In this document: one piece after another, positions 1-64,000 of the stretch | Layout: every line of letters begins with the position of its first letter | Numbering within the stretch: position 1 is the first letter of the stretch | From: Xestospongia muta | Lineage: Eukaryota; Porifera; Demospongiae; Haplosclerida; Petrosiidae | DNA length: 64,000 nt | Direction of reading: 5' to 3' | Assembly (NCBI GenBank): GCA_963693285.1 | Contig: OY848925.1 | Coordinates: 1,528,932 to 1,592,931, forward strand | Program-made: the position numbers and the translations under genes | Notes under the pieces: generated by a model | What the model was told of the DNA's origin: nothing | The model's input: the letters and a program-made list of their open reading frames with translations, nothing else | The model's database searches: none

Positions 1-81
1 AGTTATAAGTAGTGGGTCATTTGTTCATGTAGTTGTTTATTATGATCATTAACAACAATGGTAACTGAAGTATGCACTCTT

Positions 82-523
82 AAAATAGCATTTTTTGTCA
101 TTTCAACCGTTTTCCTCGTTACCATTATCTCATCAATATGACATAGCCCAATATTGAGTTACCACAAAGCCAAAACTGGTTTAATTCAATATGCATAAAG
201 TCAACTAGAAGCCAAAAAGCACTCTTTGTAGTTTATGTCTGATAATTCAAACTATGTGAGAGATAGATACTATTTTAACTTAACAATTGCAACTGGATTG
301 GTTTCAGTTGAAATAGTATCTGCTTATAGTTACAATTGAAGCCAAGATTCATTTATTATAGCAAAGCAGGTGTAAAAGCAATGTGGTTGTAGATGCACCT
401 GGTTAGCTTTATGCATTATATGTTACACTAGTTTTGGCCTTGTAACAATTTAGAATGGGTTTACATCATATTGATGAAACTGTGATAACAAAGACCTCAG
501 TTAAAATGACAAAATGCTTTTTT
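82..523. repeat. Foldback (MITE-like) element with ~115-bp imperfect inverted arms
   Basis: The sequence from about 82 to 200 is repeated, inverted and imperfectly, at about 408-523; both ends carry the motif AGCATTTT..GTCATTT. A short internal palindrome around GATACTATTT/AAATAGTATC lies between the arms. Related copies lie at 28338-28708 and, as single arms, near 9155-9300 and 9645-9680, so this is a dispersed non-autonomous element. I see no open reading frame and no clear target duplication. Confidence 0.6.
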
Positions 524-1106
524 CAGTGCATGACTGGTTCATGAGACTATTAATATATATTTATAAATTAGAGAAAATGACTTAGTAAATATGCCTTATT
601 TATAGCCTGGCTTTGGAACACCATATTCAATCATGGTCACACTATAGAAATTCTTAGAAGAGTATGAGCTTATTATAAACTGTAGCACAATATACCAAGA
701 AATTAGAGTTATAACCACATGACAAACAGAACATTACTTCAGTGGCATATTCCAGTATATTGTTGCTCAATATAGTATTTAGTGATTAAATAACTTAAAT
801 TCTTTTTCCAGATCCAGCAACCAATATGTACGGTGTCATATATACAGTTTTCTTAGTTAATTATATGATACATCAGCATTATTATATACTAGCACTCCTT
901 TGTCAGAATAAATATGAAATAATCATAATGGTTAACTGACATAACTAGTTTATATTTTATCTTGTAGTTATGCATGCATGCTGACTTATATTTTTTTCTA
1001 TGACTTCATTAGTTAACATAAGATGATATGGTTTCTATTAACATATAAACTTGAAATGCACACTATAAATCAATTATAGTAGCTAGTTGAAACAATCCTT
1101 TGCAAG
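524..1106. other. Intergenic region upstream of G1
   Basis: About 580 bases of AT-rich sequence between the foldback element and the G1 start codon. I see no coding exon. The G1 promoter should be here, but I cannot identify a convincing TATA box or other element. Confidence 0.5.
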
Positions 1107-4100
1107 ATGGAACTCTTCTTAAAACTGCTTCTAGTTTCTTATATTTTCCTCTTTCCATTGACAGGTTTGTTAAAAATATATTACTAGCAAAGTTATGCTT
1201 AATTTACCAATTTTTTAAAATTTATTTATATAGGAGCTGCTCTACCATTTTTCAATTATTCCAGTTTTGTTACTACTAATATATTGACTGGAGTTGATGA
1301 TGGTAGTGCTTCAGTTACACTTCCATCATCTATACAGTTTGGAGAAACAACATACTCTACTGCTTATGTAAGAACTACAGCAATATAGTACCATGTAATT
1401 TTTGAAGCTGTCAATTTTTTCAGGTACACAGTAATGGGATTATTGTATTAACTGATCCAGGCTCTAATAATTTGGCTACACCAGCGCCATTTCCTACAAC
1501 ATTACCAATTGTTGCACCTTTCTGGGATGATGTGGACTTGACACGAACTGGTCAAGTTAACTACATTAATATTACTAGTGGAGCAGCTGGAAACACTGCA
1601 AATGTTATAACACAAGTAAATGACTTTTTATCCACAAATCTTGGAATGACTTTTAATGCTGACTGGATACTAGCAGTTCAATGGGAGAATGTGTGTCATG
1701 TCAAAGATGATTTATGTACAGCTAATAATGTAAGTTATCTCTCAAATTCCCTTAATTCTTAGTGTCATATATGGATTTTTAGCCAAATACCTTTCAAGCT
1801 GTCCTAGCTAGACAAAATAATGAATCATTTGCAATCTTTACATACGAATGTGGTAAACTCAATTGGATGTATGAAGAGTCTGTGATTGGATTCAGTGCAA
1901 ACAATTCTTTCTACAGAAATCATGCACTGTCAGGAACAAATCAAGTGCTTGATATTGCTTGCCTAAACTCACCTACATCAAATTATAGCAATGTTGTATA
2001 TAAAACAGGTATAATGTATTTGATGATTCACATTTTACTACTAGTATTTTTAATATTGAAGGTTGTGGTCCCAATGAGATTATTTATAATAATAGCTGTG
2101 AAAGCGTTACTTGTTTACAAGATCAACCTTGCCAAAATGGAGGAGCCTGTATTATAGGATCTTCTCCTGATCAGTACACCTGTAATTGTGCAGGTACTGG
2201 ATATACAGGAGTGAACTGTACAGAAGGTAACAATAATAAAATTGCACTTTACATAACTGAAATATTATGATTCTTTAGACATTAATGAATGTTCTTTTAG
2301 ATTAATATGTGATAATAATGCTGTCTGTACCAACACTCCTGGAAGTTTTACATGTACATGTAACAGTGGATATACAGGAAATGGACAGTCATGCACAGGT
2401 TTGTTGTTTATTAAAGTAAAGTCAACTCTTGTGCTAGAATAAATTTTGTGGTTGCTATAAAATCCGTGAAAACCTCAAGTATGTAGATATGTAATCATAG
2501 ATGCTATGTCTATGATGTATAGTTTGTCCTCTACGGGGACTAATTTCCCGTAATGCTCGAGTAAAATTTGTATGATTGCTTGAATTATTTACCTTTGTAG
2601 TTGTTGTTGTTTAATATTAAAATTTAAAAACTTGTTTTAAAATTCGCTTGAGATCTGAAAAGATTTCATATTCTAAAGTATTATTGAACTCTACAGAGAC
2701 TTATTTGTCCTTTGAAGCACTCGTTCATGCATCGTGGGCAAATAGCCCCGCAGTAGAGAGTCAATATTATAGGATAGGGTCCTCTAACGAGGGTTACTTA
2801 TTGACCTCAAATGACCCGATGTGATAATGGAGAATGACAAAAAGTGTATTCTAGAGCTCTTTTATTACGTATACAACAGTGAAACGTTAACAGAAACACT
2901 GGAGGAGATTTCTAAGTAATTTTTGGAGGTTACAGCCATTGTAAAACTATTGTTCCAATGAGCACTAGCTAGCTGTAAACAATGTAGAAAGTATATAATT
3001 GCTGTTTATCTTGCAGTAAGTCTATATTTCGTTGTATATTTATTACCTAGATTATACAGGCTAACAAACTGTACAACAGTAATAGTTTGTTTATTTACAT
3101 ATTATTAAGGGACAGTATAAAGTTACACATGGTCAGTATACAGGCCTCAAAGGGTCACAGGCAGGAGGCAAAAATTCTTGAACCTTGCTGTATATGGAGT
3201 AGAACAGTGGCTTAAAAGTTCTCTCAAAATTTTCCTGCCTGTCTATTTATTTGCTGTTCATATTTTCTATGTTGTTGTTTGACATTTTCTGCTTTGTTTT
3301 TATATTAATTTGTTTGTGGTTTATCACAGTACACAAAGGCTTAATCAATATTGTATTTACTAATCCAAGAATAATGCTGGACTTAAGTTAACTCCATTTA
3401 TTTTCTAGACATTGATGAATGTTCTACTAATACTGATAACTGTGATAATAATGCTGCTTGTACCAACACTGTTGGCAGTTTCACATGTAGATGTAACAGT
3501 GGATATACAGGAAATGGACAGTCATGCACAGGTTTGTGGTTTATTACATTAGACAAAGGCTTAATATTGCATATACTGATCAATACAGAACTTAAGTCAA
3601 CTTCATTCATTCACCAGATATAGATGAATGTTCTACTAATACTGATAACTGTCATGCTCTTGCTACCTGTACCAACACGGCTGGCAGTTTCACATGTACA
3701 TGTAACACTGGATATACAGGAAATGGACAGTCATGCACAGGTTTGTGGTTTATCACAGTACACATAGGCTTAATCAATATTGTATTTACTAATCCAAGAA
3801 CAATGCAGGGCTTAAGTTAACTCCATTTATTTTCTAGACATTGATGAATGTTCTACTAATACTGATAACTGTGATAATAATGCTGCTTGTACCAACACAG
3901 CTGGTAGTTTCACGTGTAGATGTAACAGTGGATATACAGGAAATGGACAGTCATGTACAGGTTTGTGGTTTATTACATTAGACAAAGGCTTAATATTGCA
4001 TATGCTAATCAGTACAGAACTTAAGTCAACCTCATGATTTTCTAGATATTGATGAATGTTCTGCTAATACTGATAACTGTGATAATAATGCTGCTTGTAC

Positions 4101-6590
4101 CAACACAGCTGGCAGTTTCACGTGTACATGTAACACTGGATATACAGGAGATGGACAGTCATGCACAGGTTTGTGGTTTATTACATTAGACAAAGGCTTA
4201 ATATTGCATATACTGATCAATACAGAACTTAAGTCAACCTCATTCATTCTCTAGACATTGATGAATGTTCTACTAATACTGATAACTGTGATAATAATGC
4301 TACCTGTACCAACAATGCTGGCAGTTTCACATGTACATGTAACAGTGGATATACAGGAAATGGACAGTCATGCACAGGTTTGTGGTTTATCACAGTACAT
4401 AAAGGCTTAATCAATATTGTATTTACTAATCCAAGAACAATACAGGACTTAAGTTAACTCCATTTATTTTCTAGACATTGATGAATGTTCTGCTAATACT
4501 GATAACTGTGATAATAATGCTGCTTGTACCAACACAGCTGGCAGTTTCACGTGTAGATGTAACAGTGGATACACAGGAAATGGACAGTCATGTAGAGGTT
4601 TGTGGTTTATTACATTAGACAAAGGCTTAATATTGCATATACTGATCAATACAGAACTTAAGTCAACCTCATTCATTCTCTAGACATTGATGAATGTTCT
4701 ACTAATACTGATAACTGTGATAATAATGCTGCTTGTACCAACACAGTTGGCAGTTTCACATGTACATGTAACACTGGATATACAGGAAATGGACAGTCGT
4801 GCACAGGTTTGTGGTTTATCACAGTACACAAAGGCTTAATCAATATTGTATTTATTAATCCAAGAACAATACAGGACTTAAGTTAACTCCATTTATTTTC
4901 TAGACATTGATGAATGTTCTGCTAATACTGATAACTGTGATAATAATGCTGCTTGTACCAACACAGCTGGCAGTTTCACGTGTAGATGTAACAGTGGATA
5001 TACAGGAAATGGACAGTCATGTACAGGTTTGTGGTTTATTACATTAGACAAAGGCTTAATATTGCATATACTGATCAATACAGAACTTAAGTCAACCTCA
5101 TTCATTCTCTAGACATTGATGAATGTTCTACTAATACTGATAACTGTGATAATAATGCTGCTTGTACCAACACTGTTGGCAGTTTCACATGTACATGTAA
5201 CACTGGATATACAGGAAATGGACAGTCATGCACAGGTTATCACAGTACACAAAGGCTTAATCAATATTGTATTTACTAATCCAAGAACAATGCAGGGCTT
5301 AAGTTAACTCCATTTATTTTCTAGACATTAATGAATGTTCTACTAATACTGATAACTGTGATAATAATGCTGCTTGTACCAACACTGTTGGCAGTTTCAC
5401 GTGTAGATGTAACACTGGATATACAGGAGATGGACAGTCATGTACAGGTTTGTGGTTTATTACAATAAAGATAAGCAATATTGTATATACTGATCATTAC
5501 TGATTTCAGGGCTTACCTATTTTGAATCAACTTCATTCATTCAACAGATATAGATGAATGTTCTACTAATACTGATAACTGTCATGCTCTTGCTACCTGT
5601 ACAAACACTGCAGGCAGTTTCACATGTACATGTAACACTGGATATACAGGAAATGGACAGTCATGTACAGGTTTGTGATTTATTACAGTAGACAAAGCTT
5701 AATATTGCACATGCTAATCAGTACATGACTTATGTCAATCTCATTAATTTTCTAGACATTGATGAATGTTCTACTAATACTGATAACTGTGATAATAATG
5801 CTAACTGTACCAACACTGTTGGCAGTTTTACATGTACATGTAACAATGGATTTAGTGGAAATGGACTGTCATGTACAGGTTTGTGGTTTATTACACTAGG
5901 CAAAAGTTTAATCAATATTCCATATAATATTATACTGACCACTATTCATATAGAACAATTCAAGACTTACTAATTTTGAGTTGAATTCATCTTTCATCTA
6001 GATATTGATGAATGTTCTACTAATTCTGATAATTGTCATACACTTGCTACATGTACCAATACTCCTGGCAGTTTTATGTGTACATGTAACACTGGATATA
6101 CAGGAAATGGACAGTCATGTACAGGTCTGTACAATATTCAGTCAATATTTTGCATAATTATACTGCTCATTAATCATGTGCACAAAAGAATGCAGCATCA
6201 AATAATTTTGAGTCAATCAAAAAAATTTTTTTCCTAGATCTTGATGAATGTTCTACTAATACTCACAGCTGCCATGTCAACGCTACTTGTACTAACATTA
6301 TAGGTAGCTTTATATGTCACTGTAATTCTGGATTTACTGGTAATGGTATGGTATGTACAGGTTAGTGAGTTAATTTTGTCCATATAGCAATATTTTCTTG
6401 TGTTATGATATTCAACATGACTATTTTCATTATATACAGCTTCAATGAGTTGATTTTTCAGGCATATGATTATAATTTTTTTATAGAGCTTTGTTATTTA
6501 AGAGAGAGCTGTAAAAGGAAATTGTATATTAGTGTCTGTCAGCACTTTAAGAGGAAAGGAGGTGCTGTTCCTCTATCATGTGAAATTTGA
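1107..6590 (+). CDS. G1: secreted NIDO-EGF-(cbEGF)15 protein
   Basis: Proposed exons: 1107-1164, 1234-1367, 1424-1729, 1783-2008, 2062-2226, 2279-2398, 3409-3531, 3618-3740, 3838-3960, 4046-4168, 4255-4377, 4475-4597, 4684-4806, 4904-5026, 5113-5235, 5325-5447, 5548-5670, 5756-5878, 6002-6124, 6238-6360, 6487-6590. They total 2835 nt (944 residues); all introns are GT-AG with consistent phase. Residues 1-20 are a hydrophobic signal peptide. Residues ~20-240 form a NIDO (nidogen extracellular) domain with the APFWDDVD motif and the [17 protein letters not shown] block. One EGF follows (~242-296), then fifteen cbEGFs, fourteen of exactly 41 residues, most starting [12 protein letters not shown]. 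The last 34 residues are the family four-cysteine tail. No membrane segment is seen, so an extracellular matrix or soluble adhesion role is inferred. G1 is the only member with NIDO and lacks the furin-site exon of G2-G9. Confidence 0.85.
2529..2758. repeat. Putative MITE in a G1 intron
   Basis: Within the unusually long 1010-bp intron 2399-3408, CTCTACGGGG..CTA..TTTCCCG at 2529-2562 is mirrored by an imperfect inverted copy around 2715-2758. The GC-rich arms stand out from the AT-rich intron. Neighbouring introns in this gene are 52-131 bp, so an insertion explains part of the excess length. No coding sequence is visible. Confidence 0.45.
3311..5447 (+). repeat. 429-bp two-exon tandem repeat unit inside G1
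   Basis: Exon starts 3409/3838, 4046/4475/4904 and 4255/4684/5113 are spaced by 429 bp or close to it (one step is 417). Two alternating intron types separate the exons: one begins GTTTGTGGTTTATTACATTA, the other GTTTGTGGTTTATCACAGTA. The duplicated unit is therefore exon-intronA-exon-intronB, not a single exon. The intron before 3409 is a type-B intron, suggesting that its partner exon was lost when 2399-3310 was rearranged. At 5236 the intron has lost about 8 bp at its donor, leaving GTTATC. Confidence 0.8.
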
Positions 6591-8168
6591 AGAAAAATTT
6601 AATTTAATTTTTTAAAGGTTGATTTGATAATTCCATATATTATACATATACACTATGCCCCTAGATGCCTAACTTTTGCACACTGCAACTTTAACTTATT
6701 CAGTATTATTGAAATCTGTCCTTCCTTTTGTATACATTCTAATGTATTTTCCTATTTTAAGTTATGTGTAGTTGGAAATAACAAATATTTTAATGAGAAA
6801 CAAAGAAATGATATCTTGTTTAATATTTAATTATCATGAAAGCGAACATCATTATCAATTAATACTTATGAATTAATTTTGCAATTAATATCTAATTTTC
6901 ACATAAAGACAAATTTTTAAGAGATAATTTGTGAAAAAATGAAAATTGAACAACTTTAATATCATTTTAAGTATATTGTCCTTCATACTCACAGTTTAGT
7001 TAGAACGCAAAGTTGTCAATATTTATTTATATCTTTCTTTAATTCACACTTTCCCATCTTTGATGTTATGGTCTAGCTTTTATTCTGTTCCTAAATTGAT
7101 TTGTTCCTATATAGTCAATTTGGATAAATGACCTCTCTACAATTTATGGTCAACTATTTTAACACCATTTCCTTTGGCATTTGTGGTCCCTACATTTTCT
7201 TTATCTCAGTTATGTAGATAATATATATTTTATACACTTCTTTCTTTTAACAAAATTGTTCATTATGATATTATCCTTTATTTAATTTCACTTAAGATAA
7301 TATCTAGAGTTATGCATAAAAATTTACTCTCTCAACCCAGCTTTGATTCCTTTCTCATCTTATTTTAAATCCTTCTGAAACTAGAATTCTTGTATGTTGA
7401 ACACTATTATTGAAAACCTCATCATCAATATTCTTTCATTATGTAACTAACACCATGTCCCCATTCGTTTGGAATGTGAGTGCTGTACATCTATAAATCC
7501 CTATTTAAGAGATGCCAGTATGCATTTATCAACAAGTCCTTTCGTTTGGCCATGGTACAATTCCTGTGATGTTATATTTTAGGAGAGTTAAATGTATACA
7601 ACTTTGGCTTATACATATACCATAACATCAGAGATTTTCATGCACACCAGTAAGGAGCAAGTGATGAAGGCACTATTCCAAACACTGCATAAACAAGATA
7701 TTATTAATTAATGTATTGAAATAACGAAATGTGTTGTATCCTAATAATTTGAAATTTGATCTCATACCTGTAAGAGCTATCTTCTTTAAATGCAATACTA
7801 ATAGCTTTGATGTGCTATTAGTCCACTAATTTGTCCTTATTTGGAATATAATGTTTATGTACTGAAGTTCTAAAAGATTTTGTCTCATTAATGCAAGCTA
7901 TTATGTTCATGGTGTCACAACCACACTTTAGTAGACACATCTGGAGAGCTGTTGGGTATTAACATGAAATGATATAATTTATAAGACAACTACAACATTG
8001 TCAAAGTATGTTACAGTAAATTGACAAAGTGTTTATTTGTCAAGCAGGAGGTCAATATTTTAGCATTTAAGGTTATGTTTAGGTTTTAAGTTGTAGGGAT
8101 CTCAATTGAAGCTTCCTTTTCTTTTCAATCACAATGTATGTCTACAAGAAGACCAGTGGAAACTACCA
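6591..8168. other. Intergenic region between G1 and G2
   Basis: AT-rich sequence without a credible gene. The part from about 7530 is duplicated, in the same order, upstream of the orphan promoter at 15700-16480 (shared text includes AATTTGATCTCATACCTGTA and GTCCACTAATTT.TCCTTATTTGG). It is thus an old segmental duplication of family flanking DNA. Confidence 0.55.
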
Positions 8169-8458
8169 GATGAGCATATGTTAATACAGATCACTACTTC
8201 TAAACCTTAAAGAATAATTGTTAAAGCATGTGGCCTGAGATTCAGGCTGTTCAACTGGACCAGATTGAAAGTTCAGACAATCTCATTAGTGTTCCCATTC
8301 TGTCATATTATTCAATAACAGAAGTAGGAGAGACTATAATGGTGTAAATATTTGTGGGCTAATCATGGATTTGAGGTTATGAATATAATTAATACCCGCA
8401 ACTTGTTCCTTTGTTGTTCAAGTTCTACTCGTAACAATTTGAGCAGTATATTTTGACT
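8169..8458 (+). promoter_or_regulatory. Class A upstream block of G2
   Basis: A ~290-bp block ending directly at the G2 start codon is shared, nearly base for base, with G3 (11456-11737), G4 (17045-17327) and an orphan copy (16481-16735). It contains GTGGCCTGAGATTCAGGCTG, AATACCCGCAACTTGTTCCT and ends TTTTGACTATGGA. Conservation up to the ATG suggests it contains the promoter and 5' UTR. No specific factor site is recognised, and recent duplication alone could explain the similarity. Confidence 0.5.
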
Positions 8459-11086
8459 ATGGAGCTCTCTTTTAAATTCTGCCTCTTACTCTTTGCATTG
8501 GCAGGTATGTCAGTTGAACTAGCTATGTTATTATTATAACCTGCTGTTATCTCTATTTAATATAGGTACTGTCACTAATAATCCATCTTGTGGTCCTAAT
8601 GAAATCATTTATAATGATGAATGCAAAGTAAGTACATGTTTACAAGACAAACCTTGTCAACATGAAGGAATATGTAGTATGGGATCTTCTCCTGATCAAT
8701 ACACCTGTGATTGTACAGGTACTGGATATCAAGGAGTGAACTGTGAAGAAGGTATAAGTGTAATGGAGTCACATATACTGTTTGTAATGTATAATATTTT
8801 GTTAATAGATGTGAATGAATGTGAAACTGGAGATCACAACTGTGCCTATTATACTACCTGTGTAAACACTGAGGGTACCTTCATATGTCAATTAATTCAG
8901 GAGGAAGTTATAAAAGATAGATCACGTAGGAGTAAGTGAATTATTCAACTTATTGAAATTGTAGAATCTTTAACATGTTTAGTAGCTATAATCAAAAAAG
9001 GTTTAACAGCTAACATATTGGCTTCACAACTAATAAGAAGCACTTACAATGCTTAGAATTAACTAAATCAACATTCAACATTTATTAACAAAAACCAGAA
9101 CCTTGGTAAAAATCACACTAGGATGTTAACTGGCTTTAAAACTGATAAAATATTTCATTTTGTGATTTCAACCGCTATCTTCGTTACCAGAATCTCATCA
9201 ATATGATGTAAAGGTCAATATTGAGTTACCACAAAGGCAAAATTGATCTAACTCAATTTGTATAAAGTTAAACAGAAGCCAAAAAGTGTTCTTTGTAAAT
9301 TATTTGTTCCAAGAGCAGGTAGTTGTTCCAAGAGCACTCATTAATCTCTTGAGTTACTTATTAGCCTCTTGATGAATATTATGATAAATATAGGTATTTC
9401 TCTGATAGGAGTTTGTAGTGTATTATAATACTGATCCATATCATTAAATATTAAGAATATGCAATTAGATATGTTGCAAGACAAATAGTACCTATACATT
9501 GTAAACATATGTACATTTAAACAAGTATTGTGTCATATAGTGAAGTATTAGTTATCATAGTTTCATCAATTCAATCTATTGAAATTGTAGAATCTTTGAC
9601 TGTTTAGTAGCTATATTCAAAAAGTCTTAACAGCTGGGGTTAATGAAGATCTCAGTTAAAATGACAAAATGCTTTTTTCAGTGGTCTATTAAAAATAACC
9701 TGCTTGGTGGATATAACTATTACCAGGTATTTGTTCCAAGAACACTCATTGATCTCTTGAGTTACTTATTATATAACCTCTTGAAGAATGTTGTCATAAA
9801 TATAGGTATTTGTCTGATAGGACTTTGTAGTGTATTATAATACTGATCCATATCATTAAATATTAAGTATATCCAATTAAATATGTTGCCAGACAAATAG
9901 TACTTATACATTGTAAACATATGCACATTTCAACAAGTATTGTGTCATATAGTGAAGTATTAGTTACTATAGTTTCATCAATACAATGTGCAATGGAATT
10001 TTAAGTTGTCAAAACAAGTGTAGCTTAATACTGAAAGCCAATTAAGAAGCCAAAAAGTAATCTTTGTAGTATATTGCCCACTAATTGAAGCCATGAGCAA
10101 AAGATGGATACATTTTCAAATGAACATACCAGTGGTCAGTCACATAACAAGCTCTAGTACAACATCATAAGGTTGACTATATTGACATACTCTGCAAATT
10201 GTATACTCGTCTCACAAGATCAAATACTTAAGTAAAATTAATATTGTTATATCAAATACAATCTAAATAATCATCCAACAGATGGTTATTATCATGATAA
10301 AATAGAAGTGTGTGTTTATTAAGGGTTAAAAGGCTAATATATGAGGGCATACTTGAGCTTTTTGAACATTCTAACCTTTATACTAAACATGTGATTGCTA
10401 AGAAATTATTTATCATAAGTTTACTTTTTATATATACTATGGGATATAAATAATATGCCACATTTCCTTGTGTTAGTAATACACACATACATTAACTGTT
10501 AGATAATAAGACATCTGTTCTTTATTACATAGTTTTGATTATGTGAAGAATTCTGTAAGAGTAGTGACAAGATGTATAAGTTAATTAATGAATTTATAAA
10601 AAATGACACAATGAGTGATCATATTTATTTGTACAGTTATTGGTCCTCCTTCTCCTCAGCCATGTGGTGGCACCTGTCACTCTAATGCTTCATGTCTGTC
10701 CAACACATGTGTATGTAATTCAGGATTTACTGGAAATGGGACATTTTGTGAAGGTGAGTGAGTTATCTGGTCATTATTAGACACACTTATTATTATTTAT
10801 CAATATATTACTGTACAGTACAGTCACTGTACAGTAATACAGCATATATGGCTATTTTATAGCCCGTGTCTGTGTCTTATGTAACTGGATCCGTCAGCAT
10901 TCTTTGGTGGGAGGAGGGTCTGTACATGTATATGTGACATTTGTCATATTTATAAACATTATAAGTCATGAATTGTTCACTTCTGTAGTTGATTGCTATG
11001 AGGATTGCAAGATGAAGCTTCTTGCTGTAGCCTGTCATGATATAGAGCAGAGAGGAGAAACTCTTCCATTGCCATGTAAAACATGA
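8459..11086 (+). CDS. G2: secreted EGF-cassette protein with furin-type site
   Basis: Exons 8459-8504, 8566-8751, 8809-8931, 10637-10753 and 10989-11086 total 570 nt (189 residues). Exon 1 is a signal peptide ([16 protein letters not shown]). Exon 2 encodes an EGF module ([14 protein letters not shown]... to [10 protein letters not shown]). Exon 3 begins like a cbEGF ([12 protein letters not shown]) but has only four cysteines, then changes to a charged segment ending DRSRR, an R-x-R-R proprotein-convertase-like motif at the exon edge. Exon 4 is an EGF-like module ([21 protein letters not shown]). Exon 5 is the family tail (DCYEDCKMKLLAVACHDIEQ...PCKT). This copy has one extra codon in exon 3 (QLIQEEV). 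All splice phases agree. It is probably secreted; the function is unknown. Confidence 0.8.
8932..10636. other. Long G2 intron with a 412-bp tandem duplication
   Basis: The 1.7-kb intron holds an imperfect tandem duplication with a period of about 412 bp: text beginning TAGTGTATTATAATACTGAT occurs near 9416 and again near 9828. It also carries one arm of the foldback element (about 9155-9300). Further blocks resemble the corresponding introns of G4, G5, G7 and G8. I see no exon in it. Confidence 0.6.
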
Positions 11087-11455
11087 AGTCTGTCAGAATA
11101 ACAAGACAGTTTAAAAAGAGATCAGTATATTAATGATTTTTTCTATTGTTATTTAAATGTAGATTTTAAACAGATATAGTAACTAGCTATATTTTTATTT
11201 GTTATATTTGTTGTCTTTTCCTATAGGCTATAGTATGTTAATACAATAATTATGTTTGGTATAAATTTTAATATGACACATACATTACTGAGATAGATAC
11301 ATTCCTCATTGATTGTACGAAGAGAACAATAAATTGTAGTCCTATAGTTCAAAAATATGACAAATAGTCATATAGAACAAACTAACAATAACATTGTAAT
11401 AATCAGAATTTCTGAATTATTGGTATCTGCTACATTATCAATCGATAATATATAC
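11087..11455. other. G2-G3 intergenic spacer
   Basis: Short AT-rich spacer. The first ~100 bp after the stop codon (AACAAGACAGTTT...) is shared with the 3' flanks of G3-G8 and is probably the 3' UTR. No clear poly(A) signal could be assigned. Confidence 0.45.
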
Positions 11456-11737
11456 AAGATAAGCATATGTTAATACATATCCCTACTTCTAAACCTTAAA
11501 GAATATTGTTAAAGCATGTGGCCTGAGATTCAGGCTGTTCTACTGGACCAGATTGGAAGTTCAGACAATCTTCCATTCTGTCATATTATTCAATAACAGA
11601 AGTAGGAGAGGCTACAATGGTGTAAATATTTGTGGGTTAATCATGGATTTGAGGTTATGAACATAATTAATACCCGCAACTTGTTCCTTTTGTTGTTCAA
11701 GTTCTACACGTAACAATTTGAGCAGTATATTTTGACT
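11456..11737 (+). promoter_or_regulatory. Class A upstream block of G3
   Basis: Nearly identical to the block before G2, with a small deletion in CAATCTTCCATTCTG. It ends TTTTGACTATGGAGCTC at the start codon. Its promoter role is inferred from position and conservation. Confidence 0.5.
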
Positions 11738-13783
11738 ATGGAGCTCTCTTTTAAATTCTGCCTCTTACTCTTTGCATTGGCAGGTATGTCAGTTAAACTA
11801 GCTATGTTATTATTATAACCTGCTGCTATCTCTATTTAATATAGGTGCTGTCACTAATAATCTATCTTGTGCTCCTAATGAAATCATTTATAATGATGAA
11901 TGCAAAGTAAGTACATGTTTACAAGACAAACCTTGTCAACATGGAGGAATATGTAGTATGGGATCTTCTCCTGATCAATACACCTGTGATTGTACAGGTA
12001 CTGGATATCAAGGAGTGAACTGTGAAGAAGGTATGAGTGTAATAGAGTCACATATACTGTTTGTGATGTATAATATTTTGTTAATAGATGTGAATGAATG
12101 TGAAACTGGAGATCACAACTGTGCCTATTATGCCACCTGTGTAAACACCGAGGGTACCTTCATATGTCAATTTCAGGAGGAAGTTATAAAAGATAGATTA
12201 CGTAGGAGTAAGTGAATTATTCAATCTATTGAATTGTAGCATCTTTAACATGTTTAGTATATAGTTATATTCAAAAATTTTAACAGCTAAAATTGGCTTG
12301 ACAACTAATAATAAGCACTTGTAATGCTTAGAATTAACTAAATGAACATTCTTACTATCAAAACTAGAATGTCTACAACTTCCAACATTCCTTAATTATT
12401 GCATCATGTTTTGACCAATGATACATGTCTATCTAAAATCAACAAGGATATTACATACTCTTAATATTTTTTAAATTTGTTTCTAGAAGTAAAAAATAGG
12501 CTGTATTTTATCATTCAAATATATATTCCATTTTTATATTTATTACTAATTACATACTTGTAGACCTAGTGTAGCTTTCATAATACGTACTATATCAATA
12601 GTCTTACAGCAGTAGTAGCTCCTTTTATTTGTATCTATTTAATGCTACAACTGTTGGCAAAGAAGGCTATCAAGGTAAGTAAAATATGCCATAATATAAT
12701 GGGATATAAATAATATGCCTCATTTTTGTGTTAGTAACACAAGAAAAATAGTGACAGGATGTAAAAATTATTTAATGAATTTATAATAATTAATATATGA
12801 ATGATCATGTCTATTTATATAGCTATTGGATGTCTTGTTGTCTGTCACTCTTCAGCTACATGTCAAAACATTGGTGGTACCTACACATGTGTGTGTAATT
12901 CAGGATTTATTGGAAATGGGACATTTTGTGAAGGTAAGTAAGTATTCTGGTCATTATTGGACACACATTTTTTCAGGAAATCCATGTAGTGATTAAAGTC
13001 ATATATTAAACAGTTATTCAAATATTTTATATAAAGTTTATATCAGTATATGCACTTAGTTTAATCCTACTATTCACTATGTTTACTAAGTGTTTTCAAA
13101 ATAGTGAGGATTAAAAGGGGCAATTTTACATTGTACCTTATTGTAAATATGTTCTTCTATCTTCTATTAACTATACATGTAGTCCTCTATATTGATAAAA
13201 ACTTCAGTATTATACTGTTTTACAAAACATCTTATAACATTCTTTACAATATCTATTTATAGATATCAATGAATGTAACACTGGAAACCATGATTGTCAT
13301 CAAAATGCTACCTGTATAAACAATGTAGGTAGCTTTACATGTCAATGTAATACAGGATTTATAGGAAATGGAACATCATGTGCTGGTTAGTTATTCAATA
13401 GTTATGATCATATATACTAACAAGTTAATTGACATGTAGTGAACTATAAAGGAATAATTCTAACTTTAGATATCTTATAAGAAAAAATCAACTCCAGAAT
13501 TGTAATAATATAATTGTGCTATATCCTTTAATAAACTAACGATGCAGTCATTGTAATAATATAGCTTGTACCTTTATCTTATGTAATTGGATCCATCAGC
13601 ATTCTTTAGTTGGATGAGGATTTGTACATGTGACATTTGTCATGTTTATAACACATTATAAGTCATGGGTTATTTACTTCTGTATTAGATTGCTATGAGA
13701 ATTGCAAAAGGAGGTTACTTGCTCTAGCCTGTCTTAATATAGTGCAGAGAGGAGAAACTCTTCCAGTGCCATGCAAAACATGA
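11738..13783 (+). CDS. G3: secreted EGF-cbEGF family member
   Basis: Exons 11738-11783, 11845-12030, 12088-12207, 12823-12933, 13263-13385 and 13689-13783 total 681 nt (226 residues). The order is signal peptide, EGF, half-cbEGF with the DRLRR motif, an EGF-like exon ([16 protein letters not shown]..), a full cbEGF ([18 protein letters not shown]...) and the four-cysteine tail, here [18 protein letters not shown] and ending PCKT. Exons 1-3 and their introns are almost identical to G2. It differs from G2 by the extra cbEGF exon, which is typical of the variable middle of this family. All introns are GT-AG and in phase. Confidence 0.8.
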
Positions 13784-14639
13784 AGTCTGTCAGAATAACA
13801 AGACAGTTTTAAAACAGATCAGTATGCTAATGATTTTTGCTATTGTTATTTTAAAAGAACATAGTAGCTAGCTATAGTTTTTATTTCTTATAATAATTGT
13901 TGTCTTGTCCTGTAGTATATATGTTCAAACAATAATTATAATTGATATAAACTTTAATATTACACATATACTGATACACTGTAAACATTAAAGTATACAG
14001 AGGATGCCAAATATGGTGTCAGAGCCTTGTCTCAATATGGACAGTTATTTTGGAGTCTAATGTACACTCACACTACATGGTGTACTAAGCACACTGCACA
14101 GAGTCCTGAAGACATACTGTAAAGTATATTTGACACACCTAGTTTTACATTTCACAACTGCCAAAATATAAGGAAAATGAAAGAAACAACTGAAAAAATG
14201 GGACAAATGATTAAAATACAGTGTCAGTAATTTTTCAAGGCCACCATGAAGTGTTTGACAGGTGACAGAACTCTGTCACAATTAACATTGAGAAATAGGA
14301 CTTCAAATACGAGAATATGTTGTGCCAATACATTCGTACATTGCAAAAAGAGAGCAATATATTGTAGTCTAATTAAAAATATGACAAATAGTCAAACTAA
14401 CAATAAGATTGTAATAATTGCAATTTCTGAATTATTGGTATCTGCTACATGAACAATCAAGAATAATAGGTATTATGTAAGATAGAATCATGATTAATCT
14501 CAGAACAAGTTGTGTCCAGTATCATTAAATGCTTGTGTTTGTTTCATTTAAGAAAGTTCTCAAAGATTCCTCAATCATTGTTTTAATCATCATAGTATCA
14601 TAGCATAAATTTAGAACACATCTGCAGAGCTGTACATAA
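13784..14639. other. G3 3' flank with an atlastin remnant
   Basis: No gene. The region 14505-14610, read on the - strand, matches the IDE..EN(F)..HN.SK segment of the atlastin copies (TTCTCAAAGATTCCTCAATCAT versus the same segment near 58395-58425), but it is too decayed to translate. The text AGAACACATCTGCAGAGCTGT is shared with 51538 and 62418. Confidence 0.5.
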
Positions 14640-15490
14640 TGAAAGGCACTAAAGTGCCGAACCTCGCTGTAGTTTCTAAGTTATTTATAAATTCTATGCC
14701 AGCTTAGGCCCACCTATGATGTTGTTATTGCAAGAAAATTTATTAACGTTGCAGAAGGTGTGGTTATAAAATGGTAAGCTTTGTCATTCTGTATATGCTC
14801 ATTAATTGTTGCTTGATTTCTAGCTTTGCCATGTTTGTGAAGCAGTAACTGAATAAGTGATAGTATCATTCAATTCCCAAGCAAGATTAAGTGCTAATTT
14901 CGTGATGAAAAGTTTCTCTGAGTCTTTACATGACCCTTTAAAATGTATCAATATTTCATATACAAAATTTATTGTAACTTGAAGATGAAACGTTCTTTGG
15001 AAACGTCCCGTAGTACAAATATAAATCAATATATTATCTATTATTAGCAGTCTTTTCAGTGCTTGGAGACGTTTCCTGAATGCACTACTTCGCTCCAAGT
15101 CCACAAAACATTTTTCAGAACTTTTCTAACGATTACTTCGACCAACGGCCTTCTGTCTTGCTGATCCGCATTCCTCTGAGATTGTTTACAACATACTAAA
15201 AAATCTCCACGTTACGTTTTTTACTTTTCGAGAAACGGCATTTGACCTCTGCAGCCTGAAAATTCTTTGGCGAGTTTTAAGCTTCTGTTTTTTTTGACGA
15301 TGTTCTTGATATTACTGTTGTAAAGTCCACATGTTTTTCTATTCGTTGCTAAACGTTGGTAGCTGCTAATGCTTCGGTTGCCAAGTTATAGCAGTTCAAA
15401 AAAACAACTCTGGTAACAGACACACACACACACACATACAAACAGACTACAGTACCCTCGCTATGCTCCCACGCACAGCGAGGTTAATAA
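14640..15490 (-). mobile_element. Dispersed repeat bounded by CCTCGCTG / CAGCGAGG
   Basis: The block begins at GCACTAAAGTGCCGAACCTCGCTGT (palindromic GCACTAAAGTGC) and ends near CACAGCGAGGTT at about 15485. Its 14820-14935 segment is the reverse complement of 61775-61865, and both copies carry the GCACT(A/T)(A/T)AGTGC and CCTCGCTG ends, so this is a dispersed repeat in opposite orientations. The longest reading frame (94 codons, - strand, 14820-15104) resembles nothing I know. I cannot assign a transposon class. Confidence 0.5.
15420..15436. repeat. (CA)n microsatellite
   Basis: A short run of CA dinucleotides inside the dispersed repeat. Confidence 0.9.
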
Positions 15491-16480
15491 CATTAAAATA
15501 ATAAAATCTATAATTAGAAAGCTAACTAGAGCAGCACATTAAAAAACTCCTGGTACTATTGTAATGACATCTACAATAATAGTTTATTATTAAATGTTCT
15601 TCATGAGTGTAGTATGATATTTTTAATGGCATTCACTCTTAGACAGAGTCAACAATAGCCTTGTTTCATTATGAAATGTATATTTCAAGATTAATTTATA
15701 ATTCCCCATTTTGGAGGTGCCAGTATGTTTTGGAGGTGCCGTTTGTTTGGCTATGCTTCAATCCCTGTAATGTTATTTTTAAGGGAAAGTTAAATATATA
15801 CAACTCTGGCTCATGCATATACCATAATATCAGAGTTTGTCATTCACACTAATAAACAGCAATTGATGAAAATATTATTTCCAACACTAGGTTAAGATAG
15901 TGTAAGTCAATGGTTGTAGAAGGTTCATAATCAAGTCCGAAATCAACAACTATGGCTGGATGAAAACATTGATCCTCCTAGCATTCATAAAGAGAATATT
16001 AATGTATTGAAGTAACAAGATGTGTTATATCCAAATAATTTGAAATTTGATCTCATACCTGTAAGAGCTATCTTCTTTAAATACAATACTAATAGCTTTG
16101 ATGTGCTATTAGTCCACTAATTTATCCTTATTTGGAATATATGTTTATGTACTGAAGTTCTACATGTGGGATAACTTGTCAAACAAAGAGTTTGGCACAT
16201 TAATGCAAGCTATCAAGTTCCTGGTGTCATAACCACACTTTAGTAGACACACCTGAAGTGTTGTTGGGTGATAACATGAAATGATATAATTTATAAGACA
16301 ACTACAACATTGTCAAAGTATGTTACAGTAAATTGACAAAGTATTTATTTGTCAAGCAGGAGGTCAATATTTTATCATTTATAGTTAATGTTTAGGTTTT
16401 AAGTTGTAAGGATCGCAATTAAAGCTTCCTTTTCTTTTCAATCACAATGTATGTTTACAAGAAGACCGGTGAAAACTAAG
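15491..16480. other. Intergenic duplicated flank
   Basis: No gene seen. About 15690-16480 parallels 7510-8168 upstream of G2. A second, shorter duplicate of part of it (GATAGTGTAAGTCAATGGTTGTAGAA) recurs at 15896 and 16790. This is family flanking DNA. Confidence 0.5.
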
Positions 16481-16740
16481 AGATGAGCATATGTTAATAC
16501 ATATCCCTACTTCTAAACCTTAAAGAATAATTGTTAAAGCATGTGGCCTGAGATTCAGACTGTTCTACAGGACCAGATTGGAAGTTCAGACAATCTCAAT
16601 ATATCCATTCTGTCATATTCAATAACAGAAATAGGAGAGGCTACAATGGTGTAAATGTTTGTGGGTTAATCATTGCCTTTGAGGTTATGAATTATCACTT
16701 TTGTTGCATGATAGTATAAAAGTATATTTTGACTATGGAC
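16481..16740 (+). pseudogene. Orphan class A promoter with truncated first exon
   Basis: The class A upstream block is present and ends TTTTGACTATGGAC, with the start codon at 16735-16737. Homology to exon 1 then stops abruptly and the sequence continues as TGGCTGATTAATACATACTG, unrelated to the signal peptide. This is a promoter plus two codons of a lost family member. Confidence 0.6.
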
Positions 16741-17044
16741 TGGCTGATTAATACATACTGGCACCTCCTAAATTGGGAACTGGGTTAAGATAGTGTAAGT
16801 CAATGGTTGTAGAACGTTCATAACAATGTCCGAAATCAACAACTATATGGCTGGATCAAAACATTGATATCCTCCTAGCATTCATAAACAGGATATTAAT
16901 GTATTGAAGTAACAATATGTGTTATATCCAAATAATTTGATCTCATACCTGTAAGAGCTATAAAACAAACTAACAATAACATTGTGATAATCAGAATTTC
17001 TGAATTATTGGTATCTGCTACATTATCAATCAATAATATATACG
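16741..17044. other. Spacer between orphan promoter and G4
   Basis: No gene. It contains a shortened duplicate of 15890-16070 and a stretch (AACAATAACATTGTGATAAT) shared with the G2 3' flank. Confidence 0.45.
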
Positions 17045-17327
17045 AGATGAGCATATGTTAATGCATATCCCTACTTCTTAACCTTAAAGAATATTGTTAA
17101 AGCACATGGCCTGAGATTCAGGCTGTTCTACTGGACCAGACTGGAAATTCAAACAATCTTATTAGTCTTCCATATTATTCAATAACAGAAGTAAAAGAGG
17201 CTACAATGGTGTAAATATTTGTGGTTTAATCATGGATTTGAGGTTATGAATATAATTAATACCCGCAACTTGTTCCTTTTGTTGTTCAAGTTCTACACAT
17301 AGCAATTTGAGTACTATTATTTTGACT
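17045..17327 (+). promoter_or_regulatory. Class A upstream block of G4
   Basis: Third complete copy of the ~285-bp upstream block, ending TTTTGACTATGGACCTC. Promoter function is inferred. Confidence 0.5.
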
Positions 17328-19911
<2,584 letters not shown>

Positions 19912-21092
19912 AGTATGCCCGAATAGCAAGACAGTTTTAAAACAGAACAGTATACTACTAATTTTTGCTATTATTATTTTTAATGTAGATCATGAACACA
20001 CATAGTAAGTAGCTATATTTTTTCATTTCTTATAATTGTTTTCTTGTCCTGTAGTATGTTCAAACAATCATTATAAGTGATATAAACTTTAACATGACAC
20101 ATACATTATTGAGATAGCTACATTCACCATTGATTGTAAAAGTGAAGAATAAGTTGTAGTCTTATAGTTCAAAAATATGACAAATAGTCATATATATAGA
20201 ACAATTTAACAATAACATTGGAATAATTAGAATTTCTAAATAATTGATATGTTCTGCAATAACAATAATCACTGATAACAGAGCCTGTGACTTGAATGGT
20301 TCTCAATTGCTTATTAGCAGTTAGGATAGACAGTCTATACATTTCATGTTATTCCTAAGAATAAGGTCTATGTATGGGGATAATTGAATAAAAAAGTATA
20401 GTACTTTCTTTTAAAACCATCTATTATTCCTAATCAACTACAACAACTTTAAATGAAAATCACAACATGTACATGTGATATAATATTAATAATAATAATT
20501 ATAGTCAATGTATTAAAGGTTTTAGTGTGTGTGATCTCATTTACTGTAAGGGACCACTTCTGGCAAATATTTGTGACCTGATTTTTGAAAATGAGCCATT
20601 ATTAAAATATGACAAAATCATTTTTGTATGCGTGCATTTACCATGGATAGTTGTGTATATGTAGCAACTGTATGTATACAAAACAGATTTTTTCAGATGT
20701 TTTAACAGTGGTCCATCATGAATATCTTGCCAGAAATGGTCTTTTATTGCAAATCAGTTCAAATATATCAGTTTAAAGCAGTGTTATTATGATTTTTTTC
20801 TTCAACTAATGGTAGCACTTACTGTGCATTCTTTGTAGACCTTTCTCTAATTATAAGATCAAATGAACAGGTTATATTACTTTCAAGAACAAATAAATTA
20901 AATATAACTAATTTTATTTTTTAAAACGAAGGATGAACATTCATTTGTCTGCTGTATTACCATTGATATTTAAAATTAGACAATGAAAAACTATCTGATA
21001 CCACAACATACAACACAGCAACTCACTATACATCAACATATGACAATACCATATAGTATACTAAAGTACTAACTTGTTCCCAGCTACTACTG
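19912..21092. other. G4 3' flank ending in an atlastin tail remnant
   Basis: The segment parallels 57134-58075 downstream of G8 (shared: ACATGTACATGTGATATAAT and GACCTTTCTCTAAT). Its last bases (about 21068-21092, TTGTTCCCAGCTACTACTGAG) match the atlastin C-terminal tail remnant at 58048-58070 on the - strand. It is duplicated flank plus a pseudogene end, with no intact gene. Confidence 0.5.
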
Positions 21093-21173
21093 AGAAGGTA
21101 TATCAGTTGAACTAGCTACGTTGTTATTATTATAACCTAGTGCTATCTCTATTTAATATAGGTGCTGTCACTT
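21093..21173 (+). pseudogene. Family fragment: intron 1 plus first bases of exon 2
   Basis: GAAG|GTATATCAGTTGAACTAG... to ...ATATAGGTGCTGTCACT is the family intron 1 and the first residues of exon 2. Homology then stops and the gypsy-like element begins. There is no first exon or later exon nearby. Confidence 0.75.
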
Positions 21174-21199
21174 AGAACAGTTGTGATCAACCTACCAAG

Positions 21200-22205
21200 A
21201 TGACAGGAGAGAACACTACTATAGCAAGAATAAACGACAATACTAGTTTGAAATCAATTGAAGGAGAAACCCTAATTGACTCGAGAAGTGGATTACGACC
21301 ACAACAGACAGTGATCTATAGACTTGAACCAGAAATTGGGCAGTGGCAAGAAAAAGGAGATCAACAGTCAGTAGATCGGCCTCGAGAAGAAGAATGTAGA
21401 GCTAAGAGAGGAAAAGGAAAGAAAGAATGTAAAATCAGGGAGGAACAGGAAAAGATAGATAAGTTCATGGCAGCTATGGCTCAGCTAGCTCAAACTCAGC
21501 AACAGATGTTGCAGCAAAAAACATCACAAAGAACACGTGTAGACGTGGCCATCTATCAAGAGGTAAAGATATTGACAGTTTTTTTGAAACCTTTGAAGCT
21601 CTCATGCGGTTACATCGAATTTAATGGATGAGTTGGTGGCACATATGACACCTAAGCTTCAAGATTAAGTGAGAGATGTTAGTGCAGGCCTTACTTACAC
21701 AGAAATGTACACGGAAGTCAAGGAAGTATTATGGAAGGGGTTCAATGTAACTAAAGAAGGCAGCAGGAAGATCAAGTTTAACACCAAGATGACACCTAAA
21801 GAATATGTGGTACAAGCTATGAAACTGACACCCGACAAGAGAGAGGAACAGATGTGATAGAAAGTAACTATGGAACAAATGACTCAAGGAATGAATGAAG
21901 GAATGGAACAGTGGATTATCCAAGAACAGCCACAAGACCTGTACACAATGGCAGAATTAATGTAGGTGTACTTATTATCAGAGAAGACACATAAGAATCC
22001 ACCTACCAGACGAACCAAAATAGTTGATTCGAAGGAAGTGGGAACACTACTAGGAGTGGAGAGAGGAATCACTCGAAATGACAGTATAATTCAATACCTG
22101 GAAGAAATGAAGTCAAGAAGGAGAGATTGGCCGAAAGGGACTCTGGAAGGAATGTAACTTGGTACAAGTGTGGCAAGCTGGGGCACTACACTCGACAGTG
22201 TCGAG
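21200..22205 (+). pseudogene. gag region of the gypsy-like element
   Basis: The open part 21200-21631 encodes a charged, Gln-rich protein (QLAQTQQQMLQQK). Later pieces (21669-21857, 21966-22157) are in other frames, showing frameshifts. The zinc knuckle reads WYKCGKLGHYTRQC: the first cysteine of the CCHC motif is a Trp (TGG for TGT or TGC). RNA binding is therefore probably impaired. Confidence 0.7.
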
Positions 22206-22206
22206 A

Positions 22207-22549
22207 GAAGGCCCTTGTACAAGGGGGAGCTATGGACAAAGGAATTTATGCATACCAGTGTACTGGGACAGTGAATGATATTACTACTAACAGAATTCAG
22301 TTGGATACTGGCAGTACAAGGATATCAGTACACTCAAGGTTTGTGTCTGAAGCAATGAAGATGGGAGACTTCATAGAGCTCTGGAGTGCCAATGGACAGA
22401 GGACTAAGTATGCAGTGGCAAGAGTAAAGATTGTATTAGACGGGGAAGAGTACGATAGAGAGTTAGCAGTTGCAGCTGATCTACCTGAGGACATGTTACT
22501 TGGAGTGGATGTGCCTTTGGTGTGGCATATCCTACCACAACTTAGTTAA
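22207..22549 (+). pseudogene. Aspartic protease region of the gypsy-like element
   Basis: The frame contains IQLDTGSTRISVHSRF, the retroviral-type protease active site (DTG), followed by LPEDMLLGVDVP, typical of the C-terminal half of the domain. It ends at a stop at 22549. A short acidic linker reading frame (22635-22898) separates it from integrase. Confidence 0.75.
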
Positions 22550-22979
22550 GAGGATCACTAGGAAGACAAAACATTACAATCAACCATTGACAGCAGACTA
22601 GACAGTCTGATCAAATGGACCTCAAACGGAGCTGTTGGATTTGGGTCAGATGTATGCTGTGACTATAAGGACCCGAGCTCAAAGGCTAGCTCAAGAACAA
22701 ACAATTCAGCTGAGAAATTATACTGAGGAAGTGGAGACATACAGTGAAACTAAGGAATGTGATTCTCTTACATTTCAGGCAGAGCAAGAGGCAGACCACC
22801 TAAGCGAAGAAGAGGAAAAGGAATCAAGTGATTTGGCACAATTTTTTCCATTTATTGGAGATGTAATCACAGTACCTGAAAAACGCGCAAGAAAATGACC
22901 AATGAAGAAAAACAGACTCACAACAAACGTCATCTAAAGGAAGAAAAAAAGACAGCCACAGAGAAGCTCATCCAGAAAC

Positions 22980-24112
22980 AGCAGGCCGACCCAGAAGTAC
23001 AAAAGTGGAAGAAGAGAATGCAGAGCAAGTGATCAAGCATGAAGGACTGCTATTTCAACGATGGTATTCTAGAGACAGACCTGAAGAAGTATTTGATCAA
23101 GTAGTATTACCTCATTCCTACTGTTTAAATGTATTAACATTGGCACAATATGTGCATATGGCTGCTCATCTGAGACGGAAACGTACAGCCAAATGGATTC
23201 TGAAGTGGTTCTGATACCGATGCCAATAATAGACCAGCCATTTTGACGGATTGCTATGGACATAGTGGAACCATTGCCCAAGATTAGAAAGCAGAATCAG
23301 TACATCTTGGTAGTATGCAACTATGTGCTGAGGTACCTAGAGGCATTCCTACTATGGATATTTACAGCACTTACAGTAGCAGAGAAGTTGATCAAGTTGT
23401 TTGCTTACTATGGGATACTAAGGAAATCTTAACAGACCAAGGCACCAATTTTAATTCTCAACTTTTGCAGAAGCTTTACGAAATACTCGGAGTCAAAGCA
23501 ATCAATACAAGTCTGCACCATCTGCAGACAGATGGATTAGTTGAATGTTTCAACCAGACACTCAAGTCAATGCTTAAACAAGTGTTAGCTAGAGAAAGCC
23601 ATGACTAGGATCCAATGGTACCATATGTGCTATTTGCGTAGAGGGTAGTACTGCAAGAGTCAACAGCATTCTTGCCCTTTGAGCTAATTTACTCTAAAGA
23701 TGCAAAAGGACCTCTAAATGTGTGCTCAAGGAGAGTTGGAGTATTGATGAGAAGAAGATGAATAACATTCTCACATACATGATGAAAATCCGAAAAAGGA
23801 TAGAGCTAGCCAGCCAACTAGGTCATGAGAATTTGAGGATGATACAACAGAAACTCAAGGAGTGGTATGACAGGAAAGCCAGAGAATGGAGTTGAGAGAA
23901 AAAGATCAAGTGTTGGTAGTCCTTCTTGACAGCACGAAAAAGTTTCAGGCAAAATGGTAAGGACCGTACAAAGTCAACAAGAAGCTGGAAAATGTCAACT
24001 ATGAGATTGTGATGCCCGAAGAGGGAAGTGGCAAGGTTGTTCACATCAATCTGTTGAAGAAGTGGCATCAGAGGGAGACAGCGTATGCTAATGTAATTGA
24101 GGAAGCCCTGAG
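22980..24112 (+). pseudogene. Integrase region of the gypsy-like element
   Basis: An HHCC-like zinc-binding segment (FDQVVLPHSYCLNVLT..) is followed by core pieces with the three acidic positions visible in separate frames: MDIVEPLP, ILTDQGTNFNSQLL and LQTDGLVECFNQTLKSML. The C-terminal part (GPYKV..NYEIVMPEEG and VVHINLLKKWHQ) is also recognisable. Several stops and frameshifts interrupt it. The position before RT is the notable feature. Confidence 0.75.
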
Positions 24113-24129
24113 ATTGTAGATTACTGCTG

Positions 24130-25060
24130 GAAGGTAGGAGACTGTCTCCAAGTTGGGGATCAACTTGGAGCCAAACAACAAAACCAGCTTAGGGAACTGC
24201 TGGGACACTTCCCAAATGTCACTAAGAATCAACTGGGACAGACACATCTACTGACACACACTATACCCACAGGAACAGCACAACCTATCTGATTGAAACC
24301 CCATCTTATTCCAATACTCTATTGAGAGAAAGTTGAACAGTAACTACAAGAGATGGAGCGAGACAGCATCATAGAGAAGTCCTCCAACAAATGGGCTTCA
24401 GCTATTGTGATGGTAACCAAAAGGGACAGTGACCTGCGAATCTGTCTGGACTACAGAAGATTGAACCAAGTTATGATGTTTGATGCTTACCACATCCCAA
24501 AAGTAGATGAACTGTTAGATGCAATTGGAATAGCAGCATTTATAACCAACTTTGTTCTAGCGAAAGGCTACTGGCAGGTGCCCATGACAGACGAGGACAA
24601 AGCAAAGACAGCCTTTATCACACCTAACGAGTTATACCAGTTCACTGTGAAGGCTTTTGGGCTAAACGGACCACCTGCAATGTTACAGAGGTTGATAGAC
24701 ACAGTACTACAAGGGACAAAGAAATTCACTGGGGTGTACCTAGATGACAAAGTAATCTGTTGTAGCAACAGGGCGGAACACCTATACCACACTACAGAAG
24801 TGTTCCAACATATACAAGAAGTGGGGTTGACAGTCAAACTCAAGAATTGCACTTTTGGAGCACAGAAGTGTACCTTCCTGGGTCATAGGCTAGGAAGAGG
24901 AAGAATAAGGCCAAAAACCAGGAAAGTATTCGCAATCCATGAATGACTCTACCTCGTACCAAGAAAGATGTGAGGATCTTTCTGGAAATGACTGGCTACT
25001 ACAAACTGTTCATAAAGGATTACACTACCATAGCTGAACCTTTAACAGAACTGACCTGAA
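24130..25060 (+). pseudogene. Reverse transcriptase region of the gypsy-like element
   Basis: The longest intact part is 24353-24946. Recognisable blocks: EKSSNKWASAIVMVTKRD, LRICLDYRRLNQ, FVLAKGYWQVP, FGLNGPPAMLQRLID, GVYLDDKVICC, CTFLGHRLG, and after a stop RTKKDVRIFLEMTGYY. The catalytic YLDD is present, but the first catalytic Asp (normally xDLxxGYWQ) is Val. RNase H is missing because homology ends near 25088. Confidence 0.85.
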
Positions 25061-25088
25061 GGCAACAGCCAGAACAAGCGAAGTGGAG

Positions 25089-25147
25089 GAACAGAATAAA
25101 TAATAATAACAAATAAATTTTATTTGCTATTATTATTTATTCTGTTC
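25089..25147. repeat. Near-perfect 29-bp palindrome at the retroelement edge
   Basis: Arms 25089-25117 and 25119-25147 (starting GAACAGAATAAATAATAATA) are reverse complements with one mismatch and a single spacer base. It lies exactly between the truncated gypsy pol and the atlastin fragment. Confidence 0.85.
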
Positions 25148-25430
25148 TTACTATTATTAAAGTTTTCAAAGACCAACTTCTTGACAATTTGTGACAGCCA
25201 AGACAGAATGAGAGATTGCATCCCAAATAAATCAAAAATAATAAATAATATAAGGTCATGATTAATCCCAAAACAGCTGGCATCTCATATGCAATCACTA
25301 CATCCTTGCTTTCATTGCATTTAAGGAACTTCTCAAAAGATTCATCAATGACCATTGTAGTACTATAACTATAAATTATAACATATTTGTTCAAGATTGT
25401 TGGATTATTACATGATAACATGAAATAATA
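25148..25430 (-). pseudogene. Atlastin C-terminal membrane-region fragment
   Basis: On the - strand, IDESFEKFLKCNESKDVV..YEMPAVLG followed by hydrophobic residues aligns with IDESYENFVKHNESKHLM..YRTPAVLG of the copy at 58160-58565. Known atlastins have a similar helical segment before the membrane hairpin. The fragment is cut at the palindrome, and its tail is displaced to about 21068-21092, so the retroelement with its attached fragment sits inside this atlastin copy. Confidence 0.65.
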
Positions 25431-26046
25431 TAATTTATAAAAGGAATGGTGAATTCAACATAGTCAAAATATCTTGTAGTAAAGTAATTATTAGTACATA
25501 GAAATCACACACACACACACACACACATATATTCACATTAAACAACTTGAATTGTGTTAGTTTCTTATCAAAACTTCTTAATGAGTATAATAATATGATA
25601 TATTTTAATGATGTTCACTTGTAGGCAAATTCGATAGTATCATTTTTTCATACATTTATATACAGTTATATTTGCATCATATTATTTATACCAAATCTAA
25701 GCAATAGAATAAATATATAATATATAATGATCACAATTGGTATGTTAATTTGACAAAGGTGATATATAAAAGAATCAAGATGTTAAAGGACATGCACATA
25801 ATTTTTTTTATGACTATGAATGAGTCATCCACTAATAAACTGTGAATGAATGTGATTAAAATTAATGGTATTATGCTAGCTGAACCATGAAGTAGGCTTA
25901 AACACATTTCTCCATCATACGTGTATAGATAGGGTAGACAAAAAAATCTATATTTATGTGCCTGCTGACCATTGTACATAAGCTAAACAAATGTAGAGAT
26001 GTTTCACAAGACACATAATGCTTAAAGTAATATTAACTATTCCCAG
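25431..26046. other. Intergenic AT-rich region
   Basis: No gene recognised. It holds a (CA)n run at 25507-25528. A - strand frame at 25731-25979 has no recognisable domain. Confidence 0.45.
25507..25528. repeat. (CA)n microsatellite
   Basis: About ten CA dinucleotides in an intergenic region. Confidence 0.9.
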
Positions 26047-26529
26047 CTTAATAACTGTGGACTCAGCATTAATTCTACCACCCATTTCAAATATGTGCCA
26101 GCAATTCATTATAAAACTTGATTGGTTGAATCAACCGATAAACAATCACTTGAGTTGCATGCTGTGTTCACTTGTATTATATGATGCCTATATACACATT
26201 GACAACTATTAATAACTTCTAATTACTATGAATTTTACAATTGATGTAGTTATTAATGATTTGTAGTAAAAGCACTTTCTAGGCACATATGTGAGGCACC
26301 GATTCCATAGTGACAGACCTACACACAAACATGTTATTTCGTCACTGTTCGTGTACGGTTTTTCGTACTTCTGACAATTAGTAACATGAATTATTAATTC
26401 CAGAGTATATTAATAGTGGCTGCAATGTCGTGGGCTAATATTAATTGTAGCCTGAGGGCTATGAATAATGGTATAATATCGTGGAGTACAAAAGTATGAC
26501 CATAGCCATTGATAAAGAATTATTTTGAC
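26047..26529 (+). promoter_or_regulatory. Class B upstream block of G5
   Basis: This block (ATAACTGTGGACT..GCAT.AATTCTACCACCCATT, later CACATATGTGAGGCAC and TAGTGACAGACCTACACAC) also precedes G7, G8 and G9, but not G2-G4. In G5 it is shorter than in the others. Promoter function is inferred from position. Confidence 0.45.
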
Positions 26530-29263
26530 ATGGACCTCTCTTTAAAATTCTACCTTTTACTCTTTTCATTGGCAGGTATATCAGTTGAACTAGCTATGTT
26601 ATTATTATAACCTGCTGTTATCTCTATTTAATATAGGTGCTGTCACTAATAATCTATCTTGTGGTCCTAATGAAATCATTTATAATGATGAATGCAAAGT
26701 AAATACATGTTTACAAGACAAACCTTGTCAACATGGAGGAATATGTAGTATGGGATCTTCTCCTGATCAATACACCTGTGATTGTACAGGTACTGGATAT
26801 CAAGGAGTGAACTGTGAAGAAGGTATGAGTGTAATGGAGTCACATATACTGTTTGTAATGTATAATATTTTGTTAATAGATGTGAATGAATGTGAAACTG
26901 GAGATCACAACTGTGCCTATTATACTACCTGTGTAAACACTGAGGGTAGCTTCATATGTCAATTTCAAAAGGAAGTTATAAAAGATAGATTACGTAGGAG
27001 TAAGTGAATTATTTAACCTATTGAATTGTAGCATCTTTAATTGCTTGTGTGGTAGTCATACTTTTGTAACTCAAGTCAACTAAAGAGCTAAAACTATGGT
27101 TTTTGTAGTTTGTTGATTAATAGCTGATGCCACAAGCAAGAAATTGATACTGTTACAACTGAACATACCAGTAGTCACTCACATAACAAGCTCTTGTACA
27201 ACATCACAAGGTTGACTATATTGACATTCTCTGCAAATGCATACTTATCTCATAAGATCAAATACTTCTACAAAATTAATATTATTTTTGACAAATACAA
27301 TCAAAATAATCATGAAACAGATTGAAATAACATACTAATTTTTGCAGTGATTCAAGGAATTGTTCCCTTATTTCTATGTATTAGAAACAGACTTATACAT
27401 TAGCTGTTAGACCACAAGGCACTTCTTCTTATTTACATTGTCTTGGCTTTAGAAAGATTCTGTAAGAGCAGTGACAAGATGTAACCATTAACTATTGAGT
27501 TTACAATAAATAATACAATGAGTGATCGTGTTTATTTATATAGTCAATACTGATTGTTTTGGTACCTCTCACTCTTCAGCTACATGTAATAGTTTCAATT
27601 ATGAAATATAAATAATATGCCACATTTCCTTGTGTTAGTAACACACACATGGATACATTAACTGTTAGATAATGAGACAACTCTTCTTTATTACATAGTT
27701 TTGATTATGTGAAGAATTCTGTAAGAGTAGTGACAAGATGTATAAGTTAATTAATGAATTTATAAAAAATAACACAATGAATGATCATATTTATTTGTAC
27801 AGTTATTGGTCCTCCTCCTCCTCTTCAACCATGTGGTGGTACCTGTCACTCTAATGCTTCATGTCTGTCTAACACATGTGTATGTAATTCAGGATTTACT
27901 GGAAATGGAACATTTTGTGAAGGTAAGTGAGTTATCAGGTCATTATTGGACACACTTACTAATATTTAACAATATATATTGTCCATCTGTTAATATAAAA
28001 TGTTATCTTAGATATAATTTTAGATATCAATGATCGTGACATTTATATACATGACTGTAATTTAAACATTAGCACTCGTATGAACAAAATTGGTAGCAGT
28101 AGTTGTTAATGTAGGTTTCCGGAAATCCATGTAGTGATTGATGTCATATATTTAAACAATTATACATTACCTTTATATATATGTTTGTGTGTACAGAGAT
28201 ATATGCACTTACTTTAACCTACTATTTACTATGTCTACTAAATATTTTCAAAATAAAGAGGATAAATTACGTAATTTTAGGTAAAATGTACATGGTACTT
28301 AATTGTAATTATCTTTTATCTTCTATTAACTATACAATGAAAATCCATTCTAAGTTGCTACAAGGCCAAAACTAGTGTAATTTAATATGCATAAAGCCAA
28401 CTATAGTTGTATCTACAACCACATTGCTTTTACAACCACTTTGCTATAGTAATTGATCATGGCTTCAATTGAAGCTATAAGCATATATTATTTCAACTAT
28501 ACTATCCAGTTAGTTAAGTTGAAATAGTATCTACCTCTCCCTCATAGTTTCAATTGTTGGACAAAGAGCACTTTTTGGTTCCTAGTTGACTTTATACATA
28601 TTGAATTAAGATCAGTTTTGGCTATATGGTAACTCATTAGTAGGCTTACATTATATTGATGAGATTATAGCAATGAAGACAATGGTTGAAATGACAAAAT
28701 GCTATTTTAAGTGTACATGAAGTCCTCAATGTTGACAAACTCTACTATTTTTCTGTTATACTGAACATTTTACAACATTCTTCACAATATCTATTTATAG
28801 ATATCAATGAATGTAACACTGGAAGCCATGATTGTCATCAAAATGCTACCTGTATGAACAATGTAGGTAGCTTTACATGTCAATGTAATACAGGATTTAT
28901 AGGAAATGGAACATCATGTGCTGGTTAGTTATTCAATAGTTATGATCATATATACTAACAAGAATTGTAATAATAGAATTGTGTCTTAGTATATCCTTTA
29001 ATAAACTAAGATGCAGTTATTGTACAGTAATATAGCATATATGGCTAGTTTTATAGCTTGTGCCTTTGTCTTATGTCAGCATTCTTTGGTATGAGGAGGG
29101 TTTGTACATGTGACATTTGTCATATTTATAATACATTATGAGTCATGGATTGTTCACTTCTGTAGTTGATTGCTATGAGGATTGCAAAAGGAAGTTACTT
29201 GCTATAGTCTGTCATGATATGATGAAGAGAGGAGAAAGACTTCCAATGCCATGTAACACATGA
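26530..29263 (+). CDS. G5: secreted EGF-cbEGF family member
   Basis: Exons 26530-26575, 26637-26822, 26880-26999, 27803-27922, 28801-28923 and 29166-29263 total 693 nt (230 residues). The order is signal peptide (MDLSLKFYLLLFSLAG), EGF, half-cbEGF ending DRLRR, a proline-rich-start EGF (IIGPPPPLQPCGGTCHSN), cbEGF ([18 protein letters not shown]) and the four-cysteine tail (VDCYEDCKRKLLAIVCHDM...PCNT). A broken extra EGF exon at 27544-27600 and a decayed cbEGF exon at about 28024-28110 lie in its introns and are skipped in this model. Exon 4 is almost identical to that of G2, pointing to exchange between paralogs. Confidence 0.78.
27544..27600 (+). pseudogene. Truncated EGF exon in G5
   Basis: After an acceptor (TTTATATAG) the sequence TCAATACTGATTGTTTTGGT... 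matches exon 4 of G7 (44817) but stops in mid-exon at AGTTTCAATT. From there the sequence switches to the intron that precedes exon 4 of G2 (about 10440 onwards). This is a recombination breakpoint inside an exon. Confidence 0.7.
28024..28110 (+). pseudogene. Decayed cbEGF exon in G5
   Basis: ATATCAATGATCGTGACATT... followed by GGTAGCAGTAGTTGT is a cbEGF-like exon with lost cysteines and a stop (TTGTTAATG). Equivalent decayed exons occur in G6 (41117-41240), G7 (45018-45140) and G8 (55129-55256). Confidence 0.6.
28338..28708. repeat. Foldback element copy in a G5 intron
   Basis: It carries the same internal palindrome and right end (GTTGAAATGACAAAATGCTATTT) as the element at 82-523, with the left arm shortened. 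It lies between exons 4 and 5 of G5. Confidence 0.55.
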
Positions 29264-30049
29264 AGTCTTTCAGAATAACAAGACAGTTTTAAAACAGATC
29301 AGTATGTTAATGATTTTTTCTATTGTTATTTTAAAAGTAGATTTTGAACACAGTAGCTAGCTATATTTGTTTATTTCTTGATCTTAAAATCATTATGTTT
29401 TCCTGTAATATGTTTAAACCACTTTTGACTAAAACAAAAACTACAACTAAAAATATTTTTAAATGTGAACTAATTTAAAATTAAAACTAAGTCATTCTTA
29501 TTTTGACAACTATTATGTAGCTTACATGAATGGTTTATTATGAAATCCAAAATTTACATATATTACTCACTGTATAATTATTCCTTTATATTGCTTTGTA
29601 ATAGTACAACATACCAACAAGTTATTCAGTGAGTAATTTTAGATCACATAATAAACCATTATTCAAACTACAAATTTGTTCTCAAAATAACATATTTAAT
29701 TCTTACAGTGGCATGTATATTATCTAGATCTGACATTATAATATCATCAGTTAACTAGTATGATGTTGATACCCTTTAGTGGTCTCCTTAGGTCAAGATT
29801 GAAAGATCTTAAGCGACTCTTTTATGAAATGATAACCAAAACATCTTTATATTTAACTATTACAAACTGCTTTTTAGTTAATTAAAACTAAAATATTCAT
29901 TGAAAAATAATCATGGTATATAGATTAAATAAGTCATCATTTAGTAAATCACAAATTATTTAATAAACAAATAATGAACATAAAAAGTAATAATTTGTTA
30001 ACTGTACCATTGAATATATTTAATTTTGATACAAATAGCACGGAATAGG
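29264..30049. other. G5 3' flank
   Basis: No gene. Segments are shared with the flanks of G6 (42121-42740) and G7 (45722-46990), e.g. GTACAACATACCAACAAGTTATTCAGTGAG and AGATC.TTATATTTAACTATTAC. It probably includes the 3' UTR. Confidence 0.5.
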
Positions 30050-30543
30050 TGTCCAATATGCGTTCAATAAAATTAATGCTTGATTTTGTTGCATTCAGAG
30101 AAGTTTTTGAAAAATTCATCAATTATAATTTCAAGTCTTACATGTATTTAGAACTGAATATGTCCTCGCTCACTTTGGGACATTAAAAACTGTTCCAAAC
30201 TTGCCTTTCTAATTACTTCATGTTCCTCTTGGAGTTTCTCAGGAACTAAGTAGGGTTTGTCAGCCCCACATAACTAAAAAAGCAAGCAATAAATCATCAA
30301 TTGTGTACATCAGAGTACAATCACAATATTTATTCCTATACAATTAAAAGTGTTATTGTACTATATTGCACAAACTACGATAACATTGAATGTATTTGTT
30401 AGTGCCACACCCACTTCTTCCATTTCTCTGTTGTAACGATCATAAGCAGACGCTCAAGCTGCAAGGTTATTAGCTTCAGCTGTTGCTTGTAACATTGACT
30501 TGGGTTCAGGTAGTTTATCACTCTTAAATATCTTGATAAATGC
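30050..30543 (-). pseudogene. Atlastin copy A (C-terminal part)
   Basis: On the - strand, an exon starting at 30543 after TTTTAG reads [17 protein letters not shown] and continues [10 protein letters not shown], a hallmark of the atlastin helical middle domain. An in-frame TGA (30454-30456) follows. A second exon from 30274 reads LCGADKPYLVPEKLQ..H but has lost the following frame. Atlastins are ER-shaping, membrane-fusing GTPases; no GTPase part is present here. It is a dead duplicate convergent with G5. Confidence 0.75.
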
Positions 30544-30549
30544 CTAAAA

Positions 30550-31185
30550 TAACAACAATACTTAGTGTGACAACACTAGTGATTCTTATGATAATTAAAT
30601 AAAATATTAAGTCTGAGTTTTCTAATCTGATTGTCAGCTCTATTTCAAAAGTATTTCAATATATTTTAAATCATTATGTTTTCATGGCTTGTAATAAAAT
30701 TATGTCAAAGTCAAAAATAGAGGACTTCTCTAGTACTAAATATCCAATAACTCTAAAACCAAACCTCTAACATAACGTTGCAAGACATGTATTATTAAAG
30801 ATATCTTGTACCTCAAATAGTCAAAGATAAAATCCTTCTAAAGTGGCGTTTCATAATATTAGCTGGCGAGGCAGCAAAAGTTTTCGAAGCCACAACTTTT
30901 TTTAATTTCCTGAAACATATGTGTTTATCATTACAAATCATCCGCTTATTTATTACATTCAAGCTGTAACAAGAATATTTACTAAAGCTGATGAGTATTG
31001 AGTGCATATATATAGAGTATATGTTAGAAGCTGTAGTGGTCACATACAAATTCATGCATGGGAATATGTGTGGGTATGAGCAATTGAAATCACAGATTTA
31101 TTATTTGTCTGCCACTTTCTAGAGTTAAGAATGATGCATACTATTAAATTTGAGACTCAGAGCTACTCTATCAAATTTAGGACTG

Positions 31186-31223
<38 letters not shown>

Positions 31224-31472
31224 CCTATATATCATTAAAAATGCGTCTATAATCAACAGAAACATTTTGACATAGGTACATTATGTATATGTATATAATA
31301 ATTAAAAATAAACATGTTTATCACAAACAATAATAATGTTAACCTTTATGTGATAATTCACAATAATAATTATTATACTTATTATTATCCAGACATGTTA
31401 TTTTCACTCAATTAAAACTTTTAAAACCAATAAAGTAAAATATTAGAAAATGATAAAAAATAAGTCTTGTAA
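30550..31472. other. Intergenic region with a block shared by three loci
   Basis: The block 30660-31250 recurs at 38340-38620 (inside the CARD-lipase-GTPase intron 1) and at 47570-48043 plus 50012-50170. Shared text includes ATTACATTCAAGCTGTAACAAGAATATTTACTAAAGCTG. It appears to be atlastin intron or flank DNA. It contains a (TA)n run. Confidence 0.5.
31187..31219. repeat. (TA)n microsatellite
   Basis: Run of TA dinucleotides. Equivalent runs occur at the same place in the duplicated blocks at 38591-38623 and near 50131-50154. Confidence 0.9.
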
Positions 31473-34400
31473 TCATTTTCTCAGGAATTTACCAAATTCT
31501 TCTGCCAGTTCTGGCTGTTGTAAATGGGATTTTAACATTTCTTGTATCCACTGTCCAATACTATAAGGAGTATATATTCCAACTTGCTGTAAAGATTGAC
31601 GACCCTCATCAGAATTCATTGGAGAATATTCAGTTTGTAACAGAGAGCATAAGTGAATGTTGCACAACATATTGTCAGAATATTTACCCCCAACAATTTT
31701 CTGAAATAATCAGAATTAATGCTAGCAATTATTTTTTATTACTATACCTCTAACTCTTGCTTTACAAGGTACTGAATTTCTGGCAACTTATCAGGTTGAC
31801 ATACAGGAATGGAGTCCTTAAAGTTGTCTTCATATAATCTATCAGCATGTGTCAGACAAACTAGAACAGGTATAGATGCAAACTCTTTCTCAAAATGATG
31901 CATCCAATCACCAGCGGATTTTGTATGAAACCTCCTATATAAAGTTGAAAATACTGACAATATTACAAGAATTAACTGTACTAGGCCATAATGCTGCCAT
32001 ATGTACATAATTATATCTATACAGTGAATATAGACATAAATAGTGTGTGAAATGATGGTATTATACATACCAATTATTAAATGTACACTTACAACCAAGG
32101 ATTGAGTGTCAATCCAACAGTAACATATTCTATATACATGATACACTGCTCCTATTAATCAGCAAAATTCATAATATAACTCACTCATAGCTGCAGAGAA
32201 ATATCACTATTTGAGCTAAACCAACTAAAATGGCAGCCAATTCAGGTATTGACTCATCTCTATCATCAACGCCAGGAAAGTCTATTATGCTGAATCCTTG
32301 AATAGCTTCTTCCATGTTGTAAATCAAAGGTACAGTAGTCCTAGCAGCCTGTGTTGTACCAGCTACTGCCTACATTAATGTAATGAATCAAGAAAAGTTA
32401 AAGAATTATGTACCCTTTTTTTAAAAAGCTTTTGAACAAGTGTTGACTTTCCAGAGTTGACTAAACCAATGATGCCAATTGTAGTGTAACTGGCTAAACC
32501 TTCTCTCAGACGATGAATATTCAATGCCCATATCAACCAACGTGCTAGTAATGGACGGTGAGTCTCTGGCACTAAAGAAAGTGCTGTGTCTTTAAATTTG
32601 TTGTCCCAATGTCTGATGACAGATTCAACTTTTGAAGAAGTGTTAATTTTAAGTTTCTTACACAAACCAACTAATTCTCTTTCAAGTGAATAACTAATGT
32701 AGTGACTGCTACAAGTTACAGTTTTCTCCATTCCTTGTATTAGAAACTGAAGTTTTCCAGCATAATTCATATCTTGCATAAGATCAAGTGGTTGGTCTTT
32801 TTTTTGGTTGAAGATGCCTTGGATGTATTTAGCAATTTGGACAACCAATGACTGATTTTTAGATGTCGATAGAATTTTTAGAATATCTTCATTATTGAGG
32901 GCAAACAAAGCCCATACACCAACTGCTTCTGTGCCATGTGAAGCTGTAAGGGCAAGTGCTGTGTCAAAGGGATTATCTACTAGAGGTACACGAATCTGCT
33001 GCTCCATAAACCCACCAAGCATGGCAACACAAGGCTCTAAATTATTTTCAATCATGCTGTTAACACAACGTAGCATTTGGCTGTTGTGAATGGAAGAACT
33101 ACCAATATCAGATTTTTGTTGCACAGCCAAGGAGCGAAGAGTATTTCTTGCGACTCTTAAAATATCAGGCAAAGGAGCAAATACATTAATTTGTTTGGTA
33201 TTTTTGGGTTGTTCTAAAGCTTTTGATATTGGATAAACTTCACCAATATTCCTTCCACTCACAAGATTTATATTTTGCCTTTTTGCTATTTGTGCATCTG
33301 ACTTCTCAAGTAGTTGTTTGTGTATCTCATTAAACATTCGAGCATCAAATGCTATTTTCGAAGGAAATATTTCCTCAAGTTTACTACTAGGCTGCTTTTG
33401 GTATTGCATTGTGGCTTGTATACTTGCAGTAGCCTCAGAATATGATCTCTGATCCAGCTGTGTGACATGACGTGAAGGCTGCAATAATGGAGGCTGCATG
33501 AACCATTGCTGCCTCATAGCTATAGTAGACAATCTAAATGCAGCTTGAGCACAACCTTCAACTATCAGGACAGAAACAGGTATTCGAGAAGGTAAAATGT
33601 TCTGGATTAAGGCATCAGCACATTTTAATGCAGTAACTTCAGATAAGCAATTAGCAATAGCAAAAAAAATGCTTTCCATAGGTACTATTCGAGCAGCCTC
33701 TTGAAGGAACTTCAAAATAAATTGATAGCGTTTAGATGGACGAGAACCAACATCATCTGGAGCTGGTTGCTCAAGCAAAGCACTGAGAAATGCTAGCTTT
33801 ATTATCTGACTAGGAGTTTGCTTTGCTAATTGACTTTGACGAAATGATATTGGATCAATATACTAAAAAAAGAAAAATCTATATTGTTAAACTAGCCATT
33901 AATCAGAATATTTACAAAAAACTACATACAAAGAAAATCAATTTGTTTTTTTCTTTTAGTTATTATTAATATCCAGTGGCAAATTACAAAGATCAGAAAA
34001 AAAGCTCAACCAATATGATCAATCTATTCCTCAATTTCAGTTGGTCTGCTGACGTGTACATTGTATAAGTGTAATTTTTAAAAGAACCTTCTTTAAATTG
34101 AGTTGTATTGATTTTTCTTTATCTTACATGTATCTACACAGTGTTACATTAAGGAAGATTGGCCACTGGACAGCAAAGTTTTAAGTTGTCAGCTCATTCT
34201 ATAACAACTAAGCTTATATGAAACATACAATAAATATCTGGCAACAGAAAGTTTTCAGAAAGTATAATGGTGGCAAGCTGACCAAACTTTGGCTGTTTGT
34301 AATGAAGGTCACATCATCAAAAAGAATACAGGACAGATACAGCAACAATATATTTTTTTCCAAAATGGACATACCAATGTGGGTATATTAAGATCACCTT

Positions 34401-37400
34401 GCATTCTTTGTGTGGCAGTTAAAATAAAGATGGTTATAATGAACTAACCTTTAACAATGCAATGACACGCTTCCGAATGGAAGCAGAAAATTGGCTGTTG
34501 ATAGTAATACTTGTGGCTAGCTCTTTTAAATGTCTGGCACCATGTTTAAATAGATCAGACTGTTCATCCAAAATGTGAATGCATTCTATTTGCTTTTGAG
34601 CAATGTTATTAGCTGTTATTTCAATTTCTATCAACTCTGAAACATTTTCAAAATCAATTCTAATTGTGTCACTAAACCAAAGATGATCTCCCTTAATAAC
34701 AATGGCTAACTCCTTTCCATGTGGGTGGACATGAACAAAAAGCTCTACATCAGAAATAGATGGTTTCAAAGACTTGATTTCTGATACCGAGTTTGGAGGT
34801 TGGGTTGAAGGAATTTCAAATGGTGGATCTTTATCTAGATACCCACGAAGAACTTTGTGTCGATAAATAGCCATGCTGTGCTATATGTAAAAGACAACTT
34901 TAAAATAATATTAAATAAATGAATATATATAATACATATACTGACTCAAATGGCATCCATAGATATTTATATTGCAGTTAATTTATTAACATTAGTGGTA
35001 TTTAAGTTAGAGTTCCTGTAGACAAGAATATACTACACAATATAGTGATCATTGCATGGTGGATATTCCTATCTAGCTAGACTTACTGGAAAGACAGTTA
35101 GCATAACAGCTATCAAAAGTATTAAATAAATGAAAAGCTTACTTTAACAAATATTTCAGGGGGAGAGAGCAATATTACACTCTGAAAATATTAGAGTGGG
35201 CAACATACTATATACTACATACATCTACCAAACAAATTGCTGTTTGACTTTTTTTTGCTTTTGTTTATGCATACTATAATAGACTCATATACAATTAAAC
35301 AATTGAAATATTAAATTTGTTAAGAGGGGGAACAAAAGCTTCCCAAGGGGAGGGGGAGACAAATGTCTCTCTCCCATACCTAAATGAAATCCTAATAAAT
35401 ACATTACCTGTGCAAAAAGCTCTAAAGTCAAATTCTCAATATTTTTCACACCCATGTAAATAAGTTCTTGTTCAGGGTCGTAGAGTTTGGAACAAATTAA
35501 TCCTTGATAATCACTTTGACTGATCATATATGTGCTTCCAGTATGAACACCAATCTCTGCTTGATTCCAATCCATCTTCAAAGAGTCCTTCAAAATGTCC
35601 TTCAATCGAGAGAGTGAGTTGTTCCTTTCCTTTTGATCAGCACTCTGAGCATTAAAGTAGTTAAAATTAAAAAAATATATATATTTCATTTTGTTACCTG
35701 GACTTTCAGCAGACAGTGCAACAATAAATTTGGCCATGATCTTTCTGAAAGCTGTATAATTAAAAAAGCAGACAAATAAAAATAAGTAATACAAAAAATA
35801 CCATATTTCTTGGATTAAATAACCCAGAATTTAAACAATGTAGGTATTTATTCAGGTAGACATCTAGATACATACAATATGTTAACTGTTACTTTGTCAC
35901 TTTTTGGACTTTAAATGTCCCTTTATATAAAATTATTTGATTTTTATGTGTAGAATACAATAGTGAAAACACTTATTATTCACTTATTCACGAAGGTTTG
36001 GTATGCCCATGAATTATAAGATAATTTGAGTCAGTTGCTGTGAACATAGTCATCATATTAGAATGTATCCAACACAAGCACTGTGAATGAATGATTACTC
36101 TTACAGAAAATCATTTTTCTCCATACTATTGATATTGACTTAGCTTGAATTCAAAAAAATTGCATAAAATAATTTATTTTAAGATTGCTTTCATTTGAGG
36201 TTCTAAACAAAATCAAAATTATAAGTTACTCTAAGGTTACAGCAGTGAAAGAGGACTCATGTCTTATATACTAAAAGCTCCAGGATCACTTTACACTATG
36301 AGTCAATGCTCATGATAAAGGCAAAATGAAATTCTACAAGATTAAGGCATGTGTTGACATCAACATACATAGTTGACGTTTCTCTGAAAGTCATGTATAA
36401 TAATAGATTAAGAAGATGTGAAATAACTATAATGGACATACATGCATGTGGCATACACAGACAGTCAAAAGAGTCTTAAGATTGCCTAGGCTCTCTCTAT
36501 ATATGTACCGTACATGTATATGTGATTAAGTCACACTTAGGAATGCTATAATTGCTTTACCAGAACCCAAAACCATAGGCATTCAGGAACTTGTGATTAA
36601 TTGTGTATACACGAAAATGCTACTCAATGTTTAACAATGCAAGAACATGAGAAAGTAAAGAACAAAAGAATTCAAATTCTTCTGAATTATGACAAGCTAA
36701 AAAATCTACACTGTGACTGCACTTATCAACATTATAACCCATAGTCATGTAATCAAGACATTCTGTATCCAAGTATGCATATTCCTAGCTTAGTATACAA
36801 ATTTCAACAAGTTAACATACCTTGTCACCAACAACAACCTTTGCAAAAATGCTAACTTCAAGAAATCGAAGTAGTTTAGGAATATGATCATCCTTAAGGT
36901 AGAAAGAATGGAATGACTGAAGAATCTTTGGACATTCTTTCACAGTTTCTTGCACCAACTTGATAGGGGTGAGAGGAACTCCAAACATTATGCAAGTGAC
37001 ATTTGTAAGTAGACTTTGTGTGCTAACTAATGGTAAATTCCACAATTTAGCTGTAATATAACTGGCAAGAAGACCACCAAATGAGAAACCTAAATGAATA
37101 AATGGACTGACTAGAAGCATAAAAATACAATTACATACATCTATAGGTATGTCTGTGGCCATAACATATTAACTACTCAAAATCATTGATTTATATAAGG
37201 TGTTATTAGCCCCAATAAATTGGCTTAGAAACGATCACAAAAGGTAATGGTTATAGGATTCAGAACTCATTATTGTAGTTACCATATCTAATTTATATGT
37301 GTTACAGACAATCCATAATGACACTACTGGACATGACTCACCAGTAAAAACTAGTCTCTTTCCCTGTCGAAGCAATTCAAAAAAGTATCTAAGAGGAATA

Positions 37401-38588
37401 GATTCTGTCTGATTATCTAAACCTAATAATGCAGAAAAGTGATATCTCATTAAATGATGTATTTCACACCTTCAAGTACTGAGGAGTACTCAAGCCACTT
37501 TTCGATACAACTTTCTCCTTCAAAAGCAATATAGAAAATATCACCTGTAATTGCTATAAACATCTTTTGTTTCCCTGACTTTGAAAGGGACATTTCTGAG
37601 AATGCATGGCTTTCAACATTAAGTATGTCATCGTGTCTCCCAGATGAATAAGTAGAAGCAACAAAGGCACATAATGAGGCATGATAGACTGTACTCTTAG
37701 AGAATAGGGGAGGGAGGTCAGCAGTAGGACTGTCTGATTTAGGAAGTGTTGGAGGGGAACTTTTTGTGACCTCTACCATTTGCTGAGTCTCATCAAGTTT
37801 TTTATAACACCAGTCTGTAATGTCTTCTGGAATCAAAGCATCTCGATTTAGCTCAATCAAATGTTGTCGAACAATTTCTGGCTTAACTCCTTCCTCTAGT
37901 GATTTTTCAATGTGTTCTTTGATACGAGATTTCACTAGGTTCAATGTTGCATCAGAATCTATGCCAGATTTATCTAAATCTCCAGAATACACACGAAGTG
38001 CTATTATCAGTGATTTCAATCGTGAATCTTCTTCTTTTTGGTGATCAGTCTCATTTCTGTCATCATCTATAAATGAATAAATAAGATATCTTACAATTAC
38101 TTGTGACTTTTGAGGACATTCAAGGTGCACACATTGTTTTCAGTATTTACATGCGTGAAATGATATCCAATAAGCATATACTTGTTATACAGTAAAACTT
38201 CAAAAACAGTAAGAGCTTCTATCATTTTTTTAAGTGTATGATTTTCATATGTTTTCACTTTTTTGACCTTTTATGATATTTTTTCCTTCTTTCTTGACAG
38301 CTGGAACATCATTTTGAGCTGTATAAGTAAAACATGTGGTGATTATCATTACAAAATCATCAGATTATTTATTACATTCAAGCTGTAACAAGAATATTTA
38401 CTAAAGCTGAAGAGTATTGAGTGCATATATATAGAATATATGCTAGAAGCTGTAGTGGTCACATACAAATTCATGCATGGGAATATGTGTGGTTATGAGC
38501 AATTGATTATTTTCTTTGCTGCTTTCTAGAGTTAAAAATGATACATAATATTATACATGGGAATCAGAACTACCCTATCAAATTTAGT

Positions 38589-38626
<38 letters not shown>

Positions 38627-39869
38627 TGTAAAAGATTGGATTATTTAACCAATCTATGGTCATTTTCGTTGCATAATTATAATACCTGATGAGATAACTG
38701 AGAAGTTTTAATAAACATGACTCTTTTCTCATTACTAATATACATGAGAAGTTATTTAGTTGATTATCAGAGTTATAAGATTCTGTATAACATCTCGTTA
38801 GACAATAGTCACCTTAATATGTATGGTATATTTCCTTCTTATATGTTTGCACTATAGTAACAAGGAAGGGTAAGGTATATGTTGCTTCTCTTAATAAGGA
38901 GATCTGTTGTTTACTTCTGATTACACCATTACCAATACTAATGTCAGGGCAACTGTAGTATATTATTATTTAAAACAGATTGGTGTTTATTACTTATCAG
39001 TATATCATTATATACTACTTGCAACAAAAACAACAATGGATCAGTTAAATAAACAATCTCTACTAATCTATATGTTATTACAGTGATAAGACAAAGTACA
39101 GGCATTGGAACTGGCAAGTGGCAACTATATAGCTACTCCTAATTTAAATCTGACAGAACCATACAAGCCCTCCTTCCTAAAACAGTGATTACAATTAATC
39201 ATCTTATTTGATAAGGGAGAGTGAATAACACACTATAATATCATATTTATCACCTATTTATAGAGTTTGTATAATGTACATAGGGTGTCTGTGTGATGTA
39301 TACTAACCTAATACAACTCAATAGCTTTTACTATTGCTTACTAAAGTCAATAGTATGTTATTATGTGCTAAGAATAACATTAACTGGCAGGCTCATATAG
39401 TTGGTCAAATTTATAAGCTCTCCAAGCCAATGTTCATGTCTCAATTTCATTGTTGACCATTGGCTCACTCCATTACTTGAATGTGTAATGTATTTTTACA
39501 CATCATATAGTCTTTCCATACCCTAAAGGTTCTCATGAACTCACTAATTTTGGTCTTACCATGATATTCTTCTTTCATTTTATCTACCACTTTATTAAGA
39601 GGTATGTGACTATGCAACACATCTAATACATCAAGAAACTCTTTCTCTCTGTCTTTATCGTCGAAAACGGAGCAAAAGTATGCCTCTATAGCTCTCAATA
39701 GAAAATCAGCATCTTTTGATGGATCAGGACTAACGAGTTTAGCCTTAGTGTTGGTGTCGATAATATTTTTCTCATAGAGTTGATTTGCAACAATCGATGG
39801 ATGTAACATAGTCCGCTGTAGATGAGAATAATACTTCTTGATAAGGACACATTCTCTGAAGGAAGCCAT
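31473..39869 (-). CDS. CARD-like / class-3 lipase / P-loop GTPase multidomain protein
   Basis: Exons, 5' to 3' on the - strand: 39869-39560, 38066-37470, 37422-37342, 37089-36821, 35751-35698, 35644-35408, 34880-34449, 33862-32414, 32369-32185, 31934-31748, 31700-31473. The sum is 4029 nt (1342 residues) with every intron GT-AG and in phase. Residues 1-~103 look like a CARD-type death fold (MASFRECVLIKKYYSHL..). Residues ~270-420 match a class-3 lipase: GDIFYIAFEGE, nucleophile elbow GFSFGG (Ser332), FGVPLTP, then KDDHIPKLL with the likely Asp. I could not place the catalytic His. Residues ~517-1110 are unrecognised and largely helical. The C-terminus is a GTPase: G1 GLVNSGKST (1126-1134), G3 DFPG (1173-1176), G4-like THAD (1233-1236). 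An intracellular immune or death-signalling role is inferred from architecture only. The least certain join is exon 1 to exon 2, across a 1.5-kb intron. Confidence 0.72.
38067..39559 (-). other. Intron 1 of the CARD-lipase-GTPase gene
   Basis: This 1.5-kb intron contains the duplicated block found at 30660-31250 and 47570-50380, including CACATACAAATTCATGCATG, a (TA)n run (38591-38623) and ACAATAGTCACCTTAATATGTATGG, which at 50341 directly precedes an atlastin exon. No atlastin exon is found here. The intron thus contains a stray segmental copy. Confidence 0.55.
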
Positions 39870-40009
39870 AACACACCCTATGAAATCGTCTCAGTGATAT
39901 CATACATACGCCCAACCTAAGGGTGTGGCTAAATATATTCATTTTGCAAATACGGAAAATAACTCTCAATAGAAAAACCAGATAGTGATCGCTAAATTAT
40001 TACTTTGTC
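39870..40009. promoter_or_regulatory. Compact divergent promoter region between the CARD gene and G6
   Basis: Only 140 bp separate the CARD start codon (- strand, 39869) from the dead G6 start (+ strand, 40010). The motif CGCCCAACCTAAGGGTGTGGCTAAA is also found upstream of the broken CARD copies (51366-51390, 51104-51120 in part, and 62214-62232 in part), so it is probably part of the CARD promoter. The shortness reflects loss of the class B block seen before the other family members. Confidence 0.45.
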
Positions 40010-42120
40010 ATAGACCTCTCTTTTAAATTCTGCATTGGCAGGTATATCAGTTGAACTAGCTACATTATTATTATAACCTGCTGTTATCTCTATTAGGAGT
40101 GAACTGTGAAGAAGGTATGAGTGTAATGGAGTCACATATACTGTTTGTGATGTATAATATTTTGTTAATAGATGTGAATGAATGTGAAACTGGAGATCAC
40201 AACTGTGTCTATTATACTACCTGTGTAAACACTGAGGGTAGCTTCATATGTTAATCTCGGGAGGAAGTTATAAAAGATAGATTACGTAGGAGTAAGTGAA
40301 TTTATTTAACCTATTGAAATGTAGCATCTTTAATTAACATGTTTGGTAGCCATATTTAAAAAAAGTTGACAGCTATTGGCTTGTATAACTAAAGATGACT
40401 AACTACACAAATATGCACACTTAAAAGCATTGTTTGTTTTTAATGAGTAACTCTAGTCAACCATAATGCTAAAACTAGTCTTTGTAATTTGTTGCCCACT
40501 AGCTGAAGCCACAAACAAGAAATTGATACTGTTCCAACTGAACATACTAGTAGTCACTCACATAACAAGCTTTAGTACAACATCACAAGGTTGACTGTAC
40601 GTATAAGGTTGATATTCTCTGCAAATGTATACTTATCTTATAAGATCAAATACTTCTGCAAAATTAATATTATTTTTGACAAATACAATCTAAATAATCA
40701 TGCAGCAGATAGAAATAACATATTAATTTTTCAGTGGTTCAAGGAATTGTTCCCTCATTCCATGTATTAGTAACAGACTCATACATTAGTTGTTAGACCA
40801 TAAGGCATTTTTTCTTATTTTCTTGGCTTTATAAAGATTCTGTAGGAGTAGTGACAAGATGTAAGTATTAACTAATGAATGTACAATAAATAGCACAATG
40901 AGTGATTATGTTTATTTTTATAGTTATTATTGGTTGTCCTACTTGTCACTCTTTTGCTACGTGTAATAGTTTCAACGACACATGTATGTGTAATTTAGGA
41001 TTTACTGGAAATGGAACATTTTGTGAAGGTAAGTCAGTTATTGGTCATTATTGGACACAGTTACTAATATTTAACAATATGTTGTCCATCTGTTAATATG
41101 AAATATTATTTTCTAATATAAATGAATGTGACACTGTAACACATGACTGTAATTTAAATACTAGCACATGTATGAACACAGTTGGTAGCAGTAGTTGTCA
41201 ATGTCTGTCAGGATGCTCAGGAAATCCATGTAGTAATTAGTGTCATATATTTAAACAATTATCCACTACTTTTAGATATACTTTTATGTGTGCAGATATA
41301 CTTTAAGCCTACTATTATTCACTATGTCTACTAAAATTTTTCAAAATAATGAGGATAAATTCTGCAATTTTAAGCAAAATGTACATGGTACCTTATTGTG
41401 AATATGTTCTTCTATCTTCTATTAAATATACATGTAGTCCTCTATATTGATAAAAAACTTCAGTATTATACTGCTATACAAAACATCTTATGACATTTTT
41501 TACAATATCTATTTATAGACATCAATGAATGTAACATTGGAAACCATGATTGTCATCAAAATGCTACCTGTATGAACAATGTAGGTAGCTTTATATGTCA
41601 ATGTAATACAGTATTTATAGGAAATGGAGCATCGTGTACTGGTTAGTTATTAAATAGTTATGATCATATATACTAACAAGTTATTTGACATGTAGTGAAC
41701 TATAAAGGAATAATTCTAACTTCAGATACTTTATAACAAAAAATCAACTCTAGAATAACAATAATAGAATTGCACATATCTTGCTATATTCTATAATAAG
41801 GCTAGTTTATAACTTGTGGCTTAATTAAAATAGAATTGTGTCTTGCTATATCCTTTAATAAACTAATAAAATGCAGTCACTGTACAGTAACATAGCATAT
41901 TAACCTAGTTTTATAGCTTGTGCCTTTGTCTTATGTAACTGCATTATGATGTGAGGGTCTGTACATGTGATATTTGTCATATTTATAATACATTATGAGT
42001 CATGGATTGTTCACTTCTGTAGTTGATTGCTATGAGGATTGCAGAAAGAGGTTACTTGCTATAGCCTGTCGTGATATAGAGAAGAGTGGAGAAAGACTTC
42101 CTATGCCATGTAAAACATGA
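40010..42120 (+). pseudogene. G6: EGF-family pseudogene
   Basis: The start codon is ATA (40010-40012), exon 1 lacks the CTCTTACTCTT stretch, and exon 2 is reduced to its last 18 bases. Exon 3 (40172-40291) has an in-frame TAA at 40252-40254. The 3' half remains open: EGF exon 40924-41028, cbEGF 41519-41641 ([18 protein letters not shown]..) and tail exon 42023-42120 (VDCYEDCRKRLLAIACRDIE..PCKT). The 5' lesions show it cannot make the family protein from this promoter. Confidence 0.8.
41117..41240 (+). pseudogene. Decayed cbEGF exon in G6
   Basis: INECDTVTHDC..N.STCMNTVGSSSCQC is readable, but the acceptor AG is lost (TTTCTAATATAAATG) and the exon ends at an in-frame TAG. Confidence 0.65.
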
Positions 42121-42777
42121 AGTATGTCAGAATAACAAGACAGTTTTAAAACAGAACAATATGTTAATGGTTTTTGCTATTGTTATTTTAAAAGTAGATT
42201 TAGAACATAGTAGATAGCTATATTTTTTATTTCTTGATCATATAATTATTATGTTTTCCAGTAGTATGTTTAAACTATTTTTGACTAAAACTAAAACTAC
42301 AACTAAAACATTTATTGAAATGTAAACTAATTTAAAATTAAAACTAAATCATTCTTATCTTGACAACCATTATGTAGCTTACATGAGTGGATTATTATGA
42401 AATCCAAAATTCATGTAAATTAGTTCTTATATAATTATTCCTTTATTGCTTTGTAATAGTACAACATACCAACAAGTTATTCAGTGAGTAATACAAATGA
42501 ATTTTAGATTGTATAATAAGTGATTATTGTAAACTACAAATTTGTTCTTAAAATAACATATTTAAGTCTTATGGTGGTATGTACATTATCTAGATCTAAA
42601 TATCATCAGCTGACTAGTAAAATGTTGATACCATTAGTGGTCCCCTTAGGTCAAGATTGAAAGATTTAAGCGACTCTTTTATGAAATGATAAGCAAAAGA
42701 TCTTTATATTTAACTATTACAAACTATTTTCTAGTAAACTAAAACAAACATATTCATAAATAGCCAACTATTCTTGG
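42121..42777. other. G6 3' flank
   Basis: Duplicated 3' flank parallel to those of G5 and G7; no gene. Unlike those, it is not followed by an atlastin copy. Confidence 0.5.
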
Positions 42778-43851
42778 TCTAATAACTGTGGACTTAGCAT
42801 TAATTCTACCACCCATTTCACATATATGTCTGGAATTCATTATAAAACTTAATTGGTTGAACCAACCAATAAACAATCACTTGAGTTGCATGCTGTGTTC
42901 ACTTGTATTATATGATATATGATAAACGCATTGTCAAGTATTAACAAAATGATAATTACTATGGAATTTATAATTGATGTACTTACTAATGATTTCTAGT
43001 GAAAGCACCTTCTAGGCACATATGTGAGGCACTAATTCTATAGTGACAGACCTACACACAACCATCTTATTTCATGTATGGTTTTTCATACTTCTGACAA
43101 TTAGTTACATGAATTATTAATTCCATAGTACAATGGAATTGATAATTCATGTTGTTATTAATAACTTCCAATGAAAACTCCTAGACACCAATTCCATCAG
43201 TACACAAGCATCATATACATCACTTCAAAAATTGATTGGTTGAACCAACCAATTTATGGTTCCATGATATCTAAGTTAACAGATGTAAAATAGTCAACAT
43301 CATAATGTACCATATAACTAATAATATACTCTGGAATTTATGATTCATGTAGCTAGGTGTCAGAGGTATGAAGATTTTATTAAACAGTAGTAAAGTCAAC
43401 ATGAATGCACTAAGCACTTAAAATGTAGGATGAACATTTCGATGAGGTGTTTTGAGATCCCTGTATCAGACCATTCGATTCAAACTGGCCATATTGTGTA
43501 ACAAATCTATTGCTATTGTCATCAATATTGCTAGATTCTGGATACAGTTTATGATAGACTTACAGATAAACGTTAAGTTTACTTACATTTACATTAATTT
43601 TACTTACAAACTAAATATGATATTCCGTCCAGTGAGCTTTATTACGAGGAACAGTGTAATACAGTTTTCTTCTTCTATTTCATATAATATACAATTGTGT
43701 TAATTACTATTAAACTTCCGTTATATTAACGGAAGTAGTAGCGTCATAGAATAATGTTGATTGTAGCCAGAGGATTATAAATAATAGTATATTATCGTGG
43801 AGTACAAAAGTAAAGTATGAACATAGTTATCGATAAAGGATTATTTTGACA
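42778..43851 (+). promoter_or_regulatory. Class B upstream block of G7
   Basis: The ~1.07-kb block is shared with G8 and G9 and in part with G5, up to the start codon. It contains the inverted sequence TTGATTGGTTGAACCAACCAAT (about 43221-43252) and TATTAACGGAAGTAGTAG about 120 bp before the ATG. A frame at 43452-43703 has no recognisable domain. The promoter role is inferred. Confidence 0.45.
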
Positions 43852-45721
43852 ATGGACCTCTCTTTTAAATTCTGCCTCTTACTCTTTGCATTGGCAGGTA
43901 TGTCAGTTGAACTAGCTATGTTATTATTATAACCTGCTGTTATCTCTATTTAATATAGGTGCTGTCACTAATAATCTATCTTGTGGTCCTAATGAAATCA
44001 TTTATAATGATGAATGCAAAGTAAGTACATGTTTACAAGACAAACCTTGTCAACATGGAGGAATATGTAGTATGGGATCTTCTCCTGATCAATACACCTG
44101 TGATTGTACAGGTACTGGATATCAAGGAGTGAACTGTGAAGAAGGTATAAGTGTAATGGAGTCACATGTACTGTTTGTGATGTATAATATTTTGTTAATA
44201 GATGTGAATGAATGTGAAACTGGAGATCACAACTGTGCCTATTATACTACCTGTGTAAACACTGAGGGTACCTTCATATGTCAATTTCAGGAGAAAGTTA
44301 TAAAAGACAGATATCGTAGGAGTAAGTGAGTTATTCAATCTATTGAATTGTAGCATCTTTAATTGCATGTGTGGTAGTCATACTATTGTACCTCAAGTCA
44401 ACTTAAAAGGTAAACTAGTCTTTGTAGTTTATTGCTTACTAGGTAAAGCCACAAAAAAAAAATTGATACCGTTACAATTGCAACTGAACATACTAGTATG
44501 TAATTACTCACATAACAAGGTCTAGTACAATGTCACAAGGGTGACTATATAAGGTTAATATTATCTGCAAATACATACTCATCTCATAAGATCAAATACT
44601 TCTGCAAAATACAATCTAAAGTGATTCAAGGAATTGTTCCCTCATTCCATGTATTAGTAACAAACTGATACATTAGCTGTTAGACCATAAGGCAGTTCTT
44701 CTTGTTTACATAGTCTTGTCTTTATAAAGATTCTGTAGGAGTAGTGACAAGATGTAAGCATTATCTAATGAATGTACAATAAATAACACAATGAGTGATT
44801 ATGTTTATTTGTATAGTCAATTTTGATTGTTTTGGTGCCTGTCACACTTTTGCTACATGTAATAGTTTCAACAGATGTGTGTGTAATCTGGGATTTACTG
44901 GAAATGGAACATTTTGTGAAGGTAAGTCAGTTATCTGGTCATTATCACACTTGCTAATATTTAACAATATATTGTTAACCTATTAATATGAAATATTATT
45001 TTCTAATAATTTTAAATATCAATGAATGTGAAATTGGGACAAAAAGGCTGTAATTTAAATACTAGCACATATATATGAACACAATTGGTAGCAGTAGTTG
45101 TCAATGTCTGTCATGATGCTCAGGAAATCAATGTAGTGATTAATGTCATATATTTAAACAATTACACATTACCTTTATAGATATGTTCGTGTGTACAGAG
45201 ATATATGCACTTACTTTAAGCCTACTATTCACTATGTCTACTAAATATTTTCGAAATAATGAGGATAAATTATGTAATTTTAGGTAAAATGTACATGATA
45301 CTTAATTGTAACTATCTTCTATTAACTATATATGCAGTCCTCAATATTGACAAAACTCTAGTATTTACTGTTATATAAAACATCTTATGACATTCTTTAC
45401 ATTTTCCTTTTTTTAGACATCAATGAATGTGACACTGGAAGCTACAGTTGTCATCAAAATGCTTTCTGTGTGAACAATGCAGGCAGCTTTATATGTGAAT
45501 GTAATCCAGGATTTATAGGAAATGGAATAACATCATGTGCAGGTTAGAGTCCTCAATATTGACATAAATCTAGTATGTCATGTTCATAATACATTTTAAC
45601 TCATGGATTGTTCACTTTTGTAGTTGATTGCTATGGGAATTGCAAAAGGAGGTTACTTGCTATAGCCTGTCATGATATAGAGAAGAGAGGAGAAACTCTT
45701 CCACTGCCATGTAAAACATGA
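43852..45721 (+). CDS. G7: secreted EGF-cbEGF family member
   Basis: Exons 43852-43897, 43959-44144, 44202-44321, 44817-44921, 45417-45542 and 45624-45721 total 681 nt (226 residues). The signal peptide is [16 protein letters not shown]. It is followed by the EGF, a half-cbEGF ending DRYRR (still R-x-R-R), a short EGF-like exon (CFGACHTFATCNSFNRCVC), a cbEGF one residue longer than usual (NGITSCAG) and the tail ([24 protein letters not shown]). A decayed cbEGF exon at about 45018-45140 is skipped. This is the most compact intact copy. Confidence 0.8.
45018..45140 (+). pseudogene. Decayed cbEGF exon in G7
   Basis: ATATCAATGAATGTGAAATTGGGAC... retains the start of a cbEGF, but frameshifts (AAAAAGGCTG, ACATATATATG) and a TGA (TCATGATGC) break it. 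Confidence 0.65.
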
Positions 45722-47009
45722 AGTCTGTCAGAATAACAAGACAGTTTTAAAACAGAATGTTATGTTAATGATTTTTGCTATTGTTATTTTAAAATTAGAT
45801 TTAGAACATAGTAGCTAGCAATATTGTTTATTTCTTGAATTTATAATTATTGTGTTTTCCTGTAGAATGTTTAAGCTACCTTTGACTAAAACTAAAACTA
45901 CACCTAAAAAATTTTTTGGAAATGTGAACTAATAAAATTAAAACTAAATCATTCTTATTTTAACATCAATTATGTAACTTACATGAGTGGATTATTATAA
46001 AATCCAAAATTCATGCAAATTACTCATTATATAATTATTCCTTTATTGCTTTTAATGGTACAACATACCAACAAATGATTCAGTGAGTAATTATTTTTTA
46101 AATTGCATAATAAACCGTTATTGTAAACTACAAATTTGTTCTTGAAATAACGTATTTAATTGTTATGGTGGCATGTACATTATCTAGTAGATCTAACATT
46201 GTAATATCATCAGTTTACTAGTATGATGTTGATACTATTAATGGTCTATTCAAGATTAAGATTAAAAGGTGCTTTAAATGACTTTTGTATAATTGACAAG
46301 TTATGAAATAATTACCAGAAGATCTTTATTATTTAACTATTACAATTGTTTTCTAATAATCTAAAATATTCATAAAACAGTTGAACTAACTAAAACTAAA
46401 TTAGTTTTAGCAGTACATCACTTAAAATAATATTATTGATATAAAATATAATATGACTTGAATTGTTCTCAATTGCTTATTAGCAGTGAGGATAGACAGT
46501 CCATACATTTCATCTTATTCCTGAGAGTAAAGTCTATGTATGGAGATAATTGAACAAAAGAGTATAGTACTTTCTTTTAAAACCATCTATTATTCCTAAT
46601 CAACTACAACAATTTTAAATGAAAAATCACAACATGTACATGTGATATAATATTAATAATATTAATTATAGACAATGTATTTTTAGTATATATTAGTCTA
46701 TAGCAATGCTATTCTGATTTCCTTTTCTTCCACTAGTGTATGGGACAGAGTTTGTATCAAAATTGGAAGCTTATTGTGATATATTAAATAAGTCATTATT
46801 TATTAAATAAGTCTTGTTTTTTTTCTTATTTATTTAATAAATCATGCTTTATTTAGTAAATCATACATTATTAAATAAATCAAACATTGTTTAGTAAATC
46901 ACAAGTTACTTAACAAATAATGAACATTATAAAAAGTAAATCATAACTTGTTAACTGAACCATTTAATACATTCAATTTTGATACCACCCCATAGGCATC
47001 CGATATGAA
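45722..47009. other. G7 3' flank
   Basis: Duplicated flank like that of G5, extending to the atlastin copy. It includes a run of TTTATTTAATAAATCAT-type AT-rich repeats near 46790-46900. No gene. Confidence 0.5.
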
Positions 47010-47484
47010 TTTACTAAATCCTTGATTTCATTGCATTCAATGTTCTTGAAAGATTTATCAATCATCATTTTAAGTCTTTCATGTATTCAGCACTAAATAT
47101 GTCCCCGCCCATTTTTGGGATGTTAAAAACCTGCTCCAAACATGCCATTCTAATTGCTTCATGTTCCTCTTGGAGTTTCTCAGGAGCTAAGTAGGGTTTG
47201 TCAGCTCCACATAACTAAAGAAGCAAGCAAAAAATCATTACATGTGTACATTAGAGTATAATCACAATATTTATTACTATACAATTAAAAGTGTTACTGT
47301 ACCATACTGCACAAATATGATAACACTTAAGATATTTATTATTTGCCACACCCACTTCTTCCATTTCTCTATTGTAACGATCATAAGCAGACTCTCAAGC
47401 TGCAAGGTTATTAGCTTCAGCTGTTGCTTGCAACATTGATTTGGGTTCAGGTACTTTATCACTCTTAAAGGTCTTGATATAAGC
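47010..47484 (-). pseudogene. Atlastin copy B (C-terminal part)
   Basis: The exon starting at 47484 reads [16 protein letters not shown] and [10 protein letters not shown], then the same in-frame TGA (47395-47397) as copy A. The second exon starts at 47214 with LCGADKPYLAPEKLQ.EHEAIRMA; small indels near 47115-47130 disturb its frame. It is probably the 3' part of the same copy as the GTPase exon at 50389-50493, separated by the Kolobok-like insertion. Confidence 0.75.
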
Positions 47485-48043
47485 CTAAAGTAACGACAAT
47501 ACTGTGACAAGACTAGTGATACTTATTATAATAAAATATGAAGTCTTACTTTTAACCTAATTGTCAACTCAATTTCAAAAATATTTTAATATGTTTTAAA
47601 TCATTCCGTTTTTATGGTTTGTAATAAAATTACTTCAAAGTCAAAAATAGAGGACTGCTTTAGTACTAAGCATCCAGTAACTTTAAAACCACACCTTCAA
47701 CATAAGGTTTCAAAGACATGTATTATTAAAGACATGAAAAGAGATCTTGTATCTCAAATTATCAAGGATAAAGTCCTTCTAAAATGGTGTTTCATAATAT
47801 TAGCTTGTGAGGCAGCAAAAGTTTGCAAAGTCACAACACTTGTTAAAGATCCTGCAACATATATATAAGGTTATCATTACAAAATCATCAGAAGATTATT
47901 TATTACATTCGAGCTGTAACAAGAATATTTACTAAAGCTGAAGAGTATTGAGTGCATTTAGAATATATGCTAGAAGCTGTAGTGGTCACATACAAATTCA
48001 TGCATGGGAATATGTGTGAGTATGAGCAATTGAAGTCACAGGC
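47485..48043. other. Atlastin-intron-like duplicated block, left side
   Basis: Parallels 30545-31090. A frame at 47614-47868 is shared in part with 30700-30900 but shows no known domain. The block is interrupted by the Kolobok-like element and resumes at 50012. Confidence 0.5.
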
Positions 48044-48308
48044 TTAAAGGGTAACTGAAATGCGTATTTTGAAATTTTTGAAACTTGGTTATTCGCTAAA
48101 TAATAATATGATAATATGTAAACCTTACTCGTTTTCTTGAAATGGAACTTTCTTTTGAAACAAAACAAACTCAAACCTTGCTCGATCACAAGTCAGCCAT
48201 CTTCTTCCTGTTTAAGCAGCAAAATCGGCAAAACGCAATATGACATCACAAGATGAACGATGAAGTTGAACTCCATTCAACACCTGGTAGGAAGTGTGAA
48301 CTACTGGA

Positions 48309-48690
48309 AATGCCCTAAGAGATGCGTTGTTTTTGGTTGTGGTATTACTAACAAGGATGGAGTGAGTTATTTTCATTCTCTAAAGATCCAGTACTCGATA
48401 AAAAATGGACTTAGCAAGTAAAGAGAAGCAAGGACAAGTGGTTAGGACCAACCAAGTACTACTCATTTTTGAGTAGTTGCCACTTTCCTGAAGACTATTT
48501 CCAGCCTGATATAGTTGTCGCTGCTAGTCTAGGGTTATCTAAAAAAAAAGAAACTAAAATTTGATGCTATCCCAACAGTCTTCAAGGGACCAGTTAATGA
48601 AGATCAAACTAAGGAGGCATCACATTTAAAGAAGTCTAAATCAACAAATAGACATGAAGATTACAAAAGAAGAGAGAATTTGAAGGTATA
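48309..48690 (+). pseudogene. THAP-domain gene remnant in the transposon
   Basis: Reads MPKRCVVFGCGITNKDGVSY, then after a frameshift KDPVLDKKW, an in-frame TAG, KRSKDKWLGPTKYYSFLSSC followed by HFPEDYF, and after another frameshift DAIPTVFKG. The Cys..Cys, Trp, Cys-x-x-x-His-like spacing and terminal AIPTVF match the THAP zinc-binding DNA-recognition domain. At least two frameshifts and one stop make it non-functional. Confidence 0.7.
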
Positions 48691-49289
48691 TATATAAGAG
48701 CTATCACTACTGGATTATAACTGTTTGAATTGATTTAGGTTGTGAAAATGCTAGTAGATGCACAAGATGAAGAGTCCAATTAGGCTAATAATGAGAGTGA
48801 GTCCAGTATGGATACAGATGAAGAATAGCTCAGCTAAGAGTGGGACATTCGAATTTACCTGAAGAACCTGGATATGAATCATGTTGTTTTAAAGTGTATA
48901 CTTCTACAGATTTTGTTCATATTGTACTTCCATTGCAATAGTACTATCAAGCAGTAAGAAAAAGCAAAAAATGAAATTGAAAGGTATGTAATTTCAGTTG
49001 TGTTAAAGCTGTCATGACATGTTAATGTTAGGCTGTCAGACAACTAATGTCAATCTACTGAAACATAAACAATGTCTATGTACTGTCATATATCTGTACA
49101 ATGTAACCTTTTAATTGATGATAAGAAAAGTACTGAATCAGAATCACTCAATACACTTATAAATTCAAAATCAGATGAATCATTATATCATTTATCAATT
49201 GAAGAGTAAGTATAATATAAATGCTTGTATGTAAAGTGTCCAGTATAATGGCATGATCTTTGTAGACAAATAACACTCACTCATTAATA

Positions 49290-49760
49290 GCTAATGGTAA
49301 AGTTGCAGACCCATATTCTTGTCGGTATCGGTAATATGCAGTTTGTAATGTCAACACATTCAAGCAAACAGCATTGCAATCCTGGATGGCCAATAATACA
49401 TAGGAGTTCAGGTGTCTCAGCTTCTTCCATTTTCTCATTCATTTTCATAATTTCCTACAGCAAATGCACTCCTTTGAAATACTCATGATTACACAGTGGC
49501 TACATGCACACCTATAATCAACATATATATATATATTACAAACGTTATTCCTTATCTATTTTCATACCAATTAAAGATTAAAAGTCTTTCTGAGGACAGT
49601 TCCGAGTCTCTTCACTACTACTACTATTACTGGATGCTTGGCTATCACTTGGTTCATATAAATAACGTAAAACAATACCAGCAAAAGTATCTTCATCTTG
49701 AATATTGTTCAGATCCACTAGTTTCTCTATTAGCAAGCTGATCCATCTCTATAACAGGTG
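49290..49760 (-). pseudogene. P2X7-C-terminus-like zinc domain remnant in the transposon
   Basis: Read on the - strand: NNIQDEDTFAGIVLRYLYEP and a Ser/Glu-rich linker, then MEEAETPELLCIIGHPG, then in a shifted frame NAVCLNVLTLQTAYYRYRQE and YGS. The last two blocks resemble the cysteine-rich intracellular domain shared by P2X7 receptors and many invertebrate proteins (pattern HPGF..VCL..WVLQTAY..YR..YG). It is broken by a frameshift. The assignment is by memory of the motif. Confidence 0.5.
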
Positions 49761-50011
49761 TGAAAGTATCGATTTGCATATGTTCAACTGTTCATCGTTC
49801 ATCTTGTGATGTCATATTGCGTTTTGCCGATTTTGCTGCTTAAACAGGAAGAAGATGGCTGACTTGTGATCGAGCAAGGTTTGAGTTTGTTTTGTTTCAA
49901 AAGAAAGTTCCATTTCAAGAAAACGAGTAAGGTTTACATATTATCATATTATTATTTAGCGAATAACCAAGTTTCAAAAATTTCAAAATACGCATTTCAG
50001 TTACCCTTTAA

Positions 50012-50388
50012 TATTTTGTCTACCACTTTCTAGAATTAAGAATGATGCATAATATTGAATTGAGATTCAGAGTACCTCTGAGTCTCAATTCAATATTATG
50101 CATCATCTATCAAATTTAGGACTGCTTTTATATATATATATATGTGTATATATATACATCACTGTAAAAATAAATTGGTTGATTTAACTAATTTATGCTC
50201 ATTTTCATTGTATAATTATAATACATGATGAGATAACTGAGAAGTTTTATAAACATCACTCTGTTCTCATTACTAATGTACTAATGACAAGTTATTTAGT
50301 TGATTGTCAGAGTTATAAGATTCTATATAACATCTCATTAGACAATAGTCACCTTAATATGTATGGTATATTTATATAGAGATCTTAC
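50012..50388. other. Atlastin-intron-like duplicated block, right side
   Basis: Continuation of the block interrupted by the transposon; parallels 38520-38850. It has an imperfect TA/TG repeat near 50131-50154 and a local palindrome at about 50060-50104 (CTGAGTCTCAATTCAATATT and its complement). Confidence 0.5.
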
Positions 50389-50493
50389 TTGCATAGATGA
50401 GATCATTGTACTTAGTGCAAATATGGTAGCACAATCTTTAACAGTAGATTGGTTATCAAAAGCTCCTTGAGTATCCATTAGTAGTATTGCAAC
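50389..50493 (-). pseudogene. Atlastin GTPase-domain exon
   Basis: A 105-bp, 35-codon exon with acceptor (CTAG before 50493) and donor (GTAAGA after 50389) reads [20 protein letters not shown] and [15 protein letters not shown]. It aligns closely with the switch-II/G3 region of animal atlastins (DTQG). The exon itself is intact. I classify it as part of a pseudogene because neighbouring GTPase exons are absent in the window and the C-terminal copy B has a stop. Confidence 0.8.
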
Positions 50494-50883
50494 CTAGTAC
50501 AAATAGAAGTGACACATTTTCAAATTTGCTATAGAAGTTGTCTAGACTCAACACACAAGACATTGATCTATAAATAATAGAGTTATTATTGTACTGGTTG
50601 TTTAGTAAAATGTCCATACAATCTGTTAATTGACATTAAAGCTGGTCAATGTTAGTCAATGTTAATCAATGTTAGTCAAGGTCTGTTAGCTACTAATTTG
50701 CTACAGAAAACAAGTACTCTAGGTAACTTGGTCCACAACAACCAGATAAAAAATTACAGTAATAAGAGAACTGATGGTGAAATAAATGCTCAGTAGAGAC
50801 ACTATTTGAAAAGACAGTCAAGAATGTAATGTGAAAATGGCAGGTGAGGAGAGAAGAAAATCAGCAATCTCTTATTTAGAAAA
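50494..50883. other. Spacer
   Basis: No gene seen. It contains a short imperfect repeat of GTTAGTCAATGTTAATCAAT around 50648-50680. Confidence 0.4.
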
Positions 50884-51045
50884 TCAGCATTTTTTGATGG
50901 ATCAGTACTAACAAGTTTATTCTTTGGGTTGGTGTTGAAAATATTTTCTCAAAGAGTTTATTTGCAACAATCAATGGATGTAACATAGTCCACTGTAGAT
51001 AAGAATGATACTTTTTGATAAGGACACATTCTCTGAAGGCAGCCA
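50884..51045 (-). pseudogene. Broken CARD exon copy 1
   Basis: From an ATG at 51045 the - strand reads MAAFRECVLIKK-like residues with a frame disturbance, then LHPLIVAN.., ending near the AspPro..Lys region that corresponds to residue ~55 of the CARD-lipase-GTPase protein. The remainder of the exon is missing. Confidence 0.6.
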
Positions 51046-51164
51046 TAATACATCCCTATATCTAGAAGTCTTTTCAGTGATGTCTGTCATACATACGTCT
51101 AACCTAAGGGTGTGACTAAATGATATTCTATTCATTTTGCAACTACGGAAAATAGCTCTCAATT

Positions 51165-51335
51165 GAAAATAAGCATCTTTTGATGGATCATGACCGACGA
51201 ATTTAGCTTTAATGTTAATATCAATAATGTTCTTCTCGTAGTGTTGATTTGCAACAATCAATGGATGGAGCATAGCCTGCAGTAGGTGAGAATAATACTT
51301 CTTGATGATAAGGACACATTCTCTAAAGGAAGCCA
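51165..51335 (-). pseudogene. Broken CARD exon copy 2
   Basis: From an ATG at 51335: MASFRECVLIIKKYYSHLLQ, then AMLHPLIVANQHYEKNIIDI and DPSKDAYFQLRAI, after which homology to the CARD exon ends. It lies in tandem with copy 1, 290 bp apart. No lipase or GTPase exon follows, so it is a solo duplicated first exon. Confidence 0.65.
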
Positions 51336-51345
51336 TAACACACAC

Positions 51346-51676
51346 TCGAAAAGTATGTTATACAACGCCCAACCTAAGGGTGTGGCTAAAAGATATTTGC
51401 AGCTACCGAAAAATGGTACAAAATTTGCTATGACACGTAATACTGACCTATAAATGCTTGCCTTTGTAGTGTTTAAAAAAGTTCTCAAAGTAATCATCAA
51501 TCATTATATCAGTCATCATAGTATCAAAACATAAATTAGAACAAATCTACAGAGCTGTTAGATTATACACAATAACATTAAAATAATAGAATTCAAAACC
51601 AAAACAGATATGGGAAATGCTTCATCAGATCTAGACACAGATAATCTAAAGTAATAGTCAGCTATCACCACCAGCC
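51346..51676. other. CARD-type promoter remnant and atlastin-like fragment
   Basis: 51366-51390 repeats GCCCAACCTAAGGGTGTGGC found upstream of the full CARD gene. 51455-51545 resembles, on the - strand, the IDD.FENFLKH segment of atlastin. No intact gene. Confidence 0.5.
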
Positions 51677-52778
51677 TAATAACTGTGGACTCTGCATCAA
51701 TTCTCCCACCCATTCAACGTGAATGCATGTAATTCACTGTCAAACTTGATTGGTTAAATCAACCAATTAATGGTCACTTCAGTTGTATGTCATATTCACT
51801 TGGATCATATAATGCCTATAAACACATTTACTAGTATGAACAAGTTCTAATTATTATAGAACTTACAATTAATATAGTTATTATTGATTTCTAGTGAAAG
51901 TATTAGGCACATATGTGAGGCGCCAATTCCATAGTGACAGACCTACACACACAAGCATCTTATTTCTTGTGTAGTTTATTCATACCTTTGACAATTACCT
52001 ACATGAAGTACATATTCCAGATCTGGAGTACAAAAGAATTGACAATTCATGTAGTTAATGATTTCTAGTAAAGCATATGGGCAAATATGTGAGGCACTAA
52101 TTCCATTAACACATTATCTTTCGTGTGGTTTAACAAAAAATGTAAAAATTCATACCTCTGACAATTATCTACACGAGTCATAAACTCCAGATACATTATG
52201 ATATTTACTACTACTTTACATCTGTTAACTTTGATATCATGCAACTAGAAATTGGTTGGTTCAACAAATCTATTTTTGAAGTGACATATATATATACATG
52301 TATGCACTAACTACTTAAAATATAGGATGACTGTTTAGATGATTTGTACATGCTTTGAGATACCTGTATCAGACAATTTGACTCTAATCAATCATAATGC
52401 ATACCAAATATATTGAAAATGTCCCCAATATTGCAATATTGATAGATTCTGGATATAGTTTATGATAGATTTCAGTATGTTAAACACAATATGTTATGTT
52501 TACTTACCTTTACATTGATTTTACCTACAAACTAAATGTGACATTCTGTCCAGTTAGTTTTATTATGTGAAACAATTAAATACAGTTTGTTTCCTTTTAT
52601 TTTATATAATATACAATTATGTTACATTATTATTAAACAATGATTATATTAACGGAAGTAGTAGTGGCTGCAATGTCGGGGTTAAAGTTAATTGTGGTTT
52701 GAAGATTATAAATAATAATATATAATTCCTGGAATTTAGTCTTTAGACGATAGTCATCGATAAAGTATTATCTTGACT
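51677..52778 (+). promoter_or_regulatory. Class B upstream block of G8
   Basis: Parallels the blocks before G7 and G9, including TATTAACGGAAGTAGTAGTGGCTGCAATGTCG near 52645-52680. It ends TTGACTATGGACCTC. Promoter role inferred. Confidence 0.45.
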
Positions 52779-55700
52779 ATGGACCTCTCTTTTAAATTCT
52801 GCCTCTTACTCTTTGCATTGGCAGGTATGTCAGTTGAACTAGCTATGTTATTATTATAACCTGCTGCTATCTCTATTTAATATAGGTGCTGTCACTAATA
52901 ATCTATCTTGTGCTCCTAATGAAATCATTTATAATGATGAATGCAAAGTAAGTACATGTTTACAAGACAAACCTTGTCAACATGGAGGAATATGTAGTAT
53001 GGGATCTTCTCCTGATCAATACACCTGTGATTGTACAGGTACTGGATATCAAGGAGTGAACTGTGAAGAAGGTATGAGTGTAATGGAGTCACATATACTG
53101 TTTGTGATGTATAATATTTTGTTAATAGATGTGAATGAATGTGAAACTGGAGATCACAACTGTGCCTATTATACTACCTGTGTAAACACTGAGGGTAGCT
53201 TCATATGTGAATTTCAGGAAGAAGTTATAAAAGATAGATTACGTAGGAGTAAGTGAATTATTTAACCTATTGAACCTTTATCATGTTTAGTAGCCACATT
53301 AAAAAAGGTTGACAACTAATTAAGTTATTGGTTTACATAACTAAAAATGACTAACTACACAAACATGCACAATTAGAAGCATTGTTTGCTTTCAAGTGAG
53401 TAATGCTTAGAAATAATTAAATGAACTTTCAACACATATTAACAAAAACCAGAATGTCAACTTCCATAATGTACATTCCCATGATGTTGTAATGCTAACT
53501 TCCAAAATGTCAATTTCCTGGTACATGCATTCTTTAGACTATTGTATCATTTTTTGGTCTATGTAGTATGTCTTACTAAAATCATCAAGAATATTGCATG
53601 CTCTTAATATTTTATTTTAAACTTGTTTCTGTAAGTATAAATAGCCTGATGCTATCTTTCTAATATATATATCATTTTTATACTCAACCTTTCTACTAAA
53701 CCACCCAACTTTAGAACATCAAGATCCAGTAACTCGGTCCAGTTACATTGGGTAATGTATATGTTCTCCCATGTTGGTACACATTTTGGGAGTTGAAATT
53801 ATAGGAATAGGCACTACAGACCTTATCAAATAGTATTTAAATTTTATTCAATGAACTTTCCTTATCTATTACTTTACTTCAGCTGATCTCATGGAAAATT
53901 GATTTCACGGAATTTTGACCTCATATTAATCCTATTATATATATATAGCTATTACTTCTATTTATAACAAGATGTTTACAAAATTGCCAAGTTGATTATG
54001 TTAGCGAGCAAGGATGTACAAGCCTTTATATGTGATAATAAAAGAATTTACTTGGTCTCATGTAAACTTAGACCAATGTAATTAATTATAGGAACAAAAT
54101 GTCTCATTTTAAGAGGTCATAATTAAATATAAGAAATACTAATTCAATGACTTCCCTCCTTTCATGTTCAGTTCACTTACCATTAGTAAAACCTTTCTTC
54201 TCCTTGATAAAAACATACCAGGATGTTAGCTGACTTCATAATTGATGCAACATAATGTTTATGAAAAGTATAACTGAAGTCAACTAAAAAACAAAGTAAT
54301 CATTGTAGTTTGTTGTTCACTGAAGCCATGAGGAAGACATGGATGCTATTTCAGATGAACATACCAGTAGTACTTTTTAAATGAGCATACAAGTAGTCAG
54401 TCACATAACAAGCTCTAGTACAACATCACAAGGTTGACTATATTGATAAACTCTCCAAATTGTATACTTAGTTCATAGGATAAAGTACTTAAGTAAAATT
54501 AATAATTTATTTGTCAAATGTAATCTAAATCTTTCAACAGCTAGGTAGAAATAACACATTAACTTTTACAGTAATGCATAGAATCACTTCATGATCATAA
54601 GGATATGGTACAAAAAATGAGAGTGTGTGCTTTTTAAGATTTAAAAAGTTAATGTGTCAACCTGTACACTAACCATATGATTGCTAAGAAAATATTTGTC
54701 ATAACTTTAATGTGTAAATATACTATATAAATAGTATGCCTCATTTCCTTGTGTTAGTAACACATCATACATTAGCTGTTAGATCATAAGACATCTCTTA
54801 TTTATTACATAATTTTGGTTATGTAAAGATTCTGTAAGAGTAATGACAAGATGTATAAGTTAATTAACAAATTTACAATAAATGACGCAATTAATCATCG
54901 TGCTTATTTATGTAGGCACTGCTAAATGTAATGACACTTGTCACTCTAATGTTATATGTCATAACATTAATGGTACCAGCACATGTGTATGTAATCCAGG
55001 ATTTACTCGAAATGGAACAATTTGTGAAGGTAAGTGAATTATCTGGTCATTATTGGACACACGTACTAATATTTAACAATATATTGTCCACCTGTTAATA
55101 TGAAATGTTATCTTAGATGTAATTTTAGATATCAATGAATGTGACGTTGGGACACACGACTATAATTTAAATACTATAGCACATGTATGAACACAATTGG
55201 TAGCAGTGTTTGTCAATGTCTGTCAGGATTTTCCAGAAATCCATGTAGTGGTTAGAGTCATATATTCAAACAATTATGCATTACTTTAGGTATACTTTTG
55301 TGTGTACAGTGATATATGCACTTAATATAACATGTAAAAAGGGATCAATCTATTCCTTTAAGAATTTATTTATAAAAATTTTATCAAATATCTCTCGTAT
55401 TCACTTCAGTTCAACTGACCATCAATGGATTAATTCCTCACACAATATCTGCTCTAGTTCCTGCGGTCCCTAATGGATACACTATTACTCCACCTAATCC
55501 TAACATCACATTAACTTCATCTGGAGATTTAATGACTACGATATTAGATTATAGTGATGCTGGTACCTATACTATCACATCTCCTGATTTTAATGGAACT
55601 AGTGTTGTAATTACACTGACTGTACAAGGTTAGTTTTGTATGTTCAAAATGTGTTATAATCCCTCTATCAGGAAAAGCATATGTTATTGATATTACTAGT

Positions 55701-57133
55701 GATCAAACTGCTACTAATGGTAGTACAGTTACAATAGAGTGTGCTGCTGGTGGTATTCCAAGTGACTTCACCTATCAATGGATGAAAAATGATGTCATTA
55801 TTTCAGGAGATACAGAGTCAACATTAACAATATCTAGTGTTACTACCAGTGACATTGGAGAATACAAATGTACACCTTCTAACTCACTGGGTAGTACCAA
55901 CAGTTCCTCTACCATACTTAGTGTCAATGGTAAGCACCAAAAGATTGATATGATGAATATCTCCTCTCCTTTTTCTCAGTTCCTTTAACTATTAATGGAT
56001 TGTCTCCTCAAACAATACCTGGTCTAGTTTTGGCAACTGCTAATGGACACACTATTATTCCACCTAATCCTAAGATCACATTAACTTCATCTGGAGATTT
56101 AATGACTATGATATTAGATTATAGTGATGCTGGTACCTATACAATCATATCTACTGATTTTAATGGAGCTAGAGTTGTAATTACACTGACTGTACATGGT
56201 TAGTTTTGCATGTTCAAAATGTGTTATAATCCCTCTATCAGGAAAAGCATATGTTATTGATATTACTGATGATCAAACTGCTACTAATGGTAGTACAGTT
56301 ACAATAGAGTGTACTGCTGGTGGTATTCCAAGTGACTTCACCTATCAATGGATGAAAAATGGTGTCATTATTTCAGGAGATACAGAGTCAACATTAACAA
56401 TATCTAGTGTTACTACTGGTGACATTGGAGAATACAAATGTACTCCTTCTAACTCACTGGGTAGTACTACTAATTCTTCTACCATTCTCAATGTCAATGG
56501 TAAAGATATATTAACAAAATTCTATTTTTATTCCTTATACCTCAGTATCTCTAGTAATAAATGGATTAGTTCCTCAAAAAATTGATAATCTAACTCCTCC
56601 AGTTCCCAATGGACACACAATTACTCCAACTAATCCTAAGATGCAATTGACTCAATCAGGAAATTTATTAACTATGATATTAGATTATAGTGATGCTGGA
56701 ACCTATACTATCACATCTCCTGATTTTAATGGAGCTAGTGTTGTAATTACACTGACTGTACAAGGTTAGTTTTCTATGTTCAAAATGTGTTATAGTCCCT
56801 TTATCAGTAAAAGCATATGTTATTGATATTACTGATCATCAAAGTCAATTGTGTCTTACTATATTCATTCAAAACTAAAATGCAGTCGTTGTACAGTAAT
56901 ACAGCATATATGACTAGTTTTATAGCTTGTGGCATGTACTTGGATCCATCAGCATTCTTTGGTGGGAGGGCCTATATATGTGACATTTGTAATATTTATA
57001 ATACATTATAATTTATGCATTATTCACTTCTGTATTAGGTTGTTATGAGAATTGCAGAAAGAGGTTACTTGCTATAGCCTGTCATGATATAGAGAAGAGT
57101 GGAGAAAGACTTCCAATGCCATGTAAAACATGA
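52779..57133 (+). CDS. G8: secreted EGF-Ig family member
   Basis: Exons 52779-52824, 52886-53071, 53129-53248, 54916-55029, 55410-55628, 55672-55929, 55980-56198, 56242-56499, 56546-56764 and 57039-57133 total 1734 nt (577 residues). The 5' cassette (signal peptide, EGF, half-cbEGF with DRLRR) is followed by an EGF-like exon (NDTCHSNVICHNINGTSTC), then alternating 73-residue cysteine-free beta modules (ending DYSDAGTYTI..) and 86-residue Ig domains (TIECAAGGIPSDFTYQWMKN ... DIGEYKCTPSNSLGS, with the Cys-Trp-Cys core), and finally the four-cysteine tail. A sixth Ig-type exon is truncated at 56842. G8 is the only Ig-bearing member. All introns are in phase 1. Confidence 0.8.
53249..54915. other. 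Long G8 intron
   Basis: A 1.67-kb intron without a recognisable exon. Parts parallel the long introns of G2, G3 and G4. It includes a local TATATATA stretch near 53935. Confidence 0.45.
55129..55256 (+). pseudogene. Decayed cbEGF exon in G8
   Basis: ATATCAATGAATGTGACGTTGGGAC... starts as a cbEGF but has lost a cysteine (GACTATAAT), is frameshifted at ACTATAGCACATG and has no donor; the proposed transcript skips it. Confidence 0.65.
56805..56842 (+). pseudogene. Truncated Ig exon in G8
   Basis: After an acceptor-like TTTATCAG the text GTAAAAGCATATGTTATTGA is the start of the Ig exon seen at 55672 and 56242. It switches after about 40 bases to the family terminal intron (TCAATTGTGTCTTACTATATTC). 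Confidence 0.7.
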
Positions 57134-58047
57134 AGTCTGTTAGAATAACAAGACAGTTTTAAAACATATCAGTATATTATTTCTTTTAGCTATTGTTATT
57201 TTAAATATAAATTTTGAACATAGTAGCTAGCTATATTTTTCCATTCCTTGTAATTGTTTTCTTGTCCTGTACTATGTTCAAACAATAATAATAAGTGATA
57301 TAAACTTTAATATGACACATACATTATTGAGATAGCTACATTCACCATTGATTGTAAAAGTGAAGAATAAGTTGTAGTCTTATAGTTCAAAAATATGACA
57401 AATAGTCATATAGAGCAAACTAACAATTACATTGTAATAATTAGAATATCTAAATTATTGGTATGTAACAATAATCACTGATAACAGAACCCCATGACTC
57501 GAATGGTTTTCAATTACTTATTAGCAGTGGCAACAGACGGTCTATCCATTTCATGTTATTCCTAAGACTAAAGCCTATGTATGGGGATAATTAAATAAAA
57601 TAGTATAGTACTTTCTTTTGAAACCATCTATTATTCCTAATCAACTACAATAACTTTAAATGAAAAATCACAACATGTACATGTGATATAATATTAATAA
57701 TAATAATTATAGTCAATGTATTAAAGTTTTAGTATATATTAGTCTAGTATATATAGCAGTGCTATTTTGATTTCCTTTTTCTTTCACTGGTGGTAGCACT
57801 TATACTGATCACTCTTTGTAGACCTTTCTCTAATAACATCAAATAAACAGGTTGTATTGCCTAAAACAACAAAGAAAGCTATTAAAATTAATATAATTAA
57901 ATTGCTACTATTCTTACAATGGTGGCATGGTAGCAAACATTTGCAGTCAAAACACTTCTACCAACACACATTATAACAAATCAATACAGATACAATTACT
58001 ACATGTCAACACATGACAAGACTATGTAGTATACTGTAGTACTTACA
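57134..58047. other. G8 3' flank
   Basis: Duplicated 3' flank shared with G4; no gene. Confidence 0.5.
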
Positions 58048-58795
58048 TGTTCCCAAATTACTGCTGAGTTGTCAATGATTTGTCCAATTTCCCTCAAATG
58101 TCCACTATATTGTGCGGTGGCCCGGTAGGTCGGGCCTATCTTAGTTTAAGGTTTAAGGTTTAGGGTTTAGGACCAACGCGACCTACTGGGCCTCCACAAT
58201 ATCGTACATAGATCCATATAGTAACTAATAGTAATGGCAAATATAACCCTAAGACCGCCGTCTGAGAGAGAGATTGGATCCCAAACAAATTTAGTATAAT
58301 AGATAATACATAAGATAGGACCATGATAAATCCTAGAACAGCTGGCGTCCGATACGCATTCATTAAGTGCTTGCTTTCATTGTGTTTAACAAAGTTCTCA
58401 TAAGATTCATCAATCATCATTTCAAGTCTTTTCATATATTCAGAACTGAATATGTCCTCGCCCATTTGGGATATTAAAAACTGCTCCAAACTTGCCATTC
58501 TAATTGCTTCATGTTCCTTTTGGAGTTTCTCAGGAGCTAAGTAGGGTTTGTCAGCTCCACATAACTAAAGAAGCAAGCAAAAAATCATTACATGTGTACA
58601 TCAGAGTACAATCTTAATATTTATTACTATACAATTAAAAGTGTTACTGTACCATACTGCACAAAGTATAATAACACTTAATCATAAGCAGACGCTTGAG
58701 TTGCAAGGTTATTAGCTTCAGCTGTTGCTTGTAACATTGACTTGGGTTCAGGTAGTTTATGACTCTCAAAGATCTTGATATAAGTCTAAAGTAAC
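58048..58795 (-). pseudogene. Atlastin copy C (C-terminal part, MITE-interrupted)
   Basis: Read on the - strand: an exon from 58795 ([35 protein letters not shown]), whose 3' end is deleted, then an exon from 58565 (LCGADKPYLAPEKLQKEHEA ... MGEDIFSSEYMKRLE ... two hydrophobic segments ... IWIYVRY). A 96-bp foldback element splits the last codons; the tail resumes at 58106 as SGHLREIGQIIDNSAVIWEH with a donor after it. The blocks match the middle domain, membrane hairpin and C-terminal tail of atlastins. It is the best-preserved atlastin C-terminus here, but still dead. Confidence 0.8.
58107..58202. mobile_element. 96-bp GC-rich foldback MITE with telomere-like core
   Basis: The ends ATATTGTGCGGTGGCCCGGTAGGTCG and, inverted, ATATTGTGGAGGCCCAGTAGGTCG form imperfect terminal inverted repeats. 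The interior holds TTTAAGGTTTAAGGTTTAGGGTTTAGG. Removing it leaves CGATATAGTGG, which restores the atlastin reading frame (Arg-Tyr-Ser-Gly), so the duplicated target is TAT, ATAT or TA. Confidence 0.75.
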
Positions 58796-59746
58796 AACAA
58801 TACTTAGTGTGACAATACTAGTGACTCTTATGATACTAAAATATGAAGTCTTATTTTCTAATCTAATTGTCAACTCTATTTCAAAAATATTTTCTGTCCC
58901 TTCTTCACCTATCACCTCTAACACAGCCGATAATCCTACCTCCTCTATAACTCAACCTATTACCTTATTGCTTTATCCATCATCTCTGACTCGAATAACT
59001 CTTTGATCTCATCCGTAAGTCAGCCTATTATAACTTCTCATTCATCATCCTCCAACTCTAACACTAACAATAGTCCTACCTCTTCTATAATACAACCTAC
59101 CACAAATCTCCCTTCTTCCTCCACTATCTCAAAGAGTAATACTACTATCTTTTCAGCATCTAAACCTACTTCCAATCTTATTCTCTCCAGGTCCAATGTC
59201 CCTTCTTTAGCCAAAGGCCACAGATCTTCCAGAAAACCTCCTTATCAGCCCCTTCCTCCTCACCTTCCTCCCCACACTCTCTCCTTACCTCCTCCTCCCT
59301 AACCATCTCTCCACTCCAACCTCTCATCAACTCCTCTCACACTTCCAACCCCCATCAATACCAACCTCCTCCTTTTTCAAATTTTCATCAAAGCCTTCCT
59401 CCACCTCTTCCTCCTCCCCCAGCTATTTTCTCCAATGCTCCAGTACCTTCCCCTTTATCAACCACTTTCCACAGTCGTCTTCCTCCATTTACCCTTCATC
59501 CCAACCTTCTCTTACCTCTACCTCCTCCACCTCTTTATTCAAGTAACCCTGCACCACATCCTCCACCTACTTTTCAGCCCAATCTTCCACTTCCGTTGAA
59601 ACCCCCACTCCTTCCCTCTCCCCCCCTCAATCAACTACTACCAGCTCACCATACTTCCATTTTGCTCTTGTAATTCTTCTGTCCTCTTTACTGGGTCTAC
59701 CTCTCAGTCAGTTAGTTCAAATAACCAACCAGTCTCTTCGAACTCA

Positions 59747-60320
59747 TTAAAGATTTTCTATTTCAATGCATGCAGCCTCTTTCCTAAATTAGATGATCTG
59801 TCTTCTCTATGTTCTATTCACAGCCCAGATCTAGTCTGTATTATTGAATCCTGGTTATCCTCTGTCATTACTAATCTTGATATTGCACTTAATAACTACT
59901 ATTTATGTCGCCGTGACTGCAATTGTCATGGTGGAGGTATTGTTATCTACATAAGATCCCATCTAATTGCCTCAGAAATCCCTCTTCCTTCTGAAATAGA
60001 ACTTCTCCTCCTCTCTTAAATTTAAACATTGCTTACTCACTGTTGGCACTTATTATCGACCACCTTCATTTCCTCATGACCTCAATAATCTGTTAGACGT
60101 TCTTTCATCTTTCAATCCCTCTATTTTCTTAACTTCATTCTTTTAGGAGATTTCAATGTCAATTATAATTGTACCTCACCCTTGAAACTTAAAATAGATC
60201 CGATTTTAAACTCTTTCAACCTTTGACAAATTGTCAATGACCCTACTCACTTTTCCTACTCTGGTATTCCATCAACTATTGATCTTGTTTTATCCCGTCT
60301 ACTTTTGAAATATCTTTATG
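59747..60320 (+). pseudogene. LINE endonuclease remnant
   Basis: Recognisable APE-endonuclease blocks, in more than one frame: DLVCIIESWLSS (the Glu of the ITETW-like motif is present), GGGIVIYIRSHL, LLGDFNVNYN and GIPSTIDLVLS. Confidence 0.7.
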
Positions 60321-60756
60321 TGAAGTTCTCCCACCTGTCTCATATTCAGATCATAATTCCATTCTCTTTGCTATCCCCCTCAAATCACATATAACTACAA
60401 CCCCAACGACTCCTCACAAGGTTTGGTTGTATAACCAAGCTGACTTTGTTCGAGCTAATTCTCTCCTCTGTTCTATTGACTAGTTACAAGTTCTTCCTTC
60501 TTCTGATCCTAATGCTTCATGGATTATATTCAAAGAACTTTTCTTCGCATCATGAATTGTACCATCCCCAGTAAACTCACCTTCCCATGTAACAAACTTC
60601 TCTCCCTTGGATCAACCACTCCTATCTTAAACGTGTCAAAACAAGAAACTCTCTTTTCATCTCCGCTAAAAAAGGTGGCTCTCCAAGGCTGTGGGCTAAA
60701 TATAAATCCTATCGCAATGAAACCCTTGCTTATCTTAGGCAGCTGAAATCATGTGC

Positions 60757-60968
60757 TTAGTTTTTAGGGAATTGATGGTAAGGTAATGAGAGGAAATCCA
60801 AGTAGAGATGAGGTTGATATTAGATTGGACATAGTGCATGGAAGAGGGGGCAGATATTTCCTGAGAAAGAAGGGTATCATCAGCATAGAGAGTGAGTTTT
60901 GCTGAATTGAGAAGGGGTAAATCAGCAAGTTCATTCTTAGCCTCTCTTCTACCTCTTTGTTTAAACAA
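60757..60968 (-). pseudogene. Inverted LINE reverse-transcriptase segment
   Basis: The - strand reads LTLYADDTLLSQEI, INLISTWISSHYLTINSLKT, i.e. the RT catalytic YADD block and the following helix. Flanking LINE parts are on the + strand, so about 210 bp are inverted inside the element, and the RT fingers/palm upstream of YADD are missing. Confidence 0.75.
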
Positions 60969-61612
60969 CTCTCAACTGGACCTTGTTACTTCTTTTAAAT
61001 ATCTCGGTATCATTATCTCCTCCAACCTCTCGTGGTCTCTGCATATCCAGTCCATTTGTTCTTAAGCTAGACAAATCATTGGTGTTATCTATCGCTCTTT
61101 CTATCAGCATGCATCTCCTCAAACTCTTTTTACTCTGTATCGTTCCCTTGTTCTCCCCAATCTCACCTACTGCTCCTCTGTCTGGGATCCCCCCAAAAAT
61201 TCGTTCCACTATACTCTCCTCGAAAAAACTCAACTTTTGCCCTAAGGATGTGTTCTCACAACTGGTCTAGTGATTATCATTCCCTTCTCTCTTCTCATAA
61301 CATTTCTCCCCTTTCAACTCGTCGTTCCATCTCCAAATTATGTCTAGTCTATAAAATTTCTAATAAACTTATATATTTTCCTTCTGATTGCTTTGTTCCT
61401 AAACCTCTTCGTATACATTGCTCTCGTCACTATGATGGCCTCATGTACTCTGTTCCTTTTTCACACACTTAAGCCTCTAAAAACTCATTTATTCCTTCTG
61501 CCCTTTAACTCTGGAATCCACTTCCCTACCGTGTAAAATCCTCTACTTCACTTACAGAATTTAAACACAATGTAAAAAAATTGTTTACTAAAATTTTAAG
61601 TATATATGTCTA

Positions 61613-61663
61613 CAGTCTCTCTCTCTCTCTTTCTCTTTCTATATATATATATATATATATATT
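61613..61663. repeat. (CT)n/(TA)n microsatellite at LINE 3' end
   Basis: CT dinucleotides run into TA dinucleotides next to the last LINE-like sequence; this may mark the element's 3' end. Confidence 0.8.
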
Positions 61664-61766
61664 TATTTACTTATTTACTTATAATAGTGTCTGATTGTTG
61701 TTTGTTTGTTCTTGCCCTTCAGACTAGCACTATACTATGGGGCATCAGCTGTACAAGGAAAATCGT

Positions 61767-62075
61767 CATGTAAAGGCTCAGAGAAACATTCATCACGAAT
61801 CTAGCACTTAATCTTGCTTGGCAATTGAATGATACTATTACTTACTCAGTTACAGCTTCATAGACATGTCTATCAGAGTGCAAAGTACCCAGTAAACGAC
61901 AAAGCTTTTCCCCTTTGATTGAAGAGAAATGCTGAATCATCAAACAACAGTGTGTGATGTGGATCACGTGATCATCAATAATTTGACCACACCTTGTCCA
62001 ATCTTAATGTACATCTACATGCACTCTGCAGTATACACTGGGCAAAGCAGCGAGGTTAAGCACTTTAGTGCATTT
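61767..62075 (+). mobile_element. Second copy of the CCTCGCTG/CAGCGAGG dispersed repeat
   Basis: 61775-61865 is the reverse complement of 14830-14930 with few differences, and the copy ends GCAGCGAGGTTAAGCACTTTAGTGC, matching the other copy's start. The middle part differs in length between copies. It abuts the truncated CARD exon copy 3. Confidence 0.55.
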
Positions 62076-62089
62076 TTTATTCTGATTGA

Positions 62090-62178
62090 GTTGATTTGCA
62101 ACAATCGAAGGATGTAACATAGTCAGCTGTAGATGAGAATAATAGTTCTTGATAAGGACACATTCTCTGAAGGCAGCC
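62090..62178 (-). pseudogene. Broken CARD exon copy 3
   Basis: From an ATG near 62180 the - strand reads MAAFRECVLIKNYYSHLQ then LTMLHPSIVANQL. Homology then ends at the dispersed repeat. Upstream (62214-62232) the CARD promoter motif CGCCCAACCTAA survives in part. Confidence 0.65.
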
Positions 62179-62180
62179 AT

Positions 62181-62550
62181 AAAATCCCTTGAAATCATTG
62201 ATGTCATACATACGCCCAACCTAAACATGTGACTAAAAGACATTCTTTGATTCAATATTCATTTTGCAACTATGAAAAAGTGGTACAAAATTTGCCATGA
62301 CACATAATAGTGTCCTATAAATGCATTCATAAAATACTTGCCTTTGTTGTGTTTAAGAAAGTTCTCAAAGTAATCATCAATCATTATTTCAGTCATCACA
62401 GTATCAAAACATAAATTAGAACAAATCTACAGAGCTGTTGGATTATACATAATAACATTAAAATAATATAATTTAAAAGCAAAACAGATATGGGAGATAT
62501 TTCATCAGATTTAGACACATATGTTTAAGTAATAGTCAGCTATTAAAACC
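62181..62550. other. CARD promoter remnant and atlastin-like fragment
   Basis: Same layout as 51346-51676: a CARD upstream motif, then an atlastin-like scrap at about 62340-62420 on the - strand, then the class B block. No intact gene. Confidence 0.5.
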
Positions 62551-63679
62551 AGCCTGATAACTGTGGACTCTGCATCAATTCTACCACCCATTCAACATTC
62601 AACATGAATGTATGCAATTCACTACAAAATGTGATTGGTTAAATCAACCAATTAAAGGTCCGCTTAAGTTGCATGTCATATTCATTTGGATTATATAATG
62701 TCTATATAAAACACATTGACAAGTATTAACAACTTCTAAATACTATGGAATTTACAATTCATGTAGTTATTAATGATTTCTAGTGAAAGTACTTAGGCAC
62801 ATATGTGAGGTACCAATTCTATAGTGACACACCTACACACAAGCATCTTATTTCGTGTGTTGGTTTTCATACCTCTGACAATTACTTACATGAAGTACAT
62901 ATTCCAGATCTGGAGTACAATACAATGACAACTCATGTAGTTATTAATAATTTCTAGTGAAAGCACATAGGTATATATGTGGATGTAACAATTCCACAAA
63001 CATCCTATTTTGTGTGGGTTTAACAAAAATCATACCTCTGACAATTAGCTACATGAATCATAAATTCCAGAGTATATTATTAGTTATGTGGTACATTATG
63101 ATATTTACTACTAACATCTGTTAACTATGATGTCATGCAACTGTATAACTATAAAGTTGATTCACTAATTAATTTTAGAAGTGACATATATATACATGGA
63201 TGCACTAACTACTTAAAGTGTAGGATGACGGTTTGAATGAGAGCTGTACACGCTTTGAGATCTCTATATCAGAGCATTTGATTCTAATCAATCATAATAC
63301 ATACCAATTACCAAATCTATTGAAAATGTTCCCAATATTGCAATATTGGTAGATTCTGGATATAGTTTATGATAGATTTCAGTATGTTAAACGTAAATGT
63401 TTACTTACCTTTACATTAATTTTACCTACAAACTAAATATGACATTCATTCCAGTTAGCTTTATTATGTGGAACAGTCAAACACAGTTTGTTTCCTTCTA
63501 TTTTATATAATATACAATTATGTTACACTATCATTAAACAATGATTATATTAACGGAAGTAGTAGTGGCTGCAATGTCGGGGTTAACGTTAATTGTGGTT
63601 TGAAGATTATGAATAATAATATATAATTCCTGGAGTTTAGAGTTTAGACGATAGTCATCGATAAAGTATTATCTTGACT
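62551..63679 (+). promoter_or_regulatory. Class B upstream block of G9
   Basis: About 1.1 kb very similar to the block before G8, including ATTAACGGAAGTAGTAGTGG, GTTTGAAGATTATGAATAAT and CGATAAAGTATTATCTTGAC, up to the start codon. Promoter role inferred. Confidence 0.45.
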
Positions 63680-64000
63680 ATGGACCTCTCTTTTAAATTC
63701 TGCCTCTTACTCTTTTCATTGGCAGGTATATCAGTTAAACTAGCTACATTGTTATCATAACCTGCTGTTATCTCTATTTAATATAGGTGCTGTCACTAAT
63801 AATCTATCTTGTGGTCCTAATGAAATCATTTATAATGATGAATGCAAAGTAAGTACATGTTTACAAGACAAACCTTGTCAACATGGAGGAATATGTAGTA
63901 TGGGATCTTCTCCTGATCAATACACCTGTGATTGTACAGGTACTGGATATCAAGGAGTGAACTGTGAAGAAGGTATGAGTGTAATGGAGTCACATATACT
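63680..64000 (+). CDS. G9: EGF-family member, truncated by the window edge
   Basis: Exon 1 (63680-63725) encodes [16 protein letters not shown] and exon 2 (63787-63972) the family EGF module ([14 protein letters not shown] ... [10 protein letters not shown]). The window ends inside intron 2, so the middle and tail are unknown. Both visible exons are intact. Confidence 0.8.

Follow-up and report, generated by a model that had tools for sequence, protein, structure and literature searches.

A 64,000-nucleotide stretch of the Xestospongia muta genome, the window, carries on its minus strand a CARD-like exon, a class-3 lipase and a P-loop GTPase in close succession, and the question arises whether these parts belong to one gene and, if so, what kind of protein it encodes. 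Rebuilding the gene from the window DNA gave the same model as the sequence-only reading from which we started: eleven exons join in phase into 1342 codons plus a stop codon, without a single internal stop, and all ten introns have GT-AG borders. The motifs named in that reading (GFSFGG, KDDHIPKLL, GLVNSGKST, DFPG and THAD) were all found in the protein. The exons are:

Exon 1, 39560..39869, minus strand: residues 1-103, predicted CARD.
Exon 2, 37470..38066, minus strand: residues 104-302, linker helices and then the start of the lipase at about residue 222 (37713), placed by alignment to the Amphimedon and Halichondria relatives.
Exon 3, 37342..37422, minus strand: lipase segment running into the nucleophile elbow.
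Exon 4, 36821..37089, minus strand: lipase with GFSFGG (Ser332, 37082-37084) and KDDHIP (Asp397, 36887-36889).
Exon 5, 35698..35751, minus strand: lipase insert.
Exon 6, 35408..35644, minus strand: lipase strand GSTYMIS (Gly473), which aligns with the GTY segment of rice EDS1.
Exon 7, 34449..34880, minus strand: His517 (34878-34880), end of the lipase, then, at about residues 557-660, a predicted beta-sandwich that contains the motif GDHLWF.
Exon 8, 32414..33862, minus strand: residues 661-1143, a helical stretch followed by the GTPase G1 motif GLVNSGKS (32444-32467).
Exon 9, 32185..32369, minus strand: GTPase G3 DFPG (32271-32282).
Exon 10, 31748..31934, minus strand: GTPase G4 THAD (31841-31852).
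Exon 11, 31473..31700, minus strand: remainder of the GTPase domain, with the stop codon.

The surroundings are rich in repeats. The CARD exon 1 recurs in decayed, incomplete form, together with some of the sequence ahead of it, 11 kb (50850-51336) and 22 kb (62088-62180) upstream of the gene, both times on the minus strand. On the plus strand, near-identical coding segments judged by eye to be EGF-type occur at 8523-8939, 11802-12215, 17392-17829, 26594-27007, 43916-44329 and 52843-53256, and sequence of this repeat starts on the opposite strand, 112 bases ahead of the gene's start codon. A dispersed repeat, MITE-like by eye and about 87% identical between copies (30909-31218, 38330-38623 and 47850-48041), has one copy inside intron 1 and another shortly past the 3' end of the gene. 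By eye, pieces of a Ty3/gypsy-type retroelement (21176-24946), of a LINE-type endonuclease and reverse transcriptase (59600-60019, plus strand; 60735-60971, minus strand) and two minus-strand open frames (58160-58564 and 25137-25454) that resemble atlastin in its C-terminal membrane part were also recognised.

Of the 7993 candidates scored in a search with the full-length protein, five passed E<=0.001: three Amphimedon queenslandica records and two from Halichondria panicea, all 33-42% identical to the query. Two Amphimedon proteins were 42 and 38% identical over 92 and 98% of the window protein (E 1.4e-278 and 7.8e-257), the Amphimedon record P0005 aligned over 57% of the window protein, and the two Halichondria proteins were 33% identical over 89% (E about 1e-189). 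With the last 383 residues as query 24 proteins were found, the five full-length matches among them; the counts over relatives include probable double records of one gene (P0002/P0005 and P0006/P0017). Every relative whose species is named belongs to a sponge, and these also include Ephydatia muelleri and Geodia barretti; most others come from metagenome or ENA contigs. Family records in public databases are uncharacterised (LOC109581262, LOC109586129 and LOC109582702 of Amphimedon, LOC135334540 and LOC135340244 of Halichondria, EMCRGX_G017011 of Ephydatia). The search for the same architecture in other sponges, which the sequence-only reading had suggested, was indeed successful in A. queenslandica, where CARD-like part, lipase and GTPase are all present. 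This architecture defines a family that is shared by several sponges and forms a tandem array in the X. muta genome. Pfam scans covered the relatives except P0009, P0010, P0011 and P0019; alignment A3 comprised 15 of the 24 family proteins without the window protein (those dropped were mostly fragments), A6 the window protein and nine of the 24, A2 the window protein and eight pieces chosen by eye, and A7 eight pieces likewise chosen by eye. A prokaryotic origin was rejected: 154 matches to the elbow pattern in 84,980 species genomes contained no relatives by tblastn, in a narrow search with a single pattern.

A tblastn search of the X. muta genome with the gene model uncovered nine units on contig C15, five of which reach the GTPase and four of which end within or before the lipase. 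In this array (695-755 kb) the five full CARD-lipase-GTPase units alternate with the four truncated ones, which could be separate short genes, and a 19.4 kb stretch is duplicated with 99.1% identity, a duplication that may be young or partly an assembly effect. A locus on contig C1 (622-631 kb) holds, in this order, CARD, lipase, GTPase, a ZU5-like part and a later segment matching the relative P0008, and constitutes a second subtype; a fragment at 10.42 Mb of C1 has the GTPase part only. In a tree of region 1001-1267 the C15 array and Amphimedon P0001/P0002 form a group (support 100/98) from which the window gene is excluded, and the C1 locus is placed with P0007, P0008, P0011 and P0012 (98/94), so that at least three lineages of the family coexist in this genome.

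These copies bear on the junction of exon 1 with exon 2 (39560/38066), which the sequence-only reading had marked for checking. A CARD-like exon lies upstream on the same strand in all units that have the next exon (9/9 on C15, 1/1 on C1), and in the C15 units it ends at residue 102-103. In Amphimedon P0001 and P0002 the CARD-like stretch is within the same chain as the rest. P0008 combines CARD-like, lipase, GTPase and ZU5 parts, and its 1838 residues are encoded on a 5731-base contig; the 1436 residues of P0014 come from one of 4553 bases. Since the window gene has ten introns, both contigs would most simply be cDNA, and since the P0008 contig has almost no intron room, its joined parts support the window junction indirectly. 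The order across the junction is thus kept in ten of ten paralog units and in relatives, and because it recurs there, a model with a CARD gene and a separate lipase-GTPase gene was rejected; at the level of sequence, CARD, lipase and GTPase are confirmed to be one gene. That the gene model is nevertheless an artefact, with a separate CARD gene upstream or with a pseudogene as window copy, is very improbable: the degenerate exon 1 copies upstream (50.85-51.34 kb and 62.1 kb) would be in line with it, but the GT-AG introns, the 1342 open codons, the same order in 10/10 units and the presence of all parts of P0008 on 5.7 kb argue against it. So does the excess of silent over replacement changes in each of the four parts, with pN/pS values of 0.34-0.59 between the window gene and four of the five full C15 units, of which only the direction (constraint) is usable because silent sites are saturated or nearly so.

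The N-terminus had been read as a death fold, and modelling bears this out and specifies it as a CARD: exon 1 is predicted to form a six-helix bundle with a kinked first helix which matches solved CARDs, and the CARD fold of this exon is a computed result of that model. In Foldseek the CARD model gave weak E-values (best 0.44). The Pfam CARD family did not match the window exon alone at E<=1, and hence not at its curated cut-off; it matched four of nine N-terminal pieces at E<=1 (best 9.3e-7), and the best whole relative, P0008, scored 23.1 bits (cut-off 23.9). FAM32A, in the two leading rows of the CARD profile search, was taken as a chance match. Other death-fold parts accompany the CARD in relatives. 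Unlike the window protein, Amphimedon P0001 and P0005 have an additional Death domain on the N-terminal side of the CARD-like part (Pfam scores of 22.7 and 25.2 bits, cut-off 22.6), and the Halichondria proteins differ from it by a death-domain-like N-terminus without the CARD-like stretch; Pfam Death did not match these Halichondria N-termini, whose likeness was seen by eye and with a death-domain profile. By eye, P0003, P0004 and P0020 have a death-domain-like N-terminus and P0007, P0008 and P0011 a C-terminus of this kind, and a profile of these pieces plus the two Amphimedon Death domains found FADD (E 2.4e-5), a designed protein (0.008) and, at 0.1 and above, ankyrin and PIDD. To the eye the N-termini of P0016 and P0018 resemble neither CARD nor death domain, and they were not assigned to either. 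A ZU5 domain scored over its cut-off in P0008 (22 vs 21 bits) and just under it in P0012. The death-fold parts of the P0005 model (residues 1-280) are helical and of low confidence (block means 22-54), and tblastn of the window with the Amphimedon and Halichondria N-termini gave no upstream Death domain at E<=1.

Domain and motif searches also upheld the claim that a class-3 lipase and a GTPase are in the same gene as the CARD. Lipase_3 scored 20.1 bits in the whole window protein and 22.0 bits in the domain piece (cut-off 22), and was above cut-off in many relatives such as P0003, P0004 and P0008 (33.0 vs 22). By alignment the Ser-Asp-His triad is S332, D397 and H517, with the serine in a nucleophile elbow. 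The expectation that Ser332 sits at the elbow of an alpha/beta hydrolase agrees with both the alignment and the P0005 model, in which strand 545-551 runs directly into helix 552-566 with Ser552 at the turn; a hydrolase fold is thus predicted for this relative by computation. The domain was found to extend to about residue 530, including the Gly473 strand and His517, and not to end at residue 420 as read before. Where the 24 relatives have a letter at the place, Ser is kept in 16/19, Asp in 18/19 and His in 16/20; of the 17 that can be read at all three places, 11 keep the full triad. The same-genome paralogs, near-identical duplicates included, keep Ser, Asp and His at 9/9, 6/6 and 5/5 aligned places.

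The nearest solved relatives of this lipase are EDS1, PAD4 and SAG101, by sequence and, narrowly, by fold. The domain has the features of an EDS1-type N-terminal lipase-like domain and shares the nucleophile elbow and the Asp segment with the EDS1 family, and with rice EDS1 also the next GTY segment. The plant proteins fit better than the lipases of fungal NLR proteins, which had been suggested as a parallel. Pfam holds an EP model. The helical EP domain at the C-terminus of EDS1 proteins had no match in the sponge proteins, in which the alignments were confined to the lipase domain and the helical region is poorly predicted (P0005), and no EDS1-named Pfam family matched the window protein or the scanned relatives. 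A protein search with the lipase alignment gave 13 matches, all short (240-366 aa), 11 of which were inspected and resemble, by eye, fragments of this family, so that the lipase is not placed among other lipases; plant EDS1 was absent from these matches, which may only reflect the word-sharing limit of the search. Control lipases came from open frames at two of six Lipase_3 places in the genome; by eye, L003 and L004 resemble L001, and L005 and L006 are short.

The region of about 600 residues between lipase and GTPase, previously left as unrecognised, begins with a predicted beta-sandwich, after which comes a helical part. Beta strands follow the lipase in the P0005 model and correspond to residues of about 557-660 of the window protein. 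The mean pLDDT of this model is 52.8, with block means of 64-92 (461-620), 44-74 (621-690) and 61-88 (701-800). Since it is poor outside the lipase and the beta-sandwich, whole-chain Foldseek was noisy, with a mannanase as first match.

The GTPase is of the Era/EngB-like type: MMR_HSR1 matched the window protein with 37.7 bits and P0008 with 33.1 bits (cut-off 21.9), and G1 (GLVNSGKS), G3 (DFPG) and G4 (THAD) are present. The P-loop is kept in 23/23 and DFPG in 20/20 relatives with letters there, and P0018 matched EngB at 1.2e-5. Dynamin_N reached 17.4 bits in the window protein (cut-off 27), which does not place it in the dynamin superfamily, and was over cut-off in P0020 (34.3 bits); URGCP_GTPase scored 18.5 bits in P0006 (cut-off 55). 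NACHT, NB-ARC and LRR were absent among the seven Pfam families that matched the window protein at E<=10, and by this measure it is not an NLR/STAND protein.

Among the literature matches listed (titles and abstract starts) no protein with this domain order is described, in line with the sequence-only reading, nor is there one in the available text of PMC12909245 and PMC8195603; with the subscription literature mostly outside the scope of these matches, absence is not proven. PMC12909245 gives CARD, DEATH and NACHT gene counts for the sponge Dysidea avara, and PMC8195603 covers death-like domains, GTPases and sponge expansions; the word 'lipase' does not occur in the main text of the former, nor do 'lipase' and 'EDS1' in that of the latter.

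The computed anatomy, S-D-H triad, GTPase motifs and recurrent order of parts lead us to propose, with a probability of about 0.5, a cytoplasmic signalling protein composed of a CARD (or death domain), an EDS1-like class-3 lipase, a beta-sandwich, a helical region and an Era/EngB-type GTPase, whose GTP-gated assembly would have an immune or cell-death outcome. The GTPase would act as the switch for assembly: once it is active, the CARDs would cluster and draw in partners through CARD-CARD contacts, the lipase domains brought together in this way would serve as effector or ligand-sensing surface, setting free a lipid product or taking up a ligand, and an immune or cell-death response would follow. 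Several observations weigh against this reading: triad residues are lost in some relatives, plant EDS1 proteins are reported to be inactive as enzymes, Pfam does not match the window's CARD exon alone, the Foldseek E-values of the CARD model are weak, the CARD profile search is headed by FAM32A, and the death-fold parts of the P0005 model are of low confidence. We infer the immune role and the order of events from the CARD, Death and ZU5 companions, the EDS1-like lipase and the tandem turnover. An animal cell-death adaptor domain, a lipase most similar to plant EDS1/PAD4 and a GTP-driven switch in one protein suggest that signalling proteins of this type, immune or cell-death related, have not been described before.

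The main rival has the hydrolase domain as a mere scaffold or ligand-binding surface, as in EDS1, PAD4 and SAG101. We consider this possible, if on the unlikely side. The EDS1-family proteins have S-D-H yet no enzymatic activity, as stated in the available text of PMC8813719, and at least one triad residue is changed in 6/17 relatives, with none of the three aligning in Amphimedon P0001; against this, the triad is complete in the window protein, in the other 11 relatives and wherever the paralogs align. A lipid-metabolism or membrane-traffic enzyme, in which the GTPase brings the lipase to membranes and the CARD serves only for oligomerisation, with no immune role, is more doubtful still. Lipase_3 enzymes usually act on lipids, and the Era/EngB relationship of the GTPase and the Dynamin_N scores (below cut-off in the window protein, above it in P0020) would suit such an enzyme, but the recurrent association with CARD, Death and ZU5 domains and the recently duplicated tandem copies speak against it.

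If the proposed signalling protein is real, an EDS1-like lipase, a central node of plant immunity, sits inside animal proteins with CARD or death domains, and sponges possess a nucleotide-switched death-fold system other than NLR. The origin of the EDS1 lipase and lipid hydrolysis as a CARD output in early animals both become directly testable. EDS1 is known from seed plants only, according to the available text of PMC8813719 and PMC9153377. It is conceivable, albeit rather unlikely, that the sponge and the plant EDS1/PAD4/SAG101 lipases derive from one immune-type lipase, ancient or transferred; the EDS1-type hub would then not be an invention of seed plants, and the sponge version, wired to death-fold adaptors and a GTPase, would be the animal counterpart of the EDS1 node.

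Compared with known systems, the sponge proteins differ from EDS1, PAD4 and SAG101 in that their lipase is followed by a beta-sandwich and shares its chain with a CARD or death domain and with a GTPase. The G domain of VLIG/URGCP and of dynamin-like inducible GTPases is weakly similar to the sponge GTPase, below the cut-offs except for Dynamin_N in P0020. Apaf-1, NOD1, NLRC4 and CARD8 own a nucleotide-dependent domain and combine it with an N-terminal CARD, as the sponge protein does, but in the latter the switch is a GTPase and the lipase is built in.
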